NCBI RefSeq assembly: GCF_004209755.1
Contig: NZ_CP035913.1
Span: forward strand, 620,001 to 684,000
Direction: 5' to 3'
Source: Pseudoduganella lutea
Lineage (GTDB): Bacteria; Pseudomonadota; Gammaproteobacteria; Burkholderiales; Burkholderiaceae_D
Length of the DNA stretch: 64,000 nt
The notes beneath the pieces are model-generated. The model was not told the origin of the DNA, made no database searches, and was given only the letters and a program-made list of their open reading frames with translations. The translations under genes were made by a program, and so were the position numbers. Position 1 is the stretch's first letter; each line of letters starts with the position of its first letter. Shown here piece by piece: positions 1 to 64,000 of this stretch.

Positions 1-61
1 TCCGTCAGCATGGGTGGCGGCGCGGGCCGCCGGAACGATGCGAAGACAAGCCGCTATCGGT

Positions 62-793
62 CTAATCCGGGCCGGGCGCCGCAAGCGGCGGAGCCGGTGC
101 GCGACGGCGCCGCGCGAAAAGGCCGAGCACACCGAGGCCGGCCGCCAGCATCAGGCCCGCGTGCGGTTCGGGCACCGGCGCCACTTCCACATGCAGCACG
201 AGGTCGCGCAGGGATGACGACGCCATCGACTCGGCAAACGCGCCGCCGCCTTCCACGCCCCACGCCTGCGCCGCCAGCATGCCCGAGATACTGACATTGG
301 CGGTACCGGAAAGATCCAGCGGCCCGGTCGGTACGTCGACGGTGTTTTCGGCCTGGAAACCGGCATAGGAAGCACCCCACGTGTCGGAAGTTCCGACGGT
401 GAGGTACAGGTTTGCTTCGTTATTGGCGGTGCCCGGCGGGAAGTTGGGCAACTGGCCAGGGGCCAGCTCGCCAAAAGCGATGCCGGTCACGGACAGCCGC
501 GTCACGCGGTAGCCGGCACCGATGTCGAGTCGCAGCGCGCTCCATGAAACGGTCGCGGCGAAGCCGCCGGCGCCGGTGAGATCGTGCGCCTCCACGGCCA
601 GGGACTGGTTCAGGGTGTCGAGGGAAAAACTGGCCACCCCGGGAAACAGGTCGACCTGCGTGATGCTCCAGTCTTCCGGCGTGGGGCCGCCGACGTAGGT
701 GATGGTGAAGGCCGCCGTGTCGATGGTGGTGGCGGCGGGAACGGGCGAGGACAACAGCAAGCCGAGCGCGAACCCGGCCATCGCATTTCTCAT
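62..793 (-). CDS. PEP-CTERM sorting domain protein
   Basis: Predicted secreted protein of 243 aa. It starts with a signal peptide (MRNAMAGFALGLLLSSPVPA) and ends with a PEP-CTERM tag: VPEP near residue 207, a hydrophobic helix (LMLAAGLGVLGLF) and an arginine cluster (ARRRR). Proteins with this tag are normally processed by an exosortase and go to the cell surface or matrix; no exosortase gene is in this window. The body (residues 25-200) resembles no enzyme I recognise. The start at 793 is chosen because a GGAGG lies just upstream and the signal peptide begins there; the frame is open further upstream, but that extension has no signal peptide. Confidence 0.85.
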   Translation of the reverse strand: MRNAMAGFALGLLLSSPVPAATTIDTAAFTITYVGGPTPEDWSITQVDLFPGVASFSLDTLNQSLAVEAHDLTGAGGFAATVSWSALRLDIGAGYRVTRLSVTGIAFGELAPGQLPNFPPGTANNEANLYLTVGTSDTWGASYAGFQAENTVDVPTGPLDLSGTANVSISGMLAAQAWGVEGGGAFAESMASSSLRDLVLHVEVAPVPEPHAGLMLAAGLGVLGLFARRRRAPAPPLAAPGPD

Positions 794-960
794 GTGAGCC
801 TCCGTTGGGTCGGCACCGCACTTTGCAGCCCATGCGGCAAACGCGGCGCCGCAGCCATGCTGGCTTACAGCATAGCAGCCGCTGCCGGAAATGCCAGCCG
901 GAGGCTTCGGATCAGCCGCGCCGTTGGCGCGCCGCCACACCGGACAGGGTGGGGAGAAAA

Positions 961-1365
961 TCAGCCCAGCGCGGCGATACCGGCCTTGGCGATCTGCGCG
1001 TCCTGGTCGGACTTCACGCCGGAAACACCCACGGCGCCGATCGAATGACCGTCGACGACGATGTTCACGCCGCCTTCCAGCAAGCCTTCCACTTCCGGCG
1101 CCGTCAGGAACGCGTAGCGGCCGTTGTTGATCACGTCTTCATAGATTTTCGTTTCACGGCGGCCCAGCGCCGACGTCTTGGCTTTCGCCGGCGCGATGTG
1201 CGCGGTCAGCGGCGCGGCGCCATCCAGGCGCTGCTGCCACAGCAGGTGACCGCCGTCGTCGACGATCGCGATCGACACCGCCCAGTCATTCGCCAGTGCT
1301 TCGGCTTCGGCGGCGGCGGCGATCTTCTTTACATCGGCGAGTGTCAGGTAAGGCTTGCTTTGCAT
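961..1365 (-). CDS. GlcG/HbpS family (DUF336) protein
   Basis: 134-aa cytoplasmic protein of the GlcG/HbpS family. Members bind heme or small ligands, or occur in glycolate and other catabolic operons. Family features visible here are the N-terminal LTLADVKKIAAAAEAEA helix, the IVDDGGHLL strand-turn, and the Gly-rich EGGVNIVVDGHSIGAVGVSG segment near residues 95-115. It fills the usual length of the family. It lies 25 bp downstream of the patatin gene on the same strand and may be its last partner. No glycolate oxidase or two-component system is next to it, so the ligand cannot be told from context. Confidence 0.85.
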   Translation of the reverse strand: MQSKPYLTLADVKKIAAAAEAEALANDWAVSIAIVDDGGHLLWQQRLDGAAPLTAHIAPAKAKTSALGRRETKIYEDVINNGRYAFLTAPEVEGLLEGGVNIVVDGHSIGAVGVSGVKSDQDAQIAKAGIAALG

Positions 1366-1390
1366 GTTACTTCTTCCTTCGGTTGATGAA

Positions 1391-2398
1391 TCATTGACTG
1401 GCCACGGCCGGTGATTCCCGGCGGGCCTTCAGTTTCTGCTTGATCTGGGGCATCAGCGCCAGCGTGGCCTTCTCGCCGGCCTGCATCGCCCGCGCGCGGC
1501 TGGCGAAGTCGTTCCCGGCCATATTGCCCAGCGCCGGCTGGATCACCACGTCGGCATCGCGCAATTCATACTGGTTGATGCGCTGGCCCATGATCGAAAA
1601 GGTTTGCATGATCACCTGGAGCGACGATACGGCGGCCTGCGCCTCGGTCTGCGTGCTGATGTTGACGGCGATGATGAACTCGGCGCCCATTTCCTTCGTG
1701 AAGCGCACCGGCACGGGTGCCACCAGCCCACCATCGACATAGGTGCGGTTGCCGATGGTGACCGGCTGGAAAACGCCCGGCACGGCCGAGCTGGCGCGCA
1801 CGGCCTGCCCGGTATTGCCGCGCGCGAACAGGATCGGCTGGCCCGTCTTCAGGTCGGACGCGACGGCGCCGAACGGCAGCTTCAGTTTTTCGATCGGACG
1901 GTTGTTGACGGCCTTGTTGACGTAGCTTTGCAGTGCCACGCCCTTCAGCACGCCGGACTTGGTGCCGAACAGCGGCAGTGCCCAGTCCGAGATCGCCGCC
2001 TCGTCCATCGCATACGCCATCTTTTGCAGCGCACCGGCGTTGTTCCCGGCGGCGTAGAGCGCACCGACCACGCTGCCGGCACTGGTGCCGACCACCACGT
2101 CGGCCATGATGCCGTTCGCTTCGAGCGCCTTGATCACGCCGATGTGGGCAAAGCCGCGTGCGGCACCGCCGCCCAGCGCCAGCCCGATCCTGACCTTGCG
2201 CTGCGGCGGCGCGGCGGGCGTGTGGATGGTGGGCGTCGCATCGCCGAGCGCAGGCGGAATGACGGGCGGCAGCGTTCCCGCCGCGCCCGGCGCACCGTTC
2301 GCGGCGACCGTCGTGCCAGGGGGAATAACGGGAGCGCTACCGCATCCGGCCAGGAAGGCCGCGGCCAGCGCATACACGCTCAATCGTTTCAGGAACAT
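1391..2398 (-). CDS. Patatin-like phospholipase, lipoprotein
   Basis: 335-aa patatin-family acyl hydrolase with a lipoprotein signal (MFLKRLSVYALAAAFLAGC, lipobox LAGC), so probably membrane-anchored. After a Pro/Ala linker comes the catalytic domain: the oxyanion-hole motif GGGAARGFAHIG, the nucleophile serine in GTSAGS (GxSxG), and the DGG motif holding the catalytic Asp (YVDGGLVAP). It belongs to the RssA/YchK-like bacterial patatins, whose natural lipid substrate is unknown. The start at 2398 gives a proper lipoprotein signal; a more upstream in-frame Met would put nine residues before it. It begins 76 bp beyond the phoR stop on the same strand, so read-through from the pho operon is possible. 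Confidence 0.88.
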   Translation of the reverse strand: MFLKRLSVYALAAAFLAGCGSAPVIPPGTTVAANGAPGAAGTLPPVIPPALGDATPTIHTPAAPPQRKVRIGLALGGGAARGFAHIGVIKALEANGIMADVVVGTSAGSVVGALYAAGNNAGALQKMAYAMDEAAISDWALPLFGTKSGVLKGVALQSYVNKAVNNRPIEKLKLPFGAVASDLKTGQPILFARGNTGQAVRASSAVPGVFQPVTIGNRTYVDGGLVAPVPVRFTKEMGAEFIIAVNISTQTEAQAAVSSLQVIMQTFSIMGQRINQYELRDADVVIQPALGNMAGNDFASRARAMQAGEKATLALMPQIKQKLKARRESPAVASQ

Positions 2399-2474
2399 CA
2401 CTGTCAATCTGGTTGGGGCCGGCACCAGGAACGCGAAAAGCGTGCGCGGGTGCGCGGCAAAACGGCAGATTGTA

Positions 2475-3794
2475 TCAGTTCGCGGCGAGCGCGGCGGCTG
2501 GCTGTGGCGCGGCCGCCAGCGTCTTCGGCAGGTTGACGGTGAACGTGCTGCCCTTGCCGGGCTCCGAACTGATCGAGAGCGTGCCGTTGTGGCGCAGCAA
2601 CACGTGCTTGACGATCGCCAGGCCCAGGCCCGTTCCCTGCGTTTCCCTGGAACGGCTCTTGTCGACCCGGTAGAAACGTTCGGTCAGCCGCGAAATGTGC
2701 TCGGGGCTGATGCCGATGCCGGTATCGCGCACCGTGAAGCGCACGCCGGTGGCCGTGTCTTCCCACTTCATGGACACGGTGCCGCCCGCGGGCGTGTAGC
2801 GCACGGCATTGGCGGCCAGGTTGCCGAACGCGCTGTACAGCTCTTCCACGCCACCCATCACGTCGCTGCCGTTCACGTCGAGGACGATCTCGTGCTTGCC
2901 GGCGGACAATGCCAGTGCATCGCGCCGCACCTTTTCCAGCAACTGGTCGATATGCACGTGCTCGGCACGCACCGGGTGGTCGATCGATTCCAGGCGCGAC
3001 AGCGTCAGCATGTCCTCGATCAGGTGCTGCATCCGGTAAGCCTGGTCCATCATCAGCTTCAAGTGGGCCTGGCGCGTGCCCTCGTCGAGCTGTTCGGCCG
3101 CGGCAATCTCCAGGAACCCCAGCACCACCGTCAGCGGTGTGCGCAATTCGTGCGAGGCATTGGCCACGAAGTCGCGGCGCATCATGTCGGTGCGCTCGCT
3201 TTCCGTGACATCGTGCGTGACCAGGATCTGGCGCCGGTTTTCAAACGGAATGATGTGCGTGATCAGCTTGCGGCCACGGAAGGACAGCACCAGCGGCTGG
3301 TCATAACGGCCCAGGATCAGGTAATCCATGAAATCCGGGCTGCGCACCAGGTTCGTCACACGCATGCCCTTGTCACGGTCATGCCGCAGGCCCAGGTGTT
3401 CCTCGGCGGCCGGATTGCACCATTCAAGGAACAGCACGTCGTCCATGATCACCACGCCGTCGGGCAGCAGGTGCATCGCCTGGCGGAAACGGGCCAGCCA
3501 TTCGGTCAGTTCGGCCTGGTTTTTCTCGTCGTCGCGGCGCAGGCGGTACAGCCGGGAAAACACCGGCGTCCATTCGCCCCAGCCATCGGGCAGCTTGGCG
3601 CTGTTCGGTTCGTCGAGCCAGCCGGACAGCTGGTACAGGTAGTGCAGCTGCACCAGCACCATCGCACCCAGCGATGCTACCGCCACCGACAGCGCCGTCA
3701 CCATGCCGAACCACCACCACAACAGGCCGATGCCGAACGCGCCGGCGACCATCTGGATGGCGACCGGTACCCAGAACACGAACCGTGGATTCAT
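2475..3794 (-). CDS. phoR: Phosphate regulon sensor histidine kinase PhoR
   Basis: 439-aa membrane sensor kinase controlling PhoB. Two hydrophobic segments lie in residues 5-50, followed by a PAS-like region (RFRQAMHLLPDGVVIMDD) around 100-200. The HisKA box is FVANASHELRTPLTVV, with the phospho-accepting His near residue 215. The ATPase domain shows the N box (NLAANAVRYTPAGG), G1 (DTGIGIS) and G2 (GTGLGLAIVKH). It lacks a large periplasmic domain, as is usual for PhoR, which reads phosphate through PstSCAB and PhoU. Its start overlaps the phoB stop by 4 bp (ATGA), indicating translational coupling. Confidence 0.96.
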   Translation of the reverse strand: MNPRFVFWVPVAIQMVAGAFGIGLLWWWFGMVTALSVAVASLGAMVLVQLHYLYQLSGWLDEPNSAKLPDGWGEWTPVFSRLYRLRRDDEKNQAELTEWLARFRQAMHLLPDGVVIMDDVLFLEWCNPAAEEHLGLRHDRDKGMRVTNLVRSPDFMDYLILGRYDQPLVLSFRGRKLITHIIPFENRRQILVTHDVTESERTDMMRRDFVANASHELRTPLTVVLGFLEIAAAEQLDEGTRQAHLKLMMDQAYRMQHLIEDMLTLSRLESIDHPVRAEHVHIDQLLEKVRRDALALSAGKHEIVLDVNGSDVMGGVEELYSAFGNLAANAVRYTPAGGTVSMKWEDTATGVRFTVRDTGIGISPEHISRLTERFYRVDKSRSRETQGTGLGLAIVKHVLLRHNGTLSISSEPGKGSTFTVNLPKTLAAAPQPAAALAAN

Positions 3795-4483
3795 GTTTTT
3801 TCAGACAGCATGTAGCCGACGCTGCGCACTGTCTTGATCAAGTGCTCCGCTTCCTTCAGCGCCTTGCGCAGGCGCAGCACGTGCACGTCCACCGTGCGTT
3901 CCTCGATGACCACGTGGTCGCCCCACACCTTGTCGAGCAGCTGGCTGCGCGAGAACACGCGTTCCGGATGGGCCAGGAAGAATTTCAGCAGCTTGTATTC
4001 GGCGTGGCCGATATCGATCTTGGCCTGGCCCAGCGACACGGTGCAGCTGATCGGGTCGAGCGTGATCGGGCCGGCGCGCATGGCGGCATCGGCGTGCTCC
4101 GGGCTCTTGCGGCGCAGCAGCGCACGCGAGCGGGCCAGCAGTTCGCGCGGCGAAAACGGCTTGGTGATGTAGTCGTCCGCGCCGTTGTTCAAGCCCGCCA
4201 GCTTGTCTTCTTCCATGCTCTTCGCCGTCAGCATGATGATCGGGATGTCGGCGAAATGGCGGTCGCCGCGGATGCGGGCCAGCAGGCGCAGGCCCGTCTG
4301 GTCCGGCAGCATCCAGTCCAGCAGGATCAGCTGTGGCTTGCGCTCGTGAATGAAGTCCCACGCTTCCTGCGTGCTCTGCACCGAACTGACGTTCCAGCCC
4401 GACTCGCGCAGCGAGAACGTGACCAGTTCGACAATCGCCGGTTCATCTTCAACAATCAGTACTGTCGTTTTATCCGCTGCCAT
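3791..4483 (-). CDS. phoB: Phosphate regulon response regulator PhoB
   Basis: 230-aa OmpR/PhoB-type regulator. The receiver domain (residues 1-125) has the acidic pair E12/D13, phospho-acceptor D56 (ILLDWMLP), the Thr of MLTAK and the Lys of ITKPFSP. The C-terminal winged helix (about 135-228) has the recognition region RSQLLDKVWGDHVVIEERTV. When phosphorylated by PhoR it binds pho boxes and activates phosphate-starvation genes. Matching boxes are visible upstream of both pstS and ppk1 in this window. It is followed at a 4-bp overlap by phoR and preceded 7 bp away by phoU. Confidence 0.97.
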   Translation of the reverse strand: MAADKTTVLIVEDEPAIVELVTFSLRESGWNVSSVQSTQEAWDFIHERKPQLILLDWMLPDQTGLRLLARIRGDRHFADIPIIMLTAKSMEEDKLAGLNNGADDYITKPFSPRELLARSRALLRRKSPEHADAAMRAGPITLDPISCTVSLGQAKIDIGHAEYKLLKFFLAHPERVFSRSQLLDKVWGDHVVIEERTVDVHVLRLRKALKEAEHLIKTVRSVGYMLSEKT

Positions 4484-4490
4484 TTCTCGT

Positions 4491-5198
4491 TCAGTCTTCC
4501 TTGATTCCCTCGCCCGCCGCCACGGCGCGGCTATGGCGGATATCGATGCCTTCCACCACGTAGATCACGTATTCGGCAATGTTCTTCGCATGGTCGCCGA
4601 TGCGCTCGATCGCCTTGGCGACCCACATCGTATCGAGCGCTGCCGAAATTGTACGCGGATCTTCCATCATGAACGTAATCAGGTTGCGCATGATCGTGCG
4701 GAACTCATGGTCGATGATCGCATCCTGCGCGATCAGCGCCAGCGCCTGGGTGTGGTCGTTGCGGGCAAAGGCATCCAGCGCGTCGTGCAGCATGTCGCTG
4801 GTGGCCGTGGCGATGTTGCGCACCATCTCGTAGTGGTTCACGGTGACGGCGCCGCGGCTGTGCAGGCTCTTCGCCGTGCGCGCGATCTTCGCGGCTTCGT
4901 CCCCGATGCGTTCCAGGTCGGTGATCACCTTGATGGTGGCCATGATCGTGCGCAGGTCGTTGGCCGCCGGCTGGCGGCGCACGATCAGGTGGCTGCACTG
5001 GTCGTCCAGCTGCACTTCGAGCTGGTTCACGGCATCGTCTTCGCGGATCACGCGTTCGGCGCGCTCCTGGTTGCCGATGCGAAAGCACGTCATCGCATCG
5101 AGGAATTGCGTTTCGACCATGCCGCCCATCAGCAGCACCTTCGAGCGGATCGCTTCGAGGTCGTGGTCGTACGCCTTGGAGGAATGTTCGCCAATCAT
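4491..5198 (-). CDS. phoU: Phosphate signalling complex protein PhoU
   Basis: 235-aa all-helical protein with two PhoU repeats (about residues 15-105 and 120-210) carrying the family's acidic metal-binding patches (ERIGDEAAKIAR, IERIGDHAKNIAEY). PhoU links the Pst transporter to PhoR and keeps the kinase off when phosphate is plentiful. It lies 19 bp after pstB and 7 bp before phoB, the standard pstSCAB-phoU-phoBR arrangement of Burkholderiales. Confidence 0.97.
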   Translation of the reverse strand: MIGEHSSKAYDHDLEAIRSKVLLMGGMVETQFLDAMTCFRIGNQERAERVIREDDAVNQLEVQLDDQCSHLIVRRQPAANDLRTIMATIKVITDLERIGDEAAKIARTAKSLHSRGAVTVNHYEMVRNIATATSDMLHDALDAFARNDHTQALALIAQDAIIDHEFRTIMRNLITFMMEDPRTISAALDTMWVAKAIERIGDHAKNIAEYVIYVVEGIDIRHSRAVAAGEGIKED

Positions 5199-5217
5199 GA
5201 TGTCCTTACCTTTCTGA

Positions 5218-6006
5218 TCAGCCGAAGCGACCGGTGATGTAATCCTGGGTTTCCTTGCGGGCCGGATTCATGAAGATCTGGTCCGTTTCGCCGAACTCGA
5301 CCAGTTCGCCCAGGTACATGTAGGCGGTGTAGTCGGAGCAGCGGGCAGCCTGCTGCATGTTGTGGGTCACGATGGCGATCGTGTAATCCTGCTTCAGTTC
5401 GCTGATCAGCTCTTCCACTTTCGACGTGGAGATCGGGTCCAGCGCCGACGTCGGCTCGTCGAGCAGCAGCACGTCGGGCTTGACGGCCACGCCACGGGCG
5501 ATGCACAGGCGCTGCTGCTGCCCGCCGGACAGCGACAGGCCGCTCTTGCCCAGCTTGTCCTTCACCTCGGTCCACAGCGCGGCCTTCTTCAGTGCCCATT
5601 CCACGCGCTCGTCCATTTCGCCTTTCGACAGGTTTTCATACAGGCGCACGCCGAAGGCGATGTTGTCGTAGATGGACATCGGGAACGGCGTGGGCTTCTG
5701 GAACACCATGCCGACCTTGGCGCGCAGCATGTTCACGTCCTGCGTGCCTTCGAGGATATTGGTGCCGCGGTAGGCGATCGTGCCTTCGGCGCGCTGGCCC
5801 GGATACAGGTCGTACATGCGGTTCAGCGTGCGCAGCAGCGTGGACTTGCCGCAACCGGACGGGCCGATGAAGGCCGTCACCTGGCGCTCATGGATGTCCA
5901 GGTTGACGTTGTGCAGGCTGCGCGTCTTGCCATAGAAAAAGTTGAGGTTCTTGATCTCGATGATCTTCGCTGCGGCCTTCGCGGGTGCATTCACTTGCGC
6001 GTTCAT
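5218..6006 (-). CDS. pstB: Phosphate ABC transporter ATP-binding protein PstB
   Basis: 262-aa ATPase of the high-affinity phosphate importer. It has Walker [12 protein letters not shown], the ABC signature [14 protein letters not shown], Walker [15 protein letters not shown] and the H-loop VTHNM. The start at 6006 ([18 protein letters not shown]) is preferred because it matches family length and follows a purine-rich AGAGAAC; an upstream in-frame Met would add 21 residues with no family counterpart. It lies 60 bp after the pstA stop. Confidence 0.96.
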
Positions 6007-6065
6007 GTGCGGTTCTCTTGGTAAATAATTTGAATGAAGTATTCGGCTGAACGGGTCGGCCCGGA

Positions 6066-6950
6066 TCAATTCGGGATCTTTTGCGTGAAGACGGTGCGCG
6101 ACAGGATGTTCAGGGCCAGCACGCTGAACGTGACCAGCAGTGCGCCACCCCAGGCCAGATCGCGCCAGTTGTCATACGGGCTCATGGCGAATTGGTAGAT
6201 CACATACGGCAGGTTGGCCATCGGCTTGTTCATGTCGGCATTGAAGAACTGGTTCGACAGCGCGGTGAACAGCAGCGGCGCCGTTTCGCCGGCCACGCGG
6301 GCCACGGCCAGCAGCACGCCCGTCACGACACCGGCCTTCACGGCACGCAGGCGCACCGTCATGGCCACCTTCCAGCGCGGCGCGCCCAGCGCGAACGCGG
6401 CTTCCAGCAGGCTGTTGGGCACGAGGCGCAGCATGTTGTCCGTGGTGCGAACGACCACCGGCACGGCGATCAGCGTCAGCGCGATCGAGCCGGCATAGCC
6501 GGAGAAGTGGTTCACGTTGGCCACGTACAGCGCGTAGACGAACAGGCCGATGACGATCGACGGCGCGGACAGCATGACGTCGGTGACGAAACGGGTGATC
6601 GCAGCCACCTTGTTTTCCTCGCCGTACTCGGCCAGGTAGATGCCGGCCAGGATGCCGATCGGCGTGGACACCAGCGTCGACAGGCCCACCATCAGCAGGC
6701 TGCCGACGATCGCATTGAGCAGGCCGCCGCCATCGCTGCCGGGTGCCGGCGTGGTTTCCGTGAACAGCGCCGGCGTCAGCGCGGCGAAGCCGTTGATGAG
6801 CAGCGTGGCCAGGATCCACAGCAGTACGATGACGCCGACCGACATGGCCGCCACCGACATGGCGATGCCGATCCGGTGCGTCCACAGGCGCTTGCGGTAG
6901 ACGGGGTTCATGCGGGCATTCATGGGTGAGCTGACAGCAGCGGTTTGCAT
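6066..6950 (-). CDS. pstA: Phosphate ABC transporter permease PstA
   Basis: 294-aa inner-membrane permease with about six transmembrane segments. The cytoplasmic EAA loop is seen as [17 protein letters not shown] near residue 200. With PstC it forms the phosphate channel. The stop of pstC and the start of pstA share a base (TAATG), so the two are translationally coupled. Confidence 0.96.
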
Positions 6951-7894
6951 TATTTGACACCTTCTTTACGGGACATGCCTGCCAGCATCAGCTTGGCGGC
7001 GGTCAGGACGATGAACGTGATCACGAACAGGATCAGCGCCAGCGAGAACAGCGACGACACATGCAGCGGCGTGGCGGCTTCGCCGAATTCGTTGGCCAGC
7101 GTGGAGGCAATCGAGTTGCCCGGTGCGAACAGCGAGGCGGACAGCTTGTTGGCGTTACCGATCACGAACGTGACGGCCATCGTTTCGCCGAGCGCGCGGC
7201 CCAGCCCCAGCATCACGCCGCCCACGACGCCCGTCTTGGTGTACGGCAGCACGATCTTGCGCACCACTTCCCAGCGCGTGCAGCCCAGGCCGTACGCGGA
7301 TTCCTTCAGCACGGCCGGCACGATCTCGAACACGTCGCGCATGACGGAAGAGATGAAGGGAATGATCATGATGGCCAGGATCAGCGCGGCGGTCAGGATG
7401 CCGATGCCCATCGTCGGCCCACTGAACAGCACGCCGATGAACGGGACCTGGCCCAGCGTGGCTTTCAGGAACGGCTGCACGTAGTCGCCGAACAGCGGCA
7501 CGAACACGAACAGGCCCCACATGCCGTAGATGATCGATGGCACGCCGGCCAGCAGCTCGATCGCGGTGCCCAGCGGACGCTTCAGCCACACGGGGCAGAT
7601 CTCGGTCAGGAACAGCGCGATGCCGAAGCTGACGGGGAACGCGATCAGCAAGGCGATGCCGGCCGTGGACAGCGTGCCGACGATGGCGATCAGGGCGCCA
7701 TACTGGTCGTTGATCGGGTCCCACTCGACGCGCGTGACGAAGCCGGGGCCGAATTCCTTCAGCGCCGGCCACGCACCCATCGCCAGCGAGATGATGATGC
7801 CGATCAGGACAAACAGCACGGACAGGGCGAACGTCATCGTCACCTTGTGGAAGATCCAGTCCTGGATCCGCTGCCGGCGCATCACGGATTGCAT
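6950..7894 (-). CDS. pstC: Phosphate ABC transporter permease PstC
   Basis: Inner-membrane permease partner of PstA, 314 aa from the chosen ATG ([15 protein letters not shown]), close to the usual length of about 320. It has six predicted transmembrane helices and the EAA loop [15 protein letters not shown]. The start is uncertain. The frame stays open to 8077, but that stretch carries two strong hairpins and reads as non-coding. An ATG at 7962 opens [10 protein letters not shown] in another frame and would join the PstC frame only if one G were added to the G4 run (C4 on the plus strand, 7933-7936). GTG codons at 7918 and 7909 are further options. Confidence 0.9.
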
Positions 7895-7999
7895 CGCGGC
7901 CTGCGACACCTTGGACACCGCCTGCGAATCAGCCCCGGGACGGAAGTAATTTCTGCACTCATGGACATAGTTTTTGGATATTTTTCTTGAAAATGGGCT

Positions 8000-8066
8000 A
8001 ACCGGGAGTCCCCTGCTGGCATCCAGCTGAGCTCTCCCGGTTAACCCCCTCGGGGTCAGCCGAGGG
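8000..8066. other. Two stem-loops between pstS and pstC
   Basis: Two perfect inverted repeats lie in the pstS-pstC gap. The first pairs AACCGGGAG (8000-8008) with CTCCCGGTT (8034-8042), with a smaller hairpin inside its loop. The second pairs CCCTCGG (8047-8053) with CCGAGGG (8060-8066) around a 6-nt loop. Neither is followed by a U-run. Such hairpins after a binding-protein gene commonly protect or attenuate the transcript, so that the abundant PstS is made in excess over the membrane subunits; that role is inferred here. Confidence 0.75.
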
Positions 8067-8080
8067 AGCAGGTACATCGA

Positions 8081-9124
8081 TCAGTACAGCGCCTTGCCGG
8101 AAGCATCCTTCAGGTTTGCCTTCCAGGCGGCCTGGACTTGCTTGACCACGGTGTCGGGCAGCGGCACGTAGTCCAGTTCCACGGCGGCCTTGTCGCCGTT
8201 GGCGAAGGCCCAGTCGAAGAACTTGACGACTTCCTTGCCCTTGGCCGCATCGGCCTGCTGCTTGTACAGCAGGATGAACGACACGCCGGTGATCGGCCAC
8301 GACTGCTTGCCGGCCTGGTCGGTCAGCACCACGCCGAAGCCCGGGGTCTTGGTCCACTCGGCATTGGCGGCGGCGGCCTTGAAGTTCTCGTCGTCCGGCT
8401 GCAGGAACACGCCATCCTTGTTGCGCAGCTGCGTGTGCTGCATCTTGCTCTTCTTCGCATACGCCCACTCGACGTAGCCGATGGCGCCCTTGATGCGCTG
8501 CACGTTGGCGGCCACGCCTTCGTTACCCTTGCCGCCCACGCCAGTCGGCCATTTCACGGCGCTGTTGGCGCCCACGGTCGACTTGAATTCCGGATTGGTC
8601 TTGGACAGGAAGTCCGTGAACAGGAACGAGGTGCCCGAGCTGTCGGCACGGTGCACGACGGTGATGTCTTCCGCCGGCAGGGCAACGCCCGCGTTCAGCG
8701 TGGCGATCGCCGGATCGTTCCACTTGGTGATCTTGCCCAGGAAGATGTCGCCGACGACCTGGCCGGTCAGCTTCAACTGGCCCGGAGCGATGCCGGGCAG
8801 GTTCACCACGGTCACCACGCCGCCCATGATGGCAGGGAATTGCATCAGGCCCGACGCATCCAGGTCTTCCGCTTTCAGCGGCATGTCGGAAGCGCCGAAA
8901 TCGACGGTCTTCGCCTTGATTTGCTTGATACCTGCGCCGGAGCCCACGGATGCATAGTTCAGGCCGTTGCCGGTGGAAGCCTTGTACTGCTCGGCCCACT
9001 TGGCATAGATGGGGTACGGGAAGGTAGCACCAGCGCCGGTCATGTCCGCTGCGGCGGCGGTAGTGAAGGCCACTGCTGCGGAAGCGCCTACGATGAGGGA
9101 GGCCATCAACTGTTTCATACGCAT
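8081..9124 (-). CDS. pstS: Phosphate-binding periplasmic protein PstS
   Basis: 347-aa periplasmic phosphate receptor. The signal peptide is MRMKQLMASLIVGASAAVAF with a likely cut after ATAAAA-type residues. The mature part opens with TGAGATFPYPIYAKWAEQY, the family hallmark, and carries the phosphate loops SVGSGAGIKQIK and RADSSGTSFLFTDFL. The start at 9124 has GAGGAA eight bases upstream; a second ATG two codons in is equally possible. An in-frame extension upstream runs through the PhoB promoter and is not real. First gene of the pst-pho operon. Confidence 0.96.
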   Translation of the reverse strand: MRMKQLMASLIVGASAAVAFTTAAAADMTGAGATFPYPIYAKWAEQYKASTGNGLNYASVGSGAGIKQIKAKTVDFGASDMPLKAEDLDASGLMQFPAIMGGVVTVVNLPGIAPGQLKLTGQVVGDIFLGKITKWNDPAIATLNAGVALPAEDITVVHRADSSGTSFLFTDFLSKTNPEFKSTVGANSAVKWPTGVGGKGNEGVAANVQRIKGAIGYVEWAYAKKSKMQHTQLRNKDGVFLQPDDENFKAAAANAEWTKTPGFGVVLTDQAGKQSWPITGVSFILLYKQQADAAKGKEVVKFFDWAFANGDKAAVELDYVPLPDTVVKQVQAAWKANLKDASGKALY

Positions 9125-9166
9125 ATCAAAGTTCCTCTTTCGGGGTTGGGGTACTGAATGCTGCGC

Positions 9167-9200
9167 AGTGTAGTGACCGAATATGACGGCTTTATGACAT
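9167..9200 (-). promoter_or_regulatory. PhoB-dependent promoter of pstS
   Basis: Read on the minus strand, 9200-9183 is ATGTCATAAAGCCGTCAT, which matches the pho box consensus CTGTCATAAATCTGTCAT at 15 of 18 positions with both 7-bp half-sites intact. Exactly 10 bp further on is a -10 hexamer TACACT (9172-9167). A pho box in place of a -35 at this spacing is the known layout of PhoB class promoters. Confidence 0.85.
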
Positions 9201-9331
9201 GTTTGACGCAGGTTGAAATATTTGACCGAAAAGTCTGTCATAAGTTGTGTGACGTCGCGTCATAAAGCGTTTAACCCATTGAATTATAAGGACATAAATT
9301 TATGTCATAATTGTTTGAAAGCCACTTTTGG

Positions 9332-9365
9332 ATGTCATGTTGTTGTCATATTTCTTATCTAGACT
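9332..9365 (+). promoter_or_regulatory. PhoB-dependent promoter of ppk1
   Basis: ATGTCATGTTGTTGTCAT (9332-9349) holds two TGTCAT half-sites 11 bp apart. It is followed after exactly 10 bp by TAGACT (9360-9365) as -10. Spacing is identical to the divergent pstS promoter, so ppk1 should be co-induced with pstS under phosphate starvation. Further isolated half-sites lie nearby at 9235, 9257, 9302 and 9364. Confidence 0.75.
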
Positions 9366-9422
9366 GTCATGAGCGCCAGCGTTGCCCTCAGCTACCTGCG
9401 GCAGCGCTAAAATCTTGCAATA

Positions 9423-11537
9423 ATGAATAGAAAAACCGATAAAACCATGAAACCCGAGATCCGCGCGGAAGTAACGCGTCACACCCAGTTTTTAGATCGT
9501 GAACTCTCTCAGCTTGCTTTCAATCGCCGCGTCATGGCGCAGGCCGAGGATGCGTCGATTCCCGTGCTGGAGCGGCTCCGTTATCTCTGTATTACGTCGA
9601 GCAACCTGGATGAGTTCTTTGAAGTGCGTGTCGCCAGCCTGCTGGCCGCCGCCACCGTCGACGGCAAGCTGTCCGAACACCCTGCCCTGACGGCCAACCT
9701 GAACCGTGTTTCGTCGGAGTGCCACGCGCTGGTGACCCGGCAATATGACATCCTGAACACCCAGATCCTGCCGCTGCTGAAGGAGCATGGCGTGCATCTG
9801 CTGCGCAATAACGAGCGCAATGACGCGCAGCGCGCTTGGCTCAAGGATTATTTCGAACGCGAAGTGCGCCCGCTGCTGACGCCGATCGGCCTCGACCCGG
9901 CACACCCGTTCCCGCAAGTCATCAACAAGAGCCTGAACTTCATCGTGGCGCTGTCCGGCAAGGATGCCTTCGGCCGCGGCACGGCGATCGCCATCATCAA
10001 GGCGCCGCGCGTGCTGCCGCGCGTGATCAAGCTGCCGGACGAGCTGTCGGACAAGCCCGGCACCTGCTTCTGCCTGCTGTCGTCGATCATCCACGCGCAT
10101 ATTTCCGACCTGTTCTCGGGCCGCGAAGTGATGGCCTATTCGCAGTTCCGCGTCACGCGCGATTCCGACCTGTGGGTGGACGAGGATGAAGTGAAAAACC
10201 TGCGCCAGGCATTGAAGGGCGAACTGCAGGGTCGCCAGTTCGGCCGCTCGGTGCGCCTCGAAGTGGCGAAGAACTGCCCACCGGAACTGTCGCAATTCCT
10301 GCTCGACCAGTTCGACCTGGACCGCTCCCGCCTGTACCAGGTCGATGGCCCCGTCAACATGGTGCGCCTGAACGAAATGATCGAGCACACGAAGATGCCC
10401 GAACTGCGCTTCACGCCGTTCTTGCCGGGCGTGCATCCGACCGGCAACGACATCTTTGCCTCGTTGCGCAAGCAGGATATCCTGCTGCACCATCCCTACC
10501 AGTCGTTCCAGACCGTCATCGACTTCATCCGCCAGGCGGCAACCGACCCGTGCGTGGTCGCGATCAAGCAGACCGTCTACCGCACCGGCATGAACTCGGA
10601 CCTGATGGAAGCCCTGATCCTCGCCGCGCGCCTGGGCAAGGAAGTCACGGTGATCGTGGAACTGATGGCGCGCTTCGACGAGGAAGCCAACATCAACTGG
10701 GCCGACAAGCTGGAGCAGGCCGGCGCGCAGGTCGTCTATGGCGTCGTGGGCCTGAAGACGCACGCAAAGATGGCGCTCGTGATCCGGCGCGAAGGCAGCG
10801 CGGACAACACCGAGCTGCGCTACTACGCGCACCTGGGTACCGGCAACTACCACCCGACCACGACGAAGTTCTACACCGACTTCGGCCTGCTCACGTGCGA
10901 GTCGAGCCTGGCCCGCGACGTCAATGAAGTGTTCATGCACCTGACCAGCCTGGCCAAGCCGCACAAGCTGAACCACCTGTGGCTGGCGCCGTTCGCGCTG
11001 CAGAGCGAGATCATCAAGGCGATCCGCAACGAGGCCAAGATCGCCAAGGCCGGCAAGCCGGGCCGCATCATCGTCAAGGTGAATGCGATGGTCGACGAAT
11101 CGGTGATCCGCGCCCTGTACGCGGCCTCGCAGGATGGCGTGAAGATCGACCTGATCGTGCGCGGCGCCTGCACGTTGCGCCCGGGCGTGCCGGGGCTGTC
11201 GGAAAACATCAAGGTGCGCTCGATCATCGGCCGCTTCCTCGAGCACACGCGCATCTATTACTTCCGCAACGACCTCGCACACGACGTTTATCTTGCCAGC
11301 GCCGACTGGATGAGCCGCAACCTCTTCCGGCGTATCGAGGTAGCGTTCCCAGTGCTCGACCGCGCGCTGAAACGGCGCGTGATGGCCGAAGGCCTGAACC
11401 CCTACCTGAAGGATAATACGAACGCCTGGGAGCTCGAGTCCGATGGGCATTACCAGCGCCGCAAGCCGCGTGGCAAGCAGCAGCCTTTCAGCGCCCAGCA
11501 ATACCTGATGAAGACGCTCGGCACCGCGGCCGAGTAA
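9423..11537 (+). CDS. ppk1: Polyphosphate kinase 1
   Basis: 704-aa polyphosphate kinase that polymerises the terminal phosphate of ATP into polyphosphate, and reverses it. The four PPK1 domains are in order: an N-terminal helical part (FLDRELSQLAFNRRV, ITSSNLDEFFEVRVA), a head domain, and two phospholipase-D-like C domains. The autophosphorylated His is in YYAHLGTGNYHPTTTKFYTD, and a second conserved block is ASADWMSRNLFRRIEV. Start at 9423 or at the Met eight codons later; neither has a clear ribosome site. Divergent from pstS with its own pho box, and 36 bp before sixA. Confidence 0.96.
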   Translation: MNRKTDKTMKPEIRAEVTRHTQFLDRELSQLAFNRRVMAQAEDASIPVLERLRYLCITSSNLDEFFEVRVASLLAAATVDGKLSEHPALTANLNRVSSECHALVTRQYDILNTQILPLLKEHGVHLLRNNERNDAQRAWLKDYFEREVRPLLTPIGLDPAHPFPQVINKSLNFIVALSGKDAFGRGTAIAIIKAPRVLPRVIKLPDELSDKPGTCFCLLSSIIHAHISDLFSGREVMAYSQFRVTRDSDLWVDEDEVKNLRQALKGELQGRQFGRSVRLEVAKNCPPELSQFLLDQFDLDRSRLYQVDGPVNMVRLNEMIEHTKMPELRFTPFLPGVHPTGNDIFASLRKQDILLHHPYQSFQTVIDFIRQAATDPCVVAIKQTVYRTGMNSDLMEALILAARLGKEVTVIVELMARFDEEANINWADKLEQAGAQVVYGVVGLKTHAKMALVIRREGSADNTELRYYAHLGTGNYHPTTTKFYTDFGLLTCESSLARDVNEVFMHLTSLAKPHKLNHLWLAPFALQSEIIKAIRNEAKIAKAGKPGRIIVKVNAMVDESVIRALYAASQDGVKIDLIVRGACTLRPGVPGLSENIKVRSIIGRFLEHTRIYYFRNDLAHDVYLASADWMSRNLFRRIEVAFPVLDRALKRRVMAEGLNPYLKDNTNAWELESDGHYQRRKPRGKQQPFSAQQYLMKTLGTAAE

Positions 11538-11573
11538 TAACCGTCACGATCACAAGAAAAAGAAAGGAATCCG

Positions 11574-12041
11574 ATGGACCTGATCCTGTGGCGCCATGCC
11601 GAGGCGGAACCGGGCCACGAAGGCTTGCCGGACCTGGAGCGCGCGCTGACGCCGAAAGGCGTGAAACAGGCCCGGCGCATGGGCAAGTGGCTCGATTCGC
11701 AACTGCCGGAAAACTGCCGTATCCTCGCCAGCCCGGCCGTGCGCACGGTGCAGACGGCCGAGGGCCTGGGCCGCAAATACAAGACCCACGCCGAACTGGT
11801 GCCCGGCGCGGCCCCGGAAGCGATCCTGCAGGCGGCCAACTGGCCGGCCGCCAATCAAACCGTGGTGATCGTGGGCCACCAGCCGACGCTGGGCCAGGTG
11901 GCCGCGTTGCTGCTGACGGGCGAACCGCTTGATTTCGAGATGAAAAAGGCGGCCGCCTGGTGGTTCGTGCAGCGCGATGCGGAAGACCCCGCCAGCCTTT
12001 ACCTGAAGGCGGTGATGGCAGCCGACCTGGTCGTCAAATAA
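11574..12041 (+). CDS. sixA: Phosphohistidine phosphatase SixA
   Basis: 155-aa histidine phosphatase of the SixA branch. The N-terminal LILWRHAEAE carries the RHG-like catalytic motif (RHA), and VVIVGHQPTLGQVAALLL holds the second catalytic His. Known members remove phosphate from phosphohistidine proteins such as NPr or HPt domains. Directly follows ppk1 on the same strand, a common order in Burkholderiales. The AAAGAAAGGAATCCG before the ATG gives an AAGGA ribosome site. Confidence 0.92.
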   Translation: MDLILWRHAEAEPGHEGLPDLERALTPKGVKQARRMGKWLDSQLPENCRILASPAVRTVQTAEGLGRKYKTHAELVPGAAPEAILQAANWPAANQTVVIVGHQPTLGQVAALLLTGEPLDFEMKKAAAWWFVQRDAEDPASLYLKAVMAADLVVK

Positions 12042-12066
12042 GTCACGGGTTCGCCCCGCACGCCCC

Positions 12067-12094
12067 TTGTAATGGCATGATCGTCTGCTACAGT
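12067..12094 (+). promoter_or_regulatory. Promoter upstream of a small ORF
   Basis: TTGTAA (12067-12072), a 16-bp spacer and TACAGT (12089-12094) preceded by TG at -14, an extended -10. Transcription would begin near 12101 and run into the 39-codon ORF at 12185. A short dyad CTACA..TGTAG overlaps the start region. Confidence 0.45.
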
Positions 12095-12184
12095 ACAAAT
12101 GTAGTACCGGAGTAAACGTATCGTTGCCATGTATGTTTTGTACATTTACAAGGAGCAGCCTTCCGCAAGGATGGCTGGTTTATC

Positions 12185-12304
12185 ATGCCCACTCTGCTGA
12201 CGATCGGCATCTTCCTGGCCACCGTGGGGCTGATCGCCTATGAAATCCTTTCTGAAAGCCGTGGTGGCCACGGCCATCTGACTGATCGCTATCACGACGA
12301 ATAG
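12185..12304 (+). CDS. Putative 39-aa single-pass membrane protein
   Basis: Short ORF, not matched to a family. Residues 3-19 (TLLTIGIFLATVGLIAY) form one hydrophobic helix, followed by a polar, His-rich tail (SRGGHGHLTDRYHDE). A promoter-like sequence lies about 90 bp upstream and a strong hairpin 22 bp after the stop, so the ORF fits one short transcription unit. The ribosome site is poor: AAGGA is about 13 bases from the ATG. A 23-codon ORF in another frame (12129-12200) overlaps its start and could couple translation. Being the only plausible gene in a 424-bp gap supports it; homologues would be needed to be sure. Confidence 0.45.
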   Translation: MPTLLTIGIFLATVGLIAYEILSESRGGHGHLTDRYHDE

Positions 12305-12325
12305 CGAATGCTTCATTAGCAAGCA

Positions 12326-12372
12326 AAGGCCTCGCGGCAGCCCGTATCACTACGGTCTGCAAGCGAGGCCTT
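12326..12372. terminator. Bidirectional terminator-like hairpin
   Basis: AAGGCCTCGC (12326-12335) pairs perfectly with GCGAGGCCTT (12363-12372). Within the loop GCAG.CCGTA pairs with TACGG.CTGC around TCAC, so the whole 47 bp folds into one long stem. It separates the small ORF and sixA unit from the convergent fliD. No long T-run follows. Confidence 0.6.
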
Positions 12373-12465
12373 CGTCATTCGGGCGTAGCAGAGGTTTCGG
12401 AAAGCCTGCTTTCTACCTGCGCAGCGGAGATGGCATGCTTGCCATCGTCTCCCTCGTCCCCGCTT

Positions 12466-13884
12466 TCATCCCCACCAGTTCAGCAGCATTCCCGAGCCGC
12501 CCATCTGCTCCTGCATCGTGTACATCTGCGCCAGCGCCTGCGCCTGGATGGTCAGCGTTTGCGCCATCATCGCATGCTGGTCGTTCAGCCTGCCGAGGTC
12601 GTGCGTGGTGCGTTCCTGGGCGCGGCGGATGAGGCCATTCTCGGCCGTCAGCGTCCCGAGACGCTCGTCGATGCGGTCGGCCAGGCCCGTGCCTTCGTTG
12701 GTGAACAGCCGACTCACGGCATCGGGATCGTCGGCGATGGCCGCCTTCAGCTTGATCTCGTTCAGCACCAATTTGCCGTCGGCATCGCGCGACAGCCCCA
12801 CGTCCGCCAGCGCCTGCGCCGAGGCGCCGGCGCCGCCGATCCGCATCACCGCATTCAATTGCATGGACACTCTCGACAGCGCGTTATCGCCGCTCAGCGC
12901 GCCTTCCTGCAGCACCGCCAGCTTGTCGGCCAGGGCGTTGTAGCCCTTGACGAAAGCGGCGACATTGGTGGCGATCTGGCTGCTGTCCTGCGTGATCGCC
13001 AGCCGTGTCTCGCCCTTGCCGGCCAGGTTCAATGTCACACCCGCGATTGCGCCGGTCACCGTGTTCGTGCTGCTCCGGTACTCCTTGCCGGCGATGGAAA
13101 CGATCGCATCCTGCGCCACCTGTGCCTGCGTCATGCCGGCGGCGGCCGGGTTTTCCGGGTCGAAACCGATCGCAGCCTTCAGCGCCGCGTCACCGCTGAC
13201 GCTGATCGACAGCGTTTGCGTGGCCCCCGACTCGCCGTTGACCTGCAGCGCGTAGCCGCCATTCGAGCGCACCACGGTGGCGCTCACGCCGGCCTCCTGC
13301 AATGCGGCGGCAATGCCCTCCAGCGTATTGTTGCTGCTGTCGATCGTGATGGTCTGCGCCGTGCCGCCCGTGGGCTGGAACCCCTCCGCGCCCAGCGTGC
13401 CCCATTCCAGCCGGACGGTGGCGCCCAGGCCCGTGCCGATCGCGGCGCCGGCTGCCGGCTGCACGCCACTGTTGAGTACCTGCCCCTGCGCCAGCTGCTG
13501 CACGTCGACCGCGTACTTGCCGGGCTTCGCGCCGGCGCTCGTGGAGGCCGTGAGCACGCCCCCCGTCGACACCGATGCCGATGTCGACAGCCCCGCACCG
13601 GCCAGGCTTTCCGCCAGCGCCTCGAAGGTGTCGAGCGCGCTTTGCAACTGGCCCAGGCCGGACAGGCGGGTCTGCGTGCTTGCCAGGCTGGCGTTCAACA
13701 GGTCGATATTGCCGCGCTGGCCCGCGAGGGCCTGCTGCACGCGGGCCGCGACCGAGGCCGACAGCGTGGTGCTGCCCGTGACCTGCGTACCGCCGAGCAT
13801 GCCGCTCAGATTGCCGTTGCCGTACAGCGTGGCAATCGAATTCGTCCCGTACAGTGAAGCGAGGGTGCTGGTGTTGATGACCAT
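12466..13884 (-). CDS. fliD: Flagellar hook-associated protein 2 / filament cap FliD
   Basis: 472-aa FliD-type filament cap protein. The FliD N region is around residues 30-125, and the variable D2/D3 region follows with GKYAVDVQQLAQGQVL. The conserved FliD C region (about 255-460) holds VGLSRDADGKLVLNEIKLK and DDPDAVSRLF, followed by a Gln/Met-rich coiled coil (LTIQAQALAQMYTMQEQM). FliD caps the growing filament and folds flagellin. It ends GGSGMLLNWWG rather than in a fliS-linked context. No flagellin, fliS or other flagellar gene is nearby, so it is an orphan copy and may be a second fliD or serve an unlinked regulon. Confidence 0.85.
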   Translation of the reverse strand: MVINTSTLASLYGTNSIATLYGNGNLSGMLGGTQVTGSTTLSASVAARVQQALAGQRGNIDLLNASLASTQTRLSGLGQLQSALDTFEALAESLAGAGLSTSASVSTGGVLTASTSAGAKPGKYAVDVQQLAQGQVLNSGVQPAAGAAIGTGLGATVRLEWGTLGAEGFQPTGGTAQTITIDSSNNTLEGIAAALQEAGVSATVVRSNGGYALQVNGESGATQTLSISVSGDAALKAAIGFDPENPAAAGMTQAQVAQDAIVSIAGKEYRSSTNTVTGAIAGVTLNLAGKGETRLAITQDSSQIATNVAAFVKGYNALADKLAVLQEGALSGDNALSRVSMQLNAVMRIGGAGASAQALADVGLSRDADGKLVLNEIKLKAAIADDPDAVSRLFTNEGTGLADRIDERLGTLTAENGLIRRAQERTTHDLGRLNDQHAMMAQTLTIQAQALAQMYTMQEQMGGSGMLLNWWG

Positions 13885-14020
13885 GGAATCCTCCGATGTC
13901 GGACTATTATGATCCTATCGGCCCGGGGAATCAAAATAGCAAACAGAACCGTGCACGCCCCGTTGTTCCGATCACCACCGGCTATCGGCATCGGCCGAGG
14001 TATCGCTACCAGCAGGCGTG

Positions 14021-14341
14021 TCAGCGCATGAACTTCGTGATGGCGGCCATGGCCTCCGCGTTCAGCGGCAGGAACACGAAGCCGACCTTGAATTCGTCAC
14101 CGGAAAAGATGCAATGACTGACCTTTGTGCGGCATGTGATGATCTGCGGCTTGCCATCGACCAGCATCTCGAACACCACTTGCCCGACCTGCCCCGGTTC
14201 GACCTTCGTGCCCGACGTGACGGACACTCCGGCCAGCCCCAGGTCGAAGGTGCGCGCGGGAACCGGCGCGGCGCCATCGATGACCATCATTGCCCTGACA
14301 CGCAGGATCTTGCGCACGCCCTGCCTCTGATCGACTGACAC
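14021..14341 (-). CDS. PilZ-domain protein
   Basis: 106-aa protein that looks like a stand-alone PilZ-type domain. RQGVRKILRVRAMMVID resembles the N-terminal arginine motif (RxxxR) of c-di-GMP binders, and TFDLGLAGVSVTS corresponds to the D/NxSxxG motif. The barrel continues to VGFVFLPLNAEAMAAITKFM. The start is a GTG at 14341 with GAGG eight bases upstream; an upstream in-frame ATG at 14455 would run through a strong hairpin and is unlikely. Likely role: c-di-GMP responsive regulation of motility or surface traits. Consistent with, but not proven by, the neighbouring fliD. Confidence 0.72.
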   Translation of the reverse strand: MSVDQRQGVRKILRVRAMMVIDGAAPVPARTFDLGLAGVSVTSGTKVEPGQVGQVVFEMLVDGKPQIITCRTKVSHCIFSGDEFKVGFVFLPLNAEAMAAITKFMR

Positions 14342-14368
14342 TTGAAAACCTCGGTATAAAAATGAAGA

Positions 14369-14390
14369 CGGCCGGCAAAAAAGCCGGCCG
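14369..14390. other. Perfect hairpin upstream of the PilZ gene
   Basis: CGGCCGGC (14369-14376) pairs with GCCGGCCG (14383-14390) across a six-base loop of A (T on the minus strand). It lies 28 bp before the GTG of the PilZ gene and after the radA-side repeats. It resembles a terminator stem but lacks a T-run on either strand. Confidence 0.55.
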
Positions 14391-14488
14391 CATATTCTAC
14401 TGCGCGACGGCCGATCATGCATTAATGAAGTTCTTTGCAAGATGGCAGTCACCACCGCGTATTGCTGTGCGCTGTATCGCGGTTCTGT

Positions 14489-14558
14489 GTCGCCGTTTCT
14501 GAGTCGCCGTTTCTGAGTCGCCGCTTTTGTGTCGCCGCTTTTGTGTCACTGCTTTTGT
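14489..14558. repeat. Five tandem 14-bp repeats downstream of radA
   Basis: Five head-to-tail 14-mers: GTCGCCGTTTCTGA twice, GTCGCCGCTTTTGT twice, GTCACTGCTTTTGT once, with a decayed sixth copy at 14474-14488. The array ends 7 bp before the radA stop codon region (radA ends at 14566 on the minus strand), so it occupies the immediate 3' flank of radA. Copies come in two sub-types arranged in blocks, the pattern expected from stepwise slippage or unequal duplication. Confidence 0.9.
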
Positions 14559-14565
14559 GTAACGT

Positions 14566-15939
14566 TTACTGCAGCTCGCGCAGCCGGTTGAACGCATCGT
14601 CGATCCGGTCCACGCCGATGATCGTCATGCCTTCGATCGGCTGCTTCGGCGCATTCGCCTTCGGGATCATCGCGATCGAGAAACCCAGCTTGGCCGCCTC
14701 GCGCAGGCGCTCCTGGCCGCGCGGCGCGGGGCGGATCTCGCCAGCCAGGCCCACCTCGCCGAACACCACGAAGCCGCGCGGCAGCGGCTTGTTGCGCATC
14801 GAGGAATTAATCGCCAGCAGCACGGCCAGGTCCGCTGCCGGTTCCGTGATCTTCACGCCGCCGACGGCGTTGATGAACACGTCCTGGTCGAACGCTGCGA
14901 TCCCCGCATGCCGGTGCAGCACCGCCAGCAGCATCGCCAGCCGGTTCTGTTCCAGGCCCACGGACAGGCGACGCGCGTTCGGCAGGTGGCTGGCGTCGAC
15001 CAGCGCCTGGATCTCCACCAGCAGCGGGCGCGTGCCTTCCTGCGTGACCATCACGCAGGACCCGGGCACCTGGTTGTCATGCTGCGAGAGGAACAGCGCG
15101 GAAGGATTCGACACGCCTTTCAGGCCCTTCTCCGTCATGGCGAACACGCCCAGTTCATTGACGGCGCCGAAGCGGTTCTTGATGGCCCGCACCAGCCGGA
15201 AGCTCGAATGGGTATCGCCCTCGAAGTACAGCACCGAATCGACGATGTGCTCGAGCACGCGCGGCCCGGCCAGCGCGCCCTCCTTCGTGACGTGGCCGAC
15301 GAGGATGATCGTCACGCCGGTCTGCTTGGCCACGCGCGTCAGTTGCGCCGCGCATTCGCGCACCTGCGCCACCGAACCGGGCGCGGACGTGAGCGCATCG
15401 GAGTACACCGTCTGGATCGAGTCGATGACGGCGACTTCCGGCTTCAGGTCGCCCAGCGTCTGCAGGATTTTTTCCAGCTGGATCTCGGCCTGCAGCTTGA
15501 AGTCCTTCGCGTCGATGGCCAGCCGCTTGGCGCGCAGCGCGATCTGCGCACCGGACTCCTCGCCCGACACGTACAGCACGCTCTTGAGGTGCGAGAGGTT
15601 GGCCAGCGCCTGAAGCAGCAGCGTCGACTTGCCGATACCGGGATCGCCGCCGATCAGCACCACGCCGCCGGACACCAGGCCGCCGCCGAGCACGCGGTCG
15701 AATTCCTCGATGCCCGTGCCGAAGCGCGGCACGTCGAGCGCCTCGATCTCGGAGAGCGACAGCACCGGCGCCGTCTGCGCCAGCGCCTGGTGCGACTGCG
15801 ACATGCGGTTCACGCCGGCCGTCTCGATCACCGATTCCACCATCGTGTTCCATTGCCGGCATGCCGGGCACTGGCCGGTCCACTTGCTGCTCGTGCCGCC
15901 GCATTCGCTGCACACGTATTGGGTCTTAGCCTTGGCCAT
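14566..15939 (-). CDS. radA: DNA repair protein RadA
   Basis: 457-aa RecA-like ATPase that helps process recombination intermediates. N-terminal C4 zinc finger (CSECGGTSSKWTGQCPAC, residues 10-27), Walker A GGDPGIGKSTLL, the RadA-specific KNRFG motif, and a C-terminal Lon-protease-like domain (LAVLLAINSSMRNKPLPRG to the end) without the Lon active site. Full length for the family. It follows alr by 21 bp on the same strand. Confidence 0.97.
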   Translation of the reverse strand: MAKAKTQYVCSECGGTSSKWTGQCPACRQWNTMVESVIETAGVNRMSQSHQALAQTAPVLSLSEIEALDVPRFGTGIEEFDRVLGGGLVSGGVVLIGGDPGIGKSTLLLQALANLSHLKSVLYVSGEESGAQIALRAKRLAIDAKDFKLQAEIQLEKILQTLGDLKPEVAVIDSIQTVYSDALTSAPGSVAQVRECAAQLTRVAKQTGVTIILVGHVTKEGALAGPRVLEHIVDSVLYFEGDTHSSFRLVRAIKNRFGAVNELGVFAMTEKGLKGVSNPSALFLSQHDNQVPGSCVMVTQEGTRPLLVEIQALVDASHLPNARRLSVGLEQNRLAMLLAVLHRHAGIAAFDQDVFINAVGGVKITEPAADLAVLLAINSSMRNKPLPRGFVVFGEVGLAGEIRPAPRGQERLREAAKLGFSIAMIPKANAPKQPIEGMTIIGVDRIDDAFNRLRELQ

Positions 15940-15960
15940 CGGTCTTCCTTCAGTTTTCGC

Positions 15961-17049
15961 TCAGTTTTCCACTACCTGCACGCGCTGCGCCACCGCGCAC
16001 ATCAGTTCATAGCCGATCGTGCCGGCGGACGTGGCGACGTCGTCGATCGGCAAGCCTTCCCCCCACAGCACCACGCGGCTGCCCACGCGCGCCGTGTCGA
16101 TGCCGGTCAGGTCCACGGCCATCATGTCCATCGACACGCGGCCCACGGTACGGGTGCGCACGCCATCGACCATCACCGGCGTACCGGTGGGGGCGTGGCG
16201 CGGGTAGCCATCGGCATAGCCGCAGGCCACGGTACCGATGCGCATCGCGCGGTCGGCCTCGAAGCGGCTGCCATAGCCGACGAAGTCGCCCGCCTCGATG
16301 TCCTGTATCCCGATCAGTTCACTTTCCAGCGTCATGGCCGGGCGCAGGCCGTAGCCATCCGCGCTGGCGCCGCCCGGCGTGCCGCCATACAGCATGATGC
16401 CCGGGCGGATCCAGTCGCTGACCAGTTCGTCCCGCAACGCCGGCATGCGCAGCACACCGGCCGAATTGGCCAGGCTCCGCGGCGCTTCGATGCCTGCAGC
16501 GCCTTCGTTGAAACGGCGGATCTGCTCGCGGATCGGCAGGCACTCGTGCGCCGCTTCGTCCGCATTGGCGAAGTGCGTCATCAGCGTGATCCGCCCCACG
16601 TGGGGGATGGCGCGCAGGCGCGCATACGCGGCGCCGAACTGGGCTGGCTTGAAACCCAGCCGGTTCATGCCGGTGTTCATTTTCAGGTGCACATCGACGG
16701 GCCGTGCCAGCGGCGTGCGTTCCAGCAGCGCGATCTGCTCGATACAATGCGCGGCGCCTTCCAGGCCGTGCTCCGCCATCGCATGCAGGTCGGCCGCGTC
16801 GAACCAGCCTTCCAGCAGCAGGATCGGCTTGGTCCAGCCCATGGCGCGCAGCCGCACCGCGTTGTCGAACTCGATCAGCGCCAGGCCATCGGCCTCGGCG
16901 AAGCCGCGCAGCGCGCGCTGCAGGCCATGGCCATAGGCGTTGGCCTTGACCACTGCCCAGGCTTTCGCGCCAGGCGCGCAGGCACGTGCACGGGCCAGGT
17001 TATGCTGCATCGCAGCGACGTGGATGGTGGCAACGATCGGCCTTGGCAT
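15961..17049 (-). CDS. alr: Alanine racemase
   Basis: 362-aa PLP enzyme interconverting L- and D-alanine for peptidoglycan. The PLP-binding lysine is in AVVKANAYGHG (near residue 34), and the second catalytic base, Tyr, is in RPGIMLYGGTP followed later by VGYGSRFEADR. The TIM barrel is residues 1-230 and the beta domain the remainder (RVSMDMMAVDLTG). Upstream of radA in one likely transcript; divergent from lplT. Confidence 0.96.
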   Translation of the reverse strand: MPRPIVATIHVAAMQHNLARARACAPGAKAWAVVKANAYGHGLQRALRGFAEADGLALIEFDNAVRLRAMGWTKPILLLEGWFDAADLHAMAEHGLEGAAHCIEQIALLERTPLARPVDVHLKMNTGMNRLGFKPAQFGAAYARLRAIPHVGRITLMTHFANADEAAHECLPIREQIRRFNEGAAGIEAPRSLANSAGVLRMPALRDELVSDWIRPGIMLYGGTPGGASADGYGLRPAMTLESELIGIQDIEAGDFVGYGSRFEADRAMRIGTVACGYADGYPRHAPTGTPVMVDGVRTRTVGRVSMDMMAVDLTGIDTARVGSRVVLWGEGLPIDDVATSAGTIGYELMCAVAQRVQVVEN

Positions 17050-17210
17050 GACGGGATGGACGCAATGCGCGTGAAATGGGAAGCCGACATTTTACCAAAG
17101 ACACTCTCGCGGCGACTTCCTTAGGCGGGGCTTAAGAACGCGCCGCCATGCCCGCAGTCATGCCGCCTTGCAGCAATCGAACGACCATTCGAATTGCCCT
17201 GCCGTTTTCT

Positions 17211-17238
17211 TTGGAAAGCATATCTTTCATGGTATAAA
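17211..17238 (+). promoter_or_regulatory. Probable lplT promoter
   Basis: TTGGAA (17211-17216), a 16-bp spacer and TATAAA (17233-17238) lie 34 bp upstream of the lplT ATG in the 222-bp gap divergent from alr. It is the best sigma-70 match in the gap. Confidence 0.45.
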
Positions 17239-17271
17239 GCAAGCCGATATCGGTTTTAAGGCCCTTCCACA

Positions 17272-18519
17272 ATGAATCGTGGTTTCTATACCATCATGGC
17301 GGCGCAGTTCTTTTCGTCGCTGGCGGACAATGCGTTGCTGTTCGTCGCGATCGACCTGCTGATCACGATGAAGTCGCCGGCATGGATCACGCCGCTGCTG
17401 AAATTCCTCTTCGTGCTGTTTTATGTGCTGCTGGCCGCATTCGTGGGAGCCTTCGCCGATGCGCTGCCGAAGGGCCGCGTCATGTTCTACGCGAATCTCG
17501 TCAAGATCTTCGGCTGCGCCCTGCTGTTCTATGAAGTGCATCCGCTCGCGGCCTATGCGATCGTGGGCATCGGCGCCGCCATCTATTCGCCCGCCAAATA
17601 CGGCATCCTGACCGAACTGCTGCCGCCGGAAAAGCTGGTGGCCGCGAACGGCTGGATCGAAGGCCTGACGATTTCCTCGATCATCCTCGGCACCGTGATG
17701 GGCGGCGCGCTCGTCAGCGACCGTGCCGAGTCCATCATGCTGGGCTGGGACATCGGCATCGGCAACGCCGCCTACGGCGCGCTGATGATCGTGGGCGTGC
17801 TGTACATCGTCGCCGCGGGGTTCAACCTGCGTATTCCGCTGACCGGCTGCGTCTATCCGCACCAGGAACGCAACCCGATCCGCCTGATCGAGGATTTCGC
17901 CAATTGCTGCATGGTCCTGTGGCGCGACAAGCTGGGCCAGATCTCGCTGGCCGTCACGACACTGTTCTGGGGCACCGGCGCCACCTTGCAGTTCATCGTG
18001 CTGGAATGGGCCAAGCAGGCGATGGGCATGAGCTACGAGAAGGCCACCACGATGGTGGGTCTCGTGGGCCTGGGCGTGACGGTGGGCGCCATCATGTCGG
18101 CCAGGATGATCACGCTGCGCAAGTCGCTTTCCGTGATCCCGCTCGGCATCGCGATGGGCTTCATGGTGATGACGATGGCGTTCATCCACACGCCGCTGAT
18201 CGCCTACCCGATGCTGATCGTGATCGGCGCGCTGGCCGGCTTCTTCGTGGTGCCGATGAATGCGCTGCTGCAGCATCGCGGCCACGTGCTCATGAGCGCA
18301 GGCCATTCGATCGCCGTGCAGAACTTCAACGAAAACCTGTCGATCCTGGTCATGCTCGCCATGTACTCGCTGATGCTGCGCATGGACCTGGCGCTGAACA
18401 CCATCATCATCCTGTTCGGCCTGTTCCTGTCGGGAACGATGATCGCCATCAAGCGGCTGCACGTGGCCAACCAGCGCGAACACGACTCGCTTGCGCTGAT
18501 CGGCGAGCACAAGCATTAA
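17272..18519 (+). CDS. lplT: Lysophospholipid transporter LplT
   Basis: 415-aa major facilitator of the LplT family, about 12 transmembrane helices. It opens with MNRGFYTIMAAQFFSSLADN, the diagnostic LplT N-terminus. Family members flip lysophosphatidylethanolamine into the inner leaflet for reacylation, usually by the Aas acyltransferase, which is not in this window. The AAGG ribosome site lies 10 bases upstream. Divergent from alr. Confidence 0.92.
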   Translation: MNRGFYTIMAAQFFSSLADNALLFVAIDLLITMKSPAWITPLLKFLFVLFYVLLAAFVGAFADALPKGRVMFYANLVKIFGCALLFYEVHPLAAYAIVGIGAAIYSPAKYGILTELLPPEKLVAANGWIEGLTISSIILGTVMGGALVSDRAESIMLGWDIGIGNAAYGALMIVGVLYIVAAGFNLRIPLTGCVYPHQERNPIRLIEDFANCCMVLWRDKLGQISLAVTTLFWGTGATLQFIVLEWAKQAMGMSYEKATTMVGLVGLGVTVGAIMSARMITLRKSLSVIPLGIAMGFMVMTMAFIHTPLIAYPMLIVIGALAGFFVVPMNALLQHRGHVLMSAGHSIAVQNFNENLSILVMLAMYSLMLRMDLALNTIIILFGLFLSGTMIAIKRLHVANQREHDSLALIGEHKH

Positions 18520-18641
18520 ACGCCGGCGGCATCGCCAGCCGGGCCCGAACGGGCGCATCGAGGAACGCTCAACGGGTACCGGCACGTGATGGTTGCACCT
18601 CACTGCGGCGGCTGTATACGCGCCTGACCAGGTTGAGATCA

Positions 18642-18649
18642 TTTACGTT
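18642..18649. repeat. Target-site duplication of the IS1595-family element (left copy)
   Basis: TTTACGTT, identical to 19770-19777 on the other side of the element. Eight bp is the duplication length expected of IS1595-family transposition. Confidence 0.9.
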
Positions 18650-19769
18650 GGCGCTGTTAGCGTAAAGTGGTCGCTGCTTAGAGGCATGGAACTTTTAATG
18701 AGCGCCGTTGTCGCGGGGGGCGGCCATTAGGCGGACGCTACCGCAACACGCAGCCACTGCGCCGGTGCCGGCCACGCCGCGGTATCGAGCACGCGCAGCC
18801 AGCCCGTGTAATTGGCCAGATAGCGGCTGGCCACACCGTTGAAACGGCGCAGCCAGGCCTTGAAGCGGCTGTGCCAGGCATTCACGCCCTGGATGTGGAT
18901 GGCGCCGCGCGTTCGCATGCCTGCCTTGACGTTCACCGCCTCATGTGTAATGCCCGCCTGTCGGGCGAACGTGACATACGCCCTGGCGGCATCGCTGATC
19001 AACAGGATGTCCGGTGCCAGTACAGGCTTCAGGTGTTCGGACAGTTGGCTGGCGCTGACCGGGCCGCGGCCGGTCACGAACTCGCAGGTTTGGCGCGTGC
19101 GGTCACGTGCCACGAGAATGCAATCGAATTCCTTGCTGATCCCGCGCTTCGACGCCGTGCCGCCGCGCTTGCGGGGCCGGCGGTCCAGGTGCCGTGAGCC
19201 TTTTTGCGATTCGAGGTGATACGTTTCGTCGGCTTCGACGATGCCCGAGAGTTGCGGCCGGCGTTCCCGGCGCACGGCGGCGATAAAACGGTGGCGCCAC
19301 CGGAAGCTGGTGGATTTCGCCACGGCTACGCGCTCGGCGGCCTTGCGCACCGTGCACGACTCGATCAGGCATTGGAAGTACGGCAACCATTTGTCGCGCA
19401 GCCGCAGGCGGGCCAGCGGCGTGCTGGTCAGCGCGTTGAAGCTGCGCCGGCAGGCCACGCAGCGATAGCGTTGCAGGCCGTTCGCGTGGCCGCTGCGGTG
19501 GCATCGCGTGCCGCCGCATCTGGGACAAGGCCGCTTGCCGGCAGACTCCTCGATCAGGCGCAGGCACTGGCCGGGTTGCACGACGTTTGCAAGGAAGCCT
19601 TGCAGAAGAGCGACCTCATCGTCGGAAAGCTGGCGCTGCGCCAGCGCCTTGAACACCACGTCGAACTCCGCTGCGCCCATCGCACCCTCCGCGTATACAT
19701 GAAGTATCTCAACAGAAGATCAGACCGTGATTCCGCAGGGAAGTTCCCCAGCTTTACGCGCACAGCGCC
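18650..19769 (-). mobile_element. IS1595-family insertion sequence, complete
   Basis: 1120-bp element. The left end GGCGCTGTTAGCGTAAAG (18650-18667) is the inverted match of the right end (19769-19752 read on the minus strand: GGCGCTGTGCGCGTAAAG), 16 of 18 identical. Both ends are bounded by the 8-bp direct repeat TTTACGTT. One gene, an intact transposase, lies inside. Perfect ends and duplication imply a recent insertion and a potentially mobile copy. No passenger genes. Confidence 0.93.
18727..19680 (-). CDS. IS1595-family transposase
   Basis: 317-aa transposase. An N-terminal zinc ribbon (CPRCGGTRCHRSG and YRCVAC, about residues 52-83) is followed by a helix-turn-helix-like part (CTVRKAAERVAVAKSTSFRW) and the ISXO2-like catalytic domain. 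Catalytic residues are seen in EADETYHLESQ, LLISDAARAY and GVNAWHSRFKAWL, the last giving the Asn/His variant of the DDE triad typical of this family. The full frame is open, with no sign of decay. Confidence 0.93.
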   Translation of the reverse strand: MGAAEFDVVFKALAQRQLSDDEVALLQGFLANVVQPGQCLRLIEESAGKRPCPRCGGTRCHRSGHANGLQRYRCVACRRSFNALTSTPLARLRLRDKWLPYFQCLIESCTVRKAAERVAVAKSTSFRWRHRFIAAVRRERRPQLSGIVEADETYHLESQKGSRHLDRRPRKRGGTASKRGISKEFDCILVARDRTRQTCEFVTGRGPVSASQLSEHLKPVLAPDILLISDAARAYVTFARQAGITHEAVNVKAGMRTRGAIHIQGVNAWHSRFKAWLRRFNGVASRYLANYTGWLRVLDTAAWPAPAQWLRVAVASA

Positions 19770-19777
19770 TTTACGTT
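19770..19777. repeat. Target-site duplication of the IS1595-family element (right copy)
   Basis: TTTACGTT, the second copy. On the minus strand it contains the TAA stop codon (19773-19771) of the LysR gene, so the duplication preserved the end of that gene. Confidence 0.9.
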
Positions 19778-20694
19778 TTCACTGCCGAGCGCAAGAAATC
19801 GACAAATGCACGCACTCTGGCCGACAGGTGGCGGTTCTGGGGATAGAGGATCGAAAACGGGCGGGAGCGGCCGCCGTACTTTTCAAGGACTTCCACAAGG
19901 TCACCACGCCGCAGGGCGTCGCCTACTGCAAAGCGATATGTCTGATAAAGACCTCCGCCCGCGTTTACCCAAGCGACAGCTCCTAACGCATCGTTAAGCA
20001 CACGCATCCTGCTGGCTATCGGCTTCTCGATTGCAGTACCTTGATCATCGGTGAACAGCCACTGCAGTGGCCGCCCGGTATTCGGCGATATGTACTGGAT
20101 ACAATCGTGTTCATTGAGATCATCGATACTGCGTGGTACGCCTTTCTTTGCAAGGTATGTCGGGGTACCAAAGACCCCCAGCATGGCGTCTTCAAGTTTG
20201 AACGCGACAAGACGTGAATCCTGTTGAATACCGAGCCTGATTGCCAGGTCGAAGCCTTCTTCGACAAAGTCGATGATCTTGTCCGAAATGCTGATCTCGA
20301 TGTCGATCTGCGGATAGAGCTCCGTAAACCTGGGCATCAAAGGCAGCAACCGAAACGTTCCATAAGCAGCACTGACGCTGATGCGTAGCGGCCCACTCGG
20401 GACGGTTTGGGCACCTGTAATCGCACGCTCGGCCTCGACAATCTGCTCAAGTGCGAGCTGACATTCCTTCCAATAGAGCTCGCCTTCAGCTGTCAGCTTG
20501 ACGGCGCGGGTAGTCCTTAAAAAAAGGCGTACACCGAGGCGCTGCTCGAGCCGGCTGATCGACCGGCTGACCGCGGCCGGTGTCAAACCAAGCATCTCGG
20601 CTGCACCGGTAAAGCTGCCAGTCTCCGCTGCTCTACAAAACTGTTCAATGCTGCCCAGCTGAAGTGCGTTGCCCGCGGCCATATTCATTACCAT
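19771..20694 (-). CDS. LysR-family transcriptional regulator
   Basis: 307-aa LysR regulator. The helix-turn-helix is at residues 14-70 (FCRAAETGSFTGAAEMLGLT, AVSRSISRLEQRLGVRLF) and the substrate-binding domain covers about 95-300. It is divergent from a GST gene across 151 bp and probably controls it. Several Met codons lie in the first five positions, so the exact start is unsure. The stop codon lies in the target duplication of the IS1595 element; the last residues (RSAVKT) are apparently unchanged. Base composition is visibly less GC-rich than surrounding genes. Confidence 0.92.
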   Translation of the reverse strand: MVMNMAAGNALQLGSIEQFCRAAETGSFTGAAEMLGLTPAAVSRSISRLEQRLGVRLFLRTTRAVKLTAEGELYWKECQLALEQIVEAERAITGAQTVPSGPLRISVSAAYGTFRLLPLMPRFTELYPQIDIEISISDKIIDFVEEGFDLAIRLGIQQDSRLVAFKLEDAMLGVFGTPTYLAKKGVPRSIDDLNEHDCIQYISPNTGRPLQWLFTDDQGTAIEKPIASRMRVLNDALGAVAWVNAGGGLYQTYRFAVGDALRRGDLVEVLEKYGGRSRPFSILYPQNRHLSARVRAFVDFLRSAVKT

Positions 20695-20845
20695 CTGTAA
20701 TAAATGAATTGATTATCACATGGTTTATCGATCAAGAACAACGCATTAAATTACGTCCACTGCTTCAGCAACAACGCGCCAAGCCTCGCTACTCAAGCAG
20801 GACTCGGCTTTGGCCTACCCCTCGACATACTTGAAGGAATTCGAA

Positions 20846-21544
20846 ATGACCAGCAAATTGAACGTTTTTACCTCGCCGTCGGCTTTCCCTAACCCGCAGC
20901 GCCTGCGCCTGTTCATGCATGAAAAGGGAATCGCTGATCAGTTCCAGGAAACCATTTACGACATGACACCAGTCGGTGAACAGCGTGGCTGGCGTCATCT
21001 GAAGATGAATCCCTGGGGTGAGACACCGACCCTCGAGCTCGCTGATGGCAGTTACATATCCGAAACGGCAGCAGTCGTCCGTTACCTGGACCAGTCCTAC
21101 CCCGGCCGCAAGATCATGGGGGACATGCCACTGGAACAGGGCCTGGACAATATGTGGGATAACCGCATCTGGGTTCACATCCTGTATCGCATCGTGACGG
21201 CCTTCCATGTCCTGCATACCGGTCTCGGCTTCAAACTCGAACTGACGAAGAACGAAGCTTGGGGCGAACACTGCCGCAAAGAAGCGCTGGCCCATGCCGC
21301 CCTGGTCAACAAACATCTTTCGGATGGACGGAAATGGTTGCTGGGGGGCGACGAGCCAACTTTTGCCGATATCACGCTGGCAACTGCCATCGCGTTCTCG
21401 AAATTCCCGGTGAACGCTACGCCACTGGACGAGCGTATTGAGTTCCTGGACGCCTACTGGCAGCGCTGGCAGCAACGTCCGAGCTTCCAGGCCGCGTATG
21501 CGGATCGCAGCAGTGGCATCCCTGAACTGGACAACAAGGCTTGA
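20846..21544 (+). CDS. Glutathione S-transferase family protein
   Basis: 232-aa GST. The thioredoxin-like N domain is residues 1-80: FTSPSAFPNPQRLRLFMHEK, with a cis-Pro in GETPTLEL and the glutathione gamma-Glu site SYISETAAVVRYL. The helical C domain has the N-capping box DEPTFADITLATAI. The start at 20846 follows AAGGA eight bases upstream; an earlier in-frame Met has no ribosome site. The divergent LysR regulator suggests inducible expression, for example by electrophiles. Specific substrate unknown. Confidence 0.88.
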   Translation: MTSKLNVFTSPSAFPNPQRLRLFMHEKGIADQFQETIYDMTPVGEQRGWRHLKMNPWGETPTLELADGSYISETAAVVRYLDQSYPGRKIMGDMPLEQGLDNMWDNRIWVHILYRIVTAFHVLHTGLGFKLELTKNEAWGEHCRKEALAHAALVNKHLSDGRKWLLGGDEPTFADITLATAIAFSKFPVNATPLDERIEFLDAYWQRWQQRPSFQAAYADRSSGIPELDNKA

Positions 21545-21827
21545 TGCAAGCTCGAAGTCGCGCGCTGTCCAACCAATGGTTGTCGCGCGACTAACTTGAA
21601 GGCAGCCAACGGGCTAAGGTCAACCATCGCCCTCACCGGCCGCGGTTTTCCGCGATACGGATGGCACCGCGCTCGAGATTTCCTGGCACCACTGAAAAGC
21701 GGTGATTGCACTGCCGTGATATGGTTTTGGCCACATTTTAGTGAACCATACGGGGCGCGACGGATGGCCCACACATCTGCCCGTCCTGCCGACACCGCCC
21801 CGGCCCGCATGAAAGGAAAGGAAAGGA

Positions 21828-22589
21828 ATGAACCGTTTCAAGGACAAAACCGTACTAGTCACCGGCGCCGCTTCCGGCATCGGCCTGTCGGCCACCCGCC
21901 GGTTCCTCGATGAAGGTGCCCGTGTCGTGATGCTCGATATCGACGAAGCCAGGCTTCGCGAAGTCGCTGCCGCCATGCCGCAGGACCGCATTCTCGTACA
22001 GGCCGGCGATACCGCCGACAGGCAGACCGCGGTGCTCGCCGTGAAGGCTGCCGTCGAACGCTTCGGCAGGCTCAATATCCTGGTCAACAACGCCGGCGTG
22101 GCGACCGAGGGCGACATCCTGCAGACCAGCGAAGAAGACTTCTCCCGTGTCATGGCAGTCAACGTGGCGGGCTACTTCCACATGGCCAAGGCGGCGCTGC
22201 CCGAACTCGTGAAGACCCGCGGCTCGATCGTGATGACGTCGTCAGTCTCGGGCCTCGGTGGCGACTGGGAACTGTTCGCCTACAACACGTCGAAGGGCGC
22301 CGTCAGCAATATGGTGCGCGCGATGGCGATGGATGCGGCAAAGGATGGCGTGCGGGTGAACGCGGTCAACCCGAGCTTCACGAAAACAGGCATGACCGAG
22401 GACATGGTGAACGATCCCGAACTGGTCGCCGAGTTCCGGAAGCGCATGCCGCTCGGCGCGCCCGAGGATCCGGACGGTGTCGCGGCAGCGATCGCATTTT
22501 TGGCGAGCGACGATGCACGCCTCATTACAGGCGTCAACCTGCCGGTCGATGCGGGCCTGATGGCATCCAATGGGCAGCCGCACCAGTGA
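21828..22589 (+). CDS. SDR-family oxidoreductase
   Basis: 253-aa classical short-chain dehydrogenase. Cofactor motif TGAASGIG (residues 11-18), ILVNNAG, catalytic Ser in VMTSSVSG and YNTSK for the Tyr/Lys pair, and a C-terminal TGVNLPVDAGL. An Asp after the second strand (VVMLDIDEA) suggests NAD rather than NADP. The substrate cannot be told. AAGGAAAGGAATG gives a clear ribosome site. The 283 bp between the GST gene and this gene show nothing recognisable. Confidence 0.9.
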   Translation: MNRFKDKTVLVTGAASGIGLSATRRFLDEGARVVMLDIDEARLREVAAAMPQDRILVQAGDTADRQTAVLAVKAAVERFGRLNILVNNAGVATEGDILQTSEEDFSRVMAVNVAGYFHMAKAALPELVKTRGSIVMTSSVSGLGGDWELFAYNTSKGAVSNMVRAMAMDAAKDGVRVNAVNPSFTKTGMTEDMVNDPELVAEFRKRMPLGAPEDPDGVAAAIAFLASDDARLITGVNLPVDAGLMASNGQPHQ

Positions 22590-22592
22590 GCT

Positions 22593-23621
22593 TCATGCGG
22601 GCGGCTTCTGCCCCGTCTCACGCCTGACCGCCGCGCGCGCGGGCCAGTCGTCGCGCACGACGAAAGCCCGCGCCTCTTCCAGCAGCCAGCCGTCCACTTC
22701 GCGTACCGACGCGATCATCACTGGCGAAGCATCGCCCTCGAATTTCTGCGCAAGGGCGGCGGCCAGTTCGCCACGGGAAAGCGGCGACGAAACGCCCTCC
22801 GACACTTCCCGTGCCGGCACCTTCAATGGCGCCAGCCACTGCAGGCGCGGCATCACCACGAAACGCCCGCCCGGGTGCCCGGCCCCGCCGGCGAAGGCGG
22901 ACAGTGTGTGCCACCACCCGCGGCAATGATCCGGCGTGATGCCGGGGATGACCGGTGGATCGGTGGACAAATCGGCCGATGGATAGAACAGCCAGCCCTT
23001 GACGAGCGCCTGGGCCGACGTCACGGGCCGCGGCAGCACCGCCTGCGCGGCCGGGTGGAAAGCCAGCTCGAGCTGCTGCTCGAAGATCTTGCGCATCTTG
23101 CGGCCCAGCGTGTCGCCCAGGTTGGGCCCCACGAGCAGGTCGAAGTCGTCCGACCGGACAGTGCTGTCGAGAAGGTAGAACTTGGTGGCGAATTCGATAT
23201 GGCGCAGGCCGCCATCCGGCTCGTCGAGCAGGAAGTCGAATTCGCCCACCGTTTCCTTGCCTACCTTGTGCGTGGCACGCACTTGCAGGCCATGCGCCAC
23301 CAGGTGCCCATGCTGCGCGAAATAAAAGGCCATCAGCTTTTCCGCGTACAGGCCCAGGCGGGTGTAGAAGCGCCCGCCCAGCGCGGCATCGAGCGGGGCC
23401 GGGTCGGCCTCGAGTGCCGCCAGCCACGCGTCGACGTCCGGCGAGACCGGGCCGAGCGATGCGAGGCGGCCGTGCCAGTACGGCGCTTGCGCGTCGAGCA
23501 GGTCCGGGGCCTCGAGCAGCCACGCCAGCGCGCGCACATGCGGGCGCGTCAGGTGATGCCAGCGGTGCTCGAAGCGCGCCTGGCTGGAAAGCCCGTTCCC
23601 GTCGTCAGCGGCGGGCGGCAT
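22593..23621 (-). CDS. DUF1853 family protein
   Basis: 342-aa protein of the DUF1853 family, function unknown. Conserved parts include RFYTRLGLYAEKLMAFYF (about residues 84-101) and the acidic segment EFDFLL..LRHIEFATKFYL (about 125-150). That segment is reminiscent of the D..ExK of restriction-like nucleases, a suggestion only. It is the last gene of the tsaB-rimI-udg unit, overlapping the glycosylase gene by 17 bp, and ends 3 bp from the convergent SDR gene. Confidence 0.82.
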   Translation of the reverse strand: MPPAADDGNGLSSQARFEHRWHHLTRPHVRALAWLLEAPDLLDAQAPYWHGRLASLGPVSPDVDAWLAALEADPAPLDAALGGRFYTRLGLYAEKLMAFYFAQHGHLVAHGLQVRATHKVGKETVGEFDFLLDEPDGGLRHIEFATKFYLLDSTVRSDDFDLLVGPNLGDTLGRKMRKIFEQQLELAFHPAAQAVLPRPVTSAQALVKGWLFYPSADLSTDPPVIPGITPDHCRGWWHTLSAFAGGAGHPGGRFVVMPRLQWLAPLKVPAREVSEGVSSPLSRGELAAALAQKFEGDASPVMIASVREVDGWLLEEARAFVVRDDWPARAAVRRETGQKPPA

Positions 23622-24654
23622 GGGCGGAACGCGCCAGGCACAGGTCGGACCATGCCCTGCCCTTGTCTTCCGGCTTCTTCAGCAGGTCGGCCGGGTGGAA
23701 CGTGGCAACGACGGGCAGCTCGCCGCCCGGGTGCTCGAAGCGCAGCACCTTGCCGCGCTCGGCCATGCCGAGCAGGCCCTTCGCCGTGACGCCGCCGAGG
23801 GTCAGCGCCATGCCGGCCCCCGTCAGCGCCAGCTCGCGCTGCAGGTACGGGCGGCACGCCGCCAGTTCATCGGCGGCGGGGCGCCGCTCGGCACCGTCGT
23901 CCGCGACCGGGCGGCACTTGACCAGCGTGGTCAAATACGCGCCATGTCCCATGGGCAGGTCGACCGCCCGCAGCATGTTGTGCAGCAGCTGGCCCGGCTT
24001 GCCCGAGAAGGGCTGTTCCGCATCCTCGTCGGCCCGCGTGGGCGCAGTGCCCAGCACAAGCCAGCGCGCATTTTCGTCGCCGTTGCCAGGCACCGCCACG
24101 CGGCGCGTTTCGCAGAGCCGGCAGCGGGTGCAGCTGCGCACGGCGGCCTGCAGTTCGGGCCAGTCCATTGCCGCGATGTCCTCGTCGGTGGCAGCGGTGC
24201 GCCCGCCCCCACGCTGGACAGGCGCGGCCGGCACGGCATCGAACCAGGATGTGTCTTCACCCGCTTGCGGCGCATCGGCTTTTGCACGCGGGGGCGCCGG
24301 CTGCTTCAGCGTGGGCGCCTTCGGCGGCGGGGCCGGCGCGTCATCGAACCAGGCCATATCGTCGCCGGCTGCGGCCGGCGCCGGGGAAACGACGGGGGCC
24401 GGCGCCGGGGAAACGACGGGGGCCGGCGGCGGCCCGGCCGGCACGGCCGGGGGCATTGAAACCGGCGCAGGCCGTGCCGGCACCGGCACGGTAGCTTCCG
24501 CTTCGATGACAGGCGCCTCCTGCTCGAAGGCCATCGCGGACCCGGCGTCAGTCACGGCATGCACGCGGTCGCGCAACAGCCAGCGCGGCCCGACGCCCAT
24601 CTCCCGCAGGAAGGCGCTGCTGCGCTGCGACAGGCTCATGGCACGCTCCGTCAT
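23605..24654 (-). CDS. Uracil-DNA glycosylase, family 4/5 type, with long N-terminal extension
   Basis: 349-aa protein. The C-terminal 200 residues are a uracil-DNA glycosylase of the iron-sulfur (type 4-like) group: CTRCRLC and later Cys in VKCRPV and ACRPYL can ligate the cluster. LVLGTAPTRADEDAEQPFSG plus GQLLHNML form motif 1, and VATFHPADLL near the end is the His motif. It removes uracil from DNA. The first 150 residues are a low-complexity Ala/Pro linker with a repeated VVSPAPA encoded by a tandem DNA repeat, bracketed by FDDAPAP and SWFDAVPAAP. Overlaps rimI by 4 bp (ATGA). Confidence 0.87.
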   Translation of the reverse strand: MTERAMSLSQRSSAFLREMGVGPRWLLRDRVHAVTDAGSAMAFEQEAPVIEAEATVPVPARPAPVSMPPAVPAGPPPAPVVSPAPAPVVSPAPAAAGDDMAWFDDAPAPPPKAPTLKQPAPPRAKADAPQAGEDTSWFDAVPAAPVQRGGGRTAATDEDIAAMDWPELQAAVRSCTRCRLCETRRVAVPGNGDENARWLVLGTAPTRADEDAEQPFSGKPGQLLHNMLRAVDLPMGHGAYLTTLVKCRPVADDGAERRPAADELAACRPYLQRELALTGAGMALTLGGVTAKGLLGMAERGKVLRFEHPGGELPVVATFHPADLLKKPEDKGRAWSDLCLARSAHAARR

Positions 24655-25127
24655 AACGCGATCCGCATCACGATGGCATCCTCGCGCTTGCCGTCGGCCG
24701 CCGGGTAATAGCCCTTGCGGCGGCCGATCTCCGTGAAGCCGTAGCGCCGGTAGATGCCGAGCGCGCGCTCATTCGACGGACGCACTTCCAGCAGCATCGA
24801 TTCCATGCCGAGTCCGCGCGCGCACGCCACGGACTGGTTCAGCAGGAAACGGCCCAGGCCCTTGCCCTGCCAGCGCGCGGCAACGGCCACGTTCAGCAGG
24901 TGCGCCTCGTCGACGACGGCCATCACGAGAAAATAGCCGAGCAGTTCGCGCAACGGGTCGCGCAGCACCCAGGCGTGGTAGCCGTGCTTGAGCGAGTCGG
25001 CAAAATTCGTGCGTGTCCACGGGTGCGGATACACGCTGTATTCGACCGCCACCACCTCGTCCAGGTCGGCCTGCCGCATCGGTTCATAGACCAGCCGCGC
25101 CAGGTCCCATGCGGGATTGAGCGTCAT
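24651..25127 (-). CDS. rimI: Ribosomal protein S18-alanine N-acetyltransferase RimI
   Basis: 158-aa GNAT enzyme acetylating the N-terminus of ribosomal protein S18. The acetyl-CoA motif is LNVAVAARWQGKGLGRFLL (R-x-x-G-x-G), followed by LLEVRPSNERALGIYRRYGF, with a Tyr in the FTEIGRRKGYY segment. It starts 4 bp inside tsaB (ATGA) and is overlapped in turn by the glycosylase gene, a tightly coupled operon. tsaB-rimI adjacency is widespread. Confidence 0.94.
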   Translation of the reverse strand: MTLNPAWDLARLVYEPMRQADLDEVVAVEYSVYPHPWTRTNFADSLKHGYHAWVLRDPLRELLGYFLVMAVVDEAHLLNVAVAARWQGKGLGRFLLNQSVACARGLGMESMLLEVRPSNERALGIYRRYGFTEIGRRKGYYPAADGKREDAIVMRIAL

Positions 25128-25918
25128 GGCGCGACCCCGGAGGCAGGATCGGAAACGGCAGCGGATACGGCGCCGGCAGGGTCCGCCGGAATCCCCGCCG
25201 CTTTTTCCTGCGCTTTTTCATGATTGATCACCGCCCGTTCCGCCTTCGTGTACGCGACCTTGTTGCGCAGGTACAGCGGCTGCGCGTCGGCCGCGGCCAC
25301 GCCCTGCCCGGCCGTAAATGCCACGGCGCCGAGGCGGGCGACCTGCTCCGCATGGGGCAGCACGGCCGTATCGGCGCCGGCAACGAATGCCTTGCCGGCA
25401 AAGGCTTCCGCATATGCCGTCAGCCCGTTGCCGCAGGCGAGCGGCTCGCCCTGCGGGTGCACATCCTGCGGCGCCGACAGCGCGGCCGGCAGCACGGGCA
25501 CGGGCACCTCGCCTGTAAACCGGTACTGCGCCCAGTACACCTCGTTCATCCGCGCATCGAGCACGGCCAGCACCTCCGCGGCGCCATGCCGCTCGCGGCA
25601 GGCCAGCGCCATCGCGTCGAGCGTGACGACCGGCACCAGCGGCAGGCCGGCACCGAAACCAAGGCCCTGGGCAATGCCGCAGGCCGTGCGCACGCCGGTA
25701 AACGAGCCGGGCCCGGCACCATAGGCGATCGCGTCGCAATCGGTCAGCGCGATGCCCGCTTCGGCCAGCAGTTCCTGCACCATCGGCAGCAACGCGGCCG
25801 AGTGCGTGCGCACGCCGTCGGAGCTGCGCGATGTCAGGCGCGCGCCGTGCAGCAGCGCGCAGGAAGCCAGTTCGGAGGATGTTTCAAGAGCGAGGATGGT
25901 AGGGGAAGACTTGGACAT
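25124..25918 (-). CDS. tsaB: tRNA threonylcarbamoyladenosine biosynthesis protein TsaB
   Basis: 264-aa ASKHA-fold protein that partners TsaD in making t6A37 on ANN-decoding tRNAs. N-terminal ILALETSSELASCAL, the THSAALLPMVQELL helix, and AYGAGPGSFTGVRTACGIAQ, all diagnostic. The Ala-rich C-tail after residue 235 is variable. The start at 25918 matches the family; the frame extends 38 codons further upstream, but that part is non-homologous and would overlap the divergent thioredoxin gene's first codons. Confidence 0.95.
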   Translation of the reverse strand: MSKSSPTILALETSSELASCALLHGARLTSRSSDGVRTHSAALLPMVQELLAEAGIALTDCDAIAYGAGPGSFTGVRTACGIAQGLGFGAGLPLVPVVTLDAMALACRERHGAAEVLAVLDARMNEVYWAQYRFTGEVPVPVLPAALSAPQDVHPQGEPLACGNGLTAYAEAFAGKAFVAGADTAVLPHAEQVARLGAVAFTAGQGVAAADAQPLYLRNKVAYTKAERAVINHEKAQEKAAGIPADPAGAVSAAVSDPASGVAP

Positions 25919-26026
25919 AGGCCGTATTTTACCTTGCGCGGCGGCGCCGGCCCAGCCATCGGTGGGCGCCGTGGCGCAGGCATCGGTAGCGCGGCGGCGC
26001 GACGGACGACGCTGTACAATGCCGAA

Positions 26027-26449
26027 ATGCACAGCACAACCCTACACGCCGACAACCGCGCCGAAGTGGCCGCCGCGCTGGCGCAGGACCACCTGGTCGT
26101 GGCCTGCCTGTGCGCCGCCTGGTGCGGCACCTGCTCCAGCTACCGCACCGCGTTCGAAGAACTGGCGGCGCGCCACCCGGAAAAGTATTTTCTCTGGGTC
26201 GACATCGAAGACCATGCCGACCTGGTGGGCGACCTGGACGTGGAAAACTTCCCCACGCTGCTGATCCAGCGCCATGAAACGGTGGCGTTCTTCGGCACCA
26301 TGCTGCCCGACCCGAACGTGGCCAGCCGCCTGATCGACACCATTGCCGCCACCGGCGACGATGAGCTGGACCGCCAGGCCGGCAGCACCGCCGAGCGCCG
26401 GCAATGGCAGCAGGCGTGCAATCTGCGCCAGCTGATGGGCACCGCCTGA
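26027..26449 (+). CDS. Thioredoxin family protein
   Basis: 140-aa thioredoxin-fold protein. VACLCAAWCGTCSSYRTAF carries the CxxC motif (WCGTC), and NFPTLLIQ supplies the cis-Pro. The C-terminal 35 residues are polar and variable. No signal peptide, so cytoplasmic. The start at 26027 lacks a clear ribosome site; the frame is open far upstream, but only from here does thioredoxin similarity begin. Divergent from tsaB by 108 bp. Confidence 0.88.
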   Translation: MHSTTLHADNRAEVAAALAQDHLVVACLCAAWCGTCSSYRTAFEELAARHPEKYFLWVDIEDHADLVGDLDVENFPTLLIQRHETVAFFGTMLPDPNVASRLIDTIAATGDDELDRQAGSTAERRQWQQACNLRQLMGTA

Positions 26450-26479
26450 CCGGCGCGGCCTGGGCCAGCACGACCTGCG

Positions 26480-26944
26480 TCAGCGCGGCCCGGGGCCGTC
26501 CGCCACTTTCTTCACATACACGTCGGACGCCGACAATTGCTCGCCGCCGGCAGTGCGCAGCGCCAGGTCGCCGGCCGCTTCGCCCGTGTCCCGCCGCACC
26601 AGCACCGAATGCGCCTCGCCTGCCGCGAACAGGTGGCGTTCGCCCCAGCGGCGCAGCGCGACGATGACGGGGAACAGGTCGTCCCCCTTCGGCGTCAGCA
26701 CGTATTCCTGGTAGGCGGATCCATCGGACGCCGGCTGGCTGGCGAGAATCCCCGCATCGACCAGCATGCGCAGCCGGTCGGCCAGGATATTGCGCGCCAC
26801 GCCGAGGTTGCGCTGGAAATCGCCAAACCGCCGCACCCCGTCGAACGCATCGCGCACGATCAGCAGCGCCCACCGGTCGCCAACGAGGTCCACGCCCCGC
26901 GCCACGGGACATGGCTGCGCCGCGCTGTTTTTCTTTCCTGCCAT
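26480..26944 (-). CDS. HxlR-family transcriptional regulator
   Basis: 154-aa winged-helix regulator of the HxlR group. Cys-Pro-Val-Ala near residue 12 precedes DLVGDRWALLIVRDAFDGVR, then RRFGDFQRNLGVARNILADR and the wing YVLTPKGDDLFPVI. The N-terminal Cys is a conserved redox-sensitive position in some members. It lies back to back with an MFS exporter, and the 85-bp gap between them is almost filled by a symmetric dyad, so it probably represses both itself and the exporter until a ligand or oxidant is sensed. Confidence 0.92.
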   Translation of the reverse strand: MAGKKNSAAQPCPVARGVDLVGDRWALLIVRDAFDGVRRFGDFQRNLGVARNILADRLRMLVDAGILASQPASDGSAYQEYVLTPKGDDLFPVIVALRRWGERHLFAAGEAHSVLVRRDTGEAAGDLALRTAGGEQLSASDVYVKKVADGPGPR

Positions 26945-26956
26945 GCCATCTCCTCA

Positions 26957-27020
26957 CAAGTGGTTGCATTTTAAAACTACAAAGCTTACGCTACAAGTAG
27001 TTTTGATTTGCAACCACTTG
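26957..27020. promoter_or_regulatory. 64-bp interrupted palindrome, likely HxlR operator
   Basis: Outer arms CAAGTGGTTGCA (26957-26968) and TGCAACCACTTG (27009-27020) are perfect inverted repeats, 12 bp each. Inner arms AAAACTAC (26973-26980) and GTAGTTTT (26997-27004) are also perfect, and all four arms share the same centre (between 26988 and 26989). The 16-bp core AAAGCTTACGCTACAA holds a direct CTACAA copy of the left inner arm. The site lies between the two divergent start codons. Confidence 0.8.
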
Positions 27021-27029
27021 GAGCCCGCC

Positions 27030-28235
27030 ATGCATTTTTCCACCACCCGTCTCGCCTTGCTCGCCGCATCGGCGGCCCTGTGCGTCGCCAACGTCTATTA
27101 CGCCCAGCCGCTGCTCGACCTGATCGGCGCCGACCTGGCGCTGGACCGCGCGATGGCGGGCGGCATCGTTACGGCGACACAGCTGGGCAGCGTGCTGGCG
27201 CTGCTGTTCGTGGTACCGCTGGGAGACCGCTTCGACCGGAAACGCCTGCTGCTGGTGCAGCTCGCCGCGCTGGCGTTCGCGCTGGCCGGCGTGGCGACAG
27301 CCGGACAGGTCATGCCGCTGCTGGGCGCGATGGCGCTGGCCGGCTTGCTGGGAACGGCGATGACGCAGGGCCTGATTGCCTGCGTGGCCGCCGCCGCCGA
27401 TGACGGCCAGCGCGGCCATGTCGTCGGCGTCGTGCAGGGTGGCGTGGTGCTCGGCCTGCTGGGCGCACGCGTGGTGGCAGGCGGCATCGCCGACCTCGCG
27501 GGCTGGCGCGCCGTCTATGCGGTGTCCGCCGCATCGACCGTGCTGCTGGCAGCACTGCTGTGGCGCGCACTGCCCACTGTGCCCCCGCCAGCGCGGCCGC
27601 TACCGTACCGCGAGCTGATCGGCTCCATGGTGACGCTGCTGCGCACCGACCGGGTCCTGCGCGTGCGCGGCGTCATCGCGCTGCTGATATTCGCGGCCTT
27701 CAATATCTTCTGGAGCGCCATGGCGCTGGAACTTGCCGGGCCACCGCATGCCTTGCCGCACACGGCGATCGGCGCGTTCGGCCTGGTGGGACTGATCGGC
27801 GCACTTGGCGCGATGCGTGCGGGCCGCCTGGTGGACAGCGGCCGCGGCGAATGGACGACCGGCGTCGCCCTCGTGCTGCTGTGCGCGGCGTGGCTGCCGC
27901 TGGCCTTCACGCCGGCGTCGCTCGTGGCATTGGGGATCGGCATCGTCGCCCTGGACCTGGCCGTGCAGGCGCTGCATGTGACGAACCAGGGCCTGATCCT
28001 GCGCAGCGGCGCGGCCCCTGGCCGCCTGGTCGGCAGCTATATGCTGTTCTACGCGGTGGGCAGCGGCGCCGGTGCGCTGGCCGCCACGGCCGCGCATGCG
28101 GCGGGTGGATGGCATCTGGTCTGCCTGCTGGGCGCCGCCGTCAGCATGGCGGCGCTGGCCTGCTGGCTGGCCAGCTGGCGGGCGGCCCGGCGCGCCGCCG
28201 CACGCGCCCATGCCGTCTGTCGCTCCCCGGCCTGA
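27030..28235 (+). CDS. MFS transporter, putative drug/metabolite exporter
   Basis: 401-aa major facilitator with about 12 transmembrane helices. N-terminal ANVYYAQPLLDLIGADL and the loop GDRFDRKRLLL (MFS motif A) match the sugar-efflux/multidrug DHA1-like MFS group. The start at 27030 is placed by GGAG seven bases upstream and by the start of helix 1. A longer in-frame version beginning upstream would read through the HxlR gene and operator, so it is rejected. Substrate unknown; probably derepressed by the HxlR ligand. Confidence 0.9.
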   Translation: MHFSTTRLALLAASAALCVANVYYAQPLLDLIGADLALDRAMAGGIVTATQLGSVLALLFVVPLGDRFDRKRLLLVQLAALAFALAGVATAGQVMPLLGAMALAGLLGTAMTQGLIACVAAAADDGQRGHVVGVVQGGVVLGLLGARVVAGGIADLAGWRAVYAVSAASTVLLAALLWRALPTVPPPARPLPYRELIGSMVTLLRTDRVLRVRGVIALLIFAAFNIFWSAMALELAGPPHALPHTAIGAFGLVGLIGALGAMRAGRLVDSGRGEWTTGVALVLLCAAWLPLAFTPASLVALGIGIVALDLAVQALHVTNQGLILRSGAAPGRLVGSYMLFYAVGSGAGALAATAAHAAGGWHLVCLLGAAVSMAALACWLASWRAARRAAARAHAVCRSPA

Positions 28236-28252
28236 GCGCCCTTTGCGGACGG

Positions 28253-30547
28253 TCACGCCAGCCGCAGCGGCAGGCTGCGCAGGCGCTGCCCCGTCAGCCT
28301 GAACACGGCGTTGGCCACGGCCGGCGCCACCGGCGGCACGCCCGGTTCGCCCACGCCCTCGGGCGGCTCGGTGGACAGCACGATCACCGTTTCCACGACC
28401 GGCACCTGGCCCATGCGCAGCACGGGGTAGTCGCCGAAGTTCGACTGCTGTACCGCCCCGCCTTCGATCGTGATCGCGCCGCCAAGGGCAGCGCTCAAGC
28501 CGAACGCGACGGCCGACTCCATCTGCTGCGCGATGTGCCCCGGGTTGACGGCCAGCCCGCAATCGACCGCACACACCACCCGGTGCACGCGGATAGCGCC
28601 ATCCCGCACCGACACCTCGGCGACCTGCGCCACGATCGTGCCAAAGCTCTGGTGCAGTGCCACGCCGTGCGCGCGGCCGGCAGGCGGCGTGCCGGCCGCG
28701 CGCACGGCCATCGCCAGCACCGCCGCGTGGCGCGGGTAGGCAAGCAGCATCGCGGCGCGGAAGGCCACCGGGTCCTTGCCGGCCGCGTGCGCCATCTCGT
28801 CGATGAAGCTTTCCTTGAAAAACGCGTTGTACGAATGACCGACGGAGCGCCAGTTCCCCAGCGGCACCGCGCTGTCCACCGCCGCGTGGGCGATGCGCTG
28901 GTGGGGGATTTCGTACTGCATGTCGTAGGCGCCTTCGATGGTGGTCCGGTCCGGTCCCGCCGCCGGCACGCCCAGGTTGCGCAGCGTGAACTGGCCGGTC
29001 AGCGCGCCGCCGGCGCCGGTGAATTCCCAGCTCTTGATCGTGCCCGCGGCATCGAGCATGGCGGCCAGCCGCGCGACCGCCGCCGGGCGATAGACGTCAT
29101 GGCGGATATCCTGCTCGCGCGTCCAGATCACCTGCACCGGCAGGCCATGGCATTCGCGCGCGACGGCCACCGCCTGCGCCACCATGTCGCCCTCGAGGCG
29201 CCGGCCAAAGCCGCCGCCCAGCAGGTATTCATGCAGCTCCACCTGCTCGCGCGCCACGCCACCGACGCTGGCCGCGATGCCGATCACGATCGACGGCGCC
29301 TGCGTCGACAGCCACAGGCGCACCTTGCCATCGGCCACCTGGGCGGTACAGTTCACGGGCTCCATCGCCGCGTGCGCCAGGAACGGCACGCTGTATTCGG
29401 CGCGGATCACGTGGCCGGGCACCTCCCCGCTGTCGTGTGCGCGTGCCGCGTCGACGTCGCCCCGGCTGAAGTATTCGTGGTGCCCTTCGCCGTCCAGCGC
29501 GCCGCGCAGGGCACCGAGGATGGCTTCGCCCGACAGGTCCGCGTGCGGGCCGGGATGCCAGCGCACCGCCAGCGCCTCGGCGGCCACTTTCGCCTGCCAG
29601 AACGTTTTCGCCACGACGGCCACGCCGGCCTGTGCGCCCGTCTGCCCACCGAACGCGCCATTGGCCGCGTTGCTGATATCGATCACGCTGAGCACGCCAG
29701 GCATGTCCAGCACGCCTGCGGGATTGATGCCGGCGAGCGTGCCGCCGAGCGTCGGCGCCATCCGCAGCGCGGCATACACCATGCCCGGCGGGCGCGCGTC
29801 GATACCGAACCGTGCCGCGCCATCGACCTTGGCGCGCCCCTCCCGGCGCGGCACGTCGCGGCCGATCAGCCGGAATGCCCGCGGCTCCTTCAGCACCACG
29901 TCGCCCGGCGATTCAAGGGCGGCGGCCGCGGCAAAGCTGCCGTAGGTGGCACGGCGGCCGCTGGCGTCGTGAAACAGTTCGCCATTGTCCGTGCGGATGG
30001 TGGACGGTGCCATGCCCCATGCGCGCGCCGCGGCCGCCACCAGCATGCCGCGCGCGGCGGCGCCCGCTTCACGCATCGGCAGCCATGCATCCTTCACCGA
30101 TGAGGAACCGCCGGTCAGGCTGATGCCCAGCTCGCGCGCCACCTTGGCCAGCGTCCAGCGCGCGAATGCCTGCGCGGTGCCGGTATCGTCCGGATGAAAC
30201 GGCAGCGCGTCGCGCAGGGCGGCGAGATTGGCATAGATCTTGTCGGGTGGCGCGGCGGCAATGGCCACGCGTGCCAGCGGCATGTCCAGTTCCTCCGCCA
30301 CCAGCATCGGCAGCGCCGTGTGGATGCCCTGGCCCATCTCGGCGCGCGGCACGACGACCGTCACGGTATTGTCGGGTGCCAGCACGACCCAGCCGTTCAG
30401 GGCCACGGCGTCACCGCCGAACCGCAACGGTTCCGTCGCGTGCAGGCGCTGCCGCGGCGGCAGCGCGCCCCAGCCCACCACGAGCGCACCGGCCGTGGCG
30501 GCGCCGGCCAGCAGGAAGCGGCGCCGCGTCCACTGCGCCATCGTCAC
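28253..30547 (-). CDS. Xanthine dehydrogenase-family molybdopterin-binding subunit (IorB-like), Tat-exported
   Basis: 764-aa large subunit of a molybdenum hydroxylase of the isoquinoline 1-oxidoreductase beta / aldehyde dehydrogenase branch. It has a twin-arginine signal (TRRRFLLAGAATAGALVVGW), PRAEMGQGIHTALPMLVAEE, the cofactor loops GGGFGRRLEGDMVAQAVAVA and NWRSVGHSYNAFFKESF, and the catalytic Glu in EGVGEPGVPPVAPA. Such enzymes need a small [2Fe-2S] subunit (IorA) to pass electrons, and none is next to it. It overlaps the following gene by 4 bp on the upstream side (the GGDEF-EAL stop). Confidence 0.9.
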   Translation of the reverse strand: MTMAQWTRRRFLLAGAATAGALVVGWGALPPRQRLHATEPLRFGGDAVALNGWVVLAPDNTVTVVVPRAEMGQGIHTALPMLVAEELDMPLARVAIAAAPPDKIYANLAALRDALPFHPDDTGTAQAFARWTLAKVARELGISLTGGSSSVKDAWLPMREAGAAARGMLVAAAARAWGMAPSTIRTDNGELFHDASGRRATYGSFAAAAALESPGDVVLKEPRAFRLIGRDVPRREGRAKVDGAARFGIDARPPGMVYAALRMAPTLGGTLAGINPAGVLDMPGVLSVIDISNAANGAFGGQTGAQAGVAVVAKTFWQAKVAAEALAVRWHPGPHADLSGEAILGALRGALDGEGHHEYFSRGDVDAARAHDSGEVPGHVIRAEYSVPFLAHAAMEPVNCTAQVADGKVRLWLSTQAPSIVIGIAASVGGVAREQVELHEYLLGGGFGRRLEGDMVAQAVAVARECHGLPVQVIWTREQDIRHDVYRPAAVARLAAMLDAAGTIKSWEFTGAGGALTGQFTLRNLGVPAAGPDRTTIEGAYDMQYEIPHQRIAHAAVDSAVPLGNWRSVGHSYNAFFKESFIDEMAHAAGKDPVAFRAAMLLAYPRHAAVLAMAVRAAGTPPAGRAHGVALHQSFGTIVAQVAEVSVRDGAIRVHRVVCAVDCGLAVNPGHIAQQMESAVAFGLSAALGGAITIEGGAVQQSNFGDYPVLRMGQVPVVETVIVLSTEPPEGVGEPGVPPVAPAVANAVFRLTGQRLRSLPLRLA

Positions 30548-33500
30548 GGCAGCCAGCGGCGCAGCAGGTCGTCCGGCATGACCGGGCGGCTGTAAAAATA
30601 CCCCTGGGCCAGATTACAGCCATGGCGCAGCAGGAAGGCGGCCTGTTCGTCCGTTTCCACGCCTTCGGCGATCACCGACAGGTTCATGCTCTTGCCGAGC
30701 TGGATGATGGCGATCGCGATTGCCTCGTCGTTGGCATCCTCGTCGATGTCCTTGATGAACGAGCGGTCGATCTTCAACGTCTGCACGGGCATCTGCTTCA
30801 GGTAGGCCAGCGACGAATAACCGGTGCCGAAATCGTCGATCGCCAGGCTGACGCCAAGCGCATGCAGGCCGTTGATGTACTGCAGCGCATCGCCCGTGTT
30901 CATGATCAGCGATTCCGTCACTTCCAGCTGCAGCCGGCCCGGTTCCAGCCCCGTGGCGCGCAGGATATCGTCCACCGTGCGCACGATCGAGCCCCGCTCG
31001 AACTGGCGCACGGACAGGTTGACGGCAATCTTCGGCACGGCCAGGCCCGCCTCCTGCCAGCGCACCATCTGCCGGCAAGCCTCGGCCAGCACCCACTCGC
31101 CCAGCTGGATGATGAACCCCGTGTCCTCGGCCAGCGGGATGAACTTCACGGGTGGCACGAGACCCAGTTCCGGGTGGTTCCAGCGCACCAGGGCTTCCAC
31201 GCCGACCAGGCGGCCGGTGTCGATTTCCACCTGCGGCTGGTAGTTCAGGAACATCTCGTCCTTCTCGATCGAACGGCGCAGCCACGCTTCCAGCCGCAGG
31301 CGCTCCACGCCCTCGCCCGTCATCGACAGCGCATAGAAGCGATAGCCGTTGCGTCCGCGTGCCTTGGCCTGGTACATGGCCACGTCGGCATTGCGGAGCA
31401 ATACGTTCAGGTCCGTGCCATCGTGCGGGTACAGGCTGACGCCGATGCTGCACGTGACGAACAGTTCGTGGCCCGCGACGATGAATGGCTGCTCGAACAT
31501 CGCCACCAGCTTTTCGGCCACCAGCGTGGCCGAGTATTCGCTGCCCAGCCCCTCGAGCAGCACCACGAATTCGTCGCCACCCAGCCGGGCCAGCGTATCG
31601 GCATCGCGCAGCCGTGTGCGCAGGGCCTCGGACACCTGCTTGAGCAGCTGGTCGCCGATGTGGTGGCCCAGCGTATCGTTGACGTTCTTGAACCGGTCCA
31701 GGTCGATGAACAGCAGCGCCAGTTGCTCCTGCGAGCGCTGCGCGCGGTCAAGCGCGTGCTGCAGGCGGTCGTTGAACAGCAGGCGGTTGGGCAGGCCGGT
31801 CAGCGAATCGTGGTGTGCCAGGTGGTCGAGCTTGCGCTCGTGCTCCTTGACCAGCGTGATGTCGCTGAAGACGCCCGCGTAGTGCGTGATGTAGCCCTGC
31901 GAATCGCGCACCGCGGTCATGGTCAGCGCCTGCAGGAACTGCTCGCCGTTCTTGCGCAGCGCCCATAGCTCGCCATGCCAGTAGCCGGTGGTGACCAGTT
32001 CCGTCCACAAGTGCTGGTGGAATGCCGCGTCGTGGCGTTCCGAACGGGTGAGGCTGATGTCGCGGCCCAGCGCTTCCGCCTCCGCGTAACCGGTAATCTG
32101 CGTGAAGGCGGGATTGACGGCCGCGATGCGGCCTTCGCGGTCCACGACCACCACGCCGTCGGCGATGTGCTCGAGCACGGTGGCGGACAGCCTTGCCTTG
32201 TCTTCCGCTTCCTTGCGCGCCGTGATGTCGGCATACACCCAGATGCTGCCGTCGTTCGGGCGGTGCTGGTCGATCGCGCAGCCGCTGACCATGCACCAGA
32301 ACAGCGTGCCGTCGCGCCGCCGGTAGCGACGCTCCTCGTTGAAATAGTCGCCCTGCCCCAGCGTGGGATATTGCCGCACGCCGGCCGCCTCGAAATCGAA
32401 CGACGTGGGGAACACGATGGCCGTCGACTTGCCCACCATGTCGCCCGGCTCGTAGCCGAACAGTTCCTCGCAGCGGCGGTTCACCGACATGATGGTGCGG
32501 TGGCGTACGAACATCACGCCAAACACCACATTGTCCAGGATCGCGCCCTGCTCGGCCAGCAGCGCTTCGATGCGCATCTCGTTGTGCTTGCGCTCACTGA
32601 TATCGGAGAGGATGCCGTCCACCCACGGCTCCCCGCCACCCGGCGGCACCTGCGGCTGACCCGTTTCCAGCACCCAGCGCTCGGTGCCGCTGGCATCGAC
32701 GATACGGTATTCGGCCTCGTACGCGTGGCCCTCCTCGACCGCGCTCTTCAGGGTGCGGCGCTGCGCGCGGCGGTCCTCCGGCGTGATCAGGTTGACCCAC
32801 GAATGCGTGGTGCCACGCATCAGCTGGGCAGCCGTGTAGCCGGAGATTTCCTCGATGGCGTCGCTGACGAATTCGATCGGCCCGTCCGGCCGGTAGCGAA
32901 ACACGGCACCGGGCACCTGCGAGACGATCGTGCGGAAGCGCTCCTCGCGCTGGCGCACATCCTCGAAGAGCCGGCGCAGCGCTTCGCGCGTCTGTTCGAG
33001 CTGGCCGCCCAGCCGGCCGAGCTCGTCATTGCCGCGCACGTCGATGGGGGTATCGAAGTCGCCTTGCGCCAACCGGTCGGAAACACGCATCAGGTGGCGC
33101 AGCGGGCCGATCACGCGCTTGTCCAGGAACAGCACGATCAGCAGCAGCGAGACGGTCAGCTGGGCGGCCAGCACGAAGATGAAGGAACGGCGCTTCTCAT
33201 GCAGTTCCTGCTGGCTGCGGGCATCGTCCATCTCCACCATCACGTGGCCGATCCGCTCGCCACGCACCGTCACGTCGCGCTCGGCCCGGAGCACGTTGCC
33301 GAGCCGGCGCGCCGGCGATTTCTCGTGGATGAACCCGGTGTCGGCCTGGCTGGTGACCCGCACCTGCACGACCGCCGGATCGCGCATCACCGACTGCACC
33401 AGCAGCTGGGCCGAATCGGCATGCATGTTCCACAGGGATTCCTGCAGGCCGAGCGCCAGGATGTCGGCGTTGCGCTGCAAGGTTTCGTTCAGTGCGGTGC

Positions 33501-33660
33501 GGGCCGATTGCTGCTCGCGCACGCCCACCAGCAGATAGCTGCCGACGATCGCAGGCACGATCAGGCCGCCCAGCACGACGAGCAGCAGGGAACCGACGAT
33601 CGACTGGCCGTACAGCGCACCCAGCCGGGCACGCAGGCCGCGGGTCGGCGGCTCCCTCAT
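30544..33660 (-). CDS. Membrane PAS-GGDEF-EAL cyclic-di-GMP protein
   Basis: 1038-aa signalling protein. A transmembrane helix near residues 18-45, a periplasmic sensor region, a second helix around 150-172 (FVLAAQLTVSLLLIVLFL) and a HAMP domain (GPLRHLMRVSDRLAQGDF) are followed by three PAS domains: FRTIVSQVPGAVFRYRPDG, ILDNVVFGVMFVRHRT and VLEHIADGVVVVDREGR. The GGDEF domain has an intact active site (RLGGDEFVVLL) and an I-site RDAD five residues before it. The EAL domain begins VGVEALVRWNHPE. Both diguanylate cyclase and phosphodiesterase activity are possible. Its stop overlaps the start of the molybdoenzyme gene by 4 bp. Confidence 0.95.
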   Translation of the reverse strand: MREPPTRGLRARLGALYGQSIVGSLLLVVLGGLIVPAIVGSYLLVGVREQQSARTALNETLQRNADILALGLQESLWNMHADSAQLLVQSVMRDPAVVQVRVTSQADTGFIHEKSPARRLGNVLRAERDVTVRGERIGHVMVEMDDARSQQELHEKRRSFIFVLAAQLTVSLLLIVLFLDKRVIGPLRHLMRVSDRLAQGDFDTPIDVRGNDELGRLGGQLEQTREALRRLFEDVRQREERFRTIVSQVPGAVFRYRPDGPIEFVSDAIEEISGYTAAQLMRGTTHSWVNLITPEDRRAQRRTLKSAVEEGHAYEAEYRIVDASGTERWVLETGQPQVPPGGGEPWVDGILSDISERKHNEMRIEALLAEQGAILDNVVFGVMFVRHRTIMSVNRRCEELFGYEPGDMVGKSTAIVFPTSFDFEAAGVRQYPTLGQGDYFNEERRYRRRDGTLFWCMVSGCAIDQHRPNDGSIWVYADITARKEAEDKARLSATVLEHIADGVVVVDREGRIAAVNPAFTQITGYAEAEALGRDISLTRSERHDAAFHQHLWTELVTTGYWHGELWALRKNGEQFLQALTMTAVRDSQGYITHYAGVFSDITLVKEHERKLDHLAHHDSLTGLPNRLLFNDRLQHALDRAQRSQEQLALLFIDLDRFKNVNDTLGHHIGDQLLKQVSEALRTRLRDADTLARLGGDEFVVLLEGLGSEYSATLVAEKLVAMFEQPFIVAGHELFVTCSIGVSLYPHDGTDLNVLLRNADVAMYQAKARGRNGYRFYALSMTGEGVERLRLEAWLRRSIEKDEMFLNYQPQVEIDTGRLVGVEALVRWNHPELGLVPPVKFIPLAEDTGFIIQLGEWVLAEACRQMVRWQEAGLAVPKIAVNLSVRQFERGSIVRTVDDILRATGLEPGRLQLEVTESLIMNTGDALQYINGLHALGVSLAIDDFGTGYSSLAYLKQMPVQTLKIDRSFIKDIDEDANDEAIAIAIIQLGKSMNLSVIAEGVETDEQAAFLLRHGCNLAQGYFYSRPVMPDDLLRRWLP

Positions 33661-33808
33661 GCGGAAACGGCGGGCTGGAAATTCAAGAGCATCTTGAGCA
33701 GCGCAGTATTATCGTAGCGCAATTATGCACGCAAAGCGGCAAGCTAGCCATGCATGCCGTGCGGAACTGTAGCGCCCCGTCGTGCAGGCGTCGCTGTCTG
33801 CGCAAACT

Positions 33809-33817
33809 TGCTATGAT
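33809..33817 (+). promoter_or_regulatory. Extended -10 promoter of the DUF1993 gene
   Basis: TGCTATGAT: TG, one base, then TATGAT (33812-33817), 24 bp before the ATG at 33842. The same TGCTATGAT recurs before the PhnD-like gene (61269) and, as TGCTATCAT, before the S9 peptidase gene (48438), suggesting a common housekeeping promoter style in this genome. Confidence 0.5.
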
Positions 33818-33841
33818 GCCCACTCTTTGACAGGAGTTCCC

Positions 33842-34354
33842 ATGAGTTTTTCGATGTATTCCGCTTCGGTACCCGTGTTCCAGCAGATCCTGAACAGCCT
33901 GCTCGAGATTCTCGACAAGGCTGAAAAGCATGTCGAGACCACCCGGATCGACCCGAACGCCCTGCTGCAATACCGGCTGTTCCCGGACATGCTGCCTTTC
34001 ACGCGCCAGATCCAGATCGCCGCCGACTTCGCCAAGGGCGCCGGCGCCCGGCTGGCCGGCCAGGAAGTGCCGTCCTATGAAGACACGGAAAAAACCTTCG
34101 CCGACCTGAAACTGCGCATCAAGAAGACGCTGACCTTCCTGGACAGCCTGCCGCGCCACGATATCGAACTCAGCGCCGAACGCGCGATCACCACCGGCAG
34201 CGGCGAGAAGACACGGCACTTCACGGGCCAGGCTTACCTGCTGCACTACGCCCTGCCGCATTTCTTCTTCCACGCCACCACCGCCTACGACATCCTCCGG
34301 CACAATGGCCTCGAGATCGGCAAGAAGGATTTCATCGGTACGATTCCGCAATAA
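33842..34354 (+). CDS. DUF1993 domain-containing protein
   Basis: 170-aa protein of the DUF1993 family, which has a DinB-like four-helix fold; function unknown. Typical features are MYSASVPVFQQILNSLLEIL at the N-terminus, LFPDMLPFTRQIQIAADFAKG (about residues 43-63) and FFHATTAYDILRHNG near the end. AGGAG lies 7 bases before the ATG at 33842. Confidence 0.88.
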   Translation: MSFSMYSASVPVFQQILNSLLEILDKAEKHVETTRIDPNALLQYRLFPDMLPFTRQIQIAADFAKGAGARLAGQEVPSYEDTEKTFADLKLRIKKTLTFLDSLPRHDIELSAERAITTGSGEKTRHFTGQAYLLHYALPHFFFHATTAYDILRHNGLEIGKKDFIGTIPQ

Positions 34355-34365
34355 GCACGACAAAA

Positions 34366-34520
34366 AACCGGTGACAGGCACTAATGCCGTTCAGATAAGC
34401 CAAACCCAGAGGCAGATTCCGGGGTCAGACCCGCCGGGTCTGACCCCAGCCCTTCGCTTTAGGGGTGTCTGCTTGTCGGCCAAGCACTAATTGAACAGCA
34501 TTAGTGACGGGCACCGGTTT
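34366..34520. repeat. Extragenic cruciform repeat, GGTGACAGGCAC variant
   Basis: Outer arms of about 33 bp, imperfectly inverted: AAACCGGTGACAGGCACTAA near 34366 against the complement near 34520 (AAACCGGTGCCCGTCACTAA). Inside sits a perfect hairpin, GGGGTCAGACCC (34421-34432) and GGGTCTGACCCC (34436-34447) with loop GCC. The element fills the gap between the convergent DUF1993 and DUF1289 genes, so it may act as terminator for both. Confidence 0.8.
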
Positions 34521-34544
34521 TCGCTGCCGGATTTTAGCCAGAGG

Positions 34545-34739
34545 TCAGCCGTTGCGGCGCGGATAACCCTGGGCCAGGATGCGTTCCCAGACCTTTTCCT
34601 TTTCGTCGGCCGACATCGACACCCAATGCGCAACTTCGATATAAGTGCGGCCGCACCCGCGGCACACATCATCGAACGTGGTCGAGCAGACGGCCACGCA
34701 CGGCGTATCCGGGCGTTCGGGCAGCTTCTCGTCGCTCAT
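34545..34739 (-). CDS. DUF1289 domain-containing protein
   Basis: 64-aa protein with the DUF1289 cysteine pattern: PCVAVC then VCRGCGRTYIEVAHW, four Cys likely binding a metal or cluster. Members are usually short and of unknown function. It begins 4 bp inside the DUF1415 gene (ATGA overlap), an association seen in other Burkholderiales. Confidence 0.85.
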   Translation of the reverse strand: MSDEKLPERPDTPCVAVCSTTFDDVCRGCGRTYIEVAHWVSMSADEKEKVWERILAQGYPRRNG

Positions 34740-35323
34740 TGCTTTGCCTGCGGGAACAGCTCGTTCCAGCCTTCGTGGCCGAGGTTTTCCATTGTTTCGA
34801 TGTTTTTCTCGAAAATGGCTTCAGCTTCGGGGAAGGCTTCGACGGCGCGCTCGACGCTCTCCTCGCGCAGCAGGTGCAGCGTGGGATAGGGGGAGCGGTT
34901 CGTGTAGTTGCCGATATCGTCCCTGCCGGTATCGGCGAACTGGTAATCCGGATGGAAACTGGCGACCTGCAGCTCGCCGTCGAGCCCCATGTCCTCGAGC
35001 GCAGCGTCGGCCACGTCGAGGAACTCGTTGTACTCCTCGAAGTCATTCAATACGCGAGGGTGGATGATCATGGTCGTATCGACCTGTTCGGCCGGCGTGT
35101 CGGACAGGTATTGCAGCTCGTTCATCAGCATTTCAAGCAGCTCTTCCGGCGTGGTGGCATCCGACACAACGTACCGGATCTGCTTCTTGACGTGGACGGC
35201 CTTGGCGAACGGGCACAGGTTCAGGCCGATCACGGCCTTTTCCAGCCATTGTTCGGTCGCCGCGATCGCCCGCGCATGGTCCACGGCGCCATCGCTTCCG
35301 CTCTTGCTTACACTATTGTTCAT
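34736..35323 (-). CDS. DUF1415 domain-containing protein
   Basis: 195-aa protein of the DUF1415 family, unknown function. Hallmarks are WLEKAVIGLNLCPFAKAVH (about residues 26-44), MIIHPRVLNDFEEYNEFLD and SFHPDYQFADTGRDDIGNYT. The start at 35323 follows AGGAAG; an in-frame Met 15 codons upstream is less likely. Translationally coupled to the DUF1289 gene. Confidence 0.87.
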   Translation of the reverse strand: MNNSVSKSGSDGAVDHARAIAATEQWLEKAVIGLNLCPFAKAVHVKKQIRYVVSDATTPEELLEMLMNELQYLSDTPAEQVDTTMIIHPRVLNDFEEYNEFLDVADAALEDMGLDGELQVASFHPDYQFADTGRDDIGNYTNRSPYPTLHLLREESVERAVEAFPEAEAIFEKNIETMENLGHEGWNELFPQAKQ

Positions 35324-35583
35324 GTTCAACTTCCTGGTTCTGAAATGCTGGTCCGTCATTCTACGCATCGAATGGCATTTTCGCTATTTCCTGCCATTTT
35401 GACCCGATTTCCATGGATCTCGCATGTAATTATCTTGATTCCACAGCTCAAGTTTTTTGTAACCGAGCCGACATATTGCTTGACGGCGGCGCAGCAACAT
35501 CCTTAAACTCAGCCTTTGAATTGGTAGTCCGTCCCCGCGCCAGGCTTGCCCTGGTTAACCTGACGACAACACAATGGAGCACT

Positions 35584-36945
35584 ATGCGAATTAAGTACAT
35601 CTCCCTGCTGGCGGCACTCGCCGCGGCACCGGCGATCAGCCTGGCGGTAGAGTCCGCCGTGGCGACGGACCGAGTTTCCCTCCCGCTGATCCCGCTGTCC
35701 TCCGCCATCAAGGCACCTGCACCCAATCTCGCCACGCCCCCTGCATACGCCACCAAGACCTCCGCCGAAGATCCTTTCCGTGAAACGGACGTGTGGAACC
35801 GCATCCGCACCGGCTTTTCGATCCCCGACCTGAACAACCCGCTCGTGACGAAGCATGCCAACTGGTATGCCGACCGTCCCGACCACATGGCCCGCACGTC
35901 GGCCCGCGCTTCGCTGTACCTGTTCCATGTGGTGACGGAACTGGAAAAGCGCAACATGCCGACCGAACTGGCGCTGCTGCCTTTCATCGAATCGGCATTC
36001 AATCCGGTGGCCGTATCGAGCGCCAACGCCGGCGGCATGTGGCAGTTCATGCCCGGCACCGGCCGCGATTTCAACCTGAAGCAGAACGCCTTCAAGGATG
36101 ACCGCCGCTCCGTGCTCGCGTCCACCGATGCCGCCCTGACTTACCTGCAAAAGCTGTATGACATGTTCGGCGACTGGCAACTGGCGCTGGCGGCGTACAA
36201 CTGGGGTGAAGGTTCGGTGCAGAAGGCCATCGCGAAAAACCGCGCCGCCGGCAAGCCGACCGATTTCGACAGCCTGGCGCACCTGATGCCGGCCGAAACC
36301 CGCAATTACGTGCCGAAGCTGCAGGCGGTGAAGAACATCGTCGCCAACCCGTCCCGCTTCGGCCTGTCGCTGCCGCTGATCCGCAACGAACCCTATTTCA
36401 CGACCGTCGACAAGACCAGCGACATCGACCTGGCGATTGCCGCCCAATTGGCCGAGCTGTCGGTGGACGAATTCAAGGCACTGAACCCGCAGTTCAAGCG
36501 CCCCGTCATTACCGGCGGCGAGCAGACCCAGATCCTGCTGCCTAAGGAAAACGCGGAAAAATTCCACCTGAACCTGGCGCAGTGGGGCCAGGCGCTGTCC
36601 ACCTGGACCACGCACCGTGTCAGCAGCGCACGCGAAAGCATCGCCTCGCTGGCATCGAAGTTCCGCACCACCCCGGATGTGATCCGCAAGGCCAACAACC
36701 TGCCGTCGCGCGGCGTGCTGACGGCCGGTTCGACGATCCTGGTGCCGAAGATCTCCACCAGCACCCATATCGACATCCCCGTCGACATCGCCGACAACGC
36801 GACCGTCAACGTGGCCGACGAACCGGTGGCCAAGCGCAGCAACTATCGCAAGGCCAAGGCGTCGAACAGCAAGTCGAAATCGCCGATCAAGCTGGTCAAG
36901 GCGCGCGTCTCGCGCGACCAGGCGAGCAAGAAACGCAGGAACTGA
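35584..36945 (+). CDS. mltD: Membrane-bound lytic murein transglycosylase D-like
   Basis: 453-aa cell-wall lytic enzyme cutting glycan strands to 1,6-anhydromuropeptides. Signal peptide MRIKYISLLAALAAAPAISLA, without a lipobox Cys, so periplasmic rather than lipid-anchored. The SLT domain is at about 110-230: catalytic Glu in LLPFIESAFNPVAVSS, then ANAGGMWQFMPGTGRDF and ALAAYNWGEGSV. One clear LysM (SIASLASKFRTTPDVIRKAN) lies near 385-405, with a weaker one before it; MltD often has two or more. The last 50 residues are Lys/Arg/Ser-rich. GGAG lies six bases upstream of the ATG; the longer in-frame version has no signal peptide. Confidence 0.9.
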   Translation: MRIKYISLLAALAAAPAISLAVESAVATDRVSLPLIPLSSAIKAPAPNLATPPAYATKTSAEDPFRETDVWNRIRTGFSIPDLNNPLVTKHANWYADRPDHMARTSARASLYLFHVVTELEKRNMPTELALLPFIESAFNPVAVSSANAGGMWQFMPGTGRDFNLKQNAFKDDRRSVLASTDAALTYLQKLYDMFGDWQLALAAYNWGEGSVQKAIAKNRAAGKPTDFDSLAHLMPAETRNYVPKLQAVKNIVANPSRFGLSLPLIRNEPYFTTVDKTSDIDLAIAAQLAELSVDEFKALNPQFKRPVITGGEQTQILLPKENAEKFHLNLAQWGQALSTWTTHRVSSARESIASLASKFRTTPDVIRKANNLPSRGVLTAGSTILVPKISTSTHIDIPVDIADNATVNVADEPVAKRSNYRKAKASNSKSKSPIKLVKARVSRDQASKKRRN

Positions 36946-37217
36946 CCGGCCGGCCGATCGGCCAGCGGATCACATCTCCAGCACATCGAGGCTGCGCGGC
37001 CAATGGCCCCGCAGCCTTTGTCATTCCTGGCCGGATCATGTCCGTCATGCGCGCGGCCACCCGGCCCCGCAGGAATCGGCCAAACTTGCAGCCGCCGCCC
37101 CCAAGCCATACAATCTCGATCCTGCGGTAATGCGTACCCGTCATCGATTGGTCCGTCACCAACTAGAACAACAACTCATGCTTGCGCCAATGCGCGCAAC
37201 AGGCAATTGGAGTAATC

Positions 37218-38009
37218 ATGGCTTTCTTGCAAGGCAAAAAAATCCTCATCACCGGCCTGCTGTCCAACCGCTCGATCGCCTATGGCATCGCGCAGGCCTG
37301 CCACCGCGAAGGCGCCGAACTGGCCTTTACCTACGTTGGCGACCGCTTCAAGGACCGCATCACCGACTTCGCCGCCGAGTTCGGCAGCAAGCTGGTGTTC
37401 GATTGCGACGTGGCCAGCGATGAGCAGATCGAAGCGCTGTTCCGCGACCTGGGCCAGACCTGGGACAGCCTCGACGGGTTCGTGCACGCGATCGGCTTCG
37501 CGCCGCGCGAAGCGATTGCCGGTGAATTCCTCGATGGTTTCTCGCGTGAGAACTTCCGCGTGGCGCATGACATCTCGGCCTACAGCTTCCCGGCCATGGT
37601 GAAGGCCGCGCTGCCGATGCTGAAGGAAGGCTCGTCGGTGCTGACGCTGTCGTACCTGGGTGCCATGCGCGCGATTCCCTACTACAACACGATGGGCCTG
37701 GCCAAGGCCTCGCTGGAGGCATCGGTGCGCTACCTGGCCGAGAACCTGGGCCAGAAAGGCATCCGCTCGAACGGCATCTCGGCCGGCCCGATCAAGACGC
37801 TGGCCGCCTCGGGCATCAAGGATTTCTCGAAACTGCTGGGCTTTGCCGCCAGCCACGCGCCACTGCGCCGCAACGTGACGATCGAGGAAGTGGGCAACAC
37901 GGCCGCATTCCTGCTGTCGCCGCTGTCCTCCGGCATCACCGGTGACATCATCTACGTCGACGGCGGCTTCTCGCATGTGATGGGCCTGAACGCCAGCGAT
38001 TATCAATAA
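37218..38009 (+). CDS. fabI: Enoyl-[acyl-carrier-protein] reductase [NADH] FabI
   Basis: 263-aa SDR-type enzyme for the last step of fatty acid elongation. [15 protein letters not shown] cofactor loop, [15 protein letters not shown], and the FabI Tyr-x6-Tyr-x-x-Met-x3-Lys signature in [23 protein letters not shown] seven bases upstream fixes the start at MAFLQGKK. Stands alone between mltD and the helicase gene. Confidence 0.96.
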
Positions 38010-38067
38010 TTGCAGTCGATCGTCCCGACGGCGCTCCCGCAACGCGGGCGCCGGCATCCGCGCCCGG

Positions 38068-38094
38068 CCTGCACGGTTTAGAAAACCGTGCAGG
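38068..38094. terminator. Strong hairpin after fabI
   Basis: CCTGCACGGTTT (38068-38079) pairs perfectly with AAACCGTGCAGG (38083-38094), loop AGA. It lies 58 bp after the fabI stop. No T-run follows, so it may stabilise the 3' end rather than stop transcription on its own. Confidence 0.65.
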
Positions 38095-38436
38095 AATGAA
38101 TCAAATCGGGTATGATGTCCTTTGTGCGTTGCAACAGACGGCGCACAAAGAAGAAGAATATAAGATTTATTCAGCTATTTAATCAGCTTCGCAAGCCTTC
38201 GCGCATCCCGGTTTCTTTGCTCGCGCTGTGTTCGATACAGCCAATGCTTATGTCCGGATGGCGCTTATAAAAAGCCCCCCGCCCCAGTGTGTCGCCGCAA
38301 ATCATCGCTGCATGACACCGTCCCGGCGCAAAGCTTTTGTGCCGAAATTTCTATTCATGTTGTATAGAGTCATTTCGTTCGGTTGGCGTAGCTATGTTGC
38401 GTTCTGCAGGAACGCGCAATTTTACGAAAGATATAC
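38095..38436 (+). promoter_or_regulatory. Promoter region and long structured 5' leader of the RNA helicase gene
   Basis: 342 bp without a convincing gene. A TATGAT (38111-38116) could be a -10. It is followed at once by a perfect hairpin, TTTGTGCG (38121-38128) with CGCACAAA (38142-38149), then AT-rich sequence. Close to the ATG is a second hairpin GCGTTC (38399-38404) with GAACGC (38410-38415). Long leaders are common in cold-inducible helicase mRNAs. A 70-codon ORF (38228-38440) overlaps the helicase start by 4 bp but looks unlike a protein. Confidence 0.45.
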
Positions 38437-39963
38437 ATGAGTTTTGAAGCACTAGGTCTCCACGCATCCATCCTGAAAGCCCTGACCGATTCCGGCTACA
38501 CCACGCCGACGCCAGTCCAGGAGCAAGCTTTGCCTGCCGCAATGGCCGGGAAGGATCTGCTGGTTTCCTCGCAAACGGGCTCCGGCAAGACCGCGGCCTT
38601 CATGCTGCCGTCGCTGCATCGCCTGGCCGAACTGTCGCCAGCGGAGTCGGCCGGCCGCACGCCGAACCAGGAAAAGCAAGCCGCCCAGGCACGCGGCGAG
38701 CGCCCGCGTTTCAAGGCAGCCCAGCCGAAGATGCTGGTACTGACCCCGACCCGCGAACTGGCTTTGCAGGTCACCACGAACACCGATAAATATGCCGTCA
38801 ACCTGCGTCGCCTGAAAGCCGTGGCGATCCTGGGCGGCATGCCTTATCCGAAACAGATGCAACTGCTGTCGCGCAATCCTGAGATCATCGTGGCCACGCC
38901 GGGCCGCCTGATTGACCACATGGAATCGGGCAAGATCGACTTCTCCCAGCTGGAAATCCTGGTGCTGGACGAAGCCGACCGCATGCTGGACATGGGCTTC
39001 ATCGACGACATCGAAAAGATCGTCGCCGCCACGCCGGCAACGCGCCAGACGATGCTGTTCTCGGCCACGCTGGAAGGCACCGTCGGCAACATGGCGCGCC
39101 GCATCACGAAGGATCCGATGACGATCCAGATCATGCAGGCCGCCAACAAGCACGAAAACATCACGCAACGCGTGCACTTCGTGGACGACCTGTCGCACAA
39201 GAACCGCCTGCTCGATCACCTGCTGCGCGATGAATCGCTGGACCAGGCCGTGGTGTTCACGGCCACCAAGCGCGATGCCGACACGATCGCCGACCGCCTG
39301 AACATCGCCGGTTTCTCGGCCGCCGCACTGCATGGCGACATGCACCAGGGCGCCCGCAACCGCACGCTGGACAGCATGCGTCGCGGTACCGTCAAGGTGC
39401 TGGTGGCAACCGACGTGGCCGCGCGCGGCATCGACGTGCCGACGATCACGCACGTGTTCAACTACGACCTGCCGAAGTTCGCCGAAGACTATGTGCACCG
39501 TATCGGCCGCACGGGCCGCGCCGGTCGCAACGGCCTGGCGATCTCGCTGGTGAACCACTCTGAAAACATGAACGTGCGCCGCATCGAACGCTTCACCAAG
39601 CAATCGATCCCGGTCAACGTGGTCGAAGGTCTCGAGCCGAAGAAATCGGCGGCGCCACGCTCCGCCGCTCGTCCGGGCTGGAAGCCGGGCGAAGGCCGCA
39701 AGCCGGGCCAGCGCACCTTCACCCCGCGCGATGGCGCACCGCGTGACGGTGGTTTTGCCCGCGACAGCAGCCACTACCGTAGCGAAGGCACCCCGTTCCG
39801 CGCCGAAGGCCGTCCGGAAGGCGGCTTCCGCAAGGAAGGCGCACCGCGTCCTGAAGGCGGCTTCCGCCGTGAAGGCGCGCCGGCCCGCAAGGAAGGCGGC
39901 GGTTTCCGTCGCGACAGCGCACCGCGTTCCGACGCACCGCGCCGTCCGTGGGGCGAGCGCTGA
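38437..39963 (+). CDS. rhlE: DEAD-box ATP-dependent RNA helicase, RhlE type
   Basis: 508-aa RNA helicase. The core holds all motifs: SSQTGSGKTAAF (I), PTRELALQV (Ia), TPGRLIDH (Ib), DEADRMLDMGF (II), SATLEG (III), ATDVAARGID (V) and HRIGRTGRAGRNG (VI). The C-terminal 125 residues are basic, Gly/Arg-rich and repetitive (EGRPEGGFRKEGAPRPEGGF), an RNA-binding tail. An insert between motifs I and Ia (SAGRTPNQEKQAAQARGERP-like) is typical of betaproteobacterial RhlE. Likely role in ribosome assembly or RNA turnover, probably in the cold. Confidence 0.93.
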   Translation: MSFEALGLHASILKALTDSGYTTPTPVQEQALPAAMAGKDLLVSSQTGSGKTAAFMLPSLHRLAELSPAESAGRTPNQEKQAAQARGERPRFKAAQPKMLVLTPTRELALQVTTNTDKYAVNLRRLKAVAILGGMPYPKQMQLLSRNPEIIVATPGRLIDHMESGKIDFSQLEILVLDEADRMLDMGFIDDIEKIVAATPATRQTMLFSATLEGTVGNMARRITKDPMTIQIMQAANKHENITQRVHFVDDLSHKNRLLDHLLRDESLDQAVVFTATKRDADTIADRLNIAGFSAAALHGDMHQGARNRTLDSMRRGTVKVLVATDVAARGIDVPTITHVFNYDLPKFAEDYVHRIGRTGRAGRNGLAISLVNHSENMNVRRIERFTKQSIPVNVVEGLEPKKSAAPRSAARPGWKPGEGRKPGQRTFTPRDGAPRDGGFARDSSHYRSEGTPFRAEGRPEGGFRKEGAPRPEGGFRREGAPARKEGGGFRRDSAPRSDAPRRPWGER

Positions 39964-39990
39964 TCGCCAGCGTAGCGTGCAATAAATAAA

Positions 39991-40019
39991 AGCCGCCGGG
40001 TTCGCCCGGCGGCTTTTTT
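39991..40019 (+). terminator. Rho-independent terminator of the helicase gene
   Basis: AGCCGCCGGG (39991-40000), UUCG-type tetraloop TTCG, CCCGGCGGCT (40005-40014) and then a run of T to 40019. The stem is preceded by AAAA that can pair with the T-run, so it could also work on the minus strand. Confidence 0.92.
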
Positions 40020-40109
40020 CATGGGGCTGTCGTACGCCAGCGCGTCCTGCCGAGCGCACATGTACGCTGCCGTACAGAACGACGACCAGTGCGGCGTCAC
40101 ACTGGGGTC

Positions 40110-41099
40110 ATGAAAAAATTACTGCTTACCCTGCTCGTCGCTGCGCCGCTGGCGCATGCGCAAACCACGCCGGCCAGCAAGCCGGCACCGCCCGCACAAC
40201 CGGCCCAGGCCGCGCAACCGGGCCAGGTGCCTGCGCCCCAGGCCCCGATCACCCCGGATGCCGTGCCAGCCGACCTGCGCGCCCAGGTCCTGCTCGACCG
40301 TGCCCACTTCTCGCCCGGCGAGATCGACGGCAAGGTGGGCAGCAATATGCGCCAAGCGATCGCCGGCTTCCAGAAGGCACGGGGCCTGCAAGTGACCGGC
40401 ACGATGGACCAGGCCACCTGGAATGCGCTGGAAGACCGCCAGCCCATCCTTGGCTCCTACACGATCACCGATGTCGACGTGCAAGGCCCGTACGGCCCCG
40501 TGCCGGAATCGATGGGCGACAAGGCAAAGCTGGCGTCGCTGCATTACGAAACCATCGAGGAGGCATTGGGCGAACGCTTCCACGCCAGCCCGGAACTGCT
40601 CAAGCAGATGAACCCCGGCAAGAATTTCATGCGGGCGGGTGAAACGATCCTGGTACCGAACACGGGTGCGACAGGGCCGCTGCCGGCGGCCGCGAAACTC
40701 GTCGTCGACGACTCGGACCGCACGCTGTCGCTGCTGGACGAAAGCGGCAAGGTCATTGCCCAGTTCCCTGCCAGCACGGGCAGCGAACACGATCCGCTGC
40801 CGGTCGGCACGTGGAAGATCAACGGCGTGGGCCGCAATCCCGACTACCGCTACAACCCGAAACTGTTCTGGGATGCCAAGCCCGGCGAGGGCAAGGCCAT
40901 GATCAAGCCCGGCCCGAACAACCCGGTGGGTGTGGTGTGGATCGACCTGTCGAAGGAACACTACGGCATTCACGGCACGCCCGTGCCGTCCAAGATCGGC
41001 AAGACGGAGTCGCACGGCTGCATCCGCCTGACGAACTGGGACGCCGCCAAGGTGGCCAATGTGGTCACGCCGGGCTTCGAGGTCATCCTGCAAGATTAA
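40110..41099 (+). CDS. L,D-transpeptidase with peptidoglycan-binding domain
   Basis: 329-aa periplasmic enzyme. Signal peptide [17 protein letters not shown] and a Pro/Ala/Gln-rich linker are followed by a PG_binding_1 domain ([20 protein letters not shown]). Next is a LysM-like part ([20 protein letters not shown]), then the YkuD catalytic domain with the HGTP and [12 protein letters not shown] signature (catalytic Cys). It forms 3-3 cross-links or attaches proteins to the wall. Start at 40110; an earlier Met seven codons upstream would spoil the signal peptide. Followed 18 bp later by an M23 peptidase gene, probably one operon. Confidence 0.92.
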
Positions 41100-41117
41100 A
41101 ACAGACGGAGGCGCATC

Positions 41118-41834
41118 ATGAAATGGCTGCTGACATTGTTGCTGGGCGCCGTGCTGGGCGTGGTGGGAGCGGTGCTGTGGCTGGGGCGCGATGTGCCAGC
41201 GACCGTCCCTGCGGACACCGCCGTGACACCCGCGGCGACACCGGCCCCGGCACCTGCCACTCCGGCCCCCGCGCCTGCGCCTGCCCCGGCACCGGCAGCG
41301 GGCGTTCCCCTGCCCGCCAAGGACTTGCCGGAAGTACAGGCACCCGCACCGGTCAACCCTGCGGCCACCACGTTCGACCTCGACGTCAAGCCATCGACGG
41401 GCCCGTTGCTGCTGCCGGTCGCCGGCGTCAGTCCCCGTGAACTGGCGGACACGTTCAACCAGCCGCGCGGCACGGAGCGGCAGCACCAGGCGCTGGACAT
41501 TCCGGCGCCAAAAGGCACGCCGGTGCTGGCGGTTGCCGACGGCAAGATCGCCAAGCTGTTCACGAGCAAACCGGGTGGCCTGACCGTCTACCAGTTCGAT
41601 CCATCGGAAAAATACGCGTACTACTACGCTCACCTGGACAGCTATGCGCCAGAGCTGAAGGAAGGTAATACCATCCGGCGCGGCCAGATGATCGGCTACG
41701 TGGGCGTGACGGGCAACTCCGACCCGAATGCGCCGCATCTGCACTTTGCGATCTTTGAACTGGGTGCGGACAAGAAATGGTGGGAAGGCACGCCGGTGAA
41801 TCCCTATCCTTACCTCGCCGGCACCGCCAAATAA
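41118..41834 (+). CDS. M23-family metallopeptidase (LytM-type), membrane-anchored
   Basis: 238-aa envelope protein. N-terminal signal anchor (MKWLLTLLLGAVLGVVGAVL), then an Ala/Pro repeat linker to about residue 75, then the M23 domain. Zinc ligands are seen in RQHQALDIPAPKGTPV (H-x3-D) and PHLHFAIFEL (HxH), with AHLDSYAPELKEGN between them. All ligands are present, so an active peptidoglycan endopeptidase is likely. Clustered with the L,D-transpeptidase gene. Confidence 0.9.
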   Translation: MKWLLTLLLGAVLGVVGAVLWLGRDVPATVPADTAVTPAATPAPAPATPAPAPAPAPAPAAGVPLPAKDLPEVQAPAPVNPAATTFDLDVKPSTGPLLLPVAGVSPRELADTFNQPRGTERQHQALDIPAPKGTPVLAVADGKIAKLFTSKPGGLTVYQFDPSEKYAYYYAHLDSYAPELKEGNTIRRGQMIGYVGVTGNSDPNAPHLHFAIFELGADKKWWEGTPVNPYPYLAGTAK

Positions 41835-41847
41835 ACCAGGCAGGCGC

Positions 41848-41896
41848 ACCGGTGCCAGGCACGTTCCCCACGAACGGGAACGTGCCTGGCACCGGT
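41848..41896. repeat. Extragenic palindrome with 21-bp perfect stem, GGTGCCAGGCAC variant
   Basis: Arms of 21 bp (41848-41868 and 41876-41896), starting ACCGGTGCCAGGCACG, with a 7-nt loop CACGAAC. Begins 13 bp after the M23 gene stop and lies between convergent genes. Same CCGGTG..CACCGG frame as the other repeats in this window but with a different stem sequence. Confidence 0.88.
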
Positions 41897-41939
41897 TCTT
41901 ACGTCAGTAGCGGGTAGCGCTGTCCAGCGCCACCAGTGC

Positions 41940-42476
41940 TTACCAGTGTCTGACCCGCCCCGTATCCATGTGCACGAACTGCGAGTCGTGGTAATACCCG
42001 ACCCCACCGGATTTCAACGCCAGTGCCGCCTTGTGCACGTGCTTCAAATCCTTGCCCGGAATGCGCAGGTCGATCGCCTTGCCTTCCAGGTGCATGCTGT
42101 GCCGGGCGACGCCGCCGCTGGCGGCAGCCAGCTTCGCATTGGTTTCCGGCGAGCGGTAGCCGGAAATGATGTGCACCACGTTATTGCTGCCGAATTGCGT
42201 GGCGACCTTATCCACCAGCAGCAACAATGCCGGGTCGATCGTGGCAATCGTATTGCTGCGGTGATCGCGCAACAGTTTGTTGATGTCCTGCAGCGCTTCA
42301 GGAATGAACTGCCCTTCCGCCCAGAACACGCTCTTGAGCGACTCGCCCGTGTGCGTGTTATGGAAGCGCAGGATGCGTTCATGCGGAGCGGCCACGGCCG
42401 CACGGGCCAGCGCGGGCATGCTCAATGCGGACGCGACGGCTACCGATTTCTTGAGGAATGATCTGCGTTGGTTCAT
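41940..42476 (-). CDS. DUF882 / YcbK-like M15 peptidase family protein
   Basis: 178-aa protein with a twin-arginine type leader (NQRRSFLKKSVAVASALSM). The rest is the DUF882/peptidase M15 fold: HIISGYRSPETNAKL, then zinc-site segments SMHLEGKAIDLRI (H..D) and SQFVHMDTG (HxD). Homologues such as MepK cleave peptidoglycan cross-links. Full set of ligands visible, so probably an active endopeptidase. Third cell-wall gene in a row, though on the opposite strand. Confidence 0.88.
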   Translation of the reverse strand: MNQRRSFLKKSVAVASALSMPALARAAVAAPHERILRFHNTHTGESLKSVFWAEGQFIPEALQDINKLLRDHRSNTIATIDPALLLLVDKVATQFGSNNVVHIISGYRSPETNAKLAAASGGVARHSMHLEGKAIDLRIPGKDLKHVHKAALALKSGGVGYYHDSQFVHMDTGRVRHW

Positions 42477-42545
42477 CCCTGAATGATACTCCTGTTTGCC
42501 GCGGCTGGCTGCGCAGCGATTTCTATGGCGCGTTGCAACTTCTTA

Positions 42546-42573
42546 AAATATACTTGAGGACTCAAGTATATTT
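42546..42573. promoter_or_regulatory. 28-bp palindromic operator before the MarR gene
   Basis: AAATATACTTGAG (42546-42558) and CTCAAGTATATTT (42561-42573) are perfect inverted repeats around GA. The site ends 12 bp before the marR ATG, overlapping the ribosome-site region, as expected of an autorepressor operator. Confidence 0.8.
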
Positions 42574-42585
42574 CAAGGATCGATT

Positions 42586-43041
42586 ATGGATAACCATTCC
42601 GATAACGACCGCGGCGCCGCGGCCCTCGACTTCTGCCTGCGCCTTGCCAGGGCCCAGGCCACGGTCGTGCGCCGCCTGGACGCCGTGCTGGGCGGGCATC
42701 ACGGCCTCTCGTTCAGCGACTTCATGCTGCTGCACCACCTGTCGAAAGCCCCTGGTGGGCGGCTGCGCCGCGTCGACCTGGCCGAACGCCAGGGGCTCAC
42801 GGCATCCGGCGTGACCCGCACCCTGCTGCCGATGGAAAAAACGGGCCTAGTGGCCCGCATGGCGGACGAGCGCGACGCCCGCGTAGGTTTCGCGGCCATC
42901 ACGCCGGCCGGCCACAACCTGCTCGACAACGCGCTGCTCACGGCCCGTGAAACCTGCGCCGAACTGCTCAGGCACGCCCCCCAGGAACAGCTCGACGCGC
43001 TGGCGGCGGTGCTCGGCAACATCCTCGGGCCCGGCGCGTGA
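42586..43041 (+). CDS. MarR-family transcriptional regulator
   Basis: 151-aa winged-helix regulator. The DNA-binding part is about residues 45-100 (RVDLAERQGLTASGVTRTLL, then EKTGLVARMADERDARVGFA). AAGGA precedes the ATG and a perfect 28-bp palindrome lies directly upstream, so autoregulation is likely. No obvious target gene is next to it; the next gene, a LysR regulator, lies 94 bp downstream on the same strand. Confidence 0.92.
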   Translation: MDNHSDNDRGAAALDFCLRLARAQATVVRRLDAVLGGHHGLSFSDFMLLHHLSKAPGGRLRRVDLAERQGLTASGVTRTLLPMEKTGLVARMADERDARVGFAAITPAGHNLLDNALLTARETCAELLRHAPQEQLDALAAVLGNILGPGA

Positions 43042-43135
43042 CATGCCGACGCCGCTTGGCGGTCCAGGCCGCCGCATACGATCACGGTCACACCGGTCGT
43101 TAGAATAGCGGCTCGTCGCTACTACGGAAAACACG

Positions 43136-44095
43136 ATGGAAACCAAATGGCTCGAAGATTTCATCTCCCTGGTCGAGACCAGCAACTTCAGCCGCTCGGC
43201 GCAGTTGCGCCACGTGACGCAGCCGGCGTTCTCGCGCCGCATCCAGTCGCTGGAAAACTGGCTCGGCACCGACCTGATCGACCGCACCACGTTCCCCACG
43301 CGGCTCACGCCGGCCGGCCACGTGTTTTACGAGCAGGCGCTGGAGATGCTGGGCCAGATCAACGGCGTGCGCGAGCTGCTGCGCCACAAGCGCGTGGCCG
43401 CGCAGACGACGATCGACCTGGCCGTGCCGCACACGCTGTCGCTGACATTCGTGCCCAAGTGGATCACGAAGCTCGAGGATGATTTCGGCCCCATCCACAG
43501 CAGGCTGATGGCGCTGAACGTGCACGACGCCGTGCTGCAACTGGTCGAGGGCGGCTGCGACCTGCTGCTGTGCTACCACCATCCGCGCCAGCCGGTGCAG
43601 CTCGATCCGGGCCGCTATGACATGCTGGTGATGGGCCGCGAAGCGCTGCGCGCCTATGCGCGCAGCGACAAGGCCAGGCAGCCGCTATTCACGCTGCCCG
43701 GCCGCAAGGCGGCGCCGCTGCCCTTCCTGTCCTACACGACAAACGCCTACCTGGGCCGCATGGTCGACCTGATCCTCGCCGATGCGAAACCTGCCCTGCA
43801 CCTGGACAAGCGCTACGAAACCGACATGGCCGAAGGCCTGAAGATGATGGCGCTGGAAGGCCGCGGCATTGCATTCCTCCCCGAATCGGCCGTCACGCGC
43901 GAAGTGAAGCAGAAGCTGCTGGCGCCCGCCGATGAGCGGGGCAGCTGGGAAATCGAGATGGAAATCCGCCTGTACCGCGAGCGCCCCTCCCCGGCCCGCC
44001 CGGGCAAGCCGCTCGTGGCCGAGTTGTGGGATTTCCTCGAAGAGCAGCTGCAGCCGGCCAGGGCGAAACGCCGCATGACCGTGTCGGAGCGCTGA
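43136..44095 (+). CDS. LysR-family regulator, HypT/YjiE-like
   Basis: 319-aa LysR regulator. N-terminal [20 protein letters not shown] and [20 protein letters not shown] resemble the HypT (hypochlorite-responsive) branch, as does the [15 protein letters not shown] stretch; this subfamily call is tentative. It is followed 164 bp later by glutamate dehydrogenase on the same strand, which it might influence. Confidence 0.88.
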
Positions 44096-44259
44096 CGCCG
44101 CCGCGTGCCGGGATTCACGCAAATCACACGTTATGCATTTTTTGCATGGCCGGATGCGCAAGCGGCATTGGCCGGAAAATCGCCGTGCATCCTATGATTC
44201 ATCTCGCTGGCAAGAGCCACTGCCCAATCACAAAACAAGCGAGAGACAGGAGTCATACC

Positions 44260-45555
<1,296 letters not shown>

Positions 45556-45595
45556 AGAGTCCCGACCATTCCGCCGGAGAAGCGGAGGAGACATG

Positions 45596-45626
45596 AAGGC
45601 GCTGCCGCGAGGCAGCGCCTTTTTTT
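45596..45626 (+). terminator. Rho-independent terminator of gdhA
   Basis: AAGGCGCTGCC (45596-45606), loop GCGA, GGCAGCGCCTT (45611-45621) and T-run to 45626. Confidence 0.93.
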
Positions 45627-45728
45627 GCAGGGGGCCGGCGTTATTCGCCGCATTGTTTGGTGGCTCACAGACAACAAGTTACAAGCGCACGAGAATCGTC
45701 TGGTCCATATCAATGCCAAGGAGCAGCC

Positions 45729-46883
45729 ATGCGCCCACCGATCGAATACGACCCGCGCTACGAAGTGCCCGAAGCCGATGAAGGCGACACGCAGGCCGAA
45801 CTGCTCGACGTGCTGCACGCCATCGCGGACACGACCTTCAAGGACACCGGCCAGCCGCTGCGCAGCGTGCACGCCAAGAGCCATGGCCTGCTGCGCGCCG
45901 AACTGCGCGTGCTGCCGGACCTGCCCTCCGTGCTGGCACAGGGCTTGTTAGCCACGCCCGCCAGCTATCCTGTCGTGATGCGCCTGTCGACCACGCCCGG
46001 CGACGTGCTCGAGGACAGCGTCTCCACGCCGCGCGGCGTGGCCTTGAAGGTGATCGGCGCGCAGGGGCCGCGCCTGCCCGGCAGCGAAGACGATGCCACG
46101 CAGGATTTCGTGCTCGTCAACGGCACCACGTTCCTGAACGCGGGGCCAAAAGCCTTCCTTGGCGGTCTGAAGATGCTCGCCGCCACCACCGACAAGGCGC
46201 CCGCGCTCAAGAAGATGCTGTCGGCCGCGCTGCGGCAAGTCGAGCGGGCCATCGAGAAAGCCGGTACCGACAGCGCGGCCTTGAAGGGCATGGGCGGCCA
46301 ACCCGCCACCCATCCGCTCGGCGACAGCTATTACAGCCAGGTACCGATCCTGTTCGGCCCGTACATGGCCAAGGTGGCGCTGGTGCCGACCGCCGTGGGC
46401 CTGACAACCCTGAAGGACGCGCCGGTCGACTATTCCGCCGATCCGGACGTGCTGCGCAAGGTCGTTTCCGACCACTTCGCCGTGCAAGGTGGCGAGTGGG
46501 ACTTGCGCGTGCAGTTCTGCACGAACATCGAGGAAATGCCGATCGAGGATGCGTCATCCGAGTGGTCCGAGGAACTGAGTCCCTACGTGACCGTGGCACG
46601 CCTCATCGCGCCGCCGCAGATCGGCTGGAGCGAGGCGCTGTCGGCGGCGATCGACGAATGCATGAGCTTCTCGCCATGGCACGGTCTCGCCGCCCACCGG
46701 CCGCTGGGCGCCGTCAACCGCGTGCGCAAGGCCGCGTACGAGATGTCGTCGAAGCTGCGCGCCCGGCGGCGCGGCGCCCCCATCGTCGAACCCGTGTCGC
46801 TCGACGGGCTGCCGTTCGATCAGGCCGGCACTGGGCATGCCGCTGCTGCACTGCTGGACACCGAGCCGGTAGCACCACGCTGA
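45729..46883 (+). CDS. Catalase family protein (y4iL-like)
   Basis: 384-aa member of the catalase superfamily, a short divergent branch. The distal-side pattern is visible: VHAKSHGLLRAEL with the His, and DFVLVNGTTFLNA with the Asn. The region where true catalases have the proximal heme Tyr reads SFSPWHGLAAHRPLGAVNR, with no Tyr. Catalase activity is therefore doubtful; other peroxidase or lipid roles are known in such branches. AAGGAG six bases before the ATG fixes the start; the upstream in-frame extension is non-homologous. Confidence 0.85.
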   Translation: MRPPIEYDPRYEVPEADEGDTQAELLDVLHAIADTTFKDTGQPLRSVHAKSHGLLRAELRVLPDLPSVLAQGLLATPASYPVVMRLSTTPGDVLEDSVSTPRGVALKVIGAQGPRLPGSEDDATQDFVLVNGTTFLNAGPKAFLGGLKMLAATTDKAPALKKMLSAALRQVERAIEKAGTDSAALKGMGGQPATHPLGDSYYSQVPILFGPYMAKVALVPTAVGLTTLKDAPVDYSADPDVLRKVVSDHFAVQGGEWDLRVQFCTNIEEMPIEDASSEWSEELSPYVTVARLIAPPQIGWSEALSAAIDECMSFSPWHGLAAHRPLGAVNRVRKAAYEMSSKLRARRRGAPIVEPVSLDGLPFDQAGTGHAAAALLDTEPVAPR

Positions 46884-46930
46884 GTTCGTGTCCTCGTGCC
46901 TGGCGGCACACCTGACGGCGCCGGTTCTCT

Positions 46931-46982
46931 GGTGTCGGACATTTTTTCCGGGCGCTGTTTCCGGAAAATGTGTCGGACACCG
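46931..46982. repeat. Extragenic palindrome, GGTGTCGGACA variant
   Basis: GGTGTCGGACATTTTTTCCG pairs with CGGAAAATGTGTCGGACACC around a short GGCGCTGTTT loop; a few mismatches. It lies 48 bp after the catalase-family gene stop. Confidence 0.85.
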
Positions 46983-47042
46983 GTGTTCCCTGATGAGCAA
47001 TGGCGTCTTTGCATCAAGGGAAAACCGGTGTCCGACCACTAG
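46983..47042. repeat. Spacer hairpin and truncated second palindrome next to the IS4-family element
   Basis: TTCCCTGATG (46986-46995) pairs with CATCAAGGGAA (47012-47022) with one bulged A, bounded by CCGGTG and AACCGG. Then comes GGTGTCCGACCA (47027-47038), the start of another palindrome, and CTAG, where the IS element begins. Confidence 0.7.
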
Positions 47043-48354
47043 TGTCCGGACGTTTCTCATAGGAGAGCGAGCTGAATCTGCTCGCTTTTTTGTAGATCAT
47101 CGTTGTCTGCTCCGCTAAGTAGTTGATTTAATGGGGAAGTTTCGAACATTGCCAGATTGAGAATCTGTAGAATTTCGTAGAGACTTTGGGGTAGTTGGAG
47201 GCGTTTTTTTGCGATGGCGATCAGGACGTAGGTCGCGATTGCGATCCAAATTTGGGTCTTCACGGCGTTCTCGCTGGTGCCATAAAACGCCTTGATGCGT
47301 AGATGTTGTTTGATCCACTTGAAGAACAGTTCGACCTGCCACCGCTGCTTGTAGAGGCCCGCGATCGTCTCCGGGCTCAGTGAAAAATTGTTCGTCAAAA
47401 AGCTGATGCGCTTGCCCGTTTCGTCCTTCACGACCACGCGTCGCAATGCGTCTGGGTAGCGCGAAGCGGTCGCTGGGATCGCCAACACAACGGTCTGATC
47501 GCATTCCACATTCGTGTTGGCGCAGTCGACTGAATGCGAGTAACGACGCCTAAGCTTGGTGTTGCTTCTTGCCCTCGAGACGAAGAACGCGCCCATCAAA
47601 TTGAGGTTGTAGAGACGTTCGAAATCGAGGTAGCCGCGATCTAGCAAGTAGAAAGCGCCTGGTTCAATCGTCAGTCTGTCGAAGCCTCGGACGTCACTCA
47701 TTTTGCCGTCCGAGATATGGATGAAGCTTGGTATAGAGCCCCGTAGATCAAGCAGTGTATGAAGTTTGATGGCTGCTTTGGTCGACTTGAATGGTGCCCA
47801 CGGATAGACCGACAGGCATAGATCGATTGTCGTCGAGTCGAACGCATACACAGTATTTTTGAGGTCGACGTCCAGTTCCTCACCAACGTACAAAGGTCTG
47901 GCAATGCCGATAAGATGCGCTGCGAGATCGGCATAGATTTGCCATGGCCGCGTCTCGTTTGCATCGGCCAGTGTGCTACGGGAGATCGTCTTGCAGCGGA
48001 AGCCCATGTGATAGAGCCGGGCTGCTTGAGCCCTGAGATTGAGCTCGATGTCACGCAGCGATTCGCGATAGGTGAGCTGAGCGAATGCCATCGCCAAGAA
48101 CTGGTCAAGACATGAAAACGTCTTGACCTTGTAGTGACCTTGGTGGGCTGCGACGCAGCGTCGAAACGTGGTGAGTGGCAGATGCGTCATGATCTGCGCA
48201 AAGACGAGTTTGCCCTGATGCATGGGAGCCTTTCGCGGTTGCCAGCAAAAGGCCCAAGTCTGCGCTCAAAATTGAAATCGAGACCAGACCAAACCGTCGA
48301 AATCTCGCGTGGAATCAGTAGCTTACAGACGCCATCCGGACCAACGTCCGGACA
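47043..48354 (-). mobile_element. IS4-family insertion sequence, complete
   Basis: 1312-bp element. The ends TGTCCGGACGTT (47043-47054) and AACGTCCGGACA (48343-48354) are perfect 12-bp inverted repeats. Both are flanked by CTAG (47039-47042 and 48355-48358), a candidate 4-bp target duplication. Because CTAG is itself a palindrome within ACTAGT the exact edges are not certain. It is less GC-rich than its surroundings. Its site is the middle of an extragenic palindrome cluster. Contains one intact transposase gene. Confidence 0.88.
47057..48223 (-). CDS. IS4-family transposase
   Basis: 388-aa transposase with an N-terminal DUF4372-like domain (VFAQIMTHLPLTTFRRCVAA) and an RNase H-like DDE core. 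D1 is in YAFDSTTIDLCL, D2 in FYLLDRGYLDFERL, and the Y-2-R-3-E-6-K signature is YKQRWQVELFFKWIKQHL, carrying the catalytic Glu. No frameshift or stop. Codon use is visibly more AT-rich than the host genes, as expected of a recent arrival. Confidence 0.94.
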   Translation of the reverse strand: MHQGKLVFAQIMTHLPLTTFRRCVAAHQGHYKVKTFSCLDQFLAMAFAQLTYRESLRDIELNLRAQAARLYHMGFRCKTISRSTLADANETRPWQIYADLAAHLIGIARPLYVGEELDVDLKNTVYAFDSTTIDLCLSVYPWAPFKSTKAAIKLHTLLDLRGSIPSFIHISDGKMSDVRGFDRLTIEPGAFYLLDRGYLDFERLYNLNLMGAFFVSRARSNTKLRRRYSHSVDCANTNVECDQTVVLAIPATASRYPDALRRVVVKDETGKRISFLTNNFSLSPETIAGLYKQRWQVELFFKWIKQHLRIKAFYGTSENAVKTQIWIAIATYVLIAIAKKRLQLPQSLYEILQILNLAMFETSPLNQLLSGADNDDLQKSEQIQLALL

Positions 48355-48359
48355 CTAGT

Positions 48360-48409
48360 GGTGTCAGACACCATTTCCGGGAAAGACTCCGGAAAAGATG
48401 TCTGACACC
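48360..48409. repeat. Extragenic palindrome, GGTGTCAGACA variant
   Basis: GGTGTCAGACACCATTTCCG pairs with CGGAAAAGATGTCTGACACC with two or three mismatches. It begins two bases beyond the right-hand CTAG of the IS4-family element, so before insertion it adjoined the truncated palindrome at 47027. Confidence 0.85.
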
Positions 48410-48437
48410 GCCCTCCGATTGCTGTTGGATTGTCATT

Positions 48438-48446
48438 TGCTATCAT
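48438..48446 (+). promoter_or_regulatory. Extended -10 promoter of the S9 peptidase gene
   Basis: TGCTATCAT with -10 TATCAT at 48441-48446, and a candidate -35 TTGCTG at 48419-48424 sixteen bp earlier. 53 bp before the ATG. Confidence 0.45.
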
Positions 48447-48498
48447 GCGCGCCTTGGCCGGCGCGTGCCGGCCTCCCCTTTTACATCGGAGAAACCGG

Positions 48499-50568
48499 AT
48501 GACCCTACGCCTGCTGGCAACCAGCGCCGCCCTCGCGGCCGTTGCCCTATCGGCTGCGCCCCTTGCGATGGCGGCGCCACGCGGCCTGACCATCGAAGAC
48601 CTCGCGAGCATGGACCGGGTAGGCAGCCCCGTGCTGTCGCCCGACGCCTCGCGCGTCGTCTACACGGTGCGCAGCACCAGCCTGGAAAAGAACCGTGGCA
48701 TCACCCAGCTGTGGATGATCGACCTGCGCGCCGCCAAGCCTGTGCCGCAGCAGCTCACGTCGCATGAATCGAGCAGCTTCGACCCGGAATGGTCGGCCAG
48801 CGGCGATGCCCTGTACTTCCTGTCCAGCCGGTCCGGCTCTGCGCAGGTGTGGCGCCTGCCTGCCGGCGGTGGCGAGGCCGTCAAGGTGACGAACCTGCCG
48901 GTGGATGTCGACAGCTTCCACGTGTCCCCGAAAGGCGACCGCCTCGCGGTGACGATGGCCGTCTTCCGCGACTGCGCCGACCTGGCCTGCACGAAGAAGC
49001 GCAACGACGACCAGGCCGCCAACAAGGCCACCGGCAAGCTGTACGACCAGATGTTCGTGCGCCACTGGGATACGTGGGCGGACGGCAAGCGCAATGTGCT
49101 GCACACCGTGTCACTGGGCGCGGCACCCGCGTCCACCGCAACGAGCCTGTCCGGCACGCTCGATGGCGACATCACCAGCAAGCCGTTCGGCGACCGCGGC
49201 GAATACACGTTCAGCCCGGACGGCCAGCGCATCGTGTTCTCGGTGCGCGTGGCGGGCAAGAGCGAGGCATGGTCGACCAACTTCGACCTGTATGAAGTGC
49301 CGGCCGCGGGCGGCGCCGCACCGCGCAACCTGACGGCCGACAATCCGGCCTGGGACACCAAGCCGCAGTTCTCTCCGGACGGCAAGACACTGGCCTACCT
49401 GGCGATGAAGCGCCCCGGCTTCGAGGCGGACCGCTTCCACATGGTCCTGCAGGACGTTGCGTCCGGCAAGAAACGCGTGCTGGCCGAGAGCTGGGACCGT
49501 TCGATCGCCGACTACCGCTGGCGCCCGGACGGCAAGGCGCTGCTGGCCAATGCCGACGACGTGGGCAACCACCGCCTGTTCTCGCTCGACGCGGCCAGCG
49601 GCAAGGTCAGCGCGCTGACGGACCAGGGCTATGTCGCCGAGTTCGACGCAAAGCGCGATACCGTGGTGATGACGCAGAACAGCCTGCGCGATGGCGCCCA
49701 GCTGTTCAAACTGGCAGGCACGAAGGCCACCCAGCTCACGCACGCCAACCGCGAGCGTCTGGCGGACATCAGGATGGGCGAGTATGAACAGTTCTCGTTC
49801 GCCGGCGCCAACGGCGAAACGGTCCATGGCTACGTGATGAAGCCGTGGAACGCCGAGCCCGGCAAGATGTATCCGGTGGCCTTCCTCGTGCACGGCGGCC
49901 CCCAGGGTAGCTTCGGCAACTCGTGGAGCTATCGCTGGAATCCGCAGGTGTATGCCGGCGCCGGCTATGCCACCGTGTTCATCGACTTCCACGGCTCCAC
50001 CGGCTATGGCCAGGCCTTCACGGATTCGATCAGCGGCGACTGGGGCGGCAAGCCGCTCGAAGACCTGAAAAAAGGCCTCGCCGCCGCGGGCCAGAAGTAT
50101 CCGTGGCTGGACACGTCGAACGCCTGCGCACTGGGCGCCTCGTATGGCGGCTACATGATGAACTGGATCGAAGGTAACTGGAGCGACGGCTTCAAGTGCA
50201 TCGTCAACCACGACGGCGTGTTCGACCAGCGCGGCATGGGCTACTCGACGGAAGAACTGTGGTTTACCGAATGGGAAAACGGCGGCACGCCGTACGCGAA
50301 CCCGGAAGGCTACGAGAAGTTCAACCCCGTGCACCACGTGACGAAGTGGAAAACGCCGATGCTCGTGATCCAGGGCGACCTGGACTTCCGCATCCCGACC
50401 GCCCAGGCGCTGGGCACCTTCACGGCGCTGCAGCGGCAAGGCATCAAATCGAAGCTGCTGGTATTCCCGGACGAGAACCACTGGGTGCTGAAGCCAGCCA
50501 ATTCGATCCAGTGGCATCACACGGTGATCGGCTGGCTCGATGAGCACCTGAAGCAGCAAGCGAAATAA
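48499..50568 (+). CDS. S9-family serine peptidase (prolyl oligopeptidase family), secreted
   Basis: 689-aa peptidase. Signal peptide (MTLRLLATSAALAAVALSAA), then a beta-propeller (about residues 35-400) with repeated S-P-D/S-x-D-G blades (FSPDGQRIVFSVRV, FSPDGKTLAYLAM). The alpha/beta-hydrolase domain has nucleophile Ser in LGASYGGYMMNW (GxSxGG), Asp in IQGDLDFRIPTAQ and His in DENHWVLKP. It resembles dipeptidyl or acylaminoacyl peptidases that degrade peptides in the periplasm. GGAG precedes the ATG. Confidence 0.94.
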   Translation: MTLRLLATSAALAAVALSAAPLAMAAPRGLTIEDLASMDRVGSPVLSPDASRVVYTVRSTSLEKNRGITQLWMIDLRAAKPVPQQLTSHESSSFDPEWSASGDALYFLSSRSGSAQVWRLPAGGGEAVKVTNLPVDVDSFHVSPKGDRLAVTMAVFRDCADLACTKKRNDDQAANKATGKLYDQMFVRHWDTWADGKRNVLHTVSLGAAPASTATSLSGTLDGDITSKPFGDRGEYTFSPDGQRIVFSVRVAGKSEAWSTNFDLYEVPAAGGAAPRNLTADNPAWDTKPQFSPDGKTLAYLAMKRPGFEADRFHMVLQDVASGKKRVLAESWDRSIADYRWRPDGKALLANADDVGNHRLFSLDAASGKVSALTDQGYVAEFDAKRDTVVMTQNSLRDGAQLFKLAGTKATQLTHANRERLADIRMGEYEQFSFAGANGETVHGYVMKPWNAEPGKMYPVAFLVHGGPQGSFGNSWSYRWNPQVYAGAGYATVFIDFHGSTGYGQAFTDSISGDWGGKPLEDLKKGLAAAGQKYPWLDTSNACALGASYGGYMMNWIEGNWSDGFKCIVNHDGVFDQRGMGYSTEELWFTEWENGGTPYANPEGYEKFNPVHHVTKWKTPMLVIQGDLDFRIPTAQALGTFTALQRQGIKSKLLVFPDENHWVLKPANSIQWHHTVIGWLDEHLKQQAK

Positions 50569-50587
50569 ACGGACGGAATGCGCATAA

Positions 50588-50626
50588 AAAAATCCCCCTC
50601 CATGCCATGCATGGAGGGGGATTTTT
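50588..50626. terminator. Bidirectional terminator between the S9 peptidase gene and mqo
   Basis: An 18-bp perfect stem, arms 50588-50605 (AAAAATCCCCCTCCATGC) and 50609-50626, loop CAT. A-run on the left and T-run on the right allow termination of both convergent genes. Confidence 0.95.
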
Positions 50627-50639
50627 GTTGGGCGATGGA

Positions 50640-52244
50640 TTACTGCTGCGCGGTCGCCGGAACGTCCAGCGTGATCGCCTTCAGGCCCAGCACGGCGCTG
50701 CTCTGCTGGCGGATCTGGTTCGCATAGGCGGCGTCGGGATTGAGCTTGCGGCCATACGACGGCACCATTTCCTTCATCTTCGCCTGCCATTCCGGCGTGG
50801 CCAGCTGGCCCTTGAACGACGATTTCTCGAGCACCTTCAGCATGATCGGCGCGGCCGTCGAGGCGCCCGGCGAGGCGCCCAGCAGCGCGCTCATCGTGCC
50901 GTCGGCGGAGCTCACGACCTCCGTGCCGAACTGCAGCAGGCCACCCTTCTTCGGGTCATCCTTGACGATCTGCACGCGCTGGCCGGCGTTGACGAGCGTC
51001 CAGTCTTCCAGTTTCGCTTCCGGCAGGTAGTCGCGCAGCGTGGCCAGGCGGTCTTCGGGCGACTGCATCACCTGCTGCACGAGGTATTTCGTCAGCGGGA
51101 TGTTGTCGTAGCCCGCTTCGAGCATCGGCTTGACGTTGTCGCCACCAATGGAGGCCGGCAGGTCGATCCACGAACCGTTCTTCAGGAACTTCGTCGAGAA
51201 CGTGGCGAACGGGCCGAACAGCAGCGCCTGCTTGCCATCGATGATGCGGGTATCCAGGTGCGGCACCGACATCGGCGGCGAGCCGACGGAAGCCTTGCCA
51301 TACACTTTCGCGTTGTGCTGCTTGATCAGTTCGGGATTGCTCGTGACCAGCCACTGGCCGCCGACGGGCACGCCGCCGAAGCCCTTGGCTTCCGGAATGC
51401 CGCTCTTTTCCAGCAGCGGCAAAGAACCGCCGCCGGCGCCGATGAACACGAACTTCGCGCGCACCGTCTTCATCGAGTTGTCGGCCAGGTTCTTGACGGT
51501 GACGTTCCAGTTGCCATCCGTGCCGCGCGTGATGTCTTCCACCTGGTGGCGCAGCGACAGCGTCATGCCGCCCTTCTCCGTCAGGTGCTTCACCATGCTG
51601 CGCGTCAGCGTGCCGTAGTTGACGTCGGTGCCGATTTCCATCCGCGTGGCCGCCACTTTCTGGTTCTTGTCGCGGCCGTTCATGACCAGCGGAATCCACT
51701 TGCGCAGCTGTTCCTGGTCTTCCGTGTAGATCATGCCCTTGAACAGGTTTTCCTTCTGCAGGGCGGCATAGCGCTTCTGCAGGAAGGCGATGTTGTCATC
51801 GCCCCAGACGAACGACATGTGCGGCACGTTGTTGATGAACGTGCGCGGATCGCCGAGGTAGCCCTTCTGCACCTGGTAGGCCCAGAACTGCTTGGACACT
51901 TCGAACTGTTCGTTGATGTCGACGGCTTTCTTCGTTTCGACGCTGCCGTCCGGCATTTCCGGCGTGTAGTTCAGTTCAGCGAAACCGGAGTGGCCGGTGC
52001 CCGCGTTGTTCATCGCGTCCGAACTTTCGGCCGAGACCGTATCGAGGCGCTCGAACATCTGCATGGTCAGGCCGGGCTGCAGCTCATGGAGCATCGTGCC
52101 CAGGGTGGCGCTCATGACACCGGCGCCGACCAGCACCACGTCGACCGGTTTGTCGGCGGAGGGCGGCGGGGACTTGGTGCAGGAGGAAAGGATCAAACAG
52201 GAGAACAGGACAACGAGCGACTTACCGACAAATGACTTACGCAT
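50640..52244 (-). CDS. mqo: Malate:quinone oxidoreductase with lipoprotein-like leader
   Basis: 534-aa FAD enzyme oxidising malate to oxaloacetate and reducing quinone. [19 protein letters not shown] is the FAD Rossmann motif, and [17 protein letters not shown] and [20 protein letters not shown] are Mqo signatures. Unusually, the N-terminus is [20 protein letters not shown] followed by SC, a lipobox, then a short Lys/Pro/Ser linker, suggesting a lipid-anchored or exported enzyme. The frame is open well upstream, but only this start yields a sensible leader; the ribosome site is weak. Convergent with the S9 peptidase gene. Confidence 0.93.
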
Positions 52245-52728
52245 GATGACATTACCTGAACGATGATCGCGGTGCTGCCACCGCCACCATCCGGTTAAAA
52301 GAACTTCAACGGTTCCTTGCGAAATATTTCCGACAGGCCGGGGAGACCAAACAAAAAAATTCCGTAAGGAGCGTGCAGCCACGGTGAATCGGGGCACACG
52401 ACGCGCAGCGGAAGCAACGTCACGGCGCGACACTGTTGAGTGGATCGATGGACCGTGACAGGAGACTAGCAGCAAACGACGGCATGCCGGTTCCGGCATG
52501 CGGACGGCAAGCTGTGTTCTGTGCGTCTATTGAAGAGACAAGCCCGGAAGGGCCAGACGAATCTTAGGCCCGCGTGGCCGCCCCACCTATTCGGGATTCT
52601 ACTTAGGTCATGTATAAGACCCGCCGGTGCATGAACCGATGCACGCATCGAAATGCACGCGAATATAATGCCGTTCATTCCACTGCAGCGCATGCGGCAA
52701 GGCTCATCCATCGAAGGCGTTACTACCG
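52245..52728. other. 484-bp gap between divergent mqo and the VOC gene
   Basis: Must hold promoters for both genes. A TATAAG about 110 bp before the VOC gene start and AT-rich stretches near 52340-52370 are the only hints. No repeat, RNA gene or convincing ORF was seen. Short open frames here are GC-rich and lack family features. Confidence 0.4.
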
Positions 52729-53112
52729 ATGTTCAAACGAATCCACCACGCAGCCATCATCTGCGCCAACTACGCGCGCTCCAAACGTTTTTACACCGAG
52801 GTACTCGGCCTGCGCATCATCGCGGAAAACTACCGGACGGCGCGGCACTCGTACAAGCTCGACCTGCAACTGGCCGACGGTGCGCAGATCGAGCTGTTCT
52901 CGTTCCCCGACGCACCCGAACGCCCCTCGTATCCCGAGGCACGGGGCCTGCGCCACCTGGCCTTCGCGGTGGACGACATCGATGCCTGCAAGGCCCGCCT
53001 GGAAGAGCAAGGCGTTGCCGTCGAGCCGATACGGATCGACGAGCATACCGGGCGGCGTTTCACGTTCTTTGCCGACCCGGATGGCCTGCCGCTCGAGCTG
53101 TACGAGGATTGA
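52729..53112 (+). CDS. VOC-family protein (YaeR/GloA2-like)
   Basis: 127-aa vicinal oxygen chelate protein. Metal-ligand pattern: His in [12 protein letters not shown], Glu in IELFSFP, His in [12 protein letters not shown] and Glu in LPLELYED. It resembles YaeR, related to glyoxalase I, whose substrate is not settled. It ends 18 bp from the convergent senA; whether it relates to selenium or ergothioneine metabolism is unknown. Confidence 0.86.
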
Positions 53113-53130
53113 CCCGGACAGAACTGCCCG

Positions 53131-54332
53131 TTACGCCCACGCGCACGTCCGGAACCCGCAAAAGATATCGTCGCGCTCGGGCATGAAGAAATTGCGGAAC
53201 TTCGCCGAGCCGAAGCGCGACGGCGTGGCGAACGACGCGCCGCGCAGCGCCTGGTGCGTGGCGAACCACGGCTCGGAGTATTCGCGGTAGCGGTCCGCCG
53301 TGAAACCGGGATACGGTTCGAACGGCGAAGCCGTCCACTCCCATAACTGCCCCAGCGGAACGCCGGGTGGCCATGCAATGCCGCATATTCCCACTCCGCT
53401 TCCGTCGGCAGGCGCCGGCCCGCCCACGCGCAGTAGGCCTGCGCTTCGTACAGGCTCACGTGGCGCACCGGCTCATCCGGGTTCAACGTGGCCGGACGGC
53501 CGAAGCGCACGGTGCGCCAGCCGGCGCCGTCGCGTTCCCAGTAGCGCGGCGCGGAACGCTCCTGCCGCATCAGCCACGCGGCCCCGCCGGTGCTCCAGAA
53601 CTGCCGGTTGTCGTAGCCGCCGTCGGCCATGAAGTCCATGTACTGCGCGTTGGTCACGAGGCCCGCATCCATGCGGAACGGCGCCACATACACTGCGTGC
53701 GCGGTCTTTTCGTTGTCGAACACGAAGCCGGCGGTGTCGGCCGCGCTGCCCAGCTGCAGGGTACCGCCAGGGAACAGCAGGTCGCCGTGGCTGGCGGGTG
53801 CGGGTTCGTCCTGCATCAGCTGCGCCGGCGCCGCCAGGCCAAGCGTCTGCAGCGTGTACAGGTAGGCTTCGCCGTGCATGTCCTCGTGGGCGAGCGCCAG
53901 GCGATAGGGATAGAGCGCCTCGTCGGTATTCGCCTCGCGCGACAGCTTGTCGAGCACGCGGTCGAGCACCTCGTGGCAATAGGTCTTCACGCCGCCGGTG
54001 CTCGGCAGGTCGAGCGTCCAGCGGCTGCGGTGCGGCACGTTGGCCGAGTCGAACCAGTCGTCGCCCTTCGTCAGCAAGGAGGCGAATTGCGCATCGGCCG
54101 GATGGCTCGACAGCGCCTCGCGCAGGATGAACCATTCGGCGAACCAGGCCGTATGGCCCAGCTCCCACAACGGCGGGTTGACGATGCGAAGCTGGGGCAC
54201 GTTGCGTGGCACGTCCATGCCGGCGGCGGCGAAGCAATCGAACAGGGCGAGCGTATAATGCCGCGCATCCTGCATGGCCTCGGCCAGTTGCTGCGTGCGC
54301 GCGGTACGGAAGGAGGCGGTGATGGAATTCAT
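53131..54332 (-). pseudogene. senA: Selenoneine synthase SenA (EgtB-like), apparently frameshifted
   Basis: EgtB-like iron enzyme that in SenA joins a selenosugar to hercynine. The first 325 residues read in one frame: [17 protein letters not shown] and [15 protein letters not shown] supply the three-His iron site, and [18 protein letters not shown] starts the last part of the FGE-like domain. After AFRWG (about 53354) the frame fails. The rest ([17 protein letters not shown] to CGFRTCAWA) continues in the next frame to a stop at 53131. Adding one base at the C4 run 53350-53353 would restore about 400 aa (RWGQLWEW). Either a real one-base deletion or a sequencing error. Confidence 0.82.
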
Positions 54333-54348
54333 TGAAGGATTGTAACCA

Positions 54349-55344
54349 ATGGCAGCTTCCGGCAAACGGACGATCTGTATCGTGAGCCCCGGCACGGCGC
54401 GCGACAACAACGGCAACTGGCACACCGCCGACCGCTGGGCGGGCTTCCTGCGCGACGATTACGACGTGGTGGTCCAGGAGCGGTGGTCGGAGCGGTGGCC
54501 CGCGCCGGACTTGCTGATCGTGCTCCATGCACGCCGCTCCGCCAGGTCGTTGGCCGACTTCCGCCTGCACTGCGACGACCGTCCCGCCATGCTGGTGCTG
54601 ACCGGGACGGACGTGTACCACGACATCCATCACGACGCCGAAGCGCAATGCGCGATCCGGCTGGCCGACGCGCTCGTGGTGCTGCAACCGGCCGCAATCG
54701 ACGAGCTGCCCGACACCGTGCGGGCGGACACCCATGTGATCTACCAGTCCGCCGACGCGCTGCCAGCGCTGCCGAGGATTCCCGGCCGCAAGGACATCAC
54801 GATGGTCGGCCACCTGCGTGCCGTGAAAGACCCGGCCACGTTCATGCGTGCCGCCGCGCTGGTGACGGCGCCCGGCGTCTTCCTGCAGCAGATCGGCGCG
54901 GCGCTCGACCCGGACCTCGAGCGGCTGGCCGAACGCACGGGCGACACGGTGGCGCATTACGCATGGCTGGGCGGCACGCCGCGCGAGTTCGCCCGCGATG
55001 CCATCCGCCGCAGCCACGCGCTGGCCATCTGCTCGACGATGGAGGGCGGCGCCAACGTGATCGTCGAGGCCATCACCAGTGGCGTGCCTGTGCTGGCCAG
55101 CGACATCAGCGGCAACCGTGGGATGCTCGGCAACGATTACGCGGGCTTCTTCCCCGTCGGCGACGCCCCCGCCCTCGCCCGCCTGATCGACCGCAGCGTG
55201 CAGGACGAGGCGTTCATCGCCACCCTGCGCGCCCAGTGCGCGGCCCGCGCCCCGCTGTTCGCGCCGGGGGCGGAACGGGCAGCATTGCTGCGGCTGGTGG
55301 ATAATCTGCTTCAACCGACACCTTCAATTGGCAAAAGAACATGA
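54349..55344 (+). CDS. senB: Selenosugar synthase SenB (TIGR04348-type glycosyltransferase)
   Basis: 331-aa GT4-like glycosyltransferase. [20 protein letters not shown] is the N-terminal donor/acceptor loop typical of this family, [13 protein letters not shown] follows, and the C-terminal EX7E-like region is [20 protein letters not shown]. SenB makes a selenium-carbon bond from UDP-sugar and selenophosphate. It starts 17 bases from the divergent senA ATG and overlaps selD by 4 bp (ATGA), so senB and selD are one unit. AAGGA is nine bases upstream. Confidence 0.9.
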
Positions 55345-56390
55345 CTACTGAACCGATCAAACTCACCTCGTTTTCCCACGGCGGCGGCTGCGGCTGCAAG
55401 ATCGCGCCCGGCGTGCTGTCCGAGATCCTCAAGAACTCCAGCGGCTTTCCCGTGCCGAAGGAACTGCTGGTGGGCATCGAGACGGCCGACGACGCGGCCG
55501 TGTACAAGCTCAACGACGAACAGGCGCTGATCGCCACCACCGATTTCTTCATGCCGATCGTCGACGACCCGTTCGACTTCGGCCGCATCGCGGCCACCAA
55601 CGCGATCTCCGACGTGTATGCCATGGGCGGCACGCCGATCATGGCGCTGGCGCTCGTGGGCATGCCGATCAACAAGCTGCCGGTCGAAACGATCGGCAAG
55701 ATCATCAAGGGCGGCGAGTCGGTCTGCGCCGAAGCGGGCATCCCGATCGCCGGCGGCCACACGATCGATTCCGTCGAGCCGATCTACGGCCTGGTGGTGC
55801 TGGGCCTCGTGCACCCGTCGAAGATCAAGCGCAACGCCGATGCGAAAGCGGGCGACGTGCTCGTGCTGGGCAAGCCGCTGGGCGTGGGCGTGCTGTCGGC
55901 CGCATTGAAGAAGAACGTGCTGGGCGAAGAAGGCTACGCGGCGATGATCGCCAACACCACGAAGCTGAACAAGCCGGGCAAGGCGCTGTCCGAACTGCCG
56001 GGCGTGCATGCACTGACGGACGTCACCGGCTTCGGCCTGCTGGGCCACCTGCTGGAACTGGCGCGCGGCGCGCAGCTGACCGCGAAGCTGACGATGTCGC
56101 AGATCCCGCTTCTGCCAGGCGTCGAGCAGCTGGCCCACGACGGCTACTTCACCGGTGCCTCGGGCCGTAACTGGGAGGGCTACGGCAAGGATGTGACCCT
56201 GTCGCCGAACGTCACGCCGGCCCAGCATACGCTGCTGACCGACCCGCAAACGTCGGGCGGCCTGCTCGTGTCGTGCGACCCTTCCGCGGTCGATGACGTG
56301 CTGGCGATCTTCCGCGCCGGCGGCTTCGAAGCCGCCGCCGTCATCGGCGAAATGGCCGCCGGCGACGCCCGCGTGCAAGTCGCCGCCTGA
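55341..56390 (+). CDS. selD: Selenide, water dikinase (SelD; SenC in the selenoneine pathway)
   Basis: 349-aa enzyme making selenophosphate from selenide and ATP. The N-terminal GGGCGCK loop carries the catalytic Cys (residue 17, then 19) and Lys. ATTDFFMPIVDDPFDFGRIA and the metal Asp sites follow, then GGHTIDSVEPIYGLVVLG and TDPQTSGGLLVSC. A true SelD rather than a Cys-less paralogue. Coupled to senB by a 4-bp overlap, so its product probably feeds selenosugar synthesis; it could also supply Sec-tRNA or selenouridine if selAB or selU exist elsewhere. Confidence 0.94.
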   Translation: MTTEPIKLTSFSHGGGCGCKIAPGVLSEILKNSSGFPVPKELLVGIETADDAAVYKLNDEQALIATTDFFMPIVDDPFDFGRIAATNAISDVYAMGGTPIMALALVGMPINKLPVETIGKIIKGGESVCAEAGIPIAGGHTIDSVEPIYGLVVLGLVHPSKIKRNADAKAGDVLVLGKPLGVGVLSAALKKNVLGEEGYAAMIANTTKLNKPGKALSELPGVHALTDVTGFGLLGHLLELARGAQLTAKLTMSQIPLLPGVEQLAHDGYFTGASGRNWEGYGKDVTLSPNVTPAQHTLLTDPQTSGGLLVSCDPSAVDDVLAIFRAGGFEAAAVIGEMAAGDARVQVAA

Positions 56391-56410
56391 GAACACGGCA
56401 ACGTATGCCT

Positions 56411-56463
56411 GGTGTCCGACATTATTTTCTGGGCGATTCTTCCAGAAAATGGTGTCGGACACC
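56411..56463. repeat. Extragenic palindrome 1 after selD, GGTGTCCGACA variant
   Basis: GGTGTCCGACATTATTTTCT pairs with AGAAAATGGTGTCGGACACC apart from two mismatches. 20 bp after the selD stop; first half of a doublet. Confidence 0.87.
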
Positions 56464-56501
56464 GGTTCTCCCACGATCTTGCCGACCATCTGCGTGAAAC
56501 C

Positions 56502-56551
56502 GGTGTCGCACACTTTTTCCGGATGAACCGCCCGGAAAAATGTCCGACACC
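56502..56551. repeat. Extragenic palindrome 2 after selD, GGTGTCGCACA variant
   Basis: GGTGTCGCACACTTTTTCCG pairs with CGGAAAAATGTCCGACACC with a few mismatches. A 38-bp spacer bounded by ACCGGTT and AAACCGG separates it from copy 1. Confidence 0.85.
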
Positions 56552-56604
56552 AGATCCTCCATGCTTTCCGGCGGTGCCGGTACCACGTTTGCGGGCGAAT
56601 TGTC

Positions 56605-56634
56605 TTGACAATAGCAAACAGGTTCTCTTACATT
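56605..56634 (+). promoter_or_regulatory. Consensus-like promoter for the leuA leader
   Basis: TTGACA (56605-56610), an 18-bp spacer and TACATT (56629-56634). Transcription would start near 56641, that is, at or next to the ATG of the Leu-rich leader ORF. The leuA ATG lies about 380 bp further on. Confidence 0.65.
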
Positions 56635-56640
56635 GATGCC

Positions 56641-56724
56641 ATGTTCACGCATCCGCAACTATCCGCTTTCCTGCTATCGCTTGCCAGCCTATCGCTGGCA
56701 ACGCCCCTGCTAGCACGCGCCTGA
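56641..56724 (+). CDS. Putative leucine leader peptide (27 aa)
   Basis: ATG at 56641, TGA at 56722-56724. Eight of 27 residues are Leu (QLSAFLLSLASLSLATPLLA region), and four of the eight use CTA (codons 7, 12, 17, 24), a codon rare in this GC-rich genome; codons 11-12 and 23-24 are Leu pairs. E. coli leuL also relies on CTA codons to sense charged leucyl-tRNA. Position between a strong promoter and leuA fits ribosome-mediated attenuation. If transcription starts at 56641 the leader would be leaderless. Not a matched family; inference from composition and place. Confidence 0.6.
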   Translation: MFTHPQLSAFLLSLASLSLATPLLARA

Positions 56725-56824
56725 TTCGTTTCACCCCTGTGCGCGCTGCACACCCGCCGTACCTCCAGCTGGCCACAAGCCACACCCGTTTCGAAGCCGG
56801 AACACAGTCAGGAAAGATGCACCC

Positions 56825-56917
56825 ATGCCCGCCATCCATTGCCCTACCGTCGCACTCATCGCCCGCGCGCAGCCGCTGCCGATACTGCTATCGCTACCGA
56901 CCGGTTGCCTGGTCTAG
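56825..56917 (+). CDS. Possible second branched-chain leader ORF (30 aa)
   Basis: ATG at 56825, TAG at 56915-56917. Eleven of 30 residues are Leu, Ile or Val, concentrated in PLPILLSLPTGCLV, including ATA (Ile) and two CTA (Leu) codons. AGGA lies about 11 bases upstream. Its last codons form the 5' arm of the hairpin 56903-56941, so a ribosome stalled on the Leu/Ile codons would stand just before that stem. Weaker case than the first leader. Confidence 0.35.
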   Translation: MPAIHCPTVALIARAQPLPILLSLPTGCLV

Positions 56918-56941
56918 CGCCCCGTGGCCCACCAGGCAGCC
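56903..56941 (+). promoter_or_regulatory. Hairpin overlapping the second leader, possible attenuator stem
   Basis: GGTTGCCTGGT (56903-56913) pairs with ACCAGGCAGCC (56931-56941), 10 Watson-Crick pairs and one G-T, loop 17 nt containing the leader 2 stop codon. No T-run follows, so it is either an antiterminator, a pause or a translational control element. Confidence 0.45.
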
Positions 56942-57019
56942 CTCCGCCACATGCATGCGACCAAGGAACGCTGACGACAGCGGTCCGCCCGACAAAATTC
57001 GAGAACCCAGGAGTACACC

Positions 57020-58717
57020 ATGATGTTGCAGAACCCCGCCGCCAAATACCGCGCCTTCCCGCCCGTCCAGCTGGCCGACCGCACGTGGCCGAACAAGACG
57101 ATCGCCACGCCGCCGATCTGGATGAGCACCGACCTGCGCGACGGTAACCAGGCGCTGATCGAGCCGATGAGCGTGGAAAAGAAGCTGAAGTTCTTCGACC
57201 TGCTGATCAAGACGGGCCTGAAGGAAATCGAAGTGGGCTTCCCTTCGGCATCGCAGACGGACTTCGACTTCGTGCGCAAGCTGATCGACGAGAACCGTAT
57301 CCCGGACGACGTGACCATCATCGTGCTGACCCAGTCGCGCGACGAACTGATCCGCCGCACCGTGCAGGCGGCGGCCGGCGCGAAGAACGCCATCGTCCAC
57401 CTGTACAACTCGGTGGCGCCGGTGTTCCGCAAGGTGGTGTTCAACATGTCGCGCGAAGAAATCGTGAACATCGCCACCACGGGTACCACGCTGGTGAAGG
57501 AACTGCTGGCCAATCATCCGGAAACCAACTGGACCTTTGAATACACGCCGGAATCGTTCTCGACGACGGAACTGGATTTCAGCAAGCAGATCGTCGACGC
57601 GGTGACCGCCATCTGGCAGCCCACGCCGGAAAAGAAGATGATCGTCAACCTGCCGACGACGGTCGAATGCAGCATGCCGAACGTGTATGCCGACCAGATC
57701 GAATGGATGTGCCGTAACATCGAGCGCCGCGACTCGGTCATCATCAGCGTCCACCCGCACAACGACCGCGGCACGGCCGTGGCTTCCGCCGAACTGGCCG
57801 TGCTGGCCGGCGCCGAGCGCGTCGAGGGCTGCCTGTTCGGCAATGGCGAACGCACCGGCAACGTCGACCTGGTCACCCTGGCATTGAACCTGTACACCCA
57901 GGGCGTGCATCCGGGCCTGGACTTCTCGGACATCGATTCCGTGCGCAAGATCGTCGAGGAATGCAACCAGCTGCCGGTGCACCCGCGCCACCCGTACGTG
58001 GGCGACCTGGTGTTCACCGCCTTCTCCGGCTCGCACCAGGACGCGATCAAGAAGGGCTTTGCAAAACAGCAGCCGGGCGCGGAGTGGGAAATCCCCTACC
58101 TGCCGATCGACCCGCAGGACCTGGGCCGCAGCTACGACGCGGTGATCCGCGTGAACAGCCAGTCCGGCAAGGGCGGCATGAGCTACCTGCTGGAACAGGA
58201 TTATGGCCTGGTGCTGCCGCGCCGCCTGCAGATCGAGTTCTCGCGCGCCGTGCAGGCCGTGGCCGACCAGACCGGCCTGGAAATCACGTCCGAAGGCATC
58301 CACGAGATCTTCGAACGCGAATACTTCGCGCAAACGTCGCCCTATGCCTACGTGTCGCACAAGATGGTCGAGGACAGCAGCGCGGATGAATCCGTGCAGA
58401 TCGACATCGGCCTGCTGCACCGCGGTGCCTCGATGGCCCTGCAAGGCGGCGGCAACGGCCCGATCGACGCGTTCGTCGACGCGCTGGGCCTGGACATCAA
58501 GCTGATGGACTACCACGAACACGCGATCGGCCACGGCGCCAACGCCAAGGCGGCCTGCTACGTCGAACTGCGCCTCGACAACGGTCCGACCCTGTTCGGC
58601 GCCGGCATCGACAGCAATATCGTGACGGCATCGTTCAAGGCCGTGCTGTCGGCCGTGAACCGGCAGTTGCGGCAGAAGGAAGCGGCACCGGCCCAGGCGA
58701 GCGACGCCGCGGCTTGA
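57020..58717 (+). CDS. leuA: 2-isopropylmalate synthase, LeuA2-type long form
   Basis: 565-aa enzyme condensing acetyl-CoA with 2-oxoisovalerate, the committed step of leucine synthesis. Metal site and catalytic Arg in [28 protein letters not shown], and [20 protein letters not shown] with the His-x-His metal pair. The C-terminal third is the regulatory domain that binds leucine (feedback). AGGAG sits seven bases before the ATG. It is isolated from leuBCD here and preceded by a 300-bp leader region. Confidence 0.95.
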
Positions 58718-58731
58718 TATAACGTGTGCCT

Positions 58732-58774
58732 GGTGTCTGACACTATTTTTCGCAGAAAAATAGTGTCAGACACC
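58732..58774. repeat. Extragenic palindrome 1 after leuA, perfect 20-bp stem
   Basis: GGTGTCTGACACTATTTTTC (58732-58751) and its exact complement (58755-58774), loop GCA. The 3' arm is followed by CCGGTTTTT, so it may terminate leuA. Confidence 0.92.
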
Positions 58775-58811
58775 GGTTTTTCCATGCAAAAACGCTGCGC
58801 TGGGGACAACC

Positions 58812-58862
58812 GGTGTCAGACACCTTTTTCGGAAAAATCATCCGAAAAAAGTGTCTGACACC
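58812..58862. repeat. Extragenic palindrome 2 after leuA, GGTGTCAGACACC variant
   Basis: GGTGTCAGACACCTTTTTCG pairs with CGAAAAAAGTGTCTGACACC with a single mismatch. The spacer to copy 1 (37 bp) is bounded by GGTTTTTCC and GGGGACAACC, which can also pair. Lies between convergent leuA and egtB. Confidence 0.9.
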
Positions 58863-58919
58863 AGCCGCTACTGGCGGGGACAGACCCCTGCGACGCAGCC
58901 GTTCTCGAAGCATCGTGCT

Positions 58920-60173
58920 TCACCTCGCCAGCCGTATCCCCGCAAACTGCCACCGCGCCCCCGCCGGGAAGAAATTCCGGTAGCTGGCCCGCGCATGCCC
59001 CGCCGGCGTCGCGCACGACGATCCCCGCAGCACATACTGGTTCACCATGAACTTGCCGTTGTATTCGCCGATCGCGCCCGCGGCAGGCCGGAAGCCGGGG
59101 TAAGGCGCGTAGCTGCTGCTGGTCCACTGCCAGCAGTGATCGAACATCTCCCGCAACGCGCCTGAACCAGCGGCACCGCCCGGATGCGGCAGCGCCGGCG
59201 GCGCGCCCGGTACGACACCGCTTTCACGCGCCGCATGCTCCCATTCCCCCTCCGTCGGCAGCCGTGCGCCGGCCCAGTGCGCGTAGGCGTCGGCCTCGAA
59301 CAGGGAAATGTGCGTCAGCGGCCGTCCGGGGTCCAGCGGCTGCAGGCCCATCAGCGTGAACTCGCACCAGTTGCCGTCGTCATCCTGCCGCCAGTACAGC
59401 GGCCTGTCGAAGCCCTGGGCGCAGATCCAGTCCCACCCCTCCGCCAGCCACAGTCCCGCGTTGCGGTAGCCGCCAGCCTCGATGAAGGCGAGGAATTCGC
59501 CGTTCGTCACCAGCCGCGATGCGAGCTGGAACGGCTCCACGAACTGGCGATGGCGCGGCAGTTCGTTGTCGAAGCAGAAGCCGTCGCCGTCGTAACCCAC
59601 CTCCATTAGGCCGCCCTCGAACGGCAGCCAGGACAGTGCCCCGGCGGAGGCCGCGCGCGGCAACGCTTCGGCCAGGTATTCGGGGCACAGGCCGTTCTGC
59701 GCGAGCAGGTGCTTCACGTCCGTCAGCATCAGCTCCTGGTGCTGCTGTTCGTGCTGCAGGCCCAGGGTGAGCAAGGCCGCGAGGCGGGAACGGGCATCGG
59801 CATCGAGCCCGCTGCCGACCAGCGCGGCGATGCGCCCGTCCACATTGGCCCGGTAGGCGCGCACCTGCGCCATGGCCGGGCGCGTCAGCAGGCCGCGCTG
59901 GGGCCGCGGGTGCTTCTGGCCCACGCCGTTGTAGTAGGAATTGAACAGCACGCGGAACGCCGGGTGGAACGGCGCGAAACCAGGTTCCATCGCTTCCAGG
60001 ATGAAGGTCTCGAAGAACCACGTGGTGTGCGCGAGGTGCCACTTGATCGGGCTGGCGTCGGGCATCGACTGGGCCCCGCAGTCCTCGTCGGACAGGGGCG
60101 CGGCCAGCGCCAGCGAATGCTCGCGCACGGCGCGGTAGCGGGCCGTCCAGACGGCGGGATCGTTCAGTTGCAT
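58920..60173 (-). CDS. egtB: Ergothioneine synthase-type sulfoxide synthase EgtB
   Basis: 417-aa non-heme iron enzyme joining hercynine to a thiol (gamma-glutamylcysteine or cysteine) with oxygen. The DinB-like N domain has iron His in IKWHLAHTTWFFETFIL and LGLQHEQQHQELMLTDVKH. The FGE-like C domain runs from HRQFVEPFQLASRLVTNGEF to YRNFFPAGARWQFAGIRLAR. Translation starts at 60173, 8 bp after the egtD stop; the egtD TAG overlaps the AGGAGGAG ribosome site. Intact, in contrast to the neighbouring senA. Confidence 0.93.
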   Translation of the reverse strand: MQLNDPAVWTARYRAVREHSLALAAPLSDEDCGAQSMPDASPIKWHLAHTTWFFETFILEAMEPGFAPFHPAFRVLFNSYYNGVGQKHPRPQRGLLTRPAMAQVRAYRANVDGRIAALVGSGLDADARSRLAALLTLGLQHEQQHQELMLTDVKHLLAQNGLCPEYLAEALPRAASAGALSWLPFEGGLMEVGYDGDGFCFDNELPRHRQFVEPFQLASRLVTNGEFLAFIEAGGYRNAGLWLAEGWDWICAQGFDRPLYWRQDDDGNWCEFTLMGLQPLDPGRPLTHISLFEADAYAHWAGARLPTEGEWEHAARESGVVPGAPPALPHPGGAAGSGALREMFDHCWQWTSSSYAPYPGFRPAAGAIGEYNGKFMVNQYVLRGSSCATPAGHARASYRNFFPAGARWQFAGIRLAR

Positions 60174-60181
60174 GGCTCCTC

Positions 60182-61183
60182 CTACGCCGTGGCCGCGTGC
60201 GCATGCATCACCGCGAACCAGCCCGCATCGTCGGTCCACACGGCATCGGCCGCGAAGCCGGCCTGCGCCAGCAACTGCGCGAAACTCTCGGGCGTGTACT
60301 TGTAGCTGTCCTCGGTGTGGATGCGCTCGCCGCGCGCGAAGCGGCGCTCGCCACCCGGCCAGCGCACCGTGAGCGCCGTGCGCGCTTCCAGGTGCATCTC
60401 GATGCGGCTTTCCTCGGCGTTGAAGAAGGCCACGTGGCGCCACTGGCGTACGTCGAAATCGGCGCCGGTCAGGTGGTTCACGTGGCGCAGCATGTTCAGG
60501 TTGAACGCGGCCGTCACGCCGATCGCATCGTCATAGGCCGCATCCAGCACGGCCGCATCCTTGATCAGGTCCACGCCGATCAGCAGGGCACCGTCGCTGG
60601 ACGTGTTCTCGCGGACGCGGCGCAGGAAGGCAATGGCCTCGTGCGGCGCGAAATTGCCGATCGACGAGCCGGGGTAGAAGAACGTGCGGCGCGCCGCGTT
60701 GACGGCCGGCGGCAGCGTGAACGGGCCTGACAGGTCGAGGGCCAGCGCCGTCATGGCGATCGATGGAAAGCGTTGCTGCAGGCGGCCGACCGCCTCGTTG
60801 AGGAAGTCGCGCGAGATGTCGATCGGCACATACTGTTGCGGCTGCAACAAGGGGAACAGGCTGGCGGCCTTGGCGCAGTTGCCGGCGCCCAGGTCGATCA
60901 GCGTGCCCCCCGTGCCCACGCGGCGCGCGATGTCGGCACCGTGCGCCGCGAAAATCGCCGCTTCGGTCCGTGTGGGATAATACTCGGGCAATTCGCAGAT
61001 GGCTTCGAACAGGCGCGATCCCAGGCTGTCGTACAGGTATTTCGGCGAAGTGCGTGCCTGCGGCGCCAGCAGCCCCGCCTGGATTTCGGCAACCGTGGCA
61101 CGGTCGCCTTGCGGCCCCTCGGCAATGTCGGACGAGTGGGTCGGCAACGCCCTCAGGGCGGTGGCGGTTCTGGTCATGGGCAT
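60182..61183 (-). CDS. egtD: L-histidine N-alpha-methyltransferase EgtD
   Basis: 333-aa SAM enzyme making hercynine (N-alpha-trimethylhistidine), the shared precursor of ergothioneine and selenoneine. TLIDLGAGNCAKAASLF is the SAM loop; RRTFFYPGSSIGNFAPHEAI, TAAFNLNMLRHVNHLTGADF and EDSYKYTPESFAQLLA are EgtD signatures. The start at 61183 has AGGA nine bases upstream. First gene of egtDB and divergent from the ABC importer genes. Confidence 0.94.
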   Translation of the reverse strand: MPMTRTATALRALPTHSSDIAEGPQGDRATVAEIQAGLLAPQARTSPKYLYDSLGSRLFEAICELPEYYPTRTEAAIFAAHGADIARRVGTGGTLIDLGAGNCAKAASLFPLLQPQQYVPIDISRDFLNEAVGRLQQRFPSIAMTALALDLSGPFTLPPAVNAARRTFFYPGSSIGNFAPHEAIAFLRRVRENTSSDGALLIGVDLIKDAAVLDAAYDDAIGVTAAFNLNMLRHVNHLTGADFDVRQWRHVAFFNAEESRIEMHLEARTALTVRWPGGERRFARGERIHTEDSYKYTPESFAQLLAQAGFAADAVWTDDAGWFAVMHAHAATA

Positions 61184-61268
61184 GGCGCTCTTCCTGTTCT
61201 TTTCGGTTAGTCTCACGGGCTGGCGGCACGGCCTGTCGTAACGGACAGTCGGGCGGCAAAGGCAATTT

Positions 61269-61277
61269 TGCTATGAT
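61269..61277 (+). promoter_or_regulatory. Extended -10 promoter of the PhnD-like importer operon
   Basis: TGCTATGAT with -10 TATGAT at 61272-61277, in the 173-bp gap divergent from egtD. About 80 bp before the first gene. Confidence 0.45.
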
Positions 61278-61356
61278 ACTCAATTACAAAATGGCAGAGC
61301 GTCCCTCACGGAACTCCCTGGGCGCCTGCATTCAACAACAATTTTATTTCCTGCTC

Positions 61357-62217
61357 ATGAAACCAACCTTCAAACGTGCGCTCGGCGCCCTCGCCCTCGG
61401 TACCCTGCTTTCCCTGTCCGCGCATGCCCAGCAAGTGCTGCGCGTGTCGGCCATTCCCGATGAGGCGCCGACCGAACTGCAGCGCAAGTTCAAGCCGCTG
61501 GGTGAATACCTGTCGAAGAAAACGGGCCTGAAGGTCGAGTTCACACCGGTGACCGACTACGCGGCGTCCGTCGAAGGCCTGGTCAACAACAAGCTGGACA
61601 TGGTGTGGTTCGGCGGCTTCACGTTCGTGCAGGCCAAGGATCGCAGCAAGGGCCAGGTCGTGCCGCTGGTGCAGCGTGTGGAAGACGAGAAATTCCGCTC
61701 CGTGTTCATCACCACGTCGCCATCGATCACGAAACTGGCTGACCTGAAAGGCAAGACGCTGTCGTTCGGTTCCGAGTCGTCCACGTCCGGTCACCTGATG
61801 CCGCGCTCGTTCCTGCTGGCCGCCAAGATCGACCCGGACAGCGACCTGAAGCGCATCGCCTTCTCCGGCGCGCACGACGCCACGGTGGCCGCAGTCAGCG
61901 GCGGCAAGGTCGATGCCGGCGCGCTGAACATCTCGGTGTGGGAAAAGCTCGTGGGCGAGAAAAAGGTCGACACGTCGAAAGTGCGCGTGTTCTACACCAC
62001 GCCCACCTACTACGACTACAACTGGACGGTGCGCGCCGACATGCCGGCCGACCTGAAGAAGAAGATCACCGATGCCTTCCTGGCCCTCGATCCGTCCACG
62101 CCCGAAGGCAAGGAAATCCTCGACCTGCAGCGTGCCACGAAGTTCATCCCGACCAAGGCGGAAAACTACGTGAACATCGAAGCCGCGGCAAAGAACGCCG
62201 GCCTGCTGAAGAAGTAA
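61357..62217 (+). CDS. PhnD-like periplasmic binding protein, putative selenium oxyanion importer
   Basis: 286-aa periplasmic receptor of the phosphate/phosphite/phosphonate (PhnD) superfamily. Signal peptide MKPTFKRALGALALGTLLSL. Mature parts include LRVSAIPDEAPTELQRKFKP, LDMVWFGGFTFVQAKDRSKG and GSESSTSGHLMPRSFLLAAK, where PhnD proteins bind the oxyanion. Databases carry a PhnD subfamily named putative selenate transporter; I recall it as being associated with selenium-using genomes. Beside senB, selD and egtDB that reading is attractive, but phosphonate or phosphite uptake is not excluded. No phn catabolic genes are visible. Confidence 0.82.
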   Translation: MKPTFKRALGALALGTLLSLSAHAQQVLRVSAIPDEAPTELQRKFKPLGEYLSKKTGLKVEFTPVTDYAASVEGLVNNKLDMVWFGGFTFVQAKDRSKGQVVPLVQRVEDEKFRSVFITTSPSITKLADLKGKTLSFGSESSTSGHLMPRSFLLAAKIDPDSDLKRIAFSGAHDATVAAVSGGKVDAGALNISVWEKLVGEKKVDTSKVRVFYTTPTYYDYNWTVRADMPADLKKKITDAFLALDPSTPEGKEILDLQRATKFIPTKAENYVNIEAAAKNAGLLKK

Positions 62218-62220
62218 GCC

Positions 62221-63084
62221 GTGGAAGGCAGCGACGTGACGCGTGACCGCGACAGCGTGACCTCCGATACGTTCATCTATCGGCTGGAAGAAATGTCCGC
62301 CCGCCATGCGGGCGGCACGCGGGCATATGCGCTGCAAGGCATCACGCTGGCCGTGCGGCCTGGCGAACAGCTGGCGCTGATCGGCCCTTCCGGGGCCGGC
62401 AAGACCACGCTGCTGGCCACGCTGTCGGTGGGCCACGCGCCGGACGGCGGCAGGTTCGAGGCGTTCGGCCTTGATCCCTGGCGCCTGTCCGACCGCGAGC
62501 GCCACAAGCTGCGCGCGCGCCTGTTCCTGGCCCCGCAAACGCCGCCATTGCCGCCGCGTCAGCGCGTGGTCACCGCCGTTCTCGCGGCGCGGTTGCCGCA
62601 GTGGAGCCTGTGGCAGGCGCTGGCATCGCTGGTCAGGCCCGCCGAGCCGGAAGCGGCCTGGCGCGCGCTGTCCCGCTTCAACCTGGGCGACAAGCTGTAT
62701 GCGCGCGTGGACCGGCTGTCCGGCGGCGAGCGCCAGCGCTGCGGCCTGGCAAGGCTGCTGCTGTCGTCGGCGCAGGCCCTGCTGGTGGACGAGCCGCTGT
62801 CCGCGCTCGATCCCGCACTGTCGCAACTCACATTGACCACGCTGCAGCAGGAAGCGGCGGCGCGCAACGCCGCCCTCGTGTGCAGCCTGCACCAGGTGGA
62901 TCTCGCCCTGGCGCACTTTCCCCGCATCGTGGCGCTGAAGGAAGGCCGCATCGTGTTCGACCTGCCGCGCGACCAGGTCACGCAGGCCATGATCGACGAC
63001 TTGTACCTGAACGAACAGCCGCCCGCGAACACGCCGCATCCGGTCGACCTGCCGGCCAAGCTGGCCGTCGGCGCCTGCCTCTGA
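62221..63084 (+). CDS. PhnC-like ABC transporter ATP-binding protein
   Basis: 287-aa ATPase for the importer. Walker A GPSGAGKTTLL, signature LSGGERQRCGLARLL, Walker B ALLVDEPLSALDP, and CSLHQVDLALAHF as H-loop. Begins 3 bp after the binding protein gene stop with GTG; an alternative GTG at 62236 has a better ribosome site (GGAAGG), and an ATG at 62293 is also possible. The core similarity starts only after the last of these. Confidence 0.88.
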   Translation: MEGSDVTRDRDSVTSDTFIYRLEEMSARHAGGTRAYALQGITLAVRPGEQLALIGPSGAGKTTLLATLSVGHAPDGGRFEAFGLDPWRLSDRERHKLRARLFLAPQTPPLPPRQRVVTAVLAARLPQWSLWQALASLVRPAEPEAAWRALSRFNLGDKLYARVDRLSGGERQRCGLARLLLSSAQALLVDEPLSALDPALSQLTLTTLQQEAAARNAALVCSLHQVDLALAHFPRIVALKEGRIVFDLPRDQVTQAMIDDLYLNEQPPANTPHPVDLPAKLAVGACL

Positions 63085-63104
63085 TCCACCGCCACCGCAG
63101 AACG

Positions 63105-63950
63105 ATGCAAAGCATTCCCGCCGCACCCTATGCCGAGCGCCATCCCGATCCCGCGTGGCGCGGTCGCGTCACGTACACGGTCGTCGCGCTGCTGATCCTG
63201 TGGCCGATGCTGGTCGCCAGCGAATTCAAGCCATCGATCCTGTTCGATGGCGACAGCCTGGCCGCCACGCTGCGCTTCCTCGCCGATTTCCTGCCGCCGG
63301 CGCACTCGCCCGAGTTCCTGCTGCTGCTGCTGCGCGAAACGTGGCAGACCGTCGCCATCGCTACGGCCGGCCTCACGCTGGCGCTGCTGGGCGCCATCCC
63401 CGCCACGCTGGTCGTAACCGAGCGCCTGTCGATCTCGCGGCTTGGCACCGGCCGCATGGCATGGGCTTCGCGCGCCGTGCGGCAGGCCATGCGCTGGCTG
63501 CTGGTATTGCTGCGCAGCGTGCCCGAACTCGTGTGGGCGCTGCTGTTCGTGCGCATCATCGGCCTCGGCCCCACCGCCGGCGTGCTGGCCATCGCCCTCA
63601 CCTATTGCGGCATGCTGGGCAAGGTGTATGCCGAGATCCTCGAATCGTCCGAGCGCCATGCCAGCGACACGCTGCTGGCCAACGGCGGCTCGCGCCTGCA
63701 GGCGCTGCTCTATGCCGCGCTGCCGGAATCGGCCTCCGAACTGGTGTCGTACACCGTGTACCGCTGGGAATGCGCGATCCGCGGTTCCGTCGTGATGGGC
63801 TTCGTCGGCGCCGGCGGCCTGGGCCAGCGGATGGATGAATCGATGAAGATGCTGGCCGGCGGCGAGGTATCGGCGATGCTGCTGGTGTTCGTGCTGCTCG
63901 TCGCCTGCGCCGACGTCGTGTCCAAAGCCTTGCGAAAGCGCCTCGGATGA
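63105..63950 (+). CDS. PhnE-like ABC transporter permease
   Basis: 281-aa permease with about six transmembrane helices (VTYTVVALLILWPMLVASEF first). The EAA loop is ILESSERHASDTLLANGGSR. Ends in an ATGA overlap with the next frame, which starts another protein. Confidence 0.87.
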   Translation: MQSIPAAPYAERHPDPAWRGRVTYTVVALLILWPMLVASEFKPSILFDGDSLAATLRFLADFLPPAHSPEFLLLLLRETWQTVAIATAGLTLALLGAIPATLVVTERLSISRLGTGRMAWASRAVRQAMRWLLVLLRSVPELVWALLFVRIIGLGPTAGVLAIALTYCGMLGKVYAEILESSERHASDTLLANGGSRLQALLYAALPESASELVSYTVYRWECAIRGSVVMGFVGAGGLGQRMDESMKMLAGGEVSAMLLVFVLLVACADVVSKALRKRLG

Positions 63951-64000
63951 CCGCGCCCCGGATGCCTTCGCCGCCGCCACGCCGCTGGTCGGGCGCCGTC
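63947..64000 (+). CDS. Next importer gene, truncated by the window end
   Basis: ATG overlapping the previous stop by 4 bp (ATGA), open to the window edge: MTAPRMPSPPPRRWSGAV. Only 18 codons are visible. By position it is probably a second PhnE-like permease, as such transporters often have two; sequence beyond the edge decides. Confidence 0.55.
   Translation, partial: MTAPRMPSPPPRRWSGAV

Follow-up and report, generated by a model that had tools for sequence, protein, structure and literature searches.

The window, a 64,000-nucleotide stretch of the Pseudoduganella lutea genome (contig NZ_CP035913.1, positions 620,001 to 684,000), carries toward its end a block of genes in the order senA, senB-selD, leuA, egtB, egtD, and then phnD-phnC-phnE1-phnE2, with the importer genes divergent from egtD. 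Gene families were assigned by comparing NCBIfam profile scores with the curated cut-offs. On the selenium side, senB, encoding a selenosugar synthase (54349..55344, plus strand; TIGR04348, 378.4 bits, cut-off 300), is adjacent to selD, or senC (55341..56390, plus strand; TIGR00476, 438.6 bits, cut-off 125). The selD start overlaps the senB stop, both proteins score over their cut-offs, and the genome has no other SelD match at an E value of 1e-30. The sulfur side comprises egtB, encoding ergothioneine sulfoxide synthase (58920..60173, minus strand; TIGR03440, 555.8 bits, cut-off 360), and egtD, encoding the histidine methyltransferase that yields hercynine (60182..61183, minus strand; TIGR03438, 389.3 bits, cut-off 290.9), both over their cut-offs and with starts placed by eye. 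A profile match identifies leuA, encoding 2-isopropylmalate synthase (57020..58717, plus strand), which lies within the block both in the window and in some relatives.

Across a divergent region (61184..61356), the importer genes follow on the plus strand: a phnD-like substrate-binding protein (SBP) gene with a signal-peptide-like start (61357..62217), a phnC-like ABC ATPase gene (62221..63084; best match TIGR02315, 174.1 bits, under the cut-off of 266.1), a phnE1-like permease gene (63105..63950; TIGR01097, 192.2 bits, under the cut-off of 216.7), and a phnE2-like permease gene that runs past the window end (63947..64741 in window-equivalent numbering, with 63947..64000 inside; 239.2 bits, over the same TIGR01097 cut-off). 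A LolD-like ATPase is encoded beyond the window (window-equivalent 64790-65470), and at the other end the block is flanked by a gene for a VOC-family metalloprotein (SMU1112c/YaeR; 52729..53112, plus strand; NF050075, 202.9 bits) that is probably outside the selenoneine/ergothioneine pathway. SelA and SelU are encoded elsewhere in the same genome. These scores bear out the identities that a sequence-only reading had given to senA, senB, selD, egtD, egtB, and a PhnDCE-like importer, and the proteins compared with the SenB, EgtB, EgtD, and selenate-SBP models were all over the cut-offs.

In other bacteria, EgtD makes hercynine and EgtB starts ergothioneine synthesis, while SelD supplies selenophosphate, SenB makes a selenosugar, and SenA joins the selenosugar with hercynine to form selenoneine. 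In an alignment of the window SenB with 8k5u, inspected by eye, the catalytic lysine and N20/T23 appear retained and the EGGAHV-type motif reads EGGANV; the residues inspected are those that PMC10891094 describes as critical for SenB. The senA gene, on the minus strand, is split over two frames, with the change near 53,350. The first piece (53352..54332; positions 1-310 of the 382 in model NF041186) scores 397.8 bits and the second, in a different frame (53131..53349; positions 314-382), scores 121.7 bits, each below the whole-protein cut-off of 420, and this is the only out-of-frame copy among 20 fetched loci with both senA parts, the other 19 being open. The break reflects either an error in sequencing or a lesion of very recent origin. 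It sits in a G-rich stretch, and sequencing errors are common in such stretches; the two pieces total ~519 bits, within the range of 490-539 spanned by SenB-adjacent SenA matches over the cut-off, so any lesion would be recent. Nevertheless, the genome is one contig with a stated completeness of 100% and still shows the two frames, SenB occurs in some relatives (for example, G098) that have no SenA match over the cut-off, and SelA and SelU are encoded elsewhere in the genome. It is possible, if somewhat doubtful, that senA is truly inactivated, in which case the pathway would end at the selenosugar, or selenium would go solely into selenocysteine and selenouridine. Because senA is frame-broken in this assembly, the selenoneine output of the strain is uncertain, and the near-complete route from uptake to selenoneine described in the sequence-only reading holds as to its gene families but is incomplete as sequenced.

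By its profile score, the window SBP is a member of TIGR04553 and not of PhnD or PtxB: it scores 406.6 bits against TIGR04553 (cut-off 250) but 168.5 bits against the PhnD model TIGR03431, under the cut-off of 261.1. All seven direct anion ligands of 7s6g, together with T65, S123, D11, and N174, are identical in the window SBP, and the pocket signature common to the 89 TIGR04553 members sampled differs from that of three PtxB chains. The phosphite receptor PtxB has the fold and the STS, H, and Y anion ligands in common with the window SBP, but it has Y60, P63, S65, A123, S/A174, and Q203 where SBPs of the window family have W, G, T, S, N, and D. In a FastTree phylogeny of 110 rows, from which the two long rows L254 and L251 had been removed, one split with support of 1.0 separated the TIGR04553 SBPs from PtxB and other PhnD-like proteins. 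With all 112 rows, IQ-TREE placed the 9.14-long row L254 among the TIGR04553 members, so that the member grouping needed two changes. Grouping with phosphonate or phosphite receptors, which had been named as evidence against a selenium role, was therefore found only in part: PtxB and the other sampled PhnD-like proteins are on separate branches from the window SBP, which does, however, group with the phosphite binder PhnD1.

Among 116 related genomes of one family, 59 have an importer over the cut-off (the associations and P values below ignore shared descent, except for the genus-level count). SelD is present in 57 of the 59, the misses being G009 and G087, listed as 80% and 68% complete. The importer lies within 20 kb of selD, egtD, or senB in 51 of the 59 genomes, versus 0 of 86 below-cut-off PhnD-like control SBPs, among the matches listed by the same search and with below-cut-off fragments excluded (G102, G071 twice, G046, and the second piece of G106). 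It is within 20 kb of senB in 21 of the 59, so the co-occurrence seen in the window is not rare in relatives. Its position varies with gene content. Importers adjoin egtD in 31 genomes, with 271-472 bp between the matches, and SenB is encoded in 26 of these 31 compared with 4 of the 28 others (P = 7e-8, descent ignored); counted by genus, the figures are 10 of 12 and 2 of 9 (P = 0.009). Five egtD-adjacent importers are in genomes with no SenB match (G038, G040, G065, G076, and G087), and SenB is missing from the genomes of 15 of the 18 importers that adjoin selD. SenB presence itself does not predict the importer in this set (P = 0.14), as 29 of the 59 importer genomes have no SenB and 21 SenB genomes have no importer; 44 SelD genomes of the family also have none. 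The earlier suggestion that the importer supplies selenium for selenoneine is therefore upheld as to a selenium link and a position that tracks SenB, but not as to a role specific to selenoneine.

Eight of the 59 importers are near none of selD, egtD, and senB (G001, G009, G032, G063, G081, G085, G104, and G115). Most of these sit in drafts that have selD, egtD, or senB on other contigs. The G001 importer, with an SBP scoring 294.9 bits, adjoins a metal P-type ATPase gene, and tblastn with the window proteins as queries found no selenium gene around the G032 and G104 importers. In G102, which has no SelD or SelU match, the importer is decayed: residues of its pocket are altered and its frames are interrupted.

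At the sequence level, family scores far over the cut-offs and an arrangement repeated in relatives confirm the block as more than a chance grouping. Leftover synteny of one lineage combined with chance could be read from the facts that the relatives compared are all of one family and that the functionally unrelated leuA travels with the block, but we consider this very improbable, since the importer occupies two different selenium-linked positions that none of the controls, among the matches listed, shares and the association is repeated in another phylum, the cyanobacteria. Likewise, egtD adjacency in the 31 genomes might indicate an importer of a histidine betaine (hercynine, ergothioneine, or selenoneine) instead of selenium. 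The 18 importers that adjoin selD instead, the three importer genomes with no EgtD match (G063, G077, and G104), and the retention of direct small-oxyanion ligands (pocket comparison; PMC10284923) make such a substrate highly unlikely. Hercynine or ergothioneine as the cargo, suggested by the divergent egtD, was discounted on account of the oxyanion pocket and the EgtD-less importer genomes.

The egtD/phnD divergent region contains an extended -10-like motif at 61266-61285. The conserved motif scores at least 15 of 20 in 26 of 33 egtD-linked loci and in 0 of 20 selD-linked loci, with a consensus built on the same loci. Shuffling one locus 500 times gave a best score of 14, and the copy in the window itself reaches no more than 14 of 20. 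The 33 loci include the importer pieces of G046 and G071, which are cut by contig ends and stand outside the 59. A repressor/operator site between egtD and phnD was considered and rejected, as the motif instead resembles an extended -10 promoter box. The divergent arrangement may allow selenium uptake and hercynine supply to be switched on together.

Across 242 cyanobacteria, SelU is encoded in all 102 importer genomes and the importer in none of the 105 SelU-less genomes (E 1e-60; descent ignored); 35 genomes have SelU without the importer and 105 have neither. SelD is found in 98 of the 102 importer genomes, and the genome of Synechococcus WH7803 (G116) has importer, SelU, and SelD matches. 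Only 2 of the 102 importers have a SelU or SelD gene at a distance of 10 kb or less, and in two cyanobacteria the importer is within 5 kb of selU and a selD fusion. No selenium gene, and no sen or egt gene, was found in the flanks of 80 fetched PhnD1-type loci (L139 labeled Pelagibacteraceae, the rest cyanobacterial) with the window proteins as queries at E 1e-8; this query set did not include SelU, the flanks of many loci were truncated, and SelD of cyanobacteria is a distantly related fusion protein.

With 337.6 and 300.8 bits, the PhnD1 proteins of Synechococcus and Prochlorococcus (7s6g and 5lq5) exceed the TIGR04553 cut-off, and PhnD1CE is reported to occur throughout Prochlorococcus and in many marine Synechococcus. 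According to the accessible part of PMC10284923, the ligands of characterized members are phosphite, phosphate, and, in part, methylphosphonate; Synechococcus PhnD1 has a KD of 0.67-2.8 uM for phosphite and 7.4-88 uM for phosphate, an affinity for phosphite higher by at least an order of magnitude. Such in vitro binding, the PhnD/PtxB fold family, and a case cited in the same text in which a Phn system supports growth on phosphate after deletion of the canonical transporters would fit a phosphorus importer (of phosphite, phosphate, or phosphonate) that merely adjoins the block. Yet the portion of PMC10284923 consulted also reports that PhnD1 expression is not tied to phosphate, that there is no growth on phosphite, and that the authors call phosphite binding fortuitous. 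A phosphorus role also has no explanation for the co-occurrence with SelU and SelD or for decay where selenium genes are missing, and the pocket is unlike that of PtxB at positions 60, 63, 65, 123, 174, and 203; we therefore regard it as unlikely. Picocyanobacterial PhnDCE is a noted puzzle: its in vivo function is given as unknown in PMC5700983, and PMC10284923 calls it paradoxical, as far as the available text of each goes. A selenium role for PhnD1CE would explain phosphite binding, the lack of phosphate regulation, and the lack of growth on phosphite, and a site that fits pyramidal XO3 anions, selenite among them, might be expected to prefer phosphite over phosphate.

Overall, the selenium role of the importer is strongly supported, and the block is very probably a locus for selenium and sulfur histidine betaines that includes its own means of obtaining selenium. 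We propose, from sequence comparisons, that the predicted importer carries a selenium oxyanion both in the window's family and in the cyanobacteria, selenite being likelier than selenate. The imported oxyanion would be reduced to selenide for SelD, and a general selenium importer may be sited by local use, beside selD or selU mostly without SenB and beside egtD mostly with SenB. It also seems fairly likely that TIGR04553 PhnDCE systems, PhnD1CE included, are the missing dedicated bacterial selenium importers, with a selenite pocket that takes phosphite by mimicry and with re-siting next to egtD coupling uptake to selenoneine. The locus thus offers a concrete selenium-importer candidate whose two genomic positions match two selenium uses, and the picocyanobacterial PhnDCE puzzle becomes a simple binding question on proteins already purified and crystallized. 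If this is true, what has been taken for phosphorus uptake in abundant marine phototrophs is selenium uptake.

The sen cluster of Variovorax paradoxus was reportedly described by Kayrouz et al. in 2022. It unites the SenA, SenB, and SelD/SenC families, as here, and the available text of PMC9814287, PMC10702425, and PMC10891094 mentions no importer for it; in contrast, the block described here also holds egtB, egtD, leuA, and the importer, and its senA is frame-broken. The adjacent egtB-egtD genes resemble the known ergothioneine pair, except that the pair here is divergent to a selenium-linked importer. Picocyanobacterial PhnD1CE belongs to the same TIGR04553 family as the window SBP and has the same anion ligands but is only ~45% identical to it and is described as a phosphite/phosphate transporter. 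The sequence-only reading had looked to a selenate subfamily, and the SBP is a clear match to TIGR04553, the putative selenate SBP family; selenate, however, is just the family label, itself a prediction, and the present evidence points to selenite no less than to selenate. The egtD-linked placement is an addition to what that family describes.

In Pseudoduganella lutea (a 7.5-Mb single-contig genome, G000), the stretch studied (C1:620001-684000) carries genes that NCBIfam names as SenA, SenB, SelD, LeuA, EgtB, EgtD, and a TIGR04553 substrate-binding protein (SBP). The profile search thus bears out the sequence-only reading, which had recognized SenA, SenB, SelD, EgtB, EgtD, and a PhnDCE-like ABC importer. 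The senB and selD reading frames overlap, and the SBP gene is followed by genes for an ABC ATPase and a PhnE-type permease. The importer operon extends past the window to a second permease gene (TIGR01097, 239.2 bits), the start of which overlaps the first. Only one SelD match, the block's own, was found in this genome at an E value of 1e-30, and SelU (C1:6470389) and SelA (C1:7385096) are encoded far from the block, so selenocysteine, selenouridine, and selenoneine would all have to depend on the block's selD.

Downstream of phnE2 lies a LolD/FtsE-like ATPase gene without a permease gene of its own (L069:14790-15470, equivalent to window positions 64790-65470); a second phnC-like match follows phnE2 in 20 of the 33 egtD-linked loci (L070 to L102, several others being incomplete) versus 0 of 20 linked to selD. 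An extended -10-like box upstream of phnD (window 61266-61285) scores 14, and such boxes reach scores of at least 15 in 26/33 egtD-linked and 0/20 selD-linked loci. Several genes off the block is a transposase-like ORF, judged from its own sequence (47057-48223), with ORFs at 48430-50568 and 50640-52499 standing in between.

The window's senA lies in two frames, with 327 N-terminal and 72 C-terminal codons and a change near 53,350. Against the SenA model, the two parts reach 397.8 and 121.7 bits, which together approximate an intact SenB-adjacent SenA (490 to 539 bits). Of the 20 fetched loci with both senA parts, 19 have an open frame, the window's being the single exception. A sequencing error seems more likely than a real lesion. 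In G106, of the same genus, phnD is split into two frames (L100), so the window's genome is not the only one with a frame break in this block. In G094 (L097), senA is open, with roughly 30 more codons in one in-frame stretch than its relatives have and no SenA match over the cutoff, and in the incomplete genome G087 (L094), egtB was recovered as three tblastn pieces.

Seven protein families were searched across one set of 116 Burkholderiaceae_D genomes, yielding TIGR04553 over the cutoff in 59, SenB in 51, SenA over the cutoff in 58, EgtD in 93 (92 over the cutoff), SelD in 101, SelA in 38, and SelU in 103 (100 over the cutoff). The importer lies less than 2 kb from selD in 18 of the 59 genomes and from egtD in 31, never from both; it lies within 20 kb of selD in 43, of senB in 21, and of selD or egtD in 51, and near none of the three in 8. 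By comparison, none of 86 below-cutoff PhnD-like SBPs, among the matches listed in the same search, had selD, egtD, or senB at a distance of 20 kb or less. The phnD-phnC-phnE1-phnE2 unit is common to both settings wherever the fetched stretch was long enough, and in L104 and L110 selD is downstream of the importer permeases. In tests that ignore descent, importer presence was not associated with SenB (30/59 genomes with and 21/57 without the importer, P = 0.14) but was associated with SelD (57/59 versus 44/57, P = 0.002) and EgtD (56/59 versus 37/57, P = 5e-5), and SenB occurred in 26/31 genomes with an egtD-adjacent importer versus 4/28 other importer genomes (P = 7e-8). The genus-level count, the one test exempt from this limit, gave 10/12 versus 2/9 (P = 0.009). 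The position of the importer is thus informative about SenB presence.

Three loci (L099 in G098, L084 in G056, and L092 in G079) encode SenB and SelD with no SenA adjoining; a SenA-family match lies elsewhere in G056 and G079, and none over the cutoff was found in G098. In these genomes, the pathway could end at a selenosugar. SenA-model matches over the cutoff (448 to 501 bits) also occur without SenB in G005, G048, G072, G092, G109, G037, G027, G009, G081, and G100, and these are possibly EgtB-like enzymes with another partner. The weakest over-cutoff importer (L258 in G001, 294.9 bits) has a fused double permease and immediately follows a gene for a heavy-metal P-type ATPase; it may have a different substrate.

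The solved structures nearest to the window SBP are the PhnD1 proteins of Synechococcus (7s6g) and Prochlorococcus (5lq5), with PtxB and PhnD behind, and both score over the TIGR04553 cutoff (337.6 and 300.8 bits, respectively). The PhnD1 phosphate ligands (Y44, S124, T125, S126, H156, D203, and Y204), the residues holding a pocket water (T65 and S123), and those behind Y204 (D11 and N174), as described in PMC10284923, are all identical in the window SBP. Across 89 sampled TIGR04553 sequences (51 from the family and 38 cyanobacterial), W60, G63, T65, S123, N174, and D203 are conserved in 88 or 89, unlike PtxB, three chains of which have Y, P, S, A, S/A, and Q at these positions. In a 110-row FastTree phylogeny, which omitted two very long rows, the 89 members were split from 21 others with support of 1.0, and the cyanobacterial (1.0) and family (0.93) members formed separate clades; an IQ-TREE phylogeny including both rows needed two changes.

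According to PMC10284923, PhnD1 binds phosphite with reported KD values that include 0.67 to 2.8 uM and binds phosphate, in the authors' wording, at least an order of magnitude more weakly; phosphite gives no growth, expression is independent of phosphate, and a role as a phosphate transporter is proposed. The string "selen" is absent from its main text. PMC5700983 calls the in vivo function of the system unknown and contains neither "selenite" nor "selenate".

Among 242 cyanobacterial genomes from the class of Synechococcus WH7803 (G116, locus L126), TIGR04553 was found at an E value of 1e-60 or better in 102 (100 over the cutoff) and SelU at 1e-30 in 137; both were present in 102, the importer only in 0, SelU only in 35, and neither in 105. 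SelD was present in 98 of the 102 importer genomes. In 34 genomes hand-picked from 80 fetched loci, SelU was found in 32 (29 over the cutoff); the misses, G118 and G136, have AG- names and are presumably single-cell genomes. Clustering is rare, with SelU within 10 kb of 2/102 importers and SelD near the same two (G232 and G290). Their order is an oxidoreductase-SelD fusion, selU, an opposite-strand gene, phnD, phnC, and a long ORF, with SelD and SelU identified by family searches and the G290 order by ORF coordinates; by length and by eye, the long ORF appears to be a fused double permease.

G102 (1.7 Mb, 130 contigs, completeness listed as 99%) gave a match to neither SelD nor SelU at 1e-30. 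Its TIGR04553 copy falls below threshold (238.3 bits), with a frame change near the end of phnD and, by eye, pocket residues reading L60, I65, L124, and D174; tblastn recovered one phnC piece and one phnE piece and nothing more of either. Such decay is the expectation from a selenium function, in a single case.

In the most probable pathway, hercynine made by EgtD would be the substrate of both EgtB and SenA. The importer would bring selenium into the cell for reduction to selenide and activation by SelD; SenB would then build a selenosugar, from which SenA would transfer selenium to hercynine, following the enzymology of PMC9814287, PMC10891094, and PMC10702425. On chemical grounds, selenite would be preferred over selenate as the imported anion, because the related pocket favors three-oxygen phosphite over tetrahedral phosphate.

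Among the open-licence papers listed, we found no report tying PhnD-type transporters to selenium uptake and no description of a gene block of this kind; PMC9312934, PMC11097638, and PMC13188914 state that a specific or high-affinity selenium transporter is not known. The selenium idea for TIGR04553 is itself already known, being carried in the NCBIfam family name. What may surprise specialist readers is that marine cyanobacterial PhnD1 belongs to this selenium-linked family and is nested within the SelU carriers among the genomes searched. The block is a variant of the known sen cluster with a built-in putative selenium supply.
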